The notes beneath the pieces were generated by a model. It was not told the DNA's origin and made no database searches. It saw only the letters and a program-made list of their open reading frames with translations. Source: Bacteroidaceae bacterium (lineage in GTDB: Bacteria > Bacteroidota > Bacteroidia > Bacteroidales > Bacteroidaceae). From it: a stretch of 45,430 nucleotides of DNA. Below are positions 1-45,430 of this stretch, piece after piece. Numbering within the stretch: the stretch's first letter is position 1; each line of letters opens with the position of its first letter. The DNA lies in NCBI GenBank assembly GCA_017429945.1, contig JAFRNY010000071.1, positions 1-45,430 of the forward strand, in the 5' to 3' direction. The position numbers were made by a program, and so were the translations under genes.

Positions 1-12
1 CGCATGTTCCAA

Positions 13-31
13 CCTGCAAAATGAGCTATTG
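13..31 (+). repeat. Edge repeat, left copy 1
   Basis: CCTGCAAAATGAGCTATTG. It is identical to the copy at 117-135 and recurs on the opposite strand at 45295-45312 and 45334-45356. The CCTG at 57-60 lies 44 nt further on and may start a decayed copy. Confidence 0.8.
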
Positions 32-116
32 AGCAATTTCGACCGTCGATTTATACCCTGAAACGTTTGAAACTCTCAAAACCCTTGTGAGAATCGGTAT
101 TTGAACGTGGTCGCAC

Positions 117-135
117 CCTGCAAAATGAGCTATTG
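117..135 (+). repeat. Edge repeat, left copy 2
   Basis: Second exact copy of the 19-nt repeat, extended to the left as CAC before CCTG. It lies 23 nt upstream of the -33 element of the promoter for the gene at 260. The right-edge copy at 45334-45356 shares the CACCCTG flank. Confidence 0.8.
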
Positions 136-158
136 GTCGAATTTTGTCTTGAAAAGCA

Positions 159-188
159 TTGTGGGTTCAGATTATTTTTGTAAATTTG
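159..188 (+). promoter_or_regulatory. Bacteroidetes-type promoter
   Basis: TTG at 159-161, a 19-nt spacer, then TAAATTTG at 181-188, which matches the -7 consensus TAnnTTTG. Transcription would start near 194 and leave a leader of about 65 nt before the ATG at 260. Confidence 0.6.
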
Positions 189-259
189 CAGCGTAAATGA
201 GCAGGTCTAGCAGCCTTGCTTTGAAGCTAGAACAAATATAAAAAAACAACTTACCATTT

Positions 260-1651
260 ATGCGAAGAAAGTGTTTTGACATAGATAAATTAATGGGTAA
301 CTCCTGGCTTAACTATAAGGCGGAGCGGCTGCAGCTTGTCATGACTATGCTCCAGGAAGCCAATAATGAGGGTCAGCTGCTGTTTAATGCCAGCGAGTAT
401 TGCAGGATGCGCGGAATGGAGCGTACGGCGTTCTCGCGCCTGCTCTCTGACTTGGCCGAGAGGGGCTTTATTGCAAAGGAAACGCGCAAGGGACGGACGT
501 GGCTAACTATCTGCAACTATGCAGATTACGTTGTCATGGAGCCGGTCGGCGGCGCAGTTTTTGCAAAGGATGAGCAAAGAGAACGCGCAGAGGTGGAGTT
601 TAGGGAAGAGAAAGAAACGAAAGAAACGAAAGAGAAGAAAAGTTCCCCCTGCACCCCTTTAAAAGAAGAGAAAGAAAATAAAGAAAAGAAAGAGAAGGTT
701 GTTAACAAAAACAAGAAAAAAAAGGAATTTGTCGAAGAGAAGGACAAAAAACTATGTCATTCTATCGATAATAAATTGGAAATGAACGCTAAACGCGTTC
801 TGAAGCTTAACCGTACGCCTATCGAAGAGCGCCGTAAGGCGTTCGCGGACGAGTTTTTCAGGCAGTTGGTGCAAAATGATGCCAAAGGGCAGACGCTGTT
901 GAAAAAGCTCGAGTTGGCGTTGAAGGTCAAGGGCATAGAGGATGATTTGCAGATATCGCAGGTGCAGTATAATTTTGTGAGCTACTGGTGTCAAGAAGTG
1001 GAAATGATTGATGATGAGGGCGATACGGTGGGTACGGTGCTGCTTCGTGAGGCGCAGGACAGGTGGAGTTGGTTGCACCGCCTGCTGAGTTTTGTGCAGA
1101 AGGGGCTTGACATCAAGCAGGACCTGGATGCGCATCGCGAGGCGGTGGAGAACCAGCGTGCGGCCTCAAAGGCGCGGCTGCAGGCGAGCGAGGCCAGCTA
1201 TGAGCGGGCGAAGGCTCAGGCTGTGGTGGCGCGACATAATGCCGGCCTCGGCGGCGAACAGACGGAGGAGGAAATCGCGCGCCTGGATGCTGGGTTTAGC
1301 GATTTTTCCAGGCTTTACAGTGTGAAGGCCAATAAGCAGAAAGCGCGTGAGGAATGGCGTAAGTTGACGTTGCGAGAAAAGATTATGGCAATCTTAACGG
1401 CCACGGCGTTCTGCGGGTGGTACGAAGGAAATGACCTGAAAGCTCCTTTCCCGCAGACTTTTCTTAGCGAGAAGCGTTGGACCGATGAAATCCCCGACAA
1501 TTACTATGAATGCGATTATGATGAGGAGCTTGAGATTAAGGAGCATGGCTTGCGCGCGGTCCTCGAGGCTCGAGGAGCATCGGACGATGAGATCGACAGG
1601 ACGATTAAGTCTCTGATGGGGGGCGGTAACGAGGGCAACGGGGGGCGGTAA
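260..1651 (+). CDS. Unknown protein with N-terminal winged-helix-like domain
   Basis: 463 residues. Residues about 15-95 read like a winged helix-turn-helix: an AERLQL helix, then a GMERTAFSRLL recognition-type helix, then a strand-rich wing. Replication-initiator-like and phage replisome-organiser-like proteins of Bacteroidales often begin this way. Residues about 115-170 are an unusual low-complexity Lys/Glu tract, encoded by a purine-rich stretch at 600-740. A probable coiled coil follows at about 285-330, then a compact C-terminal region with a DDEID motif. The last residues (GGGNEGNGGR) are encoded by a GC-rich DNA repeat. The ATG at 260 fits the promoter at 159-188. No export signal is seen, so it is probably cytoplasmic and DNA-binding. 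The molecular function is not known to me. Confidence 0.55.
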   Translation: MRRKCFDIDKLMGNSWLNYKAERLQLVMTMLQEANNEGQLLFNASEYCRMRGMERTAFSRLLSDLAERGFIAKETRKGRTWLTICNYADYVVMEPVGGAVFAKDEQRERAEVEFREEKETKETKEKKSSPCTPLKEEKENKEKKEKVVNKNKKKKEFVEEKDKKLCHSIDNKLEMNAKRVLKLNRTPIEERRKAFADEFFRQLVQNDAKGQTLLKKLELALKVKGIEDDLQISQVQYNFVSYWCQEVEMIDDEGDTVGTVLLREAQDRWSWLHRLLSFVQKGLDIKQDLDAHREAVENQRAASKARLQASEASYERAKAQAVVARHNAGLGGEQTEEEIARLDAGFSDFSRLYSVKANKQKAREEWRKLTLREKIMAILTATAFCGWYEGNDLKAPFPQTFLSEKRWTDEIPDNYYECDYDEELEIKEHGLRAVLEARGASDDEIDRTIKSLMGGGNEGNGGR

Positions 1652-1734
1652 TCGGGACCCTCGGGAGAACCCTCGGGAACGGTAATCGGGCAACGGGGGG
1701 CGGTAACGAGGGCAACGGGGAGCGGTAATCGGGA
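1621..1734 (+). repeat. GC-rich imperfect tandem repeat
   Basis: A 37-nt unit beginning GGGCGGTAACGAGGGC is at 1621-1657 and again at 1698-1734 with one difference. Between them lie two tandem ACCCTCGGGA(GA) units and a partial GGTAATCGGGCAACG unit. The first copy includes the stop codon of the upstream gene and the rest is intergenic. Confidence 0.7.
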
Positions 1735-1777
1735 ATGGGGGGAGGCGCTGCTGGGCGCGGGGACAGAGGGCGCTTGT

Positions 1778-2740
1778 TCAGAAATATGCGCGCAGGCCGA
1801 TGAGGAGGTTGACGCGCGAGAAGCCGTAGGACTTGCCTTTGGGCAGTTCGAGCCCGTCGGGCTCGCTGAAGGTGGTCCCCAGCACGTTGAGCTCGGCTCC
1901 CAGGCCTATATGGCGGGTGATGAGATATTCCGCGCCGGCTTTCCACAAGAATCCCACGCCGTTGCCCGAGAGCAGGCCGTAGCTGTAGTGGGCATAGCCG
2001 GCCCCCAGCGCCACCTCGGCGCCCCAGCGGTGTGCCTCGCGGTAGGCATAAACGATGGAAGGGCCTGCGTAGGTGAGGTTGACTTTGTCGTCGTCTACAA
2101 AGCCCCAGGTCCTGGCGAAGGTGGCTCCGACGCCCAATCCTGATTTCCACGTGTGCTCGTATTCGGCCATCAGGTCCATGGCAAAACAGCCCTTTCGCTT
2201 GCCTGAAGCGGTGTAGATGTCGGAATAGATCCACGCGGGTCCTGCGCTTAGCTTGACGGTGTTGCGCGGACGGTAGTCGTGGCTGAGGTCGTCGATCACG
2301 CGGCTGACCATGGCGGCGTCGCTGTTTATGCCGGCCTGTTGCTGTAGGAAGGCTGTGAAGGGCGATGTCTGTGCGTCGGGCAGCGAGAGCATAGTGGCGC
2401 TGATGCGGCAGGTGGATGTTCCCCGTGCCGGCGGCCGGTTCTCGTCGATACAGATGGCATTGGCGCCGTTCTCTGCTGCTTTCTTCTTAGCGTAGGAGAT
2501 GACGTAAGGCAGCGTGCCGCGCGAGGGCAGCGTAAGGCCGGAGTCTTTGACGCGCAGGCGGCCTACGGTGTCGCACGCTTCGGGCAGTGAGTCGAGGTGG
2601 CTGAAAGCCACAACTTTGTCGGCAGCGGTCGGTGGCAGCTGCTTGTCTATCTCGACTATGACCCGGGGATTTATGCAGGCCGAGAACACGAGGAGTGCTG
2701 CTGCGGCGGTGGCTGTGGGGCAGATGAGTGACTGTTTCAT
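1778..2740 (-). CDS. Outer-membrane beta-barrel lipoprotein, unknown role
   Basis: 320 residues. A hydrophobic signal ends in a lipobox-like LVFSAC, with Cys21 or nearby as the lipidation site. Residues about 30-110 form a soluble domain (KLPP-type DKVVAFSHLDSLP, then a VISYAKKKAAENGANAI helix). From about residue 160 the alternating Tyr/Gly/Ala strands and the terminal Phe (LRAYF) look like a small outer-membrane barrel. It is the last gene of the leftward nuclease operon, 28 bp after the endonuclease. The barrel call comes from residue pattern only. Its job in the locus is unknown; it could be an accessory porin-like or surface-anchoring protein. Confidence 0.6.
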   Translation of the reverse strand: MKQSLICPTATAAAALLVFSACINPRVIVEIDKQLPPTAADKVVAFSHLDSLPEACDTVGRLRVKDSGLTLPSRGTLPYVISYAKKKAAENGANAICIDENRPPARGTSTCRISATMLSLPDAQTSPFTAFLQQQAGINSDAAMVSRVIDDLSHDYRPRNTVKLSAGPAWIYSDIYTASGKRKGCFAMDLMAEYEHTWKSGLGVGATFARTWGFVDDDKVNLTYAGPSIVYAYREAHRWGAEVALGAGYAHYSYGLLSGNGVGFLWKAGAEYLITRHIGLGAELNVLGTTFSEPDGLELPKGKSYGFSRVNLLIGLRAYF

Positions 2741-2768
2741 GAGAATAGATGAATCCAGGTTTGCTGGT

Positions 2769-3677
2769 TCAGCGGAAACCCCAGGCTGTGCGGACTACGG
2801 CGCTCTCGGCCGCTTCTTCGTAGAGGTCGGGGAGGTTGCAGAAGAAGTCGATGCCTGTGAGGCGCTCGAGCTCGTCGATGCTGACTATATATGGGGCCAC
2901 GTTTTTCTCGTCGGCGTAGTCTCTGCGGTGCTCGAGGAAGAAGCCGATGGCTTTGTAGCCTCCGTTGGTGGTGCTGCGGGGGTCCTTGCAGAGGACGGCC
3001 ATGAAGAAGTATTTTGGCACGAGGAGCTGGTAGGCAGTGTTCTTGCGGACTATCTCAAGGATTTGGCTGGAGTTGTCGATAGTGCCGCCTTTGCATACGT
3101 AGAGCGTGTCGCGGAAGGCGTCGTTGTTCCACGAGCGCACTTTGGCCTCGAGTTTGGCCCAGATTCCTCCGTTAAAGTCGTAGAGCTGCGGCTGCATGTT
3201 AGAATAGAGAAAAGTCTGCTCATTCAACGCAATTGGCCTTTGCTGTCTATCTTCTGACGCTATCATGTGACCTCGAGTGTAGCCTGAGCCGCTATAAAAG
3301 TCCTCACGGTTGGTTCTGTAGAATTCTGGAATGTCGAAATCTTCACTCCAGGCTTCTGTACGCCCAATGTTATCATCATGATAGCTTTTATCCCATCGGA
3401 ACGCAGTCCAGCGTTGGGCTTTTTTGACGATGTCCCATTCGATGCAGAAGTTAATGCCATAACCAACAACTCTTTTAACTAAGAACATATTTTGATATCC
3501 GCCCTTGAGGTGTGGTATCTCGAGCCGGCCGGCTTCGGGGTGCTGGCCATGCGGGTTGGCGTTGGTGTTGACGGTGGCGGGGTTGCGGTGGTCGTCGTCA
3601 TTGGAGGTACAGCCGCAGAAGACGACAGGCAGAAGAGCAGTGATGAGGAATAACGAGTGTAGTGCTTGTCTATTCAT
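2769..3677 (-). CDS. Surface DNA/RNA non-specific endonuclease lipoprotein
   Basis: 302 residues. The signal ends at a lipobox, FCGC, with Cys23 the likely lipid anchor, so the enzyme probably sits on an outer leaflet. The beta-beta-alpha-metal nuclease signature is present: TRGH at 134-137 (His137 as the general base of the DRGH family) and the downstream metal-binding block with Asn160, Gln162, Asn169 and a W-x-x-LE helix at 173-178. The length suits a secreted NUC1/EndoG-like nuclease. In this family the enzyme cuts single- and double-stranded DNA and RNA without sequence preference. It lies between an OB-fold lipoprotein and a barrel lipoprotein, which suggests it fragments extracellular nucleic acid for uptake by the TonB-dependent receptor upstream. 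That role is inferred. Confidence 0.85.
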   Translation of the reverse strand: MNRQALHSLFLITALLPVVFCGCTSNDDDHRNPATVNTNANPHGQHPEAGRLEIPHLKGGYQNMFLVKRVVGYGINFCIEWDIVKKAQRWTAFRWDKSYHDDNIGRTEAWSEDFDIPEFYRTNREDFYSGSGYTRGHMIASEDRQQRPIALNEQTFLYSNMQPQLYDFNGGIWAKLEAKVRSWNNDAFRDTLYVCKGGTIDNSSQILEIVRKNTAYQLLVPKYFFMAVLCKDPRSTTNGGYKAIGFFLEHRRDYADEKNVAPYIVSIDELERLTGIDFFCNLPDLYEEAAESAVVRTAWGFR

Positions 3678-3691
3678 GGGGAGAGAATTGG

Positions 3692-3722
3692 GCGCGCCCC
3701 CTTGGGTAAGGAGGGGGCGCGC
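3692..3722 (-). promoter_or_regulatory. GC-rich intercistronic hairpin
   Basis: GCGCGCCCCC (3692-3701) and GGGGGCGCGC (3713-3722) form a perfect 10-bp stem with an 11-nt loop in the gap between the OB-fold gene and the nuclease start. No U-run follows on the minus strand, so it looks more like a processing or stability element, or an inserted repeat, than a terminator. Confidence 0.55.
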
Positions 3723-3744
3723 TTGGAATGATGAGGGGAGGGGC

Positions 3745-5739
3745 TTATTTCTTTACGATGGAATAGTCGTCGATGAGGACGTCCTTACCGGGATTCTTTG
3801 AGTTCATGATGACGAGGCAGACGGTGGTCTTCGATGAGAGGGTGAATTCATAGTCGACCTTGACCCAATTGCTGTTGAGGTCGTTGACATAACCGCCATA
3901 GACATAGCTGCCTACGCTGCCGTCGTCCTTGATGGGAACATAACCAGGGTTGACACTGCCGCCTTCGTCCGTTGCTGCTTTAGCATAGAATGAAACGGCA
4001 TAGGTGCCAGCCTCAAGAGTCATTTCTTCGTAAGCGATACGCTTGTTTGATGAAGCGCCGCCGACCTTCACGGAGTAGCTGCCGCCGTGGGCGTCGGTGC
4101 TCTGTTCGAGTGTGGCGCTGCTGGCTGTGGAGGCTGATTTCCAGCCTGTGGGCTGACCGCCCGACCAGCTCTCGAAGTCGCCGTTGGCGAAATCTGCGAG
4201 GGTCTTGGCGCCGCTGGGCGTCTCGCCGCCTTCGCCGCCTTCAAGGATTACGACGTCGGCGTTCTTGATCTCGGGCGTCACTTCGTCGTTCTTGACGTAT
4301 TTCATTAGCTGACCAGTGATCTTCACTTTCATGCCTACGGCGAATTCGCTTACGCCAGCGGGGAGGTTCGCCCAGTAGGCCTCGAAGACCTTGCCGCCGT
4401 CCTTAGTGTCGGCCATCCAGAATGATTGCTGGTTGCGGCTTACGTTGCCGATGACTTCGGTGATATAGCCGGTGACGGTGTAGGTGTCGGTGGAGGTGGC
4501 GCCGTCGGCGAGGGCTTTAGTGAGGTCAACGGCCTGAGCGCAGGTGACTGCGATGCCTTCTGCGGGCGTCTCGCCGCCGCCATCGCCTTCCTCAAGGATT
4601 ACTACGTTGGCGTTCTTGATCTCGGGCGTCATCTCATCGTTCTTCACGTATTTCATGAGCTGACCGGTGATTTTCACTTTCATGCCTTTCTTGAACTCGC
4701 TGACGCCAGCGGGGAGGTTTGCCCAGTAGGCCTCGAAGACGCGGCCGCCGTCCTTGGTGTCGGCCATCCAGAAGGTCTGCTGGTCGCGGCTTACGTTGCC
4801 TACGACTTCGGTGATATAACCGGTGACGGTGTAGGTCTCGGCCGATGTGCCGCCGTCGGCGAGTGCTTTGGTGAGGTCAACGGCTTGTGCGCAGGTGACG
4901 GGAATGCCTTCAGCGGGCGTCTCGCCGCCGCCATCGCCTTCCTCGAGGATTTCCACGGTGGCGTTCTTGATCTCGGGCGTCATCTGGTCATCCTTGACAT
5001 ACTTCATGAGCTGACCGGTGATCTTCACCTTGCTGCCGACCTTGAATTCGCTTACGCCTTCGGGGAGGTTTGCCCAGTAGGCTTCGAAGACGCGGCCGCC
5101 GTTCTTGGTGTCGGCCATCCAGAAGGTCTGCTGGTTGCGGCTTACGTTGCCCACGACTTCGGTGATATAACCGGTGACGGTGTAGGTTTCGGCCGATGTG
5201 CCTCCGTCGGCAAGTGCTGCTGTGAGCTCTTTGGCTTCGGCGCAGGTGACGGGAATGCCTTCAACGGGCGTCACGCCTCCGCCTTCTTCAAGAATCTCGA
5301 CGTTGGCATTCTTGATTTCGGCCGTCATCTTGCCGGTGTTGTTGTTGACATATTTGGTGAGCTTGCCGGTGATTCTTACCTTGCTGCCAGCCTTGAATTC
5401 GCTGACGCCTTCGGGGAGGTTTGCCCAGTAGGCCTCGAATACGCGACCGCCGTTCTGCGCGTCGGCCATCCAGAACGTCTGTTGGTTCTTGCTGACTTCG
5501 CCTACGACCTCGGTGATATAGCCGGTGATGGTGTAGGTGTCGGCCGACGTAGCGCCGTCGGCGAGCGCCGCTGTCAGCTCTACGGCTTCGGCGCAGGTCA
5601 CCTCGATGCCTGTGGGTATTTCAGGCGTATCGCCGCCTTGCTCTGTTGGGATGTTGTAGGGCTCAGGCACGTCCTCGCATGCTGTGAACGCTCCTACTGT
5701 GAGTGCTGCGCATAGCAGCAGTTTCCAATACTTTTTCAT
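3745..5739 (-). CDS. Lipoprotein with four tandem OB-fold-like domains
   Basis: 664 residues. The signal ends in FTAC, with Cys21 lipidated. Four near-identical 117-residue units follow (about 44-160, 161-277, 278-394 and 395-510). Each has a VTCAEA start, a T-(I/V)-TGYITEV strand, a QQ(T/S)FWMAD segment and a K-ITG-L-KYV strand. This is the strand pattern of bacterial OB-fold nucleic-acid-binding domains (YhcR/DUF6359-like). The C-terminal 150 residues look like a beta-sandwich carbohydrate-binding-type module (NGDFESW start, IDDYSI end). Units are joined by Gly/Glu-rich linkers. It lies between a DUF5689 lipoprotein and a nuclease, so nucleic-acid capture at the surface is the likely job. 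The DNA repeats are 351 bp each, so copy number may vary between strains. Confidence 0.7.
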   Translation of the reverse strand: MKKYWKLLLCAALTVGAFTACEDVPEPYNIPTEQGGDTPEIPTGIEVTCAEAVELTAALADGATSADTYTITGYITEVVGEVSKNQQTFWMADAQNGGRVFEAYWANLPEGVSEFKAGSKVRITGKLTKYVNNNTGKMTAEIKNANVEILEEGGGVTPVEGIPVTCAEAKELTAALADGGTSAETYTVTGYITEVVGNVSRNQQTFWMADTKNGGRVFEAYWANLPEGVSEFKVGSKVKITGQLMKYVKDDQMTPEIKNATVEILEEGDGGGETPAEGIPVTCAQAVDLTKALADGGTSAETYTVTGYITEVVGNVSRDQQTFWMADTKDGGRVFEAYWANLPAGVSEFKKGMKVKITGQLMKYVKNDEMTPEIKNANVVILEEGDGGGETPAEGIAVTCAQAVDLTKALADGATSTDTYTVTGYITEVIGNVSRNQQSFWMADTKDGGKVFEAYWANLPAGVSEFAVGMKVKITGQLMKYVKNDEVTPEIKNADVVILEGGEGGETPSGAKTLADFANGDFESWSGGQPTGWKSASTASSATLEQSTDAHGGSYSVKVGGASSNKRIAYEEMTLEAGTYAVSFYAKAATDEGGSVNPGYVPIKDDGSVGSYVYGGYVNDLNSNWVKVDYEFTLSSKTTVCLVIMNSKNPGKDVLIDDYSIVKK
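4200..5610 (-). repeat. Four 351-bp tandem coding repeats
   Basis: The landmark GCCCAGTAGG occurs at 4370, 4721, 5072 and 5423, exactly 351 nt apart, so whole 117-codon units are duplicated. The three units nearest the C-terminus are the most alike, which points to recent expansion by recombination. Confidence 0.85.
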
Positions 5740-5803
5740 AATATATGTAGTTTTATCAAAATCAATTATGAATTATGAATTTCCAATTTTCAATTTTCAA
5801 TTT

Positions 5804-6658
5804 TCAATTACCCTTTATGTCCTCTTCGGCACGGATGAGAATCTGCCAGGTGTCGCGGTAGCGCGTGGCGATTCCGTAGAGCGTGACGGGCGTCGAGGGT
5901 ATAACCCAAGATGCGAAGTCGGCGTAGGTGCTGGTGCGGAGGAGCAGCTTGCTCATCGACTGTCCGTTGATGGAGTGGTGGACGTAGCCGTTGCTTGAGC
6001 CGTTGTAGATGAGCGGTGTGCCTGCTTTGTACTCAGGTGCTATGGGATAGCCAGCGTCGCCGATGCTGACGTTCTCGAGCTTCACGAGATATCCGCAGTA
6101 GCGGTCAATGTCGGCCTGTGCGACCTTGAAGAAGTCGAGCGTGTCGATTTGACTCATGTCGTGCGTGGGCAGCACTTTCACGTGCTGTTCCCATTTCTCG
6201 GTTGACATACGTCCGATACTGTTGTTGTATTCGTCGCCGAGCTGGGGCTGTTCGCCATAGCCTCCAATGCAGAGGTCCTTGAGGTCGATGAGGAGCTGCT
6301 GGCCTACGCTGAGGAAGGGGAACAGTCCGGTGCCGTTGATGCCCACGACGAGTGCTCCTGTGGCGTCCTGCACGATGATCTGCTTGTAGATATTTCCGCC
6401 TATGTCGTTGCCGATGACGGTGGCGCGCAGCTGCAGTTCTTCGGTGATGCGCTCGAAGCTGCTGTTGGCGATGGCCTTGGAGTATTTGGCCTTGAGGTCG
6501 GCGATGGTCACTTGCTTGGCCTGGTCTTCGACAATCTCGTTGTTGCCGTAGGGCGGGTTTGTCATATCGGGCGTGTCCCAGTCGCTGTCGAAGCAGGAGA
6601 CGAAGGTAAAGGATAGAGCCAATAGTGCCAAACCTTTGTATATTGTCTGTGGTTTCAT
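5804..6658 (-). CDS. DUF5689-domain surface lipoprotein
   Basis: 284 residues. Lipoprotein signal with lipobox FVSC (Cys22), followed by an acidic Asp/Asn-rich linker. The body has the DUF5689 pattern: TIADLKAKY near residue 52, an LRATVIGNDIGGNIYK strand pair, IIVQDATGAL, then VGQQLLIDLKDLCIGG, and a C-terminal LYGIATRYRDTWQILIR segment. The fold is an OB-like beta barrel that usually accompanies TonB-dependent receptors and secreted nucleases in Bacteroidota. It lies 52 bp downstream of the receptor gene and probably forms its surface lid or substrate-binding partner. The function is inferred from context. Confidence 0.75.
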   Translation of the reverse strand: MKPQTIYKGLALLALSFTFVSCFDSDWDTPDMTNPPYGNNEIVEDQAKQVTIADLKAKYSKAIANSSFERITEELQLRATVIGNDIGGNIYKQIIVQDATGALVVGINGTGLFPFLSVGQQLLIDLKDLCIGGYGEQPQLGDEYNNSIGRMSTEKWEQHVKVLPTHDMSQIDTLDFFKVAQADIDRYCGYLVKLENVSIGDAGYPIAPEYKAGTPLIYNGSSNGYVHHSINGQSMSKLLLRTSTYADFASWVIPSTPVTLYGIATRYRDTWQILIRAEEDIKGN

Positions 6659-6710
6659 AACGATAAGTCTTATATTCGTATAATTCGTGTAATTCGTTGT
6701 GAGAAAGAAA

Positions 6711-9272
6711 TCAGAACCTGTAATTGAGGTTGAGCATGAAGTTGAAGCCCTGCACGTAGTACTTCATCGGGTTCTTCTGGAAGTTGTAGGTGCGGATTGA
6801 GGTCTTCTCGCCGGTGGTCTGGTCTGTGGTGTAGTTTGATCGGCTCTGCTCGAATCCTCCGCTCACGAGCTTGCGGTTGTTGAGGATGTTTGTGAGCATG
6901 AGATTCACGCTGAGGGGGTGGTGGTTAATGCGGAACTGGTGGCCGATAGAACCGTCGAGCATAAAGCCGCCGTGGCCCTTGGTCTGCTCGGGCACGATGA
7001 GCGTGCCGTCGACGTCGACCGCTCCGGAGCGTATGAGCGTGCTCTCGTAGCGCAGCGACGGGGAGTAGGAGAGGTAAATGCGGTCGTAGTAGTTGCCCTT
7101 GAGGTTGAAGTACCATCCGCTGACGTTGTAGTTCAGGCCGATGCTCCCGACGGTGAGGGGCGTGCTGGCCTCGCGCATACCTTTATTATATAGTACGTCG
7201 TGAGTGACGGTGCCTTGAGTGGAGAGTAGGTAGCTGACGTCGGTGTTCTTGGTGTACTTGGCGTCGGCCATAGAACCGATGAGGTCGAGCGTGAGGCCCG
7301 ATGTGATGTTGAAGCGCACGCCCAGTTCTACGCCGTAGTAGTTCTTCTCGACGCCCGTCATGCTGACGTAAGTGAACGAGTTGACGTCGTCGTAGTAGTA
7401 GTTCTGCCACTCGTTCATGCGTGTTCCGTGGTTGAAGTAGGCCGTGAGGTTAGCGCGCATGAAGCTGGTGACGAAGGCATATCCGAGCTCGGCGCTCACC
7501 ATGTGCTCCACTTTGAGTCCGTCGATGAAGTTGTTGTTCATTTCAGCAGCCTGGAAGGCCGAGCCGCCGTAGTTGCTGTAGGCCGTGGGGGCATAGGTCA
7601 TATAGCTCACGCCCATGCCTACGACGTGGCCCTTGCCGAGGTTGAGGTTCGTCCCGATCTTGGCACCTCCGTCGAGGAACCGTGCTGTTCCGCTCTTGCC
7701 GTAGCTGTTGTCGGCAAAGAGTCCGTTGCGCATCTTACCGTCGCGCCACATCTGCGTGCCGCCGATCTTGGCGCTGATGAAGCTGTGGCTGATGCCCTTC
7801 TCGCGCACGTACTGCGCCCAGGCCGTGGCCTTCTGCACTACGATGTTGAAGTCGTAGCCGAAGCGGTCGCCTTTGGCCACGGTGCCGTTGGGGTTGTTGA
7901 GGTCGTACTGCACGCGCGGGTCGCTGCCGGCGTAAGTGCCTACGGCGTAGTTGTTGATATTGTGGAGGTTGGTGGCGCCCATCATGTCCGAGATGGTCTG
8001 ATAGTGCATACCTGTGTTCGATGCCAACTGAATACCAGCCTGCAGCTTGTTCTCGCGGTTGATGTCCCAGTTGAGCGTCGAGCCGAGGTTGAATGCGAGG
8101 TGGTCGTTGTGGCGCGCGAGCATGTAGTAGGCAGCGTCACCGCCCACGGCGTTCATCTGCTGGTTGGCGTAGTAAAGGCGGTCCCACTGAATCTGGCGGT
8201 TGGCCTTGGCGGCTCTCCAGTAGTCGTAGCTCTCCTGCCAGGCTGCGAGGTCGTTGTTCGAGCCGTCGGACTCGCCCCAGACGTCGTAGTTGTACGAGGG
8301 GAAGTTCTTCCAGTAGTCGGGCTTGGGGTTGAGCGAGTTGTTGTACTGCAGGCGTGTGCCGCTGTACATGGCATATTTGCCGTAGAACGACGTCGTGAGC
8401 TTGAGGTCGTCGTTGATGTTGAAGTCCCAGGTTATGAGGGCCGACGGTTCGTAGTTGTGCACTACGCGCGAGTTACGCTTCTTGCCGTCCTGATAGCCCC
8501 AGTAAGGATTGTAGAGGTAGTTGTTGGCGAGCCAGTAGGCCTCGTCGGTCGAAGCTCCCTGTTGTGCGCGCTCGGTGGGGTTGCCCCAGGTGGCGATGTT
8601 GAGGCTGTGGCGGTAGCCCCATCGCTTCTCGAGCGAGAGGAAGTAGGCGAGCGAGTTGTAGAACGTACCCTCTACGGCCGCCGTGTTCATGTTCGCCCAG
8701 CGATAGCCTACGGTGCCGAAGAAGGCCCATCCGCTCTCCTTGACGCCAGTGCCGAAGGTGTACATGGCTCGGGCGGTGTAGTTGCGGTTTAACGCAGACA
8801 GCGTAACTTTGTGGCCTGCAGCATAGTTACTGGCTCGGAAGTTGTAGTTGTTTGAGCCTCCGAGGGCTGCGATGCCGAAGGTGTTCGACTCGAAGGGCGA
8901 AGCGTAGTCAATACCTCGAGTGGCGTCGTTCATTCCACCGATCGTGGAGTAACTGAAGCGCCCGTTCTCGGCGGAATTCACCTGTACGCCGTTCATGTAG
9001 ATGTCGTTGTACTTCTGGTCCAGCGCCCTGAACTTGAAGCGCATGGGACTGAAGAGGTAGCCGACATTGCTGGTGTACACGTTCGTGCTGGAGCTGATTT
9101 GGATGACGTCCTGCGTCACGTCAGCGTCCTCGTCGAGCTGTGATTCGGTGAAGATGTATGAGGCAGCCTCGTCCTTCAACGCCTTCTCCGTCTCGCTCGT
9201 TACCGGCTCCTGGGCCCATCCGTTGAGGGCGAGAAATAGGAGCGCAGCTGCTGATAGAAGTCTTTTTCTCAT
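6711..9272 (-). CDS. TonB-dependent outer-membrane receptor of the nuclease locus
   Basis: 853 residues with a cleavable signal (MRKRLLSAAALLFLALNGWAQ). No carboxypeptidase-regulatory-like N-terminal domain is seen; the protein goes almost directly into a plug-like region (DVIQISSS, then FKFRALDQKYNDIYMNGV near residue 80). The remainder is a barrel rich in aromatic strands, ending NLNYRF, a typical C-terminal insertion signal. It is the first gene of a five-gene leftward operon with DUF5689, the OB-fold lipoprotein, the nuclease and the barrel lipoprotein. That makes it the probable importer of oligonucleotides or nucleosides released at the surface. The substrate is inferred from its neighbours. 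I saw no clean TAnnTTTG promoter upstream. Confidence 0.8.
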   Translation of the reverse strand: MRKRLLSAAALLFLALNGWAQEPVTSETEKALKDEAASYIFTESQLDEDADVTQDVIQISSSTNVYTSNVGYLFSPMRFKFRALDQKYNDIYMNGVQVNSAENGRFSYSTIGGMNDATRGIDYASPFESNTFGIAALGGSNNYNFRASNYAAGHKVTLSALNRNYTARAMYTFGTGVKESGWAFFGTVGYRWANMNTAAVEGTFYNSLAYFLSLEKRWGYRHSLNIATWGNPTERAQQGASTDEAYWLANNYLYNPYWGYQDGKKRNSRVVHNYEPSALITWDFNINDDLKLTTSFYGKYAMYSGTRLQYNNSLNPKPDYWKNFPSYNYDVWGESDGSNNDLAAWQESYDYWRAAKANRQIQWDRLYYANQQMNAVGGDAAYYMLARHNDHLAFNLGSTLNWDINRENKLQAGIQLASNTGMHYQTISDMMGATNLHNINNYAVGTYAGSDPRVQYDLNNPNGTVAKGDRFGYDFNIVVQKATAWAQYVREKGISHSFISAKIGGTQMWRDGKMRNGLFADNSYGKSGTARFLDGGAKIGTNLNLGKGHVVGMGVSYMTYAPTAYSNYGGSAFQAAEMNNNFIDGLKVEHMVSAELGYAFVTSFMRANLTAYFNHGTRMNEWQNYYYDDVNSFTYVSMTGVEKNYYGVELGVRFNITSGLTLDLIGSMADAKYTKNTDVSYLLSTQGTVTHDVLYNKGMREASTPLTVGSIGLNYNVSGWYFNLKGNYYDRIYLSYSPSLRYESTLIRSGAVDVDGTLIVPEQTKGHGGFMLDGSIGHQFRINHHPLSVNLMLTNILNNRKLVSGGFEQSRSNYTTDQTTGEKTSIRTYNFQKNPMKYYVQGFNFMLNLNYRF

Positions 9273-9405
9273 TGGTAAAGTAACAAAATATGGTATTTTC
9301 GCTACAAAGAAAAGAAATAAATCTTAAACTTGGAAAGGATTTCGCCATTATTTTTAAAAGATTAAAAAAAAGCTCGATTTATGCTGCTACTTCCGCAAAA
9401 ACAAT

Positions 9406-9413
9406 TATCTTTG
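9406..9413 (+). promoter_or_regulatory. -7 promoter element
   Basis: TATCTTTG matches TAnnTTTG and lies 41 nt before the ATG at 9454. No clear TTG is seen 19-20 nt upstream, so the assignment rests on the -7 element alone. The region is the divergent spacer shared with the receptor gene. Confidence 0.5.
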
Positions 9414-9453
9414 CCGCTGATTATCGAAAATACTATCAAATACCAAAAGGAAT

Positions 9454-10491
9454 ATGTTCAATCGACTATCTTTAATTGTGTGTTGCGCCCTGCTCAGCAT
9501 TGGCGCTATGGCCCAAAACGGCCGCGTCGGGATGTACAGCATCGGTTTCTACAATCTTGAGAATCTTTTTGACACTCAACACGATGAGGGAAAGAACGAC
9601 TATGAGTTCCTGCCCGACGGCACCAACAAGTGGACCAATATGAAATATCAGCATAAGCTGAAGAATATGGCCCGCGTGCTGGCAGAGATGGGAACCGATC
9701 GCGTGCGCACCGGCTGCGCCGTCATCGGCGTGAGCGAGGTCGAGAATGCGCACTGCCTGCGCGACCTCTGTGCCCAGGAGCCTCTGGCAAAGCGCAACAT
9801 GAAATTCTGTCACATCGAAGGTCCCGACAACCGTGGCGTAGATTGCGGCCTGCTCTATAACCCTACGTTCTTCACGCCCGCCAAGGTTTGGCTGCAGCCC
9901 TATGTGCTGAAGGACCGCGATGCGCGCCCCACCCGAGGCTTCCTCACGGTGCAGGGCTTGCTGGCCGGCGACAGCCTCACCGTCATCGTTTGTCACTGGC
10001 CCAGCCGCTTCTCCGGCAAGTCGGCCCGCGTGTGGGCGGGCGAGCAGGTGCGCCACGAAAAAGATAGTATCGTGCGCGCCAATCCGCGCATGAAAATCCT
10101 CATCATGGGTGATATGAACGACGATCCCTTCGACGAGTCCATGGCCCGTGGCCTCGGCGCCCGCCGCAAGCTGGCCGACGTGAAGACGCCGATGGATCTG
10201 TTCAACCCCTGGTGGCAGATACTGCTCAACGGCAGCGGCACCCTCAAGTACGACGGCAAATGGAATCTCTTCGACCAGATCGTCATGAGCCAGAGCCTCA
10301 CACGCGGCACGACCGCCAAGGACTATTCCTCGCTGACATACTATAAGGCCGACATCTTCAAGCGCAACTACCTGCTGCAGGACAGCGGCAAATACAAAGG
10401 CAACCCCAAGCGCACTCACGCCTCAGGCGTATGGCTCGACGGCTTCTCCGACCACTTGCCCGTCGTGGCCTATTTCGTCAGGAAACTCTAA
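9454..10491 (+). CDS. Secreted endonuclease/exonuclease/phosphatase-family protein
   Basis: 345 residues with a signal peptide ending GAMAQ. The metal-dependent EEP fold motifs appear in order: YNLENLFD (near 34), GVSEVEN (near 91), RGVDCGLLYN, CHWPSR with the catalytic His, GDMNDDP, FDQIVMS and the final GFSDHLPVV with the Asp-His pair. All catalytic positions look intact. Family members cut phosphodiester bonds in DNA, RNA or phosphorylated small molecules. Divergent placement beside the receptor/endonuclease operon suggests it completes breakdown of nucleic-acid fragments in the periplasm. That is inferred; a phosphatase or sphingomyelinase-like activity cannot be excluded. Confidence 0.85.
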   Translation: MFNRLSLIVCCALLSIGAMAQNGRVGMYSIGFYNLENLFDTQHDEGKNDYEFLPDGTNKWTNMKYQHKLKNMARVLAEMGTDRVRTGCAVIGVSEVENAHCLRDLCAQEPLAKRNMKFCHIEGPDNRGVDCGLLYNPTFFTPAKVWLQPYVLKDRDARPTRGFLTVQGLLAGDSLTVIVCHWPSRFSGKSARVWAGEQVRHEKDSIVRANPRMKILIMGDMNDDPFDESMARGLGARRKLADVKTPMDLFNPWWQILLNGSGTLKYDGKWNLFDQIVMSQSLTRGTTAKDYSSLTYYKADIFKRNYLLQDSGKYKGNPKRTHASGVWLDGFSDHLPVVAYFVRKL

Positions 10492-10533
10492 TTGCAACGT
10501 TCAAGTGGCAAATGGCAGCCTTCGGCCGCGCCA

Positions 10534-10550
10534 AACGTTTAAAAAACGTT
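10534..10550. promoter_or_regulatory. Inverted repeat upstream of fba
   Basis: AACGTTT-AAA-AAACGTT, a perfect 7-bp inverted repeat 42 nt upstream of the -7 element of the aldolase promoter. It could be an operator or a weak terminator for the gene before it. Confidence 0.4.
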
Positions 10551-10591
10551 GAAAGATGAGCCGCCGACGATGCCGTCTGAGATTTTTTGCT

Positions 10592-10599
10592 TACCTTTG
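10592..10599 (+). promoter_or_regulatory. -7 promoter element for fba
   Basis: TACCTTTG matches TAnnTTTG. There is no good TTG at the -33 position. Transcription from here would carry a leader of about 125 nt made mostly of heptamer repeats. Confidence 0.5.
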
Positions 10600-10634
10600 C
10601 GCGACTTAAAGAGAATATGGCGATTGATAAGCCA

Positions 10635-10727
10635 AATAGTAAATCAAATCGTAAATCGTAAATCATTAAATCGTAAATCAAATCGTAAATCAAATAGTAA
10701 ATTGTAAATCATTAAATTGTAAATCAA
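10635..10727 (+). repeat. Heptamer-period tandem array in the fba leader
   Basis: About 13 imperfect units of AAATCGT / AAATCAT / AAATAGT / AAATTGT run up to the ATG of the aldolase gene. The array is extremely A/T-rich and lies in the untranslated leader. Confidence 0.8.
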
Positions 10728-10728
10728 A

Positions 10729-11727
10729 ATGACAAGTTACAAAGAACTGGGTCTCGTAAACACCCGTGAAATGTTCAAGAAGGCTGTCGCTGGTGGCTAT
10801 GCCATCCCCGCCTTCAACTTCAACACCCTCGAGCAGATGCAGGCTATCGTGCAGGCTGCTGTAGAGACAAAGTCACCCGTAATCATGCAGGTCAGCAAGG
10901 GCGCTCGCAACTACGCCAACGGCACCATCCTCCGCTATATGGCTCAGGGCGCTGTGGAATATGCCAAGGAGCTCGGTTGCCCCGAACCTCAGATTGTTCT
11001 GCACCTCGACCACGGCGACAGCTTCGAACTCTGCAAGGAGTGCATCGACAATGGCTTCTCAAGCGTAATGTTTGACGGCAGCGCTCTGCCCTACGAGGAG
11101 AACATCCGCATCACCAAGCAGGTGGTAGAATATGCTCACGCCCACGACGTAACCGTAGAGGCAGAGCTCGGCGTGCTCGCCGGCGTTGAGGACGAGGTAG
11201 CCTCTGAGGTCAGCCACTACACCAAGCCCGAAGAGGTAATCGACTTCTCGACCCGCAGCGGTTGCGACAGCCTCGCTATCTCCATCGGCACCAGCCACGG
11301 CGCTTACAAGTTCAAGCCCGAACAGTGCACACGCGACCCGAAGACCGGCAAGCTCGTGCCTCCTCCCCTCGCTTTTGACATCCTCCACCAGATTGAGGAG
11401 AAGCTGCCCGGATTCCCCATCGTGCTCCACGGCTCAAGCTCCGTGCCCCAGGATGAGGTCGACACCATCAACGCCTACGGCGGCAAGCTGCCCGATGCAG
11501 TAGGTATTCCCGAGGAGCAGCTGCGCGAGGCCAGCAAGAGCGCTGTCTGCAAGATCAATATCGACTCCGACAGCCGTTTGGCCATGACCGCTGCCATCCG
11601 CAAGTATCTCGCTGAGCACCCCGACCACTTCGATCCCCGCCAGTATCTGAAGCCCGCTCGTGAGAACATGAAGAAGATGTACATCCACAAGATTGTTGAC
11701 GTGCTCGGCTCCAACGACAAGCTCTAA
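10729..11727 (+). CDS. fba: Class II fructose-bisphosphate aldolase
   Basis: 332 residues, the usual length. It cleaves fructose 1,6-bisphosphate to dihydroxyacetone phosphate and glyceraldehyde 3-phosphate with Zn2+. The class II signatures are present: AIPAFNF near the start, LHLDHGDSFELCKEC with the zinc-binding His and catalytic Asp, EAELG, and a VLHGSS motif. The protein is cytoplasmic. It is a stand-alone housekeeping gene with its own promoter and a strong terminator at 11756-11798. The only oddity is the repeat-filled leader. Confidence 0.95.
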   Translation: MTSYKELGLVNTREMFKKAVAGGYAIPAFNFNTLEQMQAIVQAAVETKSPVIMQVSKGARNYANGTILRYMAQGAVEYAKELGCPEPQIVLHLDHGDSFELCKECIDNGFSSVMFDGSALPYEENIRITKQVVEYAHAHDVTVEAELGVLAGVEDEVASEVSHYTKPEEVIDFSTRSGCDSLAISIGTSHGAYKFKPEQCTRDPKTGKLVPPPLAFDILHQIEEKLPGFPIVLHGSSSVPQDEVDTINAYGGKLPDAVGIPEEQLREASKSAVCKINIDSDSRLAMTAAIRKYLAEHPDHFDPRQYLKPARENMKKMYIHKIVDVLGSNDKL

Positions 11728-11755
11728 ACCTGAGACTTTCCATAAATTAGACTCG

Positions 11756-11798
11756 CCCCCCTTGCTGACTGCTCTGCCGAAGGCAAGGGGGGATTTTT
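11756..11798 (+). terminator. Intrinsic terminator after fba
   Basis: CCCCCCTTGC (11756-11765) pairs with GCAAGGGGGG (11783-11792) in a 10-bp stem, followed by ATTTTT. Confidence 0.85.
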
Positions 11799-11850
11799 AT
11801 GCCCTTTTTCAGAAAAGATTCGGAAAGAGGGCAATTTTTATTTGTTAATA

Positions 11851-11882
11851 TTGTGCGCGTTAAGCGGAAATTACTAAATTTG
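11851..11882 (+). promoter_or_regulatory. Promoter of the alpha/beta hydrolase gene
   Basis: TTG at 11851-11853, a 21-nt spacer and TAAATTTG at 11875-11882. It lies inside the longest possible reading frame, which argues that translation starts further downstream. Confidence 0.55.
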
Positions 11883-11945
11883 TGGCCGAAATCATACGGA
11901 ATGAACAAAACTAATAAGCGAAATCTTAAAGCAACAGTCAGCAAT

Positions 11946-12773
11946 ATGAAAAGAGTAAGTTTACTGATTACTCTGGCGTTGCTCTTAAGCACTGCCATTG
12001 CTTCTGCCGCAACCGAGCGGCTGACAATCCAAGGTCACCACGGCCGTCTGGCCGCCGAACTGCAGATGCCCCAATCCACGAAGGGCAAATGCCCGATCAT
12101 CATCCTCTGCCACGGCTTCGGCGGCGAGCGCAACAACTTCCTTATGTGCAGTCTGGCCGACAGCCTCGCCGCCCACGGCATCGCAAGCATCCGCTTCGAC
12201 TTCAACGGCCACGGCGAGAGCGAAGGCTCGTTTGAGCAGATGACCGTGCCCAACGAGATTGAGGACGCGCGGCGCGTCTATGAGTGGGTGTTGTCCGACG
12301 GCCGCTTCAGCCGAATCGGTATAGCCGGGCACTCGCAGGGAGGCGTCGTCACCGCCATGCTCGCCGGCGAGCTCGGCCGCAAGGCCCTGAGGGGTGGGGT
12401 GGTGCTGTTTGCCCCGGCTGCCGTGCTGCGCGATGATGCCATCCGCGGCCAGGTGGGCGGTCAGGCTCCCTTCAAGGGCGATCCCCTCGACCCGCCCGCA
12501 TATGTAGAGGTGTGGGGCCGTCGCCTCGGGCGCGACTACGTGACCACCGCTTTCCGCCTGCCCATCTACGAGACGGCGGCAGGCTACAAGGGACCGGCCT
12601 GCATCATCCACGGTACTGGCGATCGTGTGGTGCCTTACACCTACGGCCTGCGCTTCCATCAGTTATGGCGTGGCAGCGAATACCACCAGCTCGAGCGCTT
12701 CGACCATGACCTGGGACCCGATCCCGTCAAGACCGTGAGCCTGGCTCTGCGCTTTTTCCTCGCCCACAGATGA
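11946..12773 (+). CDS. Secreted alpha/beta hydrolase
   Basis: 275 residues from the chosen ATG at 11946, which gives a clean signal peptide (MKRVSLLITLALLLSTAIASA). Longer starts at 11799 and 11901 are possible, but the promoter at 11851-11882 rules out the first. Fold motifs: HGFGG oxyanion loop near residue 57, FNGHGES, the nucleophile elbow GHSQGG, acid in GTGDRVVP and a catalytic His in FDHDLG. It resembles the serine-aminopeptidase/esterase branch that Bacteroidales export to the periplasm. The substrate is unknown; acyl or acetyl ester removal from glycans would fit the neighbourhood but is inference. Confidence 0.8.
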   Translation: MKRVSLLITLALLLSTAIASAATERLTIQGHHGRLAAELQMPQSTKGKCPIIILCHGFGGERNNFLMCSLADSLAAHGIASIRFDFNGHGESEGSFEQMTVPNEIEDARRVYEWVLSDGRFSRIGIAGHSQGGVVTAMLAGELGRKALRGGVVLFAPAAVLRDDAIRGQVGGQAPFKGDPLDPPAYVEVWGRRLGRDYVTTAFRLPIYETAAGYKGPACIIHGTGDRVVPYTYGLRFHQLWRGSEYHQLERFDHDLGPDPVKTVSLALRFFLAHR

Positions 12774-12862
12774 GCAACCAGCATCCACAGATGCGCTGTA
12801 GCAACAACACAATCAGGTCAAAAAATTATGCTCACGTGTCAGACACTGCCATACAGGCCGTT

Positions 12863-12880
12863 TGTTAAGATTGCTTAACA
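12863..12880. promoter_or_regulatory. Inverted repeat, candidate operator
   Basis: TGTTAAG-ATTG-CTTAACA, 7-bp arms, ending 7 nt upstream of the -33 element of the GH125 promoter. Its position suits an activator or repressor site for the whole 12959-23028 run. Confidence 0.5.
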
Positions 12881-12887
12881 CACAAAA

Positions 12888-12919
12888 TTTGTACGTTCGT
12901 GCGTTCAGCATTAATTTTG
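12888..12919 (+). promoter_or_regulatory. Promoter of the GH125 operon
   Basis: TTTG at 12888-12891, a 20-nt spacer and TAATTTTG at 12912-12919: a full match to the Bacteroidetes consensus. It excludes the upstream in-frame start at 12899. Confidence 0.75.
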
Positions 12920-12958
12920 TGCCGTAAAAACTGCTTTAACTATTATAATATAATGTGT

Positions 12959-14449
12959 ATGAGAACCCTCAGATTGCTTTTGGCCTCTATGGCCGTTCTA
13001 TGTTTCGCAGACATCCAAGCTGCCACCCCCGACAACGATAAGGACCAGCACCAGCTCTCCTTCGCGCAGAAGATTGCCGTGCCGGCCGACAACATCAAGG
13101 TGACTCGCCGGCCTGACCCCGAAGCGCGCCTCTTCCGCTCAAATACTATCGAGAAGAAGATTGCCGAGGTGAAGAAGCAGCTCAAGGGCGCGCCGTATCT
13201 GGCGTGGATGTTCGAGAACTGCTTCCCCAACACACTCGACACTACCGTGCACTACAGCACCACCGACGATGGCGACGACGACACCTTCGTCTACACAGGC
13301 GATATTCATGCCATGTGGTTGCGCGACTCCGGCGCTCAGGTGTGGCCCTACGTTCAGTTTGCCAAGAAGGACGAAGGCATACGCAAGATGGTGCGCGGCA
13401 CAATCCTCCGACAGCTCAAGCTCATCTGCATTGACCCCTACGCCAACGCCTTCAACGCAGGCCCCACCGGCAGCGAATGGGAGAGCGACCTCACGCAGAT
13501 GAACCCCTACCTCCACGAGCGTAAGTACGAGATCGACTCGCTCTGCTACCCCCTGCGCCTGGCCTATGAATATTGGCTCGTGACGGGCGACGACAGCATC
13601 TTCGGCGACCTCTGGAAGGAGGCCGTGACGAAGATCCTCAAGACTTTCCGCGAACAGCAGCGCAAGGACGGCCACGGCCCCTACCGCTTCCAGCGTAAGA
13701 CCACCGCGCAGTACGACACCATGAGCCACAGCGGCTACGGCAACCCCGTAAAGCCTTGCGGACTCATCTGCTCTGCCTTCCGACCGAGCGACGACTGCAC
13801 CGTGCTGCTCTATCTCATCCCCTCTAACTTCATGGCCGTTTCCAACCTCCGTAAGGCTGCCGACGTCCTCACGCGCGTGAACCACAATACTCAGTTGGCA
13901 GGCGAGTGCAAGGCCCTGGCCGACGAGGTAGAGGCAGCGCTGAAGAAATATGCCATCAAGGACCATCCCAAGTACGGCAAGATCTACGCCTTCGAGGTCG
14001 ACGGCTTTGGCAATCAGCTCTGTATGGACGACGCCAACGTACCATCGCTGCTGGCGATGTCATACCTCGGTGATGTGCCCGCCGACGATCCCATCTACCA
14101 GAACACGCGCCGCTTCGTCTGGAGCGAGGGCAACCCCTATTTCTATAAAGGCAAGGCCGGCGAAGGTATCGGAGGTCCCCACATCGGCTATGATATGGTC
14201 TGGCCAATGTCGATCATGATGCGAGCCTTCACCTCGACCGACGACAACGAAATCCGCGAATGCCTGCAGATGCTCGTCGACACCGACGCCGGCACAGGTT
14301 TCATCCATGAGTCGTTCAACAAGAATGATGCCACCAACTACACGCGCTCGTGGTTCGCCTGGCAGAACACGCTCTTCGGCGAGCTGATTCTCAAGCTGCT
14401 GGCCGACGGCAAGAAGGACCTGCTCAACTCAATCCAGAAGAAGTCCTGA
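12959..14449 (+). CDS. GH125 exo-alpha-1,6-mannosidase
   Basis: 496 residues from the ATG at 12959; another ATG two codons upstream (12953) is equally possible. Starts further upstream would overlap the promoter. Signal peptide MRTLRLLLASMAVLCFADIQA. The GH125 hallmarks are GDIHAMWLRDSGAQVWPY (near residue 105), EWESDLTQMNPYLHERKYE-type residues and YDMVWPMSIMMRA towards the C-terminus. GH125 enzymes are inverting exo-acting mannosidases that remove non-reducing alpha-1,6-linked mannose from N-glycan or yeast-mannan fragments, normally in the periplasm. It is the first gene of a long co-directional run and precedes GH97 by 63 bp. Confidence 0.9.
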   Translation: MRTLRLLLASMAVLCFADIQAATPDNDKDQHQLSFAQKIAVPADNIKVTRRPDPEARLFRSNTIEKKIAEVKKQLKGAPYLAWMFENCFPNTLDTTVHYSTTDDGDDDTFVYTGDIHAMWLRDSGAQVWPYVQFAKKDEGIRKMVRGTILRQLKLICIDPYANAFNAGPTGSEWESDLTQMNPYLHERKYEIDSLCYPLRLAYEYWLVTGDDSIFGDLWKEAVTKILKTFREQQRKDGHGPYRFQRKTTAQYDTMSHSGYGNPVKPCGLICSAFRPSDDCTVLLYLIPSNFMAVSNLRKAADVLTRVNHNTQLAGECKALADEVEAALKKYAIKDHPKYGKIYAFEVDGFGNQLCMDDANVPSLLAMSYLGDVPADDPIYQNTRRFVWSEGNPYFYKGKAGEGIGGPHIGYDMVWPMSIMMRAFTSTDDNEIRECLQMLVDTDAGTGFIHESFNKNDATNYTRSWFAWQNTLFGELILKLLADGKKDLLNSIQKKS

Positions 14450-14512
14450 GCCTGCCTGCTCTTAACCGTTCCAACATATTTCACTAACCATCTTATAAAC
14501 ACACTGTCTCAC

Positions 14513-16456
14513 ATGAAATCTCTCCGTATTCTCGTTGCCCTGGCGCTCTCCGTATTCGCCTTCCAAGCCCAGGCCGCCACTACGATCAAGTCGCCCGACG
14601 GGCGCATCGCCGTTGAGGTGAACACCACTGCGGGTCACCTCGGCTACACCGTCAGCCGCGACGGGCGTGCCCTATACGCTATTCACGACATCGTCCTGTC
14701 GCTGAAGCATATGAACTACCCGGTGGGTAAGATCAAGGTGGGCAAGGCCAAGCACGTGCAGGGCAGCTTCAAGCCCGTCGTGCCGCTGAAGTTTTCGACC
14801 ATCGCCGAGGACTACAACGAGGCGACCGTCACCGCCGGCAAGGGTGTCACCTTCCTCCTCCGCGTCATGAACAATGGTGTGGCTCATCGCTTCGTGCTCA
14901 ACAAGAAGGGCGACGTCGAAGTCATCGACGAGCCCTTCCGATTCGTGCCCGCCGAAGGCTTCAAAGCCCATCGCCAGTCGGCTCCAAACAATTTCAACAC
15001 CTCATTCGAGGAGCCCTACCGCCACGAGACGCTGGCGGAGTGGAACGGTTCCGACCGCAAGATGACCACCCTCCCGCTGCTGCTCTCGGCCGACGACGAC
15101 ACCCAGTTGCTGCTGGGGCAGAGCGATGTCGACGACTATCCCCATCAGTTCCTCTACACCGACGGCCAGGCCATCGTGCCGATGTACCCCAAGGCGCCCA
15201 TCAAGTGGGAGCCGCGAGGCGACCGCAGCGAGGCCATCACCGAGGAGGCATCGTACATCGCCAAGACCTTGGCGCCCCGTGCCCTGCCGTGGCGTTGGGT
15301 GGCTGTCACCGACAGCAAGGGCATCATCGAACAGACGATTCCCGCACAGCTGGCCCGCCGCCCGGCGCTCAAGGATGTCAGCTGGATCAAGCCCGGACAG
15401 TTCTCATGGGAATGGTGGAACGGCGCTGCGCCCTTCGGTCCCGACGTCGACTTCAAGGCTGGCTGCAACTATGAGACCTATTGTTATTTCGCTGATTTCG
15501 CAGCCAAGTTTGGAATAGACTATATTCTTCTCGACGAAGGATGGGCCAAGTCAACGCGCGATCCCTTCCACGGCAACGACAACCTGCGCCTGCCCGACCT
15601 CATCAAGTACTGCAACGCCAAGGGCGTGAAGATTGTGCTCTGGCTGCCGTGGCTCACAGCAGAACAGAACCTCGACACATTGTTCAAGACCTACGCCGAA
15701 TGGGGCATCCCGGCCGTGAAGATCGACTTCATGGATCACGCCGACCAGTGGATGGTCAACTTCTTCAAGCGCGTAGTCCAGGAGGCCGCCAAGTATAAGA
15801 TTATCGTCGACTTCCACGGCGCCTTCACACCTGCAGGACTCGAATATGAGTATCCTAACCTCATCAGCTACGAGGGCGTGCTCGGTCTCGAGCAGATGGG
15901 TGGCTGTCGTCCCGAGAACACCGTCTTCCTGCCCTTCATCCGTAATGCCGTCGGGCCTGCCGACTTCACCCCCGGCGGCATGAATAATATGCAGCCCGAG
16001 CACTACCGCGCAGGTCGTCCTAACAGCGGAGCCATGGGCACTCGCTGCTTCCAGATGGCGCTCTACGTAGTGCTCGAGAGTGGCGTTCAGATGCTGGCCG
16101 ACAATCCTACGCGCTACTATCAGAACGAGGATTGCACGCGCTATATCGCCAGCGTGCCTACGACCTGGGACGAGACGCGTGCCCTCGAGGCCAAGGCCGG
16201 CGAGTATGTCGTAGTGGCCAAGCGAAAGGGCAGCAAGTGGTTCATCGGAGGCATCACGAATGCTACACCCCGCGATTTGCAGCTCAAGCTCGACTTCCTC
16301 GCGCCCGGCAACCACAAGCTGACAGCCTTCAAGGACGGCGTAAGCGCCGGTTATCAAGCCATGCACTATAACAAGGTAGAACAGAGCGTCAGCAGCAACA
16401 CGGTCGTCAACGTCCACATGGAGAAGAATGGCGGTTGGGCTGCAGTGATTGAATAA
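14513..16456 (+). CDS. GH97 retaining alpha-glycosidase (alpha-galactosidase-like)
   Basis: 647 residues with a signal peptide ending FQAQA. An N-terminal beta-sandwich (TIKSPDGRIAVEV start) is followed by a TIM barrel and a short C-terminal sandwich, the GH97 architecture. The barrel carries the VKIDFMD segment with Asp405 and, 55 residues on, Glu460. In the retaining member BtGal97b the nucleophile and acid/base (Asp415 and Glu470, as I recall) are also 55 apart. Inverting GH97 enzymes such as SusB lack this Asp. A retaining mechanism, probably alpha-galactosidase, is therefore favoured over alpha-glucosidase. It lies in an operon with GH125 and the oxidoreductases downstream. Confidence 0.88.
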   Translation: MKSLRILVALALSVFAFQAQAATTIKSPDGRIAVEVNTTAGHLGYTVSRDGRALYAIHDIVLSLKHMNYPVGKIKVGKAKHVQGSFKPVVPLKFSTIAEDYNEATVTAGKGVTFLLRVMNNGVAHRFVLNKKGDVEVIDEPFRFVPAEGFKAHRQSAPNNFNTSFEEPYRHETLAEWNGSDRKMTTLPLLLSADDDTQLLLGQSDVDDYPHQFLYTDGQAIVPMYPKAPIKWEPRGDRSEAITEEASYIAKTLAPRALPWRWVAVTDSKGIIEQTIPAQLARRPALKDVSWIKPGQFSWEWWNGAAPFGPDVDFKAGCNYETYCYFADFAAKFGIDYILLDEGWAKSTRDPFHGNDNLRLPDLIKYCNAKGVKIVLWLPWLTAEQNLDTLFKTYAEWGIPAVKIDFMDHADQWMVNFFKRVVQEAAKYKIIVDFHGAFTPAGLEYEYPNLISYEGVLGLEQMGGCRPENTVFLPFIRNAVGPADFTPGGMNNMQPEHYRAGRPNSGAMGTRCFQMALYVVLESGVQMLADNPTRYYQNEDCTRYIASVPTTWDETRALEAKAGEYVVVAKRKGSKWFIGGITNATPRDLQLKLDFLAPGNHKLTAFKDGVSAGYQAMHYNKVEQSVSSNTVVNVHMEKNGGWAAVIE

Positions 16457-16487
16457 GTCTGTTTCAGCAAAACGAACTAATATAATA

Positions 16488-17480
16488 ATGTATAAAGCTA
16501 AAGCTGAGCGCTACGCCGAGATGACCTATCGCCGATGCGGGCGCTCCGGAGTGCTCCTGCCGGCTATCTCTTTGGGCTTCTGGCACAACTTCGGTTGTGT
16601 CACGCCCGAGGAGCAGAGCCGCGCCATCGTGCGCGCCGCCTTCGATGCCGGTGTCACTCATTTCGATCTGGCCAACAACTACGGCCCCGAACCCGGGGCA
16701 GCCGAGCAGCGCCTGGGCAAGTTCCTCCACGACGACTTCAAGGGCTATCGCGACGAACTGTTCATCGCCACCAAAGCTGCCTATGATATGTGGGACGGCC
16801 CTTACGGCTCATGGGCTTCGCGCAAGCACATGATGGCCAGCCTCGACCAAAGCCTCCGCCGCCTGCGGCTCGACTACGTCGACCTCTTCTATTGCCACCG
16901 CTTCGATCCCGAAACGCCGCTCGAGGAAACCCTCCAGACGCTCGTCGACATCGTTCGGCAGGGCAAGGCGCTGTACGTAGGACTCTCACGCTGGCCTTTC
17001 GAGGCTGCCGAAGTGGGCTACCGCTATCTGCGCGAGCACGATGTGCCGTGCCTCATCTATCAAGGGCGCCTCAACCTCTTCGACCAGGCGCCCAAGCGCG
17101 AAGGCATTTTAGGTCAGGCAGCGCAAAACGGCCTGGGCTTCATCAGTTTCTCACCGCTGGCACAAGGCCTTTTGACCAGTCGCTATCTCAATGGTGTCCC
17201 GTCGGATAGTCGTATGGCTCACGACCCCCGTTTCCTGCGTCCCGATGCCTTGACACCGCAGGTGCTCGAGCGAATCAGGGGCCTCAACGCCCTGGCCGAA
17301 GCCCGAGGCGAAGAACTGGCAACGATGGCCCTGGCCTGGATTTTAAGCCATAAGGAGGTCACGAGCGTCCTCATTGGAGCCAGCTCGCCAGAGCAGCTCC
17401 GCCGAAATATGAAGGCCCTCAAGAGTCCCGAATTCACGCAGGACGAGCTGTCAGAAATAGAGCATATTTTAGCAAACTAA
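16488..17480 (+). CDS. Aldo/keto reductase, YghZ-like
   Basis: 330 residues from the ATG at 16488, chosen because the longer form would overlap the end of GH97 and start with non-conserved residues. The AKR barrel is complete: YRRCGRSGVLLPAISLG start, the tetrad Asp/Tyr/Lys/His in FDLANNYG, ATKAAYD and YCHRFD, and the C-terminal NADPH-binding SVLIGASSPEQL. No signal is present, so it is cytoplasmic. E. coli YghZ reduces L-glyceraldehyde 3-phosphate and other aldehydes. In an operon with Gfo/Idh/MocA oxidoreductases and DUF1080, reduction of a keto- or aldehyde-sugar product is an attractive role, but that is inference. Confidence 0.85.
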   Translation: MYKAKAERYAEMTYRRCGRSGVLLPAISLGFWHNFGCVTPEEQSRAIVRAAFDAGVTHFDLANNYGPEPGAAEQRLGKFLHDDFKGYRDELFIATKAAYDMWDGPYGSWASRKHMMASLDQSLRRLRLDYVDLFYCHRFDPETPLEETLQTLVDIVRQGKALYVGLSRWPFEAAEVGYRYLREHDVPCLIYQGRLNLFDQAPKREGILGQAAQNGLGFISFSPLAQGLLTSRYLNGVPSDSRMAHDPRFLRPDALTPQVLERIRGLNALAEARGEELATMALAWILSHKEVTSVLIGASSPEQLRRNMKALKSPEFTQDELSEIEHILAN

Positions 17481-17505
17481 AACGCTATAGAAGATATCAA
17501 AGCTT

Positions 17506-18816
17506 ATGGATCGTCGTCTTTTCTTGAAAAACCTCGGAGCGCTGGGCGCTACGACATTGGCTGCCACTAGCCCATGGTTGCGCACGTTTGCTTCGGTCGA
17601 TGAGAGCGCTGGCGAGCGCTGCCGCCTCGGAATGATTGGCCCTGGCTCACGAGGCCGATTCCTGCTCAGCTTTCTCGCGCAGAATCCAAAATGCGAGATT
17701 GTTGCCTTCGCCGACATCTACCAGCCTTCGCTCGAGGAGGCCCTGGCCGTAGAGCCTACAGCAAAGACCTACACCGATTATCGCAAGCTCCTCGAGGATA
17801 AGAATATCGATGGGGTAGTGATTGCCACGCCTCTCAATACTCACTATCAGATTGCTATGGACGCAATGGAAGCCGGCAAGCACGTCTATTGCGAGAAAGC
17901 CATAGCCTATACTATGGAGGAGACGCTGGCCATCTACCGCAAGCACATCGACACAGGACGCATCTTTTTCACTGGCCAGCAGCGACTTTTCGATCCGCGC
18001 TACATCAAGGTCATGGAGATGGTGCATCAGGGCGTCTTCGGCGACATCAACGCCGTGCACGCCTTCTGGAACCGCAACGGCGACTGGCGGCGCGAGGTGC
18101 CTTCGCCCGAGCTCGAGCGCCTGATCAACTGGCGCCTCTACAGCGAATCGTCGAAGGGTCTGATGACTGAGCTCGCATGCCACCAGCTGCAAGTAGGCAC
18201 TTGGGCGCTTGGCAATCTGCCCGTCCGCGTCATGGGCACCGGTGCCATCACCCATTGGAAGGACGGGCGCGAGGTCTACGACAATGTCCATTGTATCTAT
18301 GAGTTCGATGACGGACGCCAGATGACTTACGCCTCCGTCATCAGCAATAAATTCTACGGCCTTGAGGAGCAGATCCTCGGAAACCTTGGCACCGTGGAAC
18401 CCGAGCGCGGCAAGTTCTATTTCGAAGACTATGGCCCCGCACCGGCTCCCGCCTTCGTGCAGATGCTCATGGAGTGGGAAGACAAGATATGGGGCGCCAA
18501 CACCTTCGCCGGCAGCAGCTGGGACCCCGAGGTGGCGCGCAACAACCCCGGCGAGTACATTCTCGGTCAGGCACCCGAGACCGATGGCACATCCTTGCTC
18601 ACCGAGGCCTTCGTTGAGGCCGTCTGCACTGGCAAGCAGCCGCCGCGCATCGCTGAGGAAGGCTATTACGCCACACAGCTCTGCCTCATCGGCCACGAGA
18701 CCATCGTGCAAGGCAAACCCTTGACATTCCCGGAAACGATGCACATTGACTATGAGCCATATAAGACAAAAGCCCCCTCCGGCTCCCCCAAAGGGGGAGA
18801 GAATGGAAGGAACTGA
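17506..18816 (+). CDS. Tat-exported Gfo/Idh/MocA oxidoreductase (first)
   Basis: 436 residues starting MDRRLFLKNLG, a twin-arginine signal, so it is exported folded, probably with its nicotinamide cofactor. The Rossmann fingerprint is GMIGPGSRG (near residue 44), then ADIY, a TPLNTHYQIA helix and the catalytic-Lys strand YCEKAIAYT, where the usual EKP is EKA. The second half is the Gfo/Idh/MocA sheet domain. The last 14 residues (KAPSGSPKGGENGRN region) are encoded by a GC-rich palindromic repeat and are probably not part of the fold. Family members oxidise sugars, commonly at C3, and some act as NAD-dependent glycosidases (GH109). Pairing with a second copy and DUF1080 points to 3-keto-glycoside formation. 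Confidence 0.85.
   Translation: MDRRLFLKNLGALGATTLAATSPWLRTFASVDESAGERCRLGMIGPGSRGRFLLSFLAQNPKCEIVAFADIYQPSLEEALAVEPTAKTYTDYRKLLEDKNIDGVVIATPLNTHYQIAMDAMEAGKHVYCEKAIAYTMEETLAIYRKHIDTGRIFFTGQQRLFDPRYIKVMEMVHQGVFGDINAVHAFWNRNGDWRREVPSPELERLINWRLYSESSKGLMTELACHQLQVGTWALGNLPVRVMGTGAITHWKDGREVYDNVHCIYEFDDGRQMTYASVISNKFYGLEEQILGNLGTVEPERGKFYFEDYGPAPAPAFVQMLMEWEDKIWGANTFAGSSWDPEVARNNPGEYILGQAPETDGTSLLTEAFVEAVCTGKQPPRIAEEGYYATQLCLIGHETIVQGKPLTFPETMHIDYEPYKTKAPSGSPKGGENGRN
18772..18804 (+). repeat. GC-rich palindromic element at a gene 3' end
   Basis: CTCCCCC-AAA-GGGGGAG (18783-18799), preceded by GCCCCCTCCGG. Similar to the elements inside the symporter gene at 38000-38157 and 39678-39781. It supplies the C-terminal codons of the upstream gene. 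Confidence 0.65.
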
Positions 18817-18823
18817 TGTAAGT

Positions 18824-18872
18824 TTCATTCATCATTCATCATTCGTCATTCATCATTCTTCATTCTTCATTA
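18824..18872 (+). repeat. Heptamer-period tandem array
   Basis: Units CATTCAT, CATTCGT and CATTCTT repeat about seven times in the spacer before the 2-TM gene. The array is followed by a CTCTTCA-type stretch up to the ATG at 18897. Confidence 0.75.
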
Positions 18873-18896
18873 TTAACTCTTCACTCTTCCCTCTTC

Positions 18897-19187
18897 ATGA
18901 CTACCGTGCCCTACTTCTATATCCCCTCCCGCCGCATCCGCACCGAGTTGCTCTCGCTGCTCGTCTGCTTCATCATAGCTGTTGGTCTCAACATCTACGC
19001 CATCATCCATTACGACTCTCCGCTGAGCGAGCTGTGGACGTCCATCCTCTACGTCCTTGAGGCCACCGCAGTGCTCTATGCCGTGTGGGTCGTCGTGCGG
19101 CTTCTCTGCTTTGGCGTCGCCCGCCTGTTCGGCTATCGCCCTAAGTCGCAATCCCACAGGCAGCGCCACCATCACTACCGCTATTAA
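18897..19187 (+). CDS. Small two-TM membrane protein, unknown
   Basis: 96 residues. Two hydrophobic segments at about 17-37 (LLSLLVCFIIAVGLNIYAII) and about 48-72 (WTSILYVLEATAVLYAVWVV) are linked by a short polar loop. The tail is basic and His-rich (RPKSQSHRQRHHHYRY). It lies between the two Gfo/Idh/MocA genes, 30 bp before the second, so it is co-transcribed. I recognise no family. A membrane anchor or small partner of the exported oxidoreductases is possible; nothing in the sequence shows catalysis. Confidence 0.7.
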   Translation: MTTVPYFYIPSRRIRTELLSLLVCFIIAVGLNIYAIIHYDSPLSELWTSILYVLEATAVLYAVWVVVRLLCFGVARLFGYRPKSQSHRQRHHHYRY

Positions 19188-19217
19188 TAGCAATCACAAA
19201 ATAAAAATCCCAACCTG

Positions 19218-20666
19218 ATGACAAACCGCAGAACTTTTCTTAAGACTCTTGGCGCAGGCGCGGCAGGCCTTGCCCTGAGCAATCTTCCCTTAGCTGCCTC
19301 AGCAGCTCCCAACCTAATGACCTCGCGCGAGCGCGCCGATGCAAAGAAAGAGAAAGTGAAAGTAGCTTTCATCGGTATCGGCAACCGTGGCGAGCAGGAC
19401 TTCGATGACTTCATGCGCACTGGCATGGTCGAAGTAACAGCCCTTTGCGATGTCGACCTCGACGGCAAACAGTGTCAGAAGGTGCTCAGCCAGTTCCCAA
19501 AGGTCAAGCGCTTCCGCAACTTCCGCGAGCTCTTCGAGAAGGCGGCAGGCGATTTCGAGGCCGTAGTGGCTGCCGTGCCCGACCACATTCACTTCCCGAT
19601 AGCCATGATGGCCCTCGCCCATGGCAAGCACATCTATCTCGAGAAGCCCATGGTGCGCACGTTCTATGAGGCCGAACTGCTCATGCAGATGGCACGTCGC
19701 CACCCCGAACTGGCGACGCAGGTGGGCAACCAAGGTCACTCCGAGGCCAACTACTTCCAGTTCAAGGCGTGGCAGGAAGCGGGCATCATCAAGGACGTTA
19801 CCGCCGTGACGGCCCACATGAACAACAGCCGCCGCTGGCACCGCTTCGACCCCAATATCAAGCATCTGCCCGATGCTGAAGCACTGCCGCAAGGCATGGA
19901 CTGGGACACTTGGCTCGGCGCGGCACAGTGGCACGACTATTCTTCCAAATATCATCAGGGCGAATGGCGCTCGTGGTACGACTTCGGCATGGGAGCCCTC
20001 GGCGACTGGGGTGCTCATATCCTTGACACCGTACACGAGTTCCTCGACCTCGGACTTCCTTACGAAGTAACGCTCCTCAACCAGAAGGCCCACAACGACT
20101 TCTTCTTTCCATATTCCAGCACGATCCTCTTCCGCTTCGGAGCCCGTGGTAATATGCCGCCTGTCGATATCACGTGGTACGACGGCCTCGATAACCTACC
20201 ACCGCTGCCCGCCGGCTATGGCGGGTCGGAGTACAACGCCAACATCCCCTCCACGAATCAGGGCGACACACCGCGCGCACAACTCAACCCCGGCAAGATC
20301 ATCTACACGCGCGATCTTATATTTAAAGGTGGCAGCCACGGCAGCACGCTCTCTATCATCCCCGAAGAGAAAGCGCGCGAGATGCAGGGCCGCCTGCCCG
20401 AAGTGCCTAAGAGCCCAAGCAACCATCAGGAGAACTTCCTGCTTGCCTGCATGGGGCGCGAGAAAACGCGCTCGCCCTTCGAGGTCAATGGCGTCCTCTC
20501 GCAGGTCTTCTGCCTCGGAGTCATCGCACAGCGCCTCAACGCCCAGCTCTTCTTCGACCCCCGCACCAAGCAGTTCACCAACAACGCCTTTGCCAACGCC
20601 CTCCTCGCCGGCGGCCTGCCCCCGCGCAAAGGCTGGGAAGAGTTCTATAGAATTGCCAAAGTATAA
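19218..20666 (+). CDS. Tat-exported Gfo/Idh/MocA oxidoreductase (second)
   Basis: 482 residues with a twin-arginine signal (NRRTFLKTLGAGAAG) and probable cleavage after SAA near residue 30. Rossmann motif FIGIGNRGEQ, then ALCDVD, the VPDHIHFPIA helix and a canonical LEKPM with the catalytic Lys. The C-terminal part has the longer form typical of Bacteroidales Tat-exported members (DWGAHILDTVHEFLDLGLP, then a GGSEYNANIP region). It is distinct from the first copy. In the B. thetaiotaomicron BT2156-BT2160 type of locus two such oxidoreductases act with a DUF1080 lyase/hydrolase; this gene is 59 bp upstream of DUF1080 here. The substrate is not readable from sequence. Confidence 0.87.
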   Translation: MTNRRTFLKTLGAGAAGLALSNLPLAASAAPNLMTSRERADAKKEKVKVAFIGIGNRGEQDFDDFMRTGMVEVTALCDVDLDGKQCQKVLSQFPKVKRFRNFRELFEKAAGDFEAVVAAVPDHIHFPIAMMALAHGKHIYLEKPMVRTFYEAELLMQMARRHPELATQVGNQGHSEANYFQFKAWQEAGIIKDVTAVTAHMNNSRRWHRFDPNIKHLPDAEALPQGMDWDTWLGAAQWHDYSSKYHQGEWRSWYDFGMGALGDWGAHILDTVHEFLDLGLPYEVTLLNQKAHNDFFFPYSSTILFRFGARGNMPPVDITWYDGLDNLPPLPAGYGGSEYNANIPSTNQGDTPRAQLNPGKIIYTRDLIFKGGSHGSTLSIIPEEKAREMQGRLPEVPKSPSNHQENFLLACMGREKTRSPFEVNGVLSQVFCLGVIAQRLNAQLFFDPRTKQFTNNAFANALLAGGLPPRKGWEEFYRIAKV

Positions 20667-20700
20667 TTGACCATTGATCATTGACCATTGATAATTGATT
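20666..20700 (+). repeat. Heptamer-period tandem array
   Basis: Units ATTGACC, ATTGATC, ATTGACC, ATTGATA, ATTGATT fill the gap between the second Gfo/Idh/MocA gene and DUF1080. Confidence 0.75.
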
Positions 20701-20725
20701 GTATAATTGCTTGATTTATATCGAT

Positions 20726-22159
20726 ATGAAAACAGTCCGTTCCGTCCTTTCTGTTGCGATTCTATCGCAACTTCTCCTTTTCCCCCTCTCCCCCCTCTCA
20801 GCCCAAGACTGGGCGCCCCTCTTCAATGGCAAAAACCTCTCCGGCTGGACTCAGCGCGGCGGCAAAGCCACCTACAAAGTAGAGAACGGCACCATCGTAG
20901 GCTACTCCAAGATGAACACCGACAACTCCTTCCTCTGCACGAAGCAGAACTATGGCGATTTCATCCTCGAGTTCGAGTTCCTCGTCGACGACGCCCTCAA
21001 CTCGGGCGTACAGTTGCGAAGCCATAGCCTGAAGTCTTACCAGAAAGGGCGCGTCCATGGCTATCAGTTTGAGATTGATCCCGTACCCCGTGCCTGGACG
21101 GGTGGTATCTACGATGAGGCCCGCCGTGGCTGGCTTTATCCTATGATCAAGAACACCGCCGCGCAGAAGGCTTTCAAGAACGGCGAATGGAATAGCGCCC
21201 GCATCGAAGCCGTAGGCAACCGCATACGCACGTGGGTAAACGGCATAGCCTGTGCTGATCTCTTCGATGACGCCGATGCCAGCGGTTTCATTGCTCTGCA
21301 GGTTCACGCCATCGGCAAGGATGCCAGCAAGGAAGACAAGACCATCGCCTGGCGCAATATCCGCATCTGCACGAAAGACGTTGTCAACTTCATCACGCCC
21401 GAAGATGCCGAGGTGCCGCAGGTCAACGCTATCGACAACACACTCTCGGCTCGCGAACAAGCCGATGGCTGGCAGCTGCTGTGGGATGGTAAGACCACCG
21501 ACGGCTGGCGCGGCGCCAAGCTCGACCATTTCCCCGAAAACGGCTGGAGCATCAAGAACGGCGAGCTCATCGTGCATAAAGCTGGCGGCGGCGAGAGCAC
21601 CAACGGCGGCGACATCGTCACTACGCGCAAGTACCGCAACTTCATGCTAAGCGTCGATTTCAAGATTACCAACGGCGCCAACAGCGGCATCAAATATTTC
21701 GTCGACCCCGACCTGAATAAAGGCGAGGGCTCGGCCATCGGTTGCGAGTTCCAGATTCTCGACGACGAGCGCCACCCCGATGCCAAACTCGGCGTCAAAG
21801 GCAACCGAAAGCTCGGTTCGCTCTACGACCTCATCCCCGCTCCCGCGCAGAAGCCCTTCAACATCGGCGTCTGGAACACCGCCCTCATCATCGTGCGTGG
21901 CCGCCACGTCGAGCACTGGCTCAACGGCACGAAGCTCCTCGAGTACAACCGCAACGATCAGGAGTGGGACGCCCTCGTGGCTTACAGCAAGTACCGCGAC
22001 TGGCCCAATTTCGGCAACGCCAGCGAAGGCCACATCCTACTGCAGGACCATGGCGACGAGGTTCACTTCAAGAACATCAAAATCAAGGATTTCTCCAACC
22101 GTCCAGAGCGCGGTCAGCGCCGTAGGGTCCGTAACGCTGAGCACAATCATCAGCACTAA
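20726..22159 (+). CDS. Double DUF1080 protein, probable 3-keto-glycoside hydrolase
   Basis: 477 residues from the ATG at 20726, which gives a proper signal peptide ending PLSAQ; the longer TTG-start form would run through a repeat. Two DUF1080 concanavalin-like sandwiches follow. The first (about 28-220) starts [13 protein letters not shown]; the second (about 245-460) starts [13 protein letters not shown]. Both contain the family's (F/Y)-x-(L/F)-x-x-(D/E)F strand and NSG(V/I) motif (ALNSGVQLR and GANSGIKYF). DUF1080 enzymes cleave or lyse 3-keto-disaccharides made by Gfo/Idh/MocA oxidoreductases, and two such genes precede it. The basic His-rich tail ([13 protein letters not shown]) is unusual. 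Confidence 0.87.
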
Positions 22160-22173
22160 TTCCGTTTCCACTA

Positions 22174-23028
22174 TTGGCACATCTCTTTCGCCGTCTGCCG
22201 CAGGCCAACCGTTACTACGCTTGGTTCACGGCGTTGCACACTCGCGTCGACCTCTTGCTCCTCGGCCAGTTCGAGGAGTCGGAGTTCGAGGCGGCAGAGG
22301 TGGCCGTGCGCGACGAGCTCCTTGCAGTGGAGCGGATGGGCAACCGCTTCGACCCTGAGAGCGAGTTGTCTGTAGCCGTCCGGTCGGCTGTTTCAACAGG
22401 CTCCGCTGTGCTTTCCCCAGAGCTGTTCAATCTGCTTTCCCGCTGTCTGCAGGCCAACAAAGAGACCGAGGGCCTCTTTGATATCACCGTTAACAGTCCC
22501 TGCTTCTATCCCGGACTCGTCAACACAATCCATCTTGAACCCTTCACCGCCACCGCTGGCACCACCGCCATCTCGCGCGCCAGCCTCCCCTCCCTCACGG
22601 GAGGGGTGCCCGTAGGGCGGGGTGGGTCTTTATTTGTCACCATCCCGGAGTCCCCCTCCCTTGCAGGAGAGGTGCCCGTAGGGCGGGGTGGGTCTTTCGT
22701 TCTCGACCTCTCCGGTATTCTCAAGGGCTATGCTCTCGAACGCCTGCGTCAGCTGCTGTCAGCCTTTGGCATCGCCGACGCCCTCGTCAACCTCGGCAAC
22801 AGCTCCATCCTCAGCCTCGGCCAAAACCCTTCCGATATTCCCTCTGGCAGTTGCCTAACCACCTCTGGTAATGCCAGCGCTAGTCGCCGCCACATCCGCA
22901 ACCCGCTCACGGGCGAGTTCGTCACTGGTGCCCGCACTGTCTCCGTGACCACCGCCGATGGTGTCGATGGCGAGATCGCTTCAATCGTTGAATTCTTAAG
23001 GACTACTCAAGACTCAACAGCTTTGTAG
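22174..23028 (+). CDS. ApbE-like flavin transferase, short and probably degenerate
   Basis: 284 residues from a TTG; no ATG is available before the conserved part, and no export signal is seen. ApbE landmarks: METEGLFD-like ETEGLFDITV, DLSGILKGYALERL (normally DxGGIAKGYA) and NLGNSS. The C-terminal metal-binding segment, normally ADALST, reads DGEIAS. About 37 residues in the middle (GGVPVGRGGS occurs twice in variant form) come from two copies of a GC-rich DNA repeat inserted in frame. Family members attach FMN to Thr/Ser of extracytoplasmic flavoproteins. No target flavoprotein is encoded nearby. With a TTG start, changed ligands and insertions it may be inactive, although the frame is open throughout. 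Confidence 0.6.
   Translation: MAHLFRRLPQANRYYAWFTALHTRVDLLLLGQFEESEFEAAEVAVRDELLAVERMGNRFDPESELSVAVRSAVSTGSAVLSPELFNLLSRCLQANKETEGLFDITVNSPCFYPGLVNTIHLEPFTATAGTTAISRASLPSLTGGVPVGRGGSLFVTIPESPSLAGEVPVGRGGSFVLDLSGILKGYALERLRQLLSAFGIADALVNLGNSSILSLGQNPSDIPSGSCLTTSGNASASRRHIRNPLTGEFVTGARTVSVTTADGVDGEIASIVEFLRTTQDSTAL
22585..22631 (+). repeat. GC-rich element in the ApbE-like gene, copy 1
   Basis: A CTCCC/GGGAG hairpin followed by GTGCCCGTAGGGCGGGGTGG and GTCTTT. The 28-nt right part is identical in copy 2 at 22670-22697. Confidence 0.8.
22651..22697 (+). repeat. GC-rich element in the ApbE-like gene, copy 2
   Basis: Begins CCCCCTCCC, then the same GTGCCCGTAGGGCGGGGTGG and GTCTTT as copy 1. It starts 66 nt after copy 1, a multiple of three, so the reading frame is kept. 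Confidence 0.8.
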
Positions 23029-23055
23029 TCGCCATAGAATATTTGCGGGTAGATA

Positions 23056-23099
23056 AAAAAAGTCACGCATCCAACAACTTTTGGGTGCGTGACTTTTTT
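23056..23099. terminator. Bidirectional terminator between convergent genes
   Basis: AAAAAAGTCACGCA (23056-23069) pairs with TGCGTGACTTTTTT (23086-23099), giving a stem with T-runs for both strands. It serves the ApbE-like gene (+) and the thioredoxin gene (-). Confidence 0.9.
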
Positions 23100-23122
23100 G
23101 TCTAAGGCAGATGCCTGTAAGA

Positions 23123-24277
23123 CTATTGTCCGGGCATCTTGCCGTCGAGGGCATTGATGATCATCTCAAGCAGCTCGTCGGTGGGGCGTGAGAGCATCAT
23201 GTTGCCTACCTTGCGTTGTGCCTTGCGCTTGCCTGACTTGATCTCGCTGATGCGTTGTGCCAGGATGCTCTTCATCTGCTCCTTGTATTTTGTCTCGGCA
23301 TTGGGGTCGGCGAAGGGCTTTGTCCAGTTGGCCAGCTGCATGTCGTCGGCATCAAGGTTGGGGTTGGAGAGATATTCGCGGATGTAGTTGAGGTAGGCGT
23401 CGTAGTTCTTCTGCTTCTCGGAGAGGGTGATGAGTGTGGAGAGGCGGTAGTGGTCGGCATTCTTCACGCCGAGCACGGCCAGCAGGGCCTGGTAGCGCCC
23501 GAAGGCATCCTCGTCGAGGGTGGCTGTGCCGTCGGCTTCGTTGATGAGTTGGCGTTGGAAGCCCGAGAGGACGTTCTGTATCTTCATCTTCACGGGCATC
23601 TCGCCTACGGCAGCCGAGAGGGCTTCGGGGTGCTGGGCGGTGTAGACGAACGACTTGGCGAAGGGGTTGTTGATGTTGCGGAAGAAGATCATGCGGAGGG
23701 TGCTGTCGGCAGCAAAGGTCTCTTCTTTGCCTTCGAGGATGGCTTCGGCTACGGCGTTGGCCTCGTCGCCCTTGTAGGAGGCGGTGAGCGTCTGTAGGTA
23801 TTCCATGAGGAACTGCGGGTCGCGGTCGCCGGCCTTCCAGCGTTGTTCGAGAGCCGTGGAGGCGTTGTCGGCGCTTTTCTCTTCTACGACCTTGATGAAG
23901 TCGTCAGCGGCGTGATAGCCGAGGAAGCGTGAGATTTCCTGTGCGTCGGCATTGAAGATGACGAAGGTGGGGTAGGCCTGGATTTGCAGTTTCTTGGCCA
24001 GCGGAGCGCCGTAGGTGCCTTCCATGTCGATCTTGATGCTGACGAACTTGGGATTCATGTAGGCGCCCACTTTCTCTTGCGGGAACACGTCCCTGGTCAT
24101 CTTCTTGCAGGGGCCGCACCACTGTGTGTAGCAGTCGAGGAAGATGAGTTTGTTCTCGGCTTTGGCTTTGGCCGATGCCTGTTCGAGGGTTGTTCCTTCG
24201 GGCTCGAAGGCGACGCCTTGTGCCATAGCTCCCAGAGCGATGATCAAGGCAAAGAGGGTCGTTGTTAGTCGTTTCAT
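23123..24277 (-). CDS. Secreted thioredoxin-family protein
   Basis: 384 residues with a signal ending GAMAQ. The thioredoxin domain covers about residues 30-140: LIFLDCYTQWCGPCKK carries the CGPC redox pair, followed by a VSIKIDMEG strand, the cis-Pro loop QAYPTFVIFN and GYHAADDF. The remaining 240 residues are helical with no recognised motif. It is the last gene of the leftward SusC operon. In Bacteroidales, exported thioredoxins keep cysteine-containing periplasmic proteins reduced; here it may serve peptide or protein handling linked to the transporter. Unlike TlpA/ResA proteins, it has a long unassigned C-terminal half. Confidence 0.82.
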   Translation of the reverse strand: MKRLTTTLFALIIALGAMAQGVAFEPEGTTLEQASAKAKAENKLIFLDCYTQWCGPCKKMTRDVFPQEKVGAYMNPKFVSIKIDMEGTYGAPLAKKLQIQAYPTFVIFNADAQEISRFLGYHAADDFIKVVEEKSADNASTALEQRWKAGDRDPQFLMEYLQTLTASYKGDEANAVAEAILEGKEETFAADSTLRMIFFRNINNPFAKSFVYTAQHPEALSAAVGEMPVKMKIQNVLSGFQRQLINEADGTATLDEDAFGRYQALLAVLGVKNADHYRLSTLITLSEKQKNYDAYLNYIREYLSNPNLDADDMQLANWTKPFADPNAETKYKEQMKSILAQRISEIKSGKRKAQRKVGNMMLSRPTDELLEMIINALDGKMPGQ

Positions 24278-24323
24278 TTGCTTTATGTTGGTTGTTGTTA
24301 TGACAAATCGTATGGAAGAAGGT

Positions 24324-26000
24324 TTATTGCATCGAGAATTTCCACGCCATGTCCTTCACGCGGCCGGGGATGGGGTATTCGTAGTGTCGGTCGGTGGCGA
24401 GGATGCCGCTGGCGGGGTTGATGAGGTACTCGTAGACGCGTCCTTGGCCGGTGGAACGGTTGTAGGTGGCGATGTGTACGAGGCGGTCGGACGTGGGCAC
24501 CATGCCGTAGCCGTAGATGGTTCCATGGTAGTATTTCATGATGCGCACGCAGGTGACTTCTTCGTCGTCCGAGGGAACCGTCCAGGCCACGGTGGCAGGT
24601 TGCCGGCTGTCGTAGGCGAAGGTGTAGACCTTGTTGCCGGCACCATAGTAGATGAAGCTGCCGACGTGGCTGGCCGACATGGTGGTGGCATTGGCGACGT
24701 CGGGGCAGAGGTCGCTCATCGGGTAGAGGCCTACGCCGATGTTGGTGTCCTGAGGATAGGACGAGGAGAAGTTGGTGACGGCGAGATAGCGCGCGCCCGC
24801 GCGTTCCATAATTATATAATCAAAGGGACGGAGGCCTACGCCTTGGCTGGTGCCCTTGCCCCAGTCGGCCATGACGAAGTCCATGCCGGTGTTGTTGATG
24901 TCGAAAGCGGCGATGGAGGGGTCTTGCGGCGCAAACTCCTCGAGCTGTGCGCTGTTGTAGGCGGCATAGCGGAAGCGGTGGTAGGTGTTGTCGTAGACGA
25001 CGATGCCGTAGTTGAGCGTGTTGGGGATCTCTGCATTCCAGGGCGCCAGCTCGCCGATGCCGTCGGCAAACTTGGGCACGCCGAACTTGGTGGCGCGGCC
25101 CTCGGTGGCGCTGAACGAGTAGGTGTTGGTGTAGATCTGATTGGCATTGAGCAGCACCTCAGAGCTCTGGCCGCTCATGACGCCCGAGCCGTGCTGGCCG
25201 TACCATGTGGGCTGCATCGAGGTTGGCGGTTCGTGGAAGAACTCGTTGAACTCCAGAGCCTTCATGATGCCGTTCTCGCTGACGCCCACGAGGGTGTAGT
25301 CGGTGCAGAGACCGACGTAGTTGTTGCCCGAGGCGAGCGACACGGCGATGTCGAGGCTACGGATGGGATGCCCTTGTAGCGGTTCGCCGTTGGTGGTCTC
25401 GTAGAGGTTGGTGTAGTAGCGGTTGTAGTTGACGTTGAGCTTGGTCCAGGGATTGTAGATGAGGGCGAGGTCGGAGTAGCCCGGCTGGTCGGTGCGCTCG
25501 TAGAACACCATCCATCCGCCGTCGAACACCTCGCTCACGGCCACGGGCACGCGCCAGAACTGGCGTATGCCGTCGTTGCGGTTCTGCACGGTGAGCTGTA
25601 CGAAGTAGTTGCCGCCCGTTCGGCTGATGACGGCGTTGAGCTTGCGCTCTGTGCCGATGGTGTCGATGACGGCGCTTGCTCCCGAGCCCGATGTGGCGCT
25701 GAAGATGGTCCAGGTGTAGTCGAGCGGTGCCTCGTCGGCTTTCACTTCTTCGCCTCGGAACGTCACGCGCGGCTCCAGCACGAGGGTGTCGAAGCGCATG
25801 ATGGCGTACTCCGATTGTATGCCGGCGTCGGTGGTGTCGATGGCTACGGCGTCGAGCTCGTGGTAGTCATAGTTGCCTTGGTCGTCGTAGCAGCTCGCTG
25901 TGCTGAGGGCGAGGGTGGCGAGGGTGGCGAGGGTTGCCGTGAAACGGCAACACACTCGACGTGTTATTGTGTATAAGGCAGCAGTAGAAGTAACTTTCAT
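24324..26000 (-). CDS. PKD-like family surface lipoprotein
   Basis: 558 residues. Signal with lipobox STASC, then the family's typical first residues YDDQGNYDYHELD. The N-terminal PKD-like domain (about 40-140) is followed by WMVFYERTDQPGYSDLALIYNP, the start of a long beta-rich, propeller-like region. Such proteins accompany SusC/SusD pairs with DUF4843 proteins. In B. thetaiotaomicron the comparable four-component complex (BT2261-BT2264, as I recall) was crystallised with bound peptide. A surface accessory subunit of the transporter is therefore likely. The signal contains a short internal repeat (TLATLATLAL) matching repeated GGTGGCGAG DNA. Confidence 0.8.
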   Translation of the reverse strand: MKVTSTAALYTITRRVCCRFTATLATLATLALSTASCYDDQGNYDYHELDAVAIDTTDAGIQSEYAIMRFDTLVLEPRVTFRGEEVKADEAPLDYTWTIFSATSGSGASAVIDTIGTERKLNAVISRTGGNYFVQLTVQNRNDGIRQFWRVPVAVSEVFDGGWMVFYERTDQPGYSDLALIYNPWTKLNVNYNRYYTNLYETTNGEPLQGHPIRSLDIAVSLASGNNYVGLCTDYTLVGVSENGIMKALEFNEFFHEPPTSMQPTWYGQHGSGVMSGQSSEVLLNANQIYTNTYSFSATEGRATKFGVPKFADGIGELAPWNAEIPNTLNYGIVVYDNTYHRFRYAAYNSAQLEEFAPQDPSIAAFDINNTGMDFVMADWGKGTSQGVGLRPFDYIIMERAGARYLAVTNFSSSYPQDTNIGVGLYPMSDLCPDVANATTMSASHVGSFIYYGAGNKVYTFAYDSRQPATVAWTVPSDDEEVTCVRIMKYYHGTIYGYGMVPTSDRLVHIATYNRSTGQGRVYEYLINPASGILATDRHYEYPIPGRVKDMAWKFSMQ

Positions 26001-26002
26001 TT

Positions 26003-26029
26003 GTTATTCGTTATTTGTCATTCGTCATT
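26003..26029 (-). repeat. Heptamer-period tandem array
   Basis: Units GTTATTC, GTTATTT, GTCATTC, GTCATTA lie between the DUF4843 stop and the PKD-like start. Confidence 0.65.
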
Positions 26030-26855
26030 AGAACGTCACGGGGTTGCCAAATTCATCGGTCAGCGGCTCGTCGTGTGAGGCGTTGTACTCGTTGAGGGCA
26101 CGCTGCATGAGCTGTTGGAGGTGAACGGCATAGACGGCCGAGACGATGTTTGTCTCCTCGTCGTAGGCGGTCTGTGTGTTGTAGTTGATCTCAAAGTCGA
26201 CGAGCCCGAGGTGCTCAATCATGAACTGGTATTTCACGCGGCTGTAGGTGCCGAAGTAGCGCGAGAGTGGTATGCGCGGGAAGTTGGCGGCGTCCCAGTT
26301 GTCGGGCTTGGCCAGGTAGTTCTTCAGCACTACGGTGAACTGCTGGTGGTTCTCAGTGCCGAGTTCAAAGGCTTCGTCGGGCACTACGCGGAAGTTGATG
26401 CGCCCGTCGCGAGTGGTGAAGAGGTCGGCCGACGAGAGCTTCAGGCTGTTGAAGTAGACCTGATAGGTGCCTCCTATCTGACCGGCAGGGATGACGTAGT
26501 CCTCGGTGCGGATGGTGTTGACCATGAGGGCGGAGTCGCCGCCGAAGGGCTGGAGGTGGAACGTTCGGTCGTGGTCGGCAGGCATGCCGCTAATCTGTGC
26601 GTAGAAGGTGACGGCGCCTTCTTCGTAGGCGTAGGAGTAGTTGTAGGTCGTTGTCTCGAAGACGGCGCCGGCGGCGTTACCCACCCAGATGTTGAGGCTG
26701 GTATGGCTGGTGTCGTAGGTCGAGACTTCCTCTTTCGAGCAGCTTGACAGACTGACGAGAGTGAAAAGTGAAAGCGTGAAGAGTGAAAAATAAGAGTTAC
26801 TTTTCACAATGGCCTTCTTCTTTACTTTGTTTCCTTGCTTATCTTGTAGTTTCAT
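26028..26855 (-). CDS. DUF4843 surface lipoprotein
   Basis: 275 residues from the ATG at 26855. A longer start at 26930 would add 25 residues, partly coded by repeat DNA, ahead of the signal. Lipobox LSSC. After a linker, DUF4843 features follow: SLNIWVG, VTFYAQISG, paired strands with VIPAGQIGGTYQV, FRVVPDEAF, FTVVLKNYLAKPDNWD and SRYFGTYSRVKYQFMIEHLG. The hydrophobic core of the signal (FSLFTLSLFTL) is encoded by a heptamer-type DNA repeat shared with the SusD gene. It is a probable accessory of the SusC/SusD complex. Confidence 0.8.
   Translation of the reverse strand: MKLQDKQGNKVKKKAIVKSNSYFSLFTLSLFTLVSLSSCSKEEVSTYDTSHTSLNIWVGNAAGAVFETTTYNYSYAYEEGAVTFYAQISGMPADHDRTFHLQPFGGDSALMVNTIRTEDYVIPAGQIGGTYQVYFNSLKLSSADLFTTRDGRINFRVVPDEAFELGTENHQQFTVVLKNYLAKPDNWDAANFPRIPLSRYFGTYSRVKYQFMIEHLGLVDFEINYNTQTAYDEETNIVSAVYAVHLQQLMQRALNEYNASHDEPLTDEFGNPVTF
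26758..26808 (-). repeat. Signal-peptide-coding repeat, DUF4843 copy
   Basis: On the + strand GAGTGAAAAGTGAAAGCGTG, then heptamer-like GTGAA units and TTCAC at the end. Clearly related to 28323-28373 in the SusD gene. Read on the minus strand both encode YFSLFTLSLFTL. Confidence 0.8.
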
Positions 26856-26914
26856 AATGTCTGAGTTTTTTTTGTCACCCTTCTGATTAACCCGAGGGGA
26901 GGGTAGGGCTGCAG

Positions 26915-26936
26915 ATTCTTCATTCTTCATTCCTCA
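26915..26936 (-). repeat. Heptamer-period tandem array
   Basis: ATTCTTC, ATTCTTC, ATTCCTC between the SusD stop and DUF4843. Confidence 0.6.
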
Positions 26937-28469
26937 CTTGTTCGCCTCCCTCTGTGCGGCCTCGGTCTCGGTGATGGGCAGTGGGAAGGTGTAGACCTTC
27001 TCGGCTACGGCATCGACGTCGGAGTAGAGGATGTTCTGTCGGTTCAGACGCTTGTAGAGGAAGAAGAGCTGTCCTTCGCCCAGGAACTCGCGACGGTATT
27101 CGCGGATGAGCTCCAGCTCGAAGTCGGCGGGCAGCTCGCTCATGGCAGGCAGGTTGCGAGCTGTGCGCAGCTGGTTGAGGGCTGCACGTGCGCCGTCGGT
27201 GTTGCCTTGGCGATAGAGCACTTCGGCACGAATAAGGACCATCTCGGCGATGCGTATGAGCGGCATCTTATAGTTGTAGAAAGTGTTGGAGCCAGCTGGC
27301 TCGTCGTACTTCATCAGGTAGCGGTTGTTGGCATGGGTGGAAGAGCCGGACTTGAAGAGGAAGGTGTAGCGATAGTCCTGCGTGGCGTTGTCGAAGTAGT
27401 CGAGCAGGCGGTCGCGCGTCACGGCAAAGCTGTACTGCGACCCATCGTCGAAGTAGCGGTCGGCAACGTCGGCTTTCAGCGTCAGATTGTTGAGGGCGAA
27501 CAGGTGTTCTGTGGCCAGACAGCGGTCGTAGCCTGCCTGCAGGTTGGCCACGGTGGCCCAGGGGAACTTATCGGCGTTGAGCACGACGTCGGCAGCTTCG
27601 AGAGCACGGTCGTAGTCGCCTTTCCACATGTGGAGGCGTGCCTCAAGAGCCTTCACGGCGTAGTAGTTGAGGTGCAACTGTCGGTTGAGCAAGTAGCCGT
27701 TGTCTATGCTCTCGGTGATCTCGCGGCCCGTTACTATCGGGTCGGCCTTCTCGAGGAGTGCTTCGGCAGCTTGGAGGTCGGAGAGCACGGCGTTGGCCAC
27801 TTCGCGCACGGTGAGTTGTGGGAATACGCGGTAGCTCAGCGCGGTAGAGTAGGGGATGGCAGGCTGGTCGGCGTTCACGGCAAAGCTGACGCCGAAGCAG
27901 CGCAGGAGGTCGAAGTGGAGGAAGGCGCGCAAGGCCAGCGCTTCGCCTTTGATGACATCGTGGTTGTCGGCGGCAAAGAGGCTTGGTTTCTCATCGATGT
28001 GAGCCAGCAGGTTGTTGGCGTTGGCGATTCCGCTGTAGTTGTTGGCCCATATGGCACGGATATAGTTCGTAGGGTAGGCGGCGTCGTAGTCGAAGGCGGC
28101 AGCGTCGTCGTATTGGCTGGCGTAGTAGAAGTCCCATTCGTGGCCGAGCACGCCGATGAAGCCATAGGTGGCCTCCTTGGCGTAGGTGCCGCTGTTGACC
28201 ATCGACGAGTAGACGCCTGCCAGCGCCTCCTTGAAGCCGCTTTCGCTCTCGAAGAGCTCGGTGTCCTCTACCTGCGACCGAGGCTGCACGTCGAGCCAGT
28301 CGTTGCAGCTGGTCATGCTGGTGAGAGTGAAAAGTGATAGAGTGAAAAGTGAAAAATAAAAAATACTCTTCACTTGGCTCTTGCACCAGTTTACTATAAT
28401 GTGTTGTTTATGATTCATAATCTTCTTAAATCCTAATGAAACTTTCATTTTCATTTTTTCGCTTTTCAC
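26934..28469 (-). CDS. SusD/RagB-family surface lipoprotein
   Basis: 511 residues. It starts 3 bp after the SusC stop; an alternative ATG at 28418 gives a shorter lead-in to the signal. Lipobox SMTSC, then the standard CNDWLDVQPRS mature start. SusD features: an ELFESESGFKEALAGVYS helix, ANNLLAHID, GEALALRAFLHFDLLRCFG (TPR region) and the C-terminal RIAEMVLIRAEVLYRQGN and REFLGEGQLFFLYKRLNR blocks. It forms the lid over the SusC barrel and binds the incoming substrate. Which substrate is not shown; the DUF4843 and PKD-like neighbours favour peptides over a glycan. Confidence 0.92.
   Translation of the reverse strand: MKSEKMKMKVSLGFKKIMNHKQHIIVNWCKSQVKSIFYFSLFTLSLFTLTSMTSCNDWLDVQPRSQVEDTELFESESGFKEALAGVYSSMVNSGTYAKEATYGFIGVLGHEWDFYYASQYDDAAAFDYDAAYPTNYIRAIWANNYSGIANANNLLAHIDEKPSLFAADNHDVIKGEALALRAFLHFDLLRCFGVSFAVNADQPAIPYSTALSYRVFPQLTVREVANAVLSDLQAAEALLEKADPIVTGREITESIDNGYLLNRQLHLNYYAVKALEARLHMWKGDYDRALEAADVVLNADKFPWATVANLQAGYDRCLATEHLFALNNLTLKADVADRYFDDGSQYSFAVTRDRLLDYFDNATQDYRYTFLFKSGSSTHANNRYLMKYDEPAGSNTFYNYKMPLIRIAEMVLIRAEVLYRQGNTDGARAALNQLRTARNLPAMSELPADFELELIREYRREFLGEGQLFFLYKRLNRQNILYSDVDAVAEKVYTFPLPITETEAAQREANK
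28323..28373 (-). repeat. Signal-peptide-coding repeat, SusD copy
   Basis: + strand GAGAGTGAAAAGTGATAGAG, then more AGTGAAA units and TCTTCAC at the end. The counterpart of 26758-26808. Confidence 0.8.
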
Positions 28470-28472
28470 TTG

Positions 28473-31400
28473 TCAGAACGTAGCCGTCACCGCCAGCGAG
28501 AAGGTGCGGGCGTAGGGGTAGCTGAGACCGCGCTCGGCACGGATGGTGGAGAGGTGGAAGACGTCGTTCATATAGGCTGTCACGCGCAGGCGTTCGAGCT
28601 TGATGCGCTGAAGCCAGCTGCAGTATTTGAAGTCGTAGTAGGCCGAGAGCGTGGTCAGGTCGAGCATGTTGTTGCGCTGGATGAAGCGCGTGGAGGCATA
28701 CGTCGTGGTGGGCGTGGCCGAGATGTGCTTGTAGAGCGCCACGTCGCCCGGCTGGCTCCACGTGTCGGAGAACACGCGGCGGTCTACGTTGCCGGCGATG
28801 TTGACGTTTTCGACGCGGTCCACGAGCGTCTGGTTGTAGAAGTCGCCGCCCATCTGATAGCTCAGCAGCAGGCTCAGACCGATGCCCTTGACCTCGCCGT
28901 TGAAGCCTAAGGTGCCGTGCACCTTGGGGTTGGAGTCGCCGCCGATGATGTAGTCGTCGGTGGTGTAGTCGTAGGTCGTCGTGCCATCCTTCTTGACGAA
29001 CATTTCGCGGCCTGTCGCTGGATCAATGCCTAACGACTTCACCGCCCAGATGACGCTCATCGACTGCCCTTCCTCGTAGCGGATGATGGGCGAGGTGGTG
29101 TTCTCGGCGTCCTGTTCGCGGTTGAAGGTCGAGAGGGCATCGCTGATTTTCGTCACCTTGTTGACGTTGTGCGCGATGCTACCTGTGAGGCTCATGTACG
29201 ACTGTCCGCTTTGGTAGAAGCGCCAGTTGGCGGTGGCCTCAATGCCTCGGTTCTGCACGTTGCCGAGGTTTTCCATGTAGGAGGTGAAGCCCGTCGACGT
29301 GGGGATAGACATGGCGATGAGGGCGTCGCGCGTGCGGCTGTCGTAGTAGTCGAAGCGCAGGTTCAGGCGTTTCCACAGCCCGAGGTCGAGTCCCACGGTG
29401 AAGTCGCCCGTCTGTTGCCATTTCAGGTTCGGGTTAGGCATTCCCATGAGGTAGGCGCCCGAGATATTGTCGTAGATGATATTGTCGTAGAACTTGTAGG
29501 TGGCTTTGGCCTGATAGGGCGAGAAGTTCTGGTTGCCGGTGAGGCCGTAGGTGACGCGGAACTTGCAGAGGTTCAGCCACGTGGCGTCGCGCATGAAGTG
29601 TTCCTTGTGGAGGTTCCAGCCCGCACCCGCACTCCAGAACGTACCCCAGCGGTTGTCCGAGCCGAACACCGACGAGCCGTTGAAGCGCAGACTTACGTCG
29701 AAGAGGTAGCGCTCGTCGTAGCTGTAGTTGGCGGCGCCAGTGATGCCGAGCGAACGTGTGCGGCTCTCGGCGCCAGAGGGCTTGCCGCCCTCAGCATATT
29801 GCTTGGCGAAGGTGATGTAGTCGACGTGGTTGTTGAGGAATCCCCAAGCTGTCATGCCCTCGCTGTTGCTGCTGGCCGACTGCATCGAGTAGGCGGCGTT
29901 GGCCAGCAACAGGTGCTTGTCCCACGTGTGGGAGTAGTTGCCCGTGAGGTCCACGCTGAGGCTGTTGGTCTCGCCGTTGGTGATGGCGTAGCTGCCGCGC
30001 TGGAAGTAGCGGTCGCCCGTCCAGTCGTTGAAGCGTGTGTGGTCGCCCGGATAGAAATCTTCGCGTTTGTTGTTCTGGTGGGTATAGCCCAGGCGAGCCG
30101 TGAAGCGAAGGTCGTCGATGGGGCGGTATTCGAGGTAGAAGTTCTCGACCACCTCGGTGTACTTCGAGAAGTTCTTGGTGCCGAGCGTGGCGTTGTAGAG
30201 CGGGTTGTAGTAGGTCGTGGTGCTGCCGTTGGCGCCAGGCGAAGTGTAGGTGCCCAACACCTTCTGCACGTTGCCGAAGGCATCCGTCGAGGTGAAATAA
30301 GGATTCACGGTGACGTAATCGGAGAAGCTCCCGTAGGGGCTGTCGTCGGCGTTGTTGCCGGTGACCGAGAGCGAGTTGCGGAACATCCATTGCTTGTAGC
30401 GGTAGCTCAGGTTGATGTTGCCTTGCAGCGTCTTGCGCCCCGACTCCTTCATCACGCCGGCCACATTGTTGTACATCAGGTTGGCGGCATAGCGCATCTC
30501 CTCGGTGCCTCCTTCGACGTAAGCCGTGTGCTTGTTGCCCACGCCCGACCGCAAGGGTTGCGACAGCCAGTAGGTGTCGACGCCGCGAGCAATGTTGGCC
30601 GCGATGGCATTGTATTGCTCGTCGAGCAGTGCCTGATAGTAGGGTGAGGCTGAAGTGTAGCGCCCTGCGTTCTGCTCTACGCGCAGTTTCTCTTCGGCGT
30701 TGCAGAGGTCGTAGGTCGTAAGGTCGGGCAGTTCCATGTTGACATCGCCGGTGTAGGTGATGCGCAGGCGGCCAGCCTCGGGCAGGATGGTCTCTACGAC
30801 GATGACGCCGTTGCTGGCCTTGGAGCCGTAGATGGCCTTGGCTGCGCCGTCCTTGAGGATGGTGACGCTCTTGATACGGTTCATGTCGAGGTCGAAGATC
30901 TGCTGCTGAGTGGCCTCGAAACCGTCGAGGATGAAGAGCGGCGCGTTGGGGTTGCCGCTGTATTCGCCCTGGAGTCCGCCGAACGAAGCCTTGCCGCGGA
31001 TGGTGATGTCGGACATATAGTTGGGGTTGGAGCCGTTGATGTTGTTCATGTCGACAATGAACGACGGGTCGAGCGACTGGATGATCTTCAGCACGTTGGA
31101 GTTGCCTACGAGCTTCAGGTCCTCCTGCGAGTAGCTGACAGCCGAGCCGGTGAAGGTCGACGATTTATAGTCGAACAGACCCGTGACAACCACTTCTTCC
31201 ATGTCGCCGCTCTCTTGCAGCACGATGATTTCCTTCGTGTAGTTGCGCTTGCCGTCGTACTTCTTCGATGTCGGTTTCATGCCGGCGTAGGAGAAGTCCA
31301 GCGTCACCGCCTGTCCACGCGGCACACCGATGACGAAGTTGCCGTCGGCATCGGCCACGGCTCCAGCCTTTGTCTCACGGACGCGCACGCTGGCCATGGG

Positions 31401-31646
31401 GAGCGTCTCGCCGTGGCTGTCCTTGACCGTTCCCTGCACAATCAGTTCACCGGCCGGCAGCTGGCCCTGTGGCCGCTGTGGTGTCACCTGTTGCATGGGC
31501 ACCGACGTCTTATCCTTGGTCGTATTGGTTTGCGCAGTAGCCGTCGTGAAAGCAACGAGCATGGCGGTCAAGGCCATGGCACGGCCCAACCGGCCAGCCT
31601 GCACACGTGAACGGCTCACTTTCATGCTTCTTTTTTTGAGTTTCAT
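28473..31646 (-). CDS. SusC/RagA-family TonB-dependent transporter
   Basis: 1057 residues, full length. A long signal ends ATAQ. The CarboxypepD-regulatory-like domain follows (LIVQGTVKDSHGETLPMASVRV, then a TLDFSYAGMKP strand), then the TonB-box-proximal MEEVVVTGLFDYK, the plug (NVLKIIQSLDPSF, ITIRGKASFGG, PLFILDGFEA, IKSVTILKDGAAKAIYGSKASNGVI) and a 22-strand barrel ending in Phe (LAVTATF). It imports substrate captured by SusD. First gene of a five-gene leftward operon. The -7 element at 31674-31681 leaves a short leader of about 20 nt. An alternative start is Met8 at 31625. No sigma/anti-sigma or hybrid two-component regulator is adjacent. Confidence 0.93.
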   Translation of the reverse strand: MKLKKRSMKVSRSRVQAGRLGRAMALTAMLVAFTTATAQTNTTKDKTSVPMQQVTPQRPQGQLPAGELIVQGTVKDSHGETLPMASVRVRETKAGAVADADGNFVIGVPRGQAVTLDFSYAGMKPTSKKYDGKRNYTKEIIVLQESGDMEEVVVTGLFDYKSSTFTGSAVSYSQEDLKLVGNSNVLKIIQSLDPSFIVDMNNINGSNPNYMSDITIRGKASFGGLQGEYSGNPNAPLFILDGFEATQQQIFDLDMNRIKSVTILKDGAAKAIYGSKASNGVIVVETILPEAGRLRITYTGDVNMELPDLTTYDLCNAEEKLRVEQNAGRYTSASPYYQALLDEQYNAIAANIARGVDTYWLSQPLRSGVGNKHTAYVEGGTEEMRYAANLMYNNVAGVMKESGRKTLQGNINLSYRYKQWMFRNSLSVTGNNADDSPYGSFSDYVTVNPYFTSTDAFGNVQKVLGTYTSPGANGSTTTYYNPLYNATLGTKNFSKYTEVVENFYLEYRPIDDLRFTARLGYTHQNNKREDFYPGDHTRFNDWTGDRYFQRGSYAITNGETNSLSVDLTGNYSHTWDKHLLLANAAYSMQSASSNSEGMTAWGFLNNHVDYITFAKQYAEGGKPSGAESRTRSLGITGAANYSYDERYLFDVSLRFNGSSVFGSDNRWGTFWSAGAGWNLHKEHFMRDATWLNLCKFRVTYGLTGNQNFSPYQAKATYKFYDNIIYDNISGAYLMGMPNPNLKWQQTGDFTVGLDLGLWKRLNLRFDYYDSRTRDALIAMSIPTSTGFTSYMENLGNVQNRGIEATANWRFYQSGQSYMSLTGSIAHNVNKVTKISDALSTFNREQDAENTTSPIIRYEEGQSMSVIWAVKSLGIDPATGREMFVKKDGTTTYDYTTDDYIIGGDSNPKVHGTLGFNGEVKGIGLSLLLSYQMGGDFYNQTLVDRVENVNIAGNVDRRVFSDTWSQPGDVALYKHISATPTTTYASTRFIQRNNMLDLTTLSAYYDFKYCSWLQRIKLERLRVTAYMNDVFHLSTIRAERGLSYPYARTFSLAVTATF

Positions 31647-31673
31647 TCAGTCGTGTGTTTTACTATTGCGATG

Positions 31674-31681
31674 CAAATTTA
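31674..31681 (-). promoter_or_regulatory. -7 promoter element of SusC
   Basis: CAAATTTA on the + strand, TAAATTTG on the minus strand, 28 nt upstream of the start codon at 31646. No clear -33 TTG. Confidence 0.5.
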
Positions 31682-31816
31682 CACATTAAATTATAAATAA
31701 AGCATATAAAACCTAAAATAATTGTATCATTTCCCCTGTTTTTTTCCGAGCCTGTAGTGCAGGCATTGAATATAGCAGCAGGTCGGAAGGCTAAATCCAG
31801 CCGTAATCTATGGCCA

Positions 31817-31832
31817 GTCTCACCAGTGAGAC
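31817..31832. promoter_or_regulatory. Inverted repeat, candidate operator
   Basis: GTCTCAC-CA-GTGAGAC, perfect 7-bp arms. Confidence 0.5.
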
Positions 31833-31880
31833 AGCACAATCCTTGCGGTCGCATCAGCCGATACGGCCGGTCAAGTTGAG

Positions 31881-31899
31881 GTAAAACAAGTTGTTTTAC
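31881..31899. promoter_or_regulatory. Inverted repeat, candidate operator
   Basis: GTAAAACAA-G-TTGTTTTAC, perfect 9-bp arms around one base. The strongest dyad in the spacer and a good protein-binding candidate. Confidence 0.55.
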
Positions 31900-32039
31900 T
31901 TTCGAGAGACTGGGCGTGTCCGGCTATAAGCTATAGCGATTTCGGCGTTACGCCCTTCAGCTTTTTTTATCGTACAGCACTAATTCATCACCTCTGCCAG
32001 TTGAAATGATTTGTACCTAAAAGGAAAACGGCAAAATAA

Positions 32040-32070
32040 TTTGCGCGTAGAGATAAAAATAGTATCTTTG
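32040..32070 (+). promoter_or_regulatory. Promoter of the zincin-GH97 gene
   Basis: TTTG (32040-32043), 19 nt, TATCTTTG (32063-32070): full consensus, 34 nt before the ATG at 32105. Confidence 0.75.
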
Positions 32071-32104
32071 TCGGCAGAAAACCTATAATCAGCTTTTCGT
32101 CACT

Positions 32105-35100
32105 ATGAATCGTTTCCTCACTACCATTGCTGCCGCGGCAATATCCGTAGGCGCTTTTGCCATAGACATCCCTGGCAAGCAAATCTACATTCCTACGGAG
32201 CTAAGAACCAACGACTTCGAGAGCGACACGGCGCAGTGGAGCTACTCGCGCATGCGTCTCACGCCCAACTTTGCCATCTTCTGGCAGCGCGGCTTCGGCT
32301 CCGACCTGAGCAATCCCCCGCGCCTCGAAGGGCGTCCCATGCGCGTCGACCTCGACAACCTTGCCGAGCGCCTCGAGGAGTTCTATGCCTTCTACCGCGA
32401 CTCGCTGAAATTCATCCATGCAGGCTCCGTTGCCGACCGCTATCGTATGATGGTCATGCTCAACTATTCGCTCGAAGGCACTGCCTACGGCGGCGACTAC
32501 GACGAGGTGATTGGAGCCTTCTGGGTGGCGCCCAACCGCATCCAGGACCGCCGCCTCAACTGCGTCGCCCACGAGCTCGGCCACAGTTTCCAGATGCAGG
32601 TGCATTGCGACCGCCGCGCTAAGGCTGGCATCTTACCTGACACCGAGAGGCAGGCGTCTGGTCAGGACACACAATTCATTGATACCCAGGATGCACAGCA
32701 GCCCGACGTCCCGCGCTGGTTCGGCGGCGGCTTCTTCGAAATGACATCGCAGTGGATGCTATGGCACGTCAACCCCGACTGGATCAAGGACGAGCTATTC
32801 CATTGGCAAGCCTATCAGCGTCAGCCCCACAAAGCGCTCTTTTCGTGGGAGAACGTCTATCATACGCCTTACGTCCTCGAGTGGTGGAGCCAGCAGCGAG
32901 GGCTGGACATCATGGCGCGAATCTATCAGACAGCCGAGAACCCCGAAGATCCGGCCGACGCCTACATGCGCCTGGCGGGCCTCAGCGTAGAGCAGTTCAA
33001 CGATGAGCTCTTTGAGGCCCACCGCCACACCGTATTCCTCGACTTCCATCACGCCTATGCCAACACCCGTCCTTATGCCGGTCGCTGGCCGCAGCTCGAT
33101 GAGGCCGGCGCCCCCGAGGCCGGCGGTTTCGATGCCAGACTGATGCCCAAGCCTCAGCGCGGCGAGCGCATCGAGGTTGATTTCGAGGGCCGCCAGGCAC
33201 TCCCCACCGACGGCTGGCGCTATGGCTTCGTAGCGCAGATGTCCGACGGCAGTTTCGTCTATTCCCCCGCTCAGAAAGCTGCTAAAGGCAAGGCCTCGTT
33301 CACCGCGCCCCGCGACCGCGATGTCAACGAACTCTATTTAATCGTTATGGGTGCACCTTCGAAGCGCCATGAGGACGGCGCACAGTCAGCCCAGCGCCGC
33401 GGCCGTCAGGGCGCACAGCCGGGAGCCGGCGGCCAGCGCACTATCAGCGACCGTTTCCCCTACGACATCGTCGTCACAGCCTCTGGGCATTTCACTTCGC
33501 CCAGCGGGCGCCTCACGGCTGACGTCAGCCTCAACGGCCAGCAGCCTGGTTTCAACCTGAACCTCGACGGCCGTCAACTTTTCTATGCCGGCGGGATGCT
33601 GCAGACGGAAGCCAAAGCGGGCGCTACAAAGCTGAAACTCCTCAGCCGCGAGACGCGCCGCGAGCACATCGACGCCTTCGCCTACCGCCAGCGTGAGTTC
33701 TCCGTGACCTACAACGTCGCCACCTACCGCCTCAACGACCTCTTTAACCTCGAAGTGCGTCTCTACGATGAAGGCCTCGCCTACCGTTTCGTTCAGACTG
33801 CCAAGCGGCCACTGGTCATCCGCGAGGAGACGTTCGGCATCACTCCTGAGGGCGACCCGATGACCTATCTCGCTTACTCAACCAACGAGAAGAAGCCTGA
33901 GGCCATGGCGTTCCAGAATATCTACACTGTCGACACTCTTTCGCAACTGCCCCGGCAGTGGGCCTTCCTGCCTGTGACCATCGACTTGAAAGAGGCCAAA
34001 GTCACCGTCACCGAGGCCGACCTCGAAGGCTATCCCGGACTCTTCCTGCAGCCCTCTGGCAATCGTCTCCAGGGCACCTTTGCCCGGTATCCCAAGAAGA
34101 TGGACTATTACCGCTATCGCGGCATGAGCCATGTGGCAGAGACCGAGGACTTTATAGCCAAGACCTCCGGCCGTCGCACATTCCCCTGGCGCGTGTTCAG
34201 CGTGACCACCGACGACCGCCAGATGCCTGTCTCAAACCTCGTCTATGCCCTTGCAGCGCCTAATCGTATCGGTGATACCTCATGGATCCATGGCGGCAAG
34301 AGCGCTTGGGACTGGTGGAACGACTGGGAGCTCAGTGGTGTACCGTTCCGTGCGGGCATCAACCAGGACACATATAAATATTATATTGATTTCGCAGAGC
34401 GCTTCGGGCTTCAGTATGTGATCCTCGACGAGGGATGGTACGATTCGTCGAAGGCCGACATAATGAATGCCATTCCCGAACTCGACATTAAGGCCCTCGT
34501 AGATTATGCCCGGGGAAAAGGCATCAGCATAATCCTTTGGACGGTGTTCAATGTCCTCGATGAGCATCTGGAAGAGGCTTGCCGCAAGTATGCCGACATG
34601 GGCGTGCGAGGCTTCAAGGTCGACTTCCTCGACCGCGACGACCAAACGGCAGTGGAGATGGCCTACCGCATAGCTGAAGCCTGTGCCCGCCATCATCTCA
34701 TACTCGACTACCACGGGTTCTATAAGCCCACAGGCCTCAACCGCACCTTCCCTAACGTCGTCAATTTCGAGAGTGTCTTCGGCATGGAAGAGGTGAAATG
34801 GAATTCCGACAAGAAGAACATGCCCCTCTACGACGTCACCTTCCCCTTCATCCGCGGTATGGCCGGCCCTGTGGACTACACGCCCGGTGCCATGCGCAAT
34901 GCTCAGATGAAGGATTTCAAGGATATCTATTCCCATCCGATGTCTATGGGCACGCGTTGTCATCAGCTGGCCACTTACGTGGTTCACGACTCGCCACTCA
35001 CTATGCTCGCCGACGCCGCTACACGCTACGAGGCTGAACCCGACTACACTCGCTTCCTTGCCACGATTCCCAACGATGTTGATGAGACGCGCGTCCTCAG

Positions 35101-35464
35101 GGCACGCCTTGCAGACCACATCGTGGTGGCACGAAGGGTGGGGGACGACTGGTACATCGGCGGCCAATGTGGCGATAAGGAGTATGCCTTCGACTGCGAC
35201 CTCGCTGCAGAACTCTCGCTTTCGTTGCCGGCTGACTACCTCGTGGAGGTCTATGCCGACGGCCCCAATGCCGACAAAAATGCCGAAGACTATGTCAAGG
35301 CATCCTTCCCGTTGCTTGCCACAAGCTCCGACAATCGCCGTGAAGGCTATGGCCGTCGCCCGCGCCCGCAGGTGTTCAGTCGGACGATCACCCATGAAGG
35401 CTCGCAGGTGAAGGTGCAGATGGCCCCGGCCGGCGGCTTTGTCATTAAGCTGAAGAAGCAGTAG
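32105..35464 (+). CDS. Zincin-like domain fused to a GH97 glycosidase
   Basis: 1119 residues with a signal ending GAFA. The N-terminal 390 residues resemble DUF6055-type zincin-like proteins: HELGH at 156-160 with Glu212 in a WFGGGFFEMTSQW helix as a possible third zinc ligand. After a low-complexity Arg/Gly/Gln linker (about 415-445), residues about 460-1119 form a complete GH97 enzyme: N-terminal sandwich, barrel with GFKVDFLD (Asp840) and Glu895, 55 residues apart as in retaining GH97 alpha-galactosidases, and the TPGAMRNAQ segment. The two halves would cut protein and sugar, or bind and cut, on a glycoprotein-like substrate. That joint role is inferred. It is monocistronic with its own promoter. 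Confidence 0.8.
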   Translation: MNRFLTTIAAAAISVGAFAIDIPGKQIYIPTELRTNDFESDTAQWSYSRMRLTPNFAIFWQRGFGSDLSNPPRLEGRPMRVDLDNLAERLEEFYAFYRDSLKFIHAGSVADRYRMMVMLNYSLEGTAYGGDYDEVIGAFWVAPNRIQDRRLNCVAHELGHSFQMQVHCDRRAKAGILPDTERQASGQDTQFIDTQDAQQPDVPRWFGGGFFEMTSQWMLWHVNPDWIKDELFHWQAYQRQPHKALFSWENVYHTPYVLEWWSQQRGLDIMARIYQTAENPEDPADAYMRLAGLSVEQFNDELFEAHRHTVFLDFHHAYANTRPYAGRWPQLDEAGAPEAGGFDARLMPKPQRGERIEVDFEGRQALPTDGWRYGFVAQMSDGSFVYSPAQKAAKGKASFTAPRDRDVNELYLIVMGAPSKRHEDGAQSAQRRGRQGAQPGAGGQRTISDRFPYDIVVTASGHFTSPSGRLTADVSLNGQQPGFNLNLDGRQLFYAGGMLQTEAKAGATKLKLLSRETRREHIDAFAYRQREFSVTYNVATYRLNDLFNLEVRLYDEGLAYRFVQTAKRPLVIREETFGITPEGDPMTYLAYSTNEKKPEAMAFQNIYTVDTLSQLPRQWAFLPVTIDLKEAKVTVTEADLEGYPGLFLQPSGNRLQGTFARYPKKMDYYRYRGMSHVAETEDFIAKTSGRRTFPWRVFSVTTDDRQMPVSNLVYALAAPNRIGDTSWIHGGKSAWDWWNDWELSGVPFRAGINQDTYKYYIDFAERFGLQYVILDEGWYDSSKADIMNAIPELDIKALVDYARGKGISIILWTVFNVLDEHLEEACRKYADMGVRGFKVDFLDRDDQTAVEMAYRIAEACARHHLILDYHGFYKPTGLNRTFPNVVNFESVFGMEEVKWNSDKKNMPLYDVTFPFIRGMAGPVDYTPGAMRNAQMKDFKDIYSHPMSMGTRCHQLATYVVHDSPLTMLADAATRYEAEPDYTRFLATIPNDVDETRVLRARLADHIVVARRVGDDWYIGGQCGDKEYAFDCDLAAELSLSLPADYLVEVYADGPNADKNAEDYVKASFPLLATSSDNRREGYGRRPRPQVFSRTITHEGSQVKVQMAPAGGFVIKLKKQ

Positions 35465-35542
35465 ACCTCAGTCGGTCGCTTGCTAATAACTGTCGCTGAC
35501 AGCTAAACATTAGTCATCAGAAAAAATATTCTTCTAATAAAA

Positions 35543-35573
35543 TTTGCGCTTTCGCCGCAAAGCACTAATTTTG
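35543..35573 (+). promoter_or_regulatory. Promoter of the sialic acid operon
   Basis: TTTG (35543-35546), 19 nt, TAATTTTG (35566-35573): full consensus with a leader of about 70 nt to the ATG at 35647. Confidence 0.8.
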
Positions 35574-35646
35574 CAGGCGCAAGAAGAAAGCAACCTGTTT
35601 CATCAGGCTAAAAGCAACAACTGACAAACAAATAAAACTTACAATC

Positions 35647-36567
35647 ATGGAAAAAATCAAAGGTCTTATCGACGCCCCTTTCACCCCGATGCACCCCGAC
35701 GGCAGCATCAATCTTGACATCATTCCCGAATATGCAGCGCTACTTCAGCGCAACGGACTTAAAGGTGTGTTTATCAATGGGTCAAGCGGTGAGGGTTATA
35801 TGCTTACCGAGGACGAACGCAAGCAGATTGCTGAGGCTTGGATGGCGGCTACCAAGGGTTTCGAGGACTTCAAGGTCATCGTACATGTAGGCAGCACCTG
35901 TGTACGCAGTTCAAAGAACCTTGCCGAGCATTCTCAGGCAATCGGTGCCTTCGGCATCGGAGCCATGGCTCCTCCCTTCCCCAAGGTCGGTCGTATCGAA
36001 GAGCTCGTTAAGTACTGCGAGGAGATAGCCTGTGGTGCTCCCGACCTGCCCTTCTACTTCTACCATATCCCCGCCTTCAACGGTGCCTTCCTCTCGATGT
36101 ACGACTTCCTGCAGGCCGTCGATGGTCGCATCCCCAACTTCGCCGGCATCAAGTACACATTCGAGAGTCTCTATGAGTACAACCGCTGCCGTCGCTACAA
36201 GGACGGCAAATTCGACATGCTCCACGGTCAGGACGAGACCATCCTGCCTTGTCTGGCTATGGGCGGTGCTCAAGGTGGCATCGGTGGCACAACCAACTAT
36301 AATGGCCGTTGCCTCGTAGGCATTCAGGAGGCTTGGGCTGCCGGCGACCTCGAGAAGGCACGTGCCCTGCAGAACTATGCTCAGGACGTCATCGACGTCA
36401 TCTGCCACTTCCGCGGCAACATCGTCGGCGGCAAGCGCATCATGAAGCTCATCGGCCTCGACCTCGGCCCCAACCGCACACCGTTCCAGAACGTCACCGA
36501 CGAGGAGGAAGTGCAGCTGCGCAAGGAACTCGAAGCCATCGACTTCTTCAATCATTGCAATAAGTAA
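35647..36567 (+). CDS. nanA: N-acetylneuraminate lyase
   Basis: 306 residues, typical of the DHDPS/NAL family. It splits N-acetylneuraminate into N-acetylmannosamine and pyruvate through a Schiff base. Key residues: GSSGEGY (45-51) for the pyruvate carboxylate, Tyr139 in FYFYHIPA and the Schiff-base Lys169 in GIKYTFES. Phe/Tyr and Thr positions around 170 suit a sialic acid lyase rather than dihydrodipicolinate synthase. Cytoplasmic. First gene of a four-gene operon with a small barrel, a mutarotase-symporter and an AGE epimerase. The same set is called nanL in Bacteroides. Confidence 0.92.
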   Translation: MEKIKGLIDAPFTPMHPDGSINLDIIPEYAALLQRNGLKGVFINGSSGEGYMLTEDERKQIAEAWMAATKGFEDFKVIVHVGSTCVRSSKNLAEHSQAIGAFGIGAMAPPFPKVGRIEELVKYCEEIACGAPDLPFYFYHIPAFNGAFLSMYDFLQAVDGRIPNFAGIKYTFESLYEYNRCRRYKDGKFDMLHGQDETILPCLAMGGAQGGIGGTTNYNGRCLVGIQEAWAAGDLEKARALQNYAQDVIDVICHFRGNIVGGKRIMKLIGLDLGPNRTPFQNVTDEEEVQLRKELEAIDFFNHCNK

Positions 36568-36611
36568 CCATCGTTTAACCTTTCATTTACAACTCATTAA
36601 AAACGCGAATC

Positions 36612-37085
36612 ATGAAGAAAATATTTTTGTTGATGCTCGTGCTGGCCGGCTTCTGCGCTAATGCCAGCGCTCAATTCTTTGTCACTGGAACAGCAGGTCT
36701 AGGCTATCGCTACGAAAGTTTCTCGATGACCTTGCTGCCCGGTTGCGGGTATGAGTTCAACGATCGTTGGGCCGTAGGCACAGGACTTGGACTTTTCCTC
36801 GCAGATGAAGAAGCGAGGGGCGTGGTGAATCCTTATGTCCGCTTCAACTGCTGGAACAACTCGAGGCTGTTCTTCGATCTGAAAGCTACATCGGAAATCG
36901 TCTTTGGCGATGGCACAAACACCTTCGTCGGCTTACGTCCTTCTATGCGTTATGCTTTCAGCGATCATCTGCAGCTCTCTGCCGATGTTGGACTTCTGGG
37001 TCTCGACATCGATAATGGCGCCACATCAGCGGCCGTCGGTTTTGCTACTTCAGGCATCGATGTAAGTGTAATCTATAAGTTCTAA
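36612..37085 (+). CDS. Small outer-membrane barrel protein
   Basis: 157 residues with a signal ending NASAQ. The mature part is an eight-strand-like pattern of alternating aromatics (LGYRYESFSMTLLPGCGYEF, RWAVGTGLGLFLAD, VNPYVRFNCW, RLFFDLKAT, FVGLRPSMRYAF) ending VSVIYKF, an OmpW/OmpX-like barrel signature. It lies between the lyase and the symporter (26 bp to the next start), so it may be the outer-membrane channel for sialic acid or just a co-regulated surface protein. Sialate pores in other bacteria (NanC) are larger. Confidence 0.7.
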   Translation: MKKIFLLMLVLAGFCANASAQFFVTGTAGLGYRYESFSMTLLPGCGYEFNDRWAVGTGLGLFLADEEARGVVNPYVRFNCWNNSRLFFDLKATSEIVFGDGTNTFVGLRPSMRYAFSDHLQLSADVGLLGLDIDNGATSAAVGFATSGIDVSVIYKF

Positions 37086-37111
37086 TCCGTTCGTAAACGT
37101 ACCATAGCTGT

Positions 37112-40100
37112 ATGAAGAAGCTCACCTTACTTTCTCTCCTATTAATCTTTTCGTCAAGCCTTGTATCAGCTCAAACATCCGACGGCTCTTCTCAGGAAGG
37201 TCGGTTGGGTGAGGCTTCTCACCGCTTTAATACGGCTACGTTCACGCCTGCCATTCCTCTCTCGGCTTTCGGCGGTCAGGGCGTCAGCGGCGCCTTTGCA
37301 GGCATAGTCCGCTATCCCAGCTTCGATAATAAAAAGCCGTTTTTGGTCGTGGCAGGTGGCTGCAATTTCCCCGACACGCCGGCGGCTGAGGGTGGGCAGA
37401 AGGTCTTCTATACTGATATTTACGTCATCGGCCTCGAAGAGTCCACTTATTTCAACGCTGAGACATCAAAGGCTGAATGGCCTGCGGATAGTCCTAACAA
37501 GGCTGCTTCCGCTCCCGCTTGGTCACGCGACGGTGCATTCTCATGCGGTCTGGCCTATGGCGCCAGCGTCACGGTGCCAGAGGGTGTCGTCTGCCTCGGT
37601 GGCACAGCCGACGGACAGAAGAGCGAGGATTTTGCCGTGCTGCTCTCCATGGGCACAAGCTTTGAGATACAGAAACAGGACATCCCCCTGCTGCCCGTTG
37701 CCCTCGACAACTTCGCAGCGGCCTATGGCGACGGTTATATTTACGTGGCCGGAGGTCAGCACAACGGTATTCCCAATCGCAAGGCCTTCCGCTTGAAGTG
37801 GCCACTCGGTGCTGCTTGGGAAGAGCTGCCGGATATGCCCGGTCCTGCCCGTGTGCAACCTGCTGCTGCCGTGCAGAAAGGCGCCATCGGCTCCAACTTC
37901 TATCTCCTCGGTGGCTACGATCCTCGCTACGGCAAGGCTGTCGCCAACGGTGTCTACTACGATCCCAGGAAAGGGAATTGGTTTGCAACAAGTCTGATAA
38001 AGACCCACTCTAAGACCTCCTCCCAGACCCCCTCCCCGCTCCCCCTAAAGGGGGAGGGTGGTCACCTTTCAAGCATTGATGGCAATGAGCAAAACATACA
38101 ACTCTCCCCCTTTGAGGGGGAGCGGGGAGGGGGTCTGGAGCCTTTAGAGGGGTCTTTGGTCGGCGCCTCCGCCATACCCTCTGGTGCTGCCCACATCCTC
38201 TGCTTCGGTGGTGTCAATAAGGACATCTTCGAAGCAGCTCTTGAGCGCAACGCCCTCATTGCAGACACTACGACCACGGCCGACCGCCTGGCCGCTTTGC
38301 GCGAGGAAGCTCATGCCTATATGACACAGGAGCCGGCATGGTATCAGTTCCGCCGCTCGCTCCTTGTCTATCACACCGTCACCGACTCGTGGGCCGAAGT
38401 ATTCGACTCGCCCCTCATCGCACGTGCCGGAGCCGCCGTGCTGTCCGTGCCTGCCTCGGCCCTGGGTTCAGTTAGCGGCGGTTCGTCCGCCACTGCTATC
38501 TCCGCCCTCGTCATCGGCGGCGAGGAGAAACCCGGCGTGCGCTCGTCTGACGTCACACGGGTCGACATCGGTTACACGGCCCACTTCGGATGGCTCAACT
38601 GGACCGTCCTCATCCTCTACCTCCTTGGTATGGTCTATCTCGGCTACTACTTCATGCGCCGTGCTTCCAACTCCACCGAGGACTTCTTCAAAGGCGGTGG
38701 CCGCATCCCCTGGTGGGCAGCCGGCATCAGCATCTTCGCCACGATGCTTTCGGCCATCACCTACATGAGCATCCCTGCCAAAGCCTATGCCACCGACTGG
38801 ACCTACTATCCGATGCAGATCTGCATCCTCTTGATCTCGTTCCCCGTCATCAAGTACTACCTGCCATTCTTCCGCCGCCTGAATGTCACCACGGCCTACG
38901 AGTACCTCGAACGCCGCTTCAACAGCGCCACGCGTCTGATGGCCAGCATCCTGTTCATCGTCTTCATGGTGGCTCGAACGGCTCTCGTGCTCTTCCTGCC
39001 GTCGCTGGCCATGACCGCTGTCACGGGTATTAATATATATATATGTATAGCGCTGATGGCCCTCATCACCATCCTCTACTGCACGATGGGCGGTGTCGAA
39101 GCCGTCGTGTGGGGCGATGTCATCCAGGGCATCATCCTCGTCGGCGGTGCCATCCTTGCTGCCGTATATCTTATCGTGAATACGGGTGACAACGGCGCTT
39201 CGGACTTCTGGCAGATAGCCACCGACAACGACAAGTTCCGCCTCTTCCTCTTCGATCCCGACCATCCGTTCGACTTCGTCAACGCCACGTGGTGGGTGGT
39301 CATCCTCGGCGGTCTTGCCAACAACCTCATCAGCTATACCAGCGACCAGACCGTCATCCAGCGTTACCTCACGACCTCCGACGAGAAGAGTGCTGCCCGC
39401 GGCATCCTGACCAATGGTCTGATGTCCGTCATCGTCACCATCGCCTTCTTCACCATTGGCACGGGCCTCTACACGTTCTTCAAGACTCATCCCGCCGAGC
39501 TCGACATCACCATGGCCAAGGGCGATGCCATCTTCCCCTTCTTCATGATGAGTCAGCTGCCCGCCGGCCTCGCCGGCCTCCTCATCGCCGCTGTCTTTGC
39601 TGCCACGATGAGCACCATCGCCAGCAATATCAACTCCATCTCCACGGCATTCACGGTGGATTTGTGGGCTAAGATCAGGCCCCTCTCTAACTCCCCCCGT
39701 GGGGGGGAGGACTCCTTATCCTCTAGGGCTTTAACCAGTAACGAGGCTCTCCCCCCCACGGGGGGAGCGGGGAGAGGGGCCGTGTATGTCGCCCGCATCG
39801 CAGGTATCTGTGCCGGTCTGCTTGGTATGGCCATCGCCTGGCTGATGGCTACGGTTGACATACAATCGTTGCTCGACTACTTCAACACCATCCTCGGCCT
39901 GCTCAGCGGCGCCATTGGCGGCCTGTTCCTCATGGGCATCTTCTTCCCGCGCATCGGTTCTACGGCTGCCATCATAGGCTTCCTCTGCGGCACGGCAACG
40001 GTTCTCTACATGAATTTCTACACCAACGCCAACTTTCTCCTCTTCGGCTTCGTCTCGATGCTCGTCAGCGTCCTCGTCGCCCTCATCCTGAGTATCTTCA

Positions 40101-40156
40101 TGCCGCAGACGAAGGAGCAGCCGGGGCTCACATGGAAGACGTTGCCAAAGGAATAG
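37112..40156 (+). CDS. Sialate mutarotase (kelch)-sodium symporter fusion
   Basis: 1014 residues. A signal peptide (ending VSAQ) leads into a kelch propeller, about residues 40-470, of the cyclically permuted mutarotase type (blades seen at VAGGCNFPD, VCLGGTADG, YVAGGQHNG, YLLGGYDP and LCFGGVNK). From about 490 a sodium:solute symporter follows with some 12-13 membrane spans: LNWTVLILYLLGMVYLGYYF, the STEDFFKGGGRIPWW motif, TAYEYLERRF and so on. The periplasmic propeller would equilibrate sialic acid anomers and hand them to the transporter. Two GC-rich palindromic elements are carried in frame, adding about 50 residues to the propeller (near 297-349) and about 35 to a symporter loop (near 856-890). 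Confidence 0.9.
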   Translation: MKKLTLLSLLLIFSSSLVSAQTSDGSSQEGRLGEASHRFNTATFTPAIPLSAFGGQGVSGAFAGIVRYPSFDNKKPFLVVAGGCNFPDTPAAEGGQKVFYTDIYVIGLEESTYFNAETSKAEWPADSPNKAASAPAWSRDGAFSCGLAYGASVTVPEGVVCLGGTADGQKSEDFAVLLSMGTSFEIQKQDIPLLPVALDNFAAAYGDGYIYVAGGQHNGIPNRKAFRLKWPLGAAWEELPDMPGPARVQPAAAVQKGAIGSNFYLLGGYDPRYGKAVANGVYYDPRKGNWFATSLIKTHSKTSSQTPSPLPLKGEGGHLSSIDGNEQNIQLSPFEGERGGGLEPLEGSLVGASAIPSGAAHILCFGGVNKDIFEAALERNALIADTTTTADRLAALREEAHAYMTQEPAWYQFRRSLLVYHTVTDSWAEVFDSPLIARAGAAVLSVPASALGSVSGGSSATAISALVIGGEEKPGVRSSDVTRVDIGYTAHFGWLNWTVLILYLLGMVYLGYYFMRRASNSTEDFFKGGGRIPWWAAGISIFATMLSAITYMSIPAKAYATDWTYYPMQICILLISFPVIKYYLPFFRRLNVTTAYEYLERRFNSATRLMASILFIVFMVARTALVLFLPSLAMTAVTGINIYICIALMALITILYCTMGGVEAVVWGDVIQGIILVGGAILAAVYLIVNTGDNGASDFWQIATDNDKFRLFLFDPDHPFDFVNATWWVVILGGLANNLISYTSDQTVIQRYLTTSDEKSAARGILTNGLMSVIVTIAFFTIGTGLYTFFKTHPAELDITMAKGDAIFPFFMMSQLPAGLAGLLIAAVFAATMSTIASNINSISTAFTVDLWAKIRPLSNSPRGGEDSLSSRALTSNEALPPTGGAGRGAVYVARIAGICAGLLGMAIAWLMATVDIQSLLDYFNTILGLLSGAIGGLFLMGIFFPRIGSTAAIIGFLCGTATVLYMNFYTNANFLLFGFVSMLVSVLVALILSIFMPQTKEQPGLTWKTLPKE
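38000..38157 (+). repeat. Long palindromic element inside the symporter-fusion gene (1)
   Basis: Perfect 24-nt arms at 38023-38046 and 38115-38138 (CCAGACCCCCTCCCCGCTCC and its complement), each containing a smaller CTCCCCC/GGGGGAG dyad. The outer flanks AAAGACCCACTCTAAG (38000) and TTTAGAGGGGTCTTT (to 38157) also pair. The element is in frame and open. Confidence 0.85.
39678..39781 (+). repeat. Long palindromic element inside the symporter-fusion gene (2)
   Basis: Arms of about 32 nt at 39678-39709 and 39749-39781 (GGCCCCTCTC at the outside, CCCCCCGTGGGGGGGAG at the inside) with a short mismatch block. Related in sequence to the element at 38000-38157; in frame. Confidence 0.85.
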
Positions 40157-40175
40157 AATACTCACATGAATAGTT

Positions 40176-40317
40176 CTTTTTTCACACGAATGTCCATGAA
40201 TTAGGTACATATAATGTCCATAAATTCAATACTATGAATATTTGGTAAGAGCATAAGTCAATATAATATTTATGACCATTACATGTCCCTATTCATGGCC
40301 ATTATATGTGAGAAAAG
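40176..40317. repeat. Long imperfect inverted repeat before the epimerase gene
   Basis: Arm 1 (40176-40231) and arm 2 (40261-40317) are complementary over about 55 nt with scattered mismatches. Arm 1 begins CTTTTTTCACACGAATGTCC and arm 2 ends GGCCATTATATGTGAGAAAAG read to 40317. Arm 1 also contains two tandem AATGTCCAT(G/A)AATT units. The loop is about 30 nt. AT-rich, unlike the coding elements. Confidence 0.8.
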
Positions 40318-40348
40318 AAAAACAATTTAATGTAATAACAGTACTTAT

Positions 40349-41581
40349 ATGGTTAACTTCAAACAATTAGCGGAGCAGTATCGCTCTGAGCTTCTCGACC
40401 GCGTAGTTCCCTTCTGGCTCAACAAATCCCAGGATACGGACTTCGGCGGCTATTTCACCTGCCTCGACCGCGACGGCTCGGTCTACGACACCGACAAGTT
40501 CATCTGGCTGCAAGGTCGCGAGGTGTGGATGTTTGCCAAGCTCTACAACACCGTGGAGCCCCGTCAGGAGTGGCTCGACGCCGCCATTCAAGGCGCCGAA
40601 TTCCTGAAGAAGCACGGCCACGACGGCAACCTCAACTGGTACTTCGCCCTCGATCGCGAAGGCCATCCCCTCGTGGAGCCCTACAACATCTTCTCCTACA
40701 CTTTCGCCACCATCGCCTTCGGACAACTCTCCATCGCCCTCGCCTCAGCCGCCAAGCGCGGTTGTGTGTGTGGCTGTAATACAGCCACTCCAGAGGAGCT
40801 CTCTGCCGAATACGCCTCCATCGCCAAGCGCACCTTCGACATCGTCCTCTCCAAGACCGATAATCCCAAAGGTCGTTGGAACAAAGCCGCTACCGGCGCA
40901 CGCTCCCTTAAGACATTCGACCTGCCCATGATCCTCTGTAATGTCGCTTTGGAGATTGAAGCCCTTTTGGAACCCGCATTCTTGCAAAAGGCTATAGACG
41001 ACTGCCTCCACGAAGTCATGGACGTCTTCTATCGCCCCGAGCTCGGTCTCATCGTCGAAGCTTTGGGTAAGGACGGCAACCTTGTCGATTGCTTCGACGG
41101 CCGCAAACTCAACCCCGGTCATGCCATCGAGGCGATGTGGTTTGTCATGGATCTTGGCAAGCGCCTCCAGCGTCCCGAACTCATACAGAAGGCAGTGGAC
41201 ATCTGCCTTGCAGAGGTCGAATACGGCTGGGACAAGGAGTTCGGCGGCATCTTCTATTTCATGGACCGCCTCGGCAAGCCCCGCCACGAGCTCGAGTTCG
41301 ACCAGAAACTGTGGTGGGTACACCTCGAGACGCTCATCTCGCTCATCAAGGGCTATCAGCTCACCGGTGACGAGCGTTGTCTCAAGTGGTTCGAGCGCGT
41401 TCACGACTACACCTGGAACCACTTCCGCGACCCCGAATATCCCGAATGGTATGGCTATCTCAACCGTCAAGGCGAAGTCCTCCTGCCCCTCAAGGGCGGT
41501 AAGTGGAAAGGTTGCTTCCACGTCCCTCGCGGCCTGATGAACGTCTGGCGCATCCTCGAAGACCTCGCCTCGCGTCCTTGA
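40349..41581 (+). CDS. AGE-family N-acylglucosamine 2-epimerase
   Basis: 410 residues, family-typical length, no signal. An alpha/alpha-barrel with motifs FWLNKSQDTDFGGYFTCLD, FIWLQGREVWMF, NPGHAIEAMWFV (His of the GH(A/S)-E motif), WDKEFGGIFYFMD, KLWWVHLET and the C-terminal YGYLNRQGE and GCFHVPRGL. AGE enzymes interconvert N-acetylmannosamine and N-acetylglucosamine, the step after the lyase in the B. fragilis-type sialic acid pathway. It is separated from the symporter gene by a 190-nt spacer with a large inverted repeat, so it may be differently expressed from the rest of the operon. Cellobiose-2-epimerase-like activity is the alternative, made less likely by context. Confidence 0.9.
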   Translation: MVNFKQLAEQYRSELLDRVVPFWLNKSQDTDFGGYFTCLDRDGSVYDTDKFIWLQGREVWMFAKLYNTVEPRQEWLDAAIQGAEFLKKHGHDGNLNWYFALDREGHPLVEPYNIFSYTFATIAFGQLSIALASAAKRGCVCGCNTATPEELSAEYASIAKRTFDIVLSKTDNPKGRWNKAATGARSLKTFDLPMILCNVALEIEALLEPAFLQKAIDDCLHEVMDVFYRPELGLIVEALGKDGNLVDCFDGRKLNPGHAIEAMWFVMDLGKRLQRPELIQKAVDICLAEVEYGWDKEFGGIFYFMDRLGKPRHELEFDQKLWWVHLETLISLIKGYQLTGDERCLKWFERVHDYTWNHFRDPEYPEWYGYLNRQGEVLLPLKGGKWKGCFHVPRGLMNVWRILEDLASRP

Positions 41582-41593
41582 TAACAAAATCTC

Positions 41594-41641
41594 CAAGCGA
41601 TCGTTTCCCTGCTCTTGTGCAGGAAGGCGGTCGCTTGTTTT
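41594..41641 (+). terminator. Intrinsic terminator of the sialic acid operon
   Basis: CAAGCGA (41594-41600) pairs with TCGCTTG (41631-41637), with inner CCTGC/GCAGG pairing, followed by TTTTAT. Confidence 0.85.
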
Positions 41642-41685
41642 ATCATACAGCAAACACTTTTTTAACCACTAAAACACTCTGAGCT

Positions 41686-42792
41686 ATGATTATCGGAATT
41701 CCTAAAGAGATTAAGAACAATGAGAACCGCGTCGGCATGACGCCCGCTGGCGTTGCCGAACTGGTGCGGCACGGACATCAAGTGGTCGTGCAGCACACGG
41801 CAGGCGAGGGTAGTGGCTTCGCCGACGAGGACTATCTTCGCAGCGGCGCTCAGGTGCTGCCGTCCATCGAGGATGTTTACGCACACTCCGAAATGATTGT
41901 GAAAGTGAAAGAGCCTATCGAGCCGGAGTACGCCTTGGTGCGCCCCGGTCAGTTGCTCTTCACCTATTTCCATTTCGCCTGCGACCGTCCGCTCACCGAT
42001 GCTATGTTGGCCAGCCATGCCGTCTGCCTCGCTTACGAAACCGTGCAGCTTCCCAATGGCACCTTGCCGTTGCTGCTCCCCATGAGTGAGGTGGCCGGAC
42101 GTATGGCAGCCCTCAACGGAGCCTACTATCTCCAGAAGACGAAGGGTGGCTCGGGCAAGCTCATCAGCGGTGTGCCGGGCGTGAGGCCGGCGCGTGTCCT
42201 GGTGCTCGGAGGCGGTGTCGTGGGTGAAGCTGCAGCACGCATGGCTGCCGGCTTGGGTGCCGACGTCACCATTGCCGACATCTCGCTGCCGCGTCTGAAG
42301 CAGCTGGCTGCCGAGCTGCCAGTGAATGTCCGCACGCTCTATTCCACGGAGCATAACATCCGCAAAGAGCTGCCCACTACAGACATCGTCATCGGCGCCG
42401 TGCTGATTCCCGGGGCCAAGGCGCCTCACCTCGTTACACGCGATATGCTCGGCCTGATGCAACGTGGGTCGGTGCTCGTCGACGTGGCTATCGACCAGGG
42501 CGGCTGTTTCGAGACCTCACGTCCCACCACCCACAGCGACCCCGTCTACGACATCGATGGCATCCTGCACTACTGCGTGGCTAATATCCCTGGCGCCGTG
42601 CCCAACACCTCAACCATCGCCCTCACCAACGCCACCCTCCGCTACGCCCTCGCCCTGGCCGACAAGGGCTGGCAGCAAGCTTGTCGCGACGACGAAGGTC
42701 TCCGTCTGGGCCTCAATATCGTCGATGGCCGCATCACCTACGAAGCCGTTGCCGACGCCTTCGACCTCCCCTACACGCCTGTCGAGCTGTAA
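41686..42792 (+). CDS. ald: Alanine dehydrogenase
   Basis: 368 residues, full length. It converts L-alanine to pyruvate and ammonia with NAD+, or the reverse. Landmarks: [17 protein letters not shown] start, substrate-binding VKVKEP with Lys, LLFTYFHFA with the catalytic His, the Rossmann motif [20 protein letters not shown], and the [18 protein letters not shown] plus [13 protein letters not shown] signatures. Cytoplasmic. It stands alone after the terminator of the sialic acid operon. No TAnnTTTG promoter is evident in the short gap, and no terminator is seen after it. Confidence 0.95.
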
Positions 42793-43291
42793 CGTCACAG
42801 TAGTCCAGCGATACCGTTCATGCCCTCAGTAACCGCCAAAGGCGGCAACGATAATGATGAAGACGATGATGACGGCGACAATGGTGGTACAACCACCGTT
42901 GCCGCCGCCACCGTTTGAATAGCCGCCGCCCGACGAGCTGTCATCGTTGTTGAAAATTTCGTCGAAGATGATAAAGTCGAGAAGTAGGTCGCCCTTACTG
43001 TTCTCTCTTAATCAATGCTGTTATTGTACATTTACGATAATTGGTATCGTCTTACCACTCCTATTCCCGTATTCTCCCCTTGTCATCGGAGAGGCTTTGT
43101 CATAGAAAACAGACGTTTTGAAGTGGCAGGCAAGACCTGACAATCACTCCCAATCAGCTTTCAAGAAAGTGGCATGGTTGACATTATTGCAGTTGTATCT
43201 AATGAGGTGCTTTAGCAATGGATCAAGCTATGTTTGCAACCCTTTTATCTCTATTACCAAATGGAATTCGCCAACGTGGGCAATGAGGATA
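42793..43291. other. 499-bp stretch with gene remnants only
   Basis: It contains no intact gene. On the minus strand it carries a headless small membrane-protein frame (42826-42999) and a frame with two internal stops (43021-43302). The base composition changes from GC-rich to AT-rich near 43000, suggesting a junction between resident and acquired DNA. Confidence 0.6.
42826..42999 (-). pseudogene. Headless Gly-rich single-TM small protein
   Basis: An open frame of 57 codons without a usable start. It reads SKGDLLLDFIIFDEIFN, a Ser/Gly/Asn linker (SSSGGGYSNGGGGNGG), then a membrane segment CTTIVAVIIVFIIIVAAFGGY. The codon before SKG is AAC where an ATG would be expected, and a TGA lies five codons further upstream (43012-43014). 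It looks like a resident small membrane protein whose 5' end was lost exactly at the start. Expression from an unusual start cannot be excluded. Confidence 0.5.
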
Positions 43292-43302
43292 TCAGATCTC
43301 AT
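43021..43302 (-). pseudogene. Decayed reading frame downstream of the methyltransferase
   Basis: One minus-strand frame starts with an ATG overlapping the methyltransferase stop (43300-43302). It reads MRSDILIAHVGEFHLVIEIK, then GLQT, TAG (43228-43230), 27 residues beginning LDPLLKHL, TGA (43144-43146), and about 40 residues ending KTIPIIVNVQ before TAA at 43021. The pieces look protein-like and stay in one frame, which suggests a gene with nonsense mutations. I do not recognise the family; the DILI-x-HLVIEIK stretch is reminiscent of a PD-(D/E)xK nuclease strand. Confidence 0.35.
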
Positions 43303-45247
43303 TCGATTTTTGTTGCCTATGTTTCTTTAGTGTTGAAGGTTTAGATGCCTTCTTTCTTTTCTTTTTTGGCAACAATTGTTGATACATCGCGAACAAACGG
43401 TCGAATATCTCATCATCAGATAATGAGAGATTAAAACCATAGGCTTTCATCACGGCAATATCATTACGTTCATGTGCTTCTCGCAGCTCTTGGTGCATAC
43501 ACATTGGTGAATACATGGCAGCGAGAGAACTTCCTGGATGAATGTTTCGTGCATCAAGAATGGCTCGCGCGGTGTCTGAAATGCTTTCTCGAGTTTCTTC
43601 TGAAGACGTAGGCCAAGGGAAGTTATTATAAACGAGGTCTTTGGAGTAACGATACCTCATCTCTAATCGCCCACAAACGGCTTTCAACCATGCCATGTGA
43701 ACTCGTGACTGCATAACGCCGAATTCATACAACGATGCATTTGGCACCATTTGCACAGCATCTGTTGCTATGTATTGTGGATTGATGAAGCCCATAGGTA
43801 CATAGATTCTATTTTCTGACGAATGTCGTGGCACTAATAAGTAATTGCAATTGGGCTGACGAATCTCTTGGAAGAGAGGAGAACTATCACAATTGTTAGT
43901 AGCCGCTTTCTTGCTGTTGCTCCTGAAATCCTTGACTTGCTTTAGCCGACGTTTTATAAAAGGGGAATGGTACAAATCATTGGGGTCTGCTCCTACCAGC
44001 CATAGGCAATATCTGCGCTCACCTTGAAGAAATTCCTTCGCTCCCAGCAAAGGACGTATGTATTTTTCAAGAGATGATTCATTCGTCAAAGCTTCCTCTC
44101 GCTCTTTCTCAGAGAGTATAAAACCATTACCGTCAGCGGGCTTGTTGCCATACAACATATATGGAACCTCGCATAGTGGTTTTGTCTTTGGTAGAATGAA
44201 TGCGTCTTCTTTATCCAGCAGGTATGGGTTGATGTGTTTTGAACTAATCTTGGAGCCGTCAGCACAGTAGATGACAGGATTTGCAGGCGACTTTTTGCAT
44301 AGCGAGAAGCCGATAATCACACAATGTACCTGAGCTGTCTTGCGTTTAGCGTTTCCCTTTACCTTTCTTATCCCTTTTCTCTTATTCTTCACTTCTGAAT
44401 CCCATCGGAAAGTGCGGTAGGCAAAATCAAAACGTATGTTATAACGTTCTTTCAGCGGTTGCCAGATATATGCTACTTGCTCACCCTGTGTTACGGAATT
44501 TGTGGAGACCAACGCTGCTCTGATGCTCGTGCCGTGCATCATCTCGCACGCTTTAAAATACCACCCTGACACAAAATCCACCTTTCCTGCAGCACGTATA
44601 GGTTTGCCATTCGCCTTCACAAGAACATGCTTCAGCGACTCTTTCTGCATCTTCGTTTGTTCTGAATATCCAGCAAATGGAGGATTCCCAATGATGTAGT
44701 TGAGCTTCCGTTTCCCGACGATATGAGACCAGTTCGCATACAAAGCATCATCTTGTATTATATTGAGGTTGGATTTGAGCGGTAGGAAATCATCATGTTG
44801 GCCAAGTATTCGTGCGGTCTCTTGGAACATCTGAGCTTCACTGATCCACAGTGCCGTTCGAGCAACCTCAACAGCAAAGTCATTTATTTCAATACCGTAG
44901 AACTGCGAAGGTGAAACAAGAATGGCTTGTGCCATGTTTTGGAGGTGCAGTTGTGTGTTGTAGTCGCCCAACCGCACATTGATGGCAATATTCTCCAAGC
45001 GGCGTAATGACAGATATGTCTCAGTCAAAAAGTTGCCACTCCCGCAAGCTGGATCAAGGAACGTAAGAGAAGCTAGTTTCTGCTGGTATAGAGTTAGCTT
45101 GTCGTTGCGAATCTTGTTATTTTTCACATTAAGTATTTCGTCTAACTCTTCTGTCAACTTTTTAAGGAAAAGGGGTTCGATGACTTTATGGATATTCTCG
45201 ACACTGGTGTAGTACATACCACCCTCATGGCGAGTCTCTGGGTTCAA
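43292..45247 (-). CDS. 5'-truncated MmeI/type IIG-like DNA methyltransferase
   Basis: 651 residues from a TTG at 45247. The frame stays open upstream to 45340 (reading LPIKNTLQNELYATISPTIFGALFEST), with a TGA at 45341-45343 and no ATG. SAM motif I is DPACGSGNF (65-73) and the adenine-methyltransferase motif NPPF is at 188-191. Downstream come target-recognition and C-terminal regions (FPWPTSSEE, ILDARNIHPGSSLAAMY) like MmeI-type proteins. Full-length relatives are about 900 residues, with an N-terminal nuclease and helical region that are absent here; the sequence homologous to the family begins close to the edge repeat at 45295-45312. Methylation without restriction, or no function, is likely. 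More AT-rich than the central genes, as if acquired. Confidence 0.75.
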   Translation of the reverse strand: MNPETRHEGGMYYTSVENIHKVIEPLFLKKLTEELDEILNVKNNKIRNDKLTLYQQKLASLTFLDPACGSGNFLTETYLSLRRLENIAINVRLGDYNTQLHLQNMAQAILVSPSQFYGIEINDFAVEVARTALWISEAQMFQETARILGQHDDFLPLKSNLNIIQDDALYANWSHIVGKRKLNYIIGNPPFAGYSEQTKMQKESLKHVLVKANGKPIRAAGKVDFVSGWYFKACEMMHGTSIRAALVSTNSVTQGEQVAYIWQPLKERYNIRFDFAYRTFRWDSEVKNKRKGIRKVKGNAKRKTAQVHCVIIGFSLCKKSPANPVIYCADGSKISSKHINPYLLDKEDAFILPKTKPLCEVPYMLYGNKPADGNGFILSEKEREEALTNESSLEKYIRPLLGAKEFLQGERRYCLWLVGADPNDLYHSPFIKRRLKQVKDFRSNSKKAATNNCDSSPLFQEIRQPNCNYLLVPRHSSENRIYVPMGFINPQYIATDAVQMVPNASLYEFGVMQSRVHMAWLKAVCGRLEMRYRYSKDLVYNNFPWPTSSEETRESISDTARAILDARNIHPGSSLAAMYSPMCMHQELREAHERNDIAVMKAYGFNLSLSDDEIFDRLFAMYQQLLPKKKRKKASKPSTLKKHRQQKSNEI

Positions 45248-45294
45248 AGTGCTCTCAAATAGTGCTCCAAATATGGTTGGGGAAATTGTGGCGT

Positions 45295-45312
45295 ATAGCT
45301 CATTTTGCAGGG
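45295..45312 (-). repeat. Edge repeat, right copy 1
   Basis: Reverse complement of CCCTGCAAAATGAGCTAT, an exact 18-nt match to the left-edge copies but inverted. It lies within the open frame of the truncated methyltransferase, coding TLQNELY. Confidence 0.8.
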
Positions 45313-45333
45313 TATTTTTGATTGGTAGGTAGT

Positions 45334-45356
45334 CAATAGCTCAAATTGCAGGGTGC
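45334..45356 (-). repeat. Edge repeat, right copy 2
   Basis: Reverse complement reads GCACCCTGCAATTTGAGC, then TATTG: two differences from the left copy at 117-135, sharing its CACCCTG flank. The CCTG landmarks of the two right copies are 41 nt apart. Confidence 0.8.
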
Positions 45357-45372
45357 ATTTCTTCGTTGAGTC

Positions 45373-45404
45373 TTTGGTGCATCTGAGATGATTTTGTACC
45401 TTTG
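45373..45404 (+). promoter_or_regulatory. Outward-facing promoter at the right edge
   Basis: TTTG (45373-45376), 20 nt, TACCTTTG (45397-45404). It points out of the window; any gene it drives begins beyond 45430. Confidence 0.6.
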
Positions 45405-45430
45405 CTGCTGCAGTCTGAAGCATAGTGGAG

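Follow-up and report, generated by a model that had tools for sequence, protein, structure and literature searches.

The six open reading frames that the initial annotation placed between 1778 and 10491 of the window (the whole stretch of 45,430 nucleotides analysed, from a gut Bacteroidaceae bacterium) were confirmed at their coordinates, five of them leftward and the gene for an EEP-family phosphodiesterase divergent. From the barrel lipoprotein to the receptor, the same-strand intergenic gaps are 28, 67, 64 and 52 nt, and 181 nt lie between the receptor and the divergent EEP gene. A lipobox was found by pattern match on the DUF5689, nuclease, OB and barrel proteins, and is directly followed by several acidic residues in the DUF5689 and nuclease proteins (in the nuclease it leads into CTSNDDD). 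Pfam detected no SusD among the operon proteins, as had been claimed, and the window's SusD/SusC pair (26934-31646) belongs to a locus apart from the operon. The suggestion that the DUF5689 and OB lipoproteins replace SusD agrees with their position, as both occupy its usual place, and the nucleic-acid theme also held, since the locus looks made for nucleic acid.

The receptor gene (6711..9272, minus strand) encodes a type-A TonB-dependent receptor, the proposed DNA channel. No Pfam model matched it at E ≤ 0.1, Plug and barrel models included; CarboxypepD_reg was likewise not found, in keeping with the earlier statement that the SusC N-terminal domain is missing, whereas the Riemerella relative does match CarboxypepD_reg. 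The structural model, with a low-confidence plug region, matched TonB-dependent receptors in Foldseek (PqqU, E 7e-26; also Fiu and FhuA), the closest folds being siderophore, PQQ, cobalamin and copper receptors. A PDB sequence search gave a partial OprC match (5e-4) and was otherwise at chance level, and the receptor profile did not match the window's SusC at E ≤ 10. Comparison with the Riemerella receptor gave a BLASTP E of 2e-69 over 858 columns; the two group together in a tree with support of 100, separate from a second receptor kind (type B), which excludes a mix-up between the kinds. Mean column identity was 57% over 60 Prevotellaceae-type rows, and conserved charged columns in 32 receptors, counted without a control set, comprised 14 basic and 7 acidic.

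The DUF5689 protein (5804..6658, minus strand; Pfam 4e-55), encoded 52 nt downstream of the receptor gene, is a surface lipoprotein with two OB-type halves. Its model (pLDDT 90) had HIN-200 and RPA domains as best PDB matches in Foldseek, with low TM-scores (0.20-0.36 on query), so the halves match and the whole protein does not; a PDB sequence search gave chance-level matches at most. The OB-type halves provide a structural ground to expect nucleic-acid binding, and on this model the protein is a candidate to bind DNA in partnership with the receptor. The Pfam model for DUF5689 matches in a Bacillus subtilis control as well, and the type-A receptor was absent from all 12 tested genomes having weak DUF5689 matches alone. 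A type-B receptor in locus L156 has a DUF5689-like neighbour (in-house profile, 6e-29), so partners of this type also occur outside type A.

The divergent gene (9454..10491, plus strand; Exo_endo_phos_3, 5e-93) encodes a secreted EEP-family, exonuclease III-like phosphodiesterase, which has a signal-peptide-like start without the acidic lipoprotein signal. The positions that we take to be catalytic (N, E, H, D, N and SDH) are conserved in 49/49 aligned sequences. It matches the Riemerella EEP at 28% (E 1e-50), and a PDB sequence search gave one marginal match.

The remaining three genes encode lipoproteins. That at 3745..5739 (minus strand; tRNA_anti-codon (OB fold), 1.5e-10) has four OB-fold repeats, 71-89% identical in protein, and a C-terminal domain; relatives with 1-4 repeats occur at 29 other loci, and it is a lineage-specific accessory. 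The gene at 2769..3677 (minus strand; Pfam 7e-41) encodes an Endonuclease_NS surface lipoprotein of the NucA/EXOG/Serratia kind, matching an Anabaena NucA-type PDB entry (7.5e-15) and EXOG (2e-14). The catalytic His and the metal Asn and Glu are conserved in 19/19 aligned sequences, the window's included; in the window's sequence the DRGH-type motif has T instead of D as its first residue. The barrel lipoprotein (1778..2740, minus strand; OMP_b-brl, 2e-7), 28 nt behind the nuclease and possibly co-transcribed with it, had been counted as part of the system. It has no relative at E ≤ 1e-3 in any of 80 related loci, some of whose contigs stop just past the nuclease, and is thus a neighbour rather than a member of the conserved set.

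The gene set as initially assumed is therefore conserved in part: the barrel is not, and the core of EEP <- -> receptor -> DUF5689 occurs widely. DUF5689 directly follows the receptor in 80/80 Prevotellaceae-type loci in a six-frame census; an ORF-based count had given 70/78 and 32/34, an undercount because longer antisense ORFs probably displaced genes. The EEP gene adjoins the receptor divergently in 71/74 Prevotellaceae-type loci. The window's own genome has one receptor copy, and across Bacteroidia the receptor was single-copy, at the thresholds used, in 33/33, 26/26 and 38/38 positive genomes (the first two samples share five genomes). The nuclease lies downstream of the set in 41 of 60 Prevotellaceae-type loci and in six of 33 wider loci, all six belonging to family f1; in the other 27 no such nuclease was found on the same strand over a distance of about 7.5-9 kb, and one may lie elsewhere in these genomes. 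In two genomes (G031 and G069) the nuclease, EEP, receptor and DUF5689 genes are contiguous and co-directional. The EndA-like nuclease and the OB lipoproteins are additions in the window's family.

In the locus of the type found in Riemerella anatipestifer, a bacterium of ducks, the order is recA, four genes, comEC, two genes, EEP, receptor and DUF5689. On our assumption that locus tags there step by five per gene, counting from recA (RS04870) puts comEC at RS04895, EEP at RS04910, the receptor at RS04915 and DUF5689 at RS04920. These tags agree with four genes named in PMC8459023, so the pair corresponds to RA0C_RS04915/RS04920. Six of six Riemerella genomes had one receptor match (E ≤ 3e-250) and one DUF5689 match (E 1e-14 between the window and Riemerella proteins), adjacent to each other. 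By sequence comparison, the orthologue of the window's receptor is RA0C_RS04915 and that of its DUF5689 protein is RA0C_RS04920.

According to the available part of PMC8459023, deletion of either RS04915 or RS04920 abolishes natural transformation of R. anatipestifer, to below detection. The readout described there is transformation frequency rather than transport of DNA; the term complementation is absent from the main text, and the EEP gene does not appear in the mutant tables available. Its authors speculate that dsDNA is bound by RS04920 and crosses the outer membrane via RS04915, and the same part of the paper reports receptor homologues in Flavobacteriaceae only. These deletions are the sole experimental result found on a relative. 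Utilisation, the purpose first ascribed to the locus, is not supported as stated, given that deletions of the orthologous pair abolish transformation.

Relatives of the Riemerella transformation pair are part of the conserved set, and the locus probably encodes the outer-membrane components of a machine for DNA uptake, likely TonB-driven, rather than a sugar-type feeding locus. Orthology, gene order, folds and active-site conservation are established here; DNA as cargo, the channel role, both nuclease steps and use by the host organism we infer. The surface DUF5689 lipoprotein would bind extracellular DNA through its two OB-type halves, perhaps assisted here by the four-repeat OB lipoprotein. 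The dedicated receptor, powered by TonB, would move DNA through the outer membrane, and the surface Endonuclease_NS lipoprotein may nick or trim it on entry, as is thought for EndA and NucM. The secreted EEP would work in the periplasm, perhaps stripping one strand ahead of ComEC. It is an even bet that much of Bacteroidia imports DNA in this pilus-free, TonB-powered way, through a dedicated, usually single-copy receptor and a double-OB lipoprotein replacing SusD, to which gut Bacteroidales would add a surface nuclease and OB arrays.

The window shares with the R. anatipestifer pair the receptor -> DUF5689 order and the divergent EEP gene. It differs in its extra OB-array and nuclease lipoproteins, in a DUF5689 protein of 284 rather than 467 aa, without the DUF5017-like C-terminal part, and in that the scanned window proteins included neither recA nor comEC. 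Pneumococcal EndA and Moraxella NucM are cell-associated nucleases with a role in transformation and belong to the same group (DNA/RNA non-specific, DRGH-type); the window's nuclease is in contrast a Bacteroidota lipoprotein with Thr as first DRGH residue. DNA can cross the outer membrane by type IV pilus and PilQ (PMC8459023), whereas the conserved set has no pilus gene and the channel would be a TonB-dependent receptor. In combining a TonB-dependent receptor fold with surface lipoproteins and enzymes within an operon, the set recalls a SusCD-type polysaccharide utilisation locus, from which it differs in having no SusD, SusC N-terminal domain match or glycan enzyme. A glycan locus was rejected on the lack of SusD in the operon and because the GH125 gene that neighbours the window's locus was found in 2/80 related loci, many of whose contigs stop before the GH125 position.

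Nutrient scavenging, in which extracellular DNA or RNA is cut and the pieces imported for phosphate, nitrogen or nucleobases, with transformation a by-product or limited to some species, is rather unlikely; as a purpose, feeding on DNA or RNA is our second choice after DNA uptake. The nuclease and OB lipoproteins added in the window's family, the confinement of the wider nuclease-bearing loci to f1 and the co-directional arrangement in G031 and G069 would suit it, although the extra surface nuclease fits uptake and feeding alike and did not turn up close to the set in most wider loci. Restriction of phosphate or peptone lowers transformation of R. anatipestifer (PMC8383284), but raises it in R. 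columbina, going by a section heading, and Flavobacterium johnsoniae, which has homologues, shows no transformation under published conditions, a result that also counts against the uptake reading. Against scavenging stand the loss of transformation in the one relative tested and the scan of window proteins, which revealed no gene for uptake of phosphate or nucleosides.

TonB-dependent receptors mostly take small ligands, and those with the closest folds are of this kind (siderophore, PQQ, cobalamin and copper), so that import of a metal, peptide or oligosaccharide, with transformation lost indirectly, might be supposed. Iron limitation does reduce transformation of R. anatipestifer; tonBA and tonBB mutants are also lowered, which speaks for TonB-driven uptake, but the tonBB effect is ascribed to iron (PMC8383284). 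However, both deletion mutants fell below detection, beyond mere reduction, the receptor is well conserved, and it is usually accompanied by an OB-fold lipoprotein and an EEP enzyme, and within its own family also by a nuclease, making another ligand quite improbable. Least credible is surface degradation of extracellular DNA (biofilm, traps or phage DNA) without polymer import: the surface-export-type signals on the nuclease and DUF5689 protein would suit it, but the most conserved member, the receptor, would be superfluous and the nuclease is not found near the set in 27/33 wider loci.

The pair and the binding proposal were already known from PMC8459023; new here are the extension of the set across Bacteroidia, gut Bacteroidales included, and the tie of the EEP enzyme, and in some loci a surface nuclease, to the pair. 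DNA import and gene exchange in a dominant gut phylum become directly testable, with a candidate gene per step.

Porphyromonas gingivalis is competent, its outer-membrane DNA route being stated as unclear and a T4P-like pilus as uninvolved (PMC11532111). None of 393 genomes had an exact match to the P. gingivalis primer; one genome (G1127), possibly Porphyromonas-like, has a 16S that resembles it with 2 mismatches, and its lack of a receptor match at E ≤ 1e-20 counts against the uptake reading. Co-occurrence with ComEC (65/70 genomes) or an HhH protein (65/68) was rejected as evidence, as both are near universal and so do not discriminate. The window's MAG (82.4% complete) had no ComEC match, and 9/9 other tested genomes of its family have one; the HhH search of this MAG gave a 730-aa ORF and nothing else. 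Linkage to comEC was rejected as a general rule, since comEC lies less than 30 kb from the receptor in G151 and G288 and is distant or on another contig in the other genomes compared (positions compared by eye).

The six ORFs that the initial annotation assigned to a candidate nucleic-acid utilisation locus are all present in the window. Five run leftward with gaps of 28 to 67 nt, encoding a receptor (6711-9272; no Pfam match at E ≤ 0.1), a DUF5689 lipoprotein (5804-6658; Pfam DUF5689, 4e-55), a lipoprotein of four OB-fold repeats (3745-5739; OB fold, 1.5e-10), a nuclease lipoprotein (2769-3677; Endonuclease_NS, 7e-41) and a barrel lipoprotein (1778-2740; outer-membrane barrel domain, 2e-7). 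A secreted exonuclease III-like phosphodiesterase (EEP; 9454-10491; Exo_endo_phos_3, 5e-93) is encoded rightward, 181 nt from the receptor. The barrel gene, counted as part of the operon, has no relatives in 80 related loci and is dropped from the set. Relatives have 1 to 4 OB repeats; as those in the window are 75 to 89% identical in DNA, their array is perhaps expanding or being homogenised.

The receptor is classed apart, as type A, because it is blank in Pfam, its own profile does not match the window SusC (28473-31646) at E ≤ 10, and Plug and TonB_dep_Rec recognise that ordinary SusC. A tree built with 34 type-A receptors and 18 of a more distant kind, type B, separates the two with support 100; within type A most members of one family cluster, and the window's family (f1) is not strictly one clade. 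By structure, the type-A receptor matches TonB-dependent receptors; its model has a pLDDT of 78, with low quality in the plug region. Elsewhere in the window, 12899-40156 holds separate carbohydrate loci, with GH125, two GH97 proteins, a SusC/SusD pair and a sodium:solute symporter domain with kelch-type repeats.

The initial annotation had called for a search for a conserved gene set, and the receptor and DUF5689 genes do occur together in every one of the 80 best loci from a receptor scan that found at least 595 (labelled nearly all Prevotellaceae, Bacteroidaceae, Prevotella or Bacteroidales), DUF5689 lying ≤ 500 nt behind the receptor. Of these 80, 74 have enough DNA to place the EEP gene: in 71 it is the immediate upstream neighbour, in divergent orientation, in two it is absent, and in one it lies 2 kb away on the receptor's strand. 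A nuclease is downstream in 41/60. Two such loci, L017 and L068, are in records labelled Clostridium and Eggerthellaceae; these carry a Prevotella-type locus and the contigs are probably misbinned or mislabelled.

Across the wider class DUF5689 was matched in 169/396 genomes. From 39 chosen stretches around such matches and three from Riemerella, 37 have a type-A receptor, with DUF5689 next behind it in every case. Those lacking one are L120, L148, L149 and L150, all with weak DUF5689 matches, and L128, an exception whose genome (G072) has the receptor on another contig (L170) with no DUF5689 alongside. Of 36 wider loci, 28 have the EEP gene beside the receptor (26 divergent, two on the same strand) and two have it downstream; in six it was not found. 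In the loci of G031 and G069 (L117, 14351-18290; L118, 16027-17787) a further large protein adjoins the nuclease. In L117 this protein carries a DUF5689 domain (2e-23), and the nuclease beside it a BACON match below cut-off.

The receptor is mostly single-copy. When a 32-row receptor profile (A1) was run on 80 genomes from the wider set, each of the 33 genomes picked for strong DUF5689 matches had one full-length match (E ≤ 1e-274). The remaining 47 (35 without DUF5689, 12 with weak matches) had none, G388 giving a partial match running into N. One match was found in 26/79 Flavobacteriales genomes (E ≤ 6e-224; five are also among the 33), and the receptor was at one place each in 38/79 of a Bacteroidales set of our choosing (E ≤ 6e-136). 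Family f3 has matches in 9/9 genomes, with two copies in G770 and a receptor in pieces in two genomes.

The set's known counterpart is a pair of natural-transformation genes in Riemerella anatipestifer. A published R. anatipestifer primer, searched in 320 genomes of one family as a test of identity with that pair, matched three genomes, all of one genus. Each of six genomes of this genus has one type-A receptor (E ≤ 3e-250) neighbouring one DUF5689 match; G758 has an additional weaker full-length receptor match (4e-95). The order in G757 is recA (RecA, 6e-137), four genes (by eye dinB, sdhB, sdhA and sdhC), comEC (Competence, 3e-57), two genes, EEP (Exo_endo_phos_3, 2e-99), receptor (CarboxypepD_reg, 1.5e-8) and DUF5689 (5e-56; DUF5017 below the Pfam cut-off). 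Assuming a tag step of five from recA at RS04870, comEC would be RS04895, EEP RS04910, the receptor RS04915 and DUF5689 RS04920. The tags so obtained for recA, comEC, receptor and DUF5689 are those of the published account (PMC8459023), where RA0C_RS04915 is described as an outer-membrane protein with a carboxypeptidase-regulatory domain and RA0C_RS04920 as DUF5689 plus DUF5017. Deletion of either is reported there to bring transformation below detection, and mutants in tonBA and tonBB are reported to have reduced transformation (PMC8383284). Identity between window and Riemerella proteins is 25% for the receptor (858 columns, E 2e-69), 25% for DUF5689 (1e-14) and 28% for EEP (1e-50).

The DUF5689 model (pLDDT 90) shows two halves of OB type. 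In the PDB it matches best (E 5e-5 to 1e-3) HIN-200 domains (IFI16, p202, p204) and RPA, families of DNA binders. TM-scores of 0.20-0.36 on the query are low, which makes the likeness one of halves and not of the whole. Putative catalytic residues of EEP are conserved in 49/49 aligned sequences, and the nuclease His, Asn and Glu in 19/19. An acidic stretch behind the lipobox Cys marks surface export in Bacteroidota; with some ORF starts uncertain, a lipobox was found in 91/111 DUF5689 ORFs (77 with at least two acidic residues behind Cys), 32/49 nuclease ORFs (27 likewise) and 13/100 EEP ORFs (none with the stretch).

DNA would probably be held at the surface by DUF5689 and the OB array, and opened or trimmed by the nuclease, as proposed for EndA and NucM (PMC3764208, PMC6384898). 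We infer that the TonB-driven receptor would then pass it across the outer membrane, and that the EEP enzyme would act in the periplasm, possibly generating the single strand taken by ComEC, a step order likewise inferred; the strand-making step is termed unknown for R. anatipestifer in PMC8459023. Neither the pair itself nor the proposal that it moves DNA is new: a model presented there as speculative has RS04920 binding dsDNA and RS04915 letting it cross the outer membrane. That account calls homologues widespread in Bacteroidetes, yet goes on to report an RS04915 homologue from Flavobacteriaceae only. The present analysis adds the spread over the class, the partner EEP gene, the nuclease and OB additions and the OB-type fold. 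In the open-licence literature DUF5689 or its Pfam number occurs in a single paper, and no Bacteroidales version was recognised there by title and abstract start, most subscription papers lying outside the search.

Flavobacterium johnsoniae carries the homologues, yet is reported not to transform under the conditions tried (PMC7965970), which counts against DNA uptake. The window's own MAG (82.4% complete) has no ComEC match, and its sole HhH match is a 730-aa ORF; ComEC and HhH are near universal and give no co-occurrence signal. One family, which we guess to hold Porphyromonas from a single near-match of a 16S primer, has the receptor in 7/8 genomes, the near-match genome having no receptor match. 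As P. gingivalis is described as competent (PMC11532111), either this lineage takes up DNA differently or further sets exist beside this one.

The DUF5689 model reaches wider than the type-A system, matching also in the B. subtilis control. In L156 (4611-10779), from a Bacteroidales genome that the DUF5689 model of Pfam does not match, a 627-aa protein (6e-29 to our own DUF5689 profile) and another lipoprotein lie behind a type-B receptor. Proteins of 308-353 aa, which we take by eye to resemble lamin-tail domain proteins, adjoin the type-B receptor in L159, L161, L164, L165, L167, L171 and L172. Several type-B loci also encode a large secreted-looking protein, with a weak DUF5689-profile match in L164; they are possibly another nucleic-acid set. 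In the window's own genome (L002, G000:C3), an 841-aa ORF running off the stretch (weak DUF5689 match, 6e-8) neighbours a protein resembling endonuclease I by eye, a possible second nucleic-acid pair. Near the window end (43292-45247) are an MmeI-type DNA methylase and target-recognition domains.
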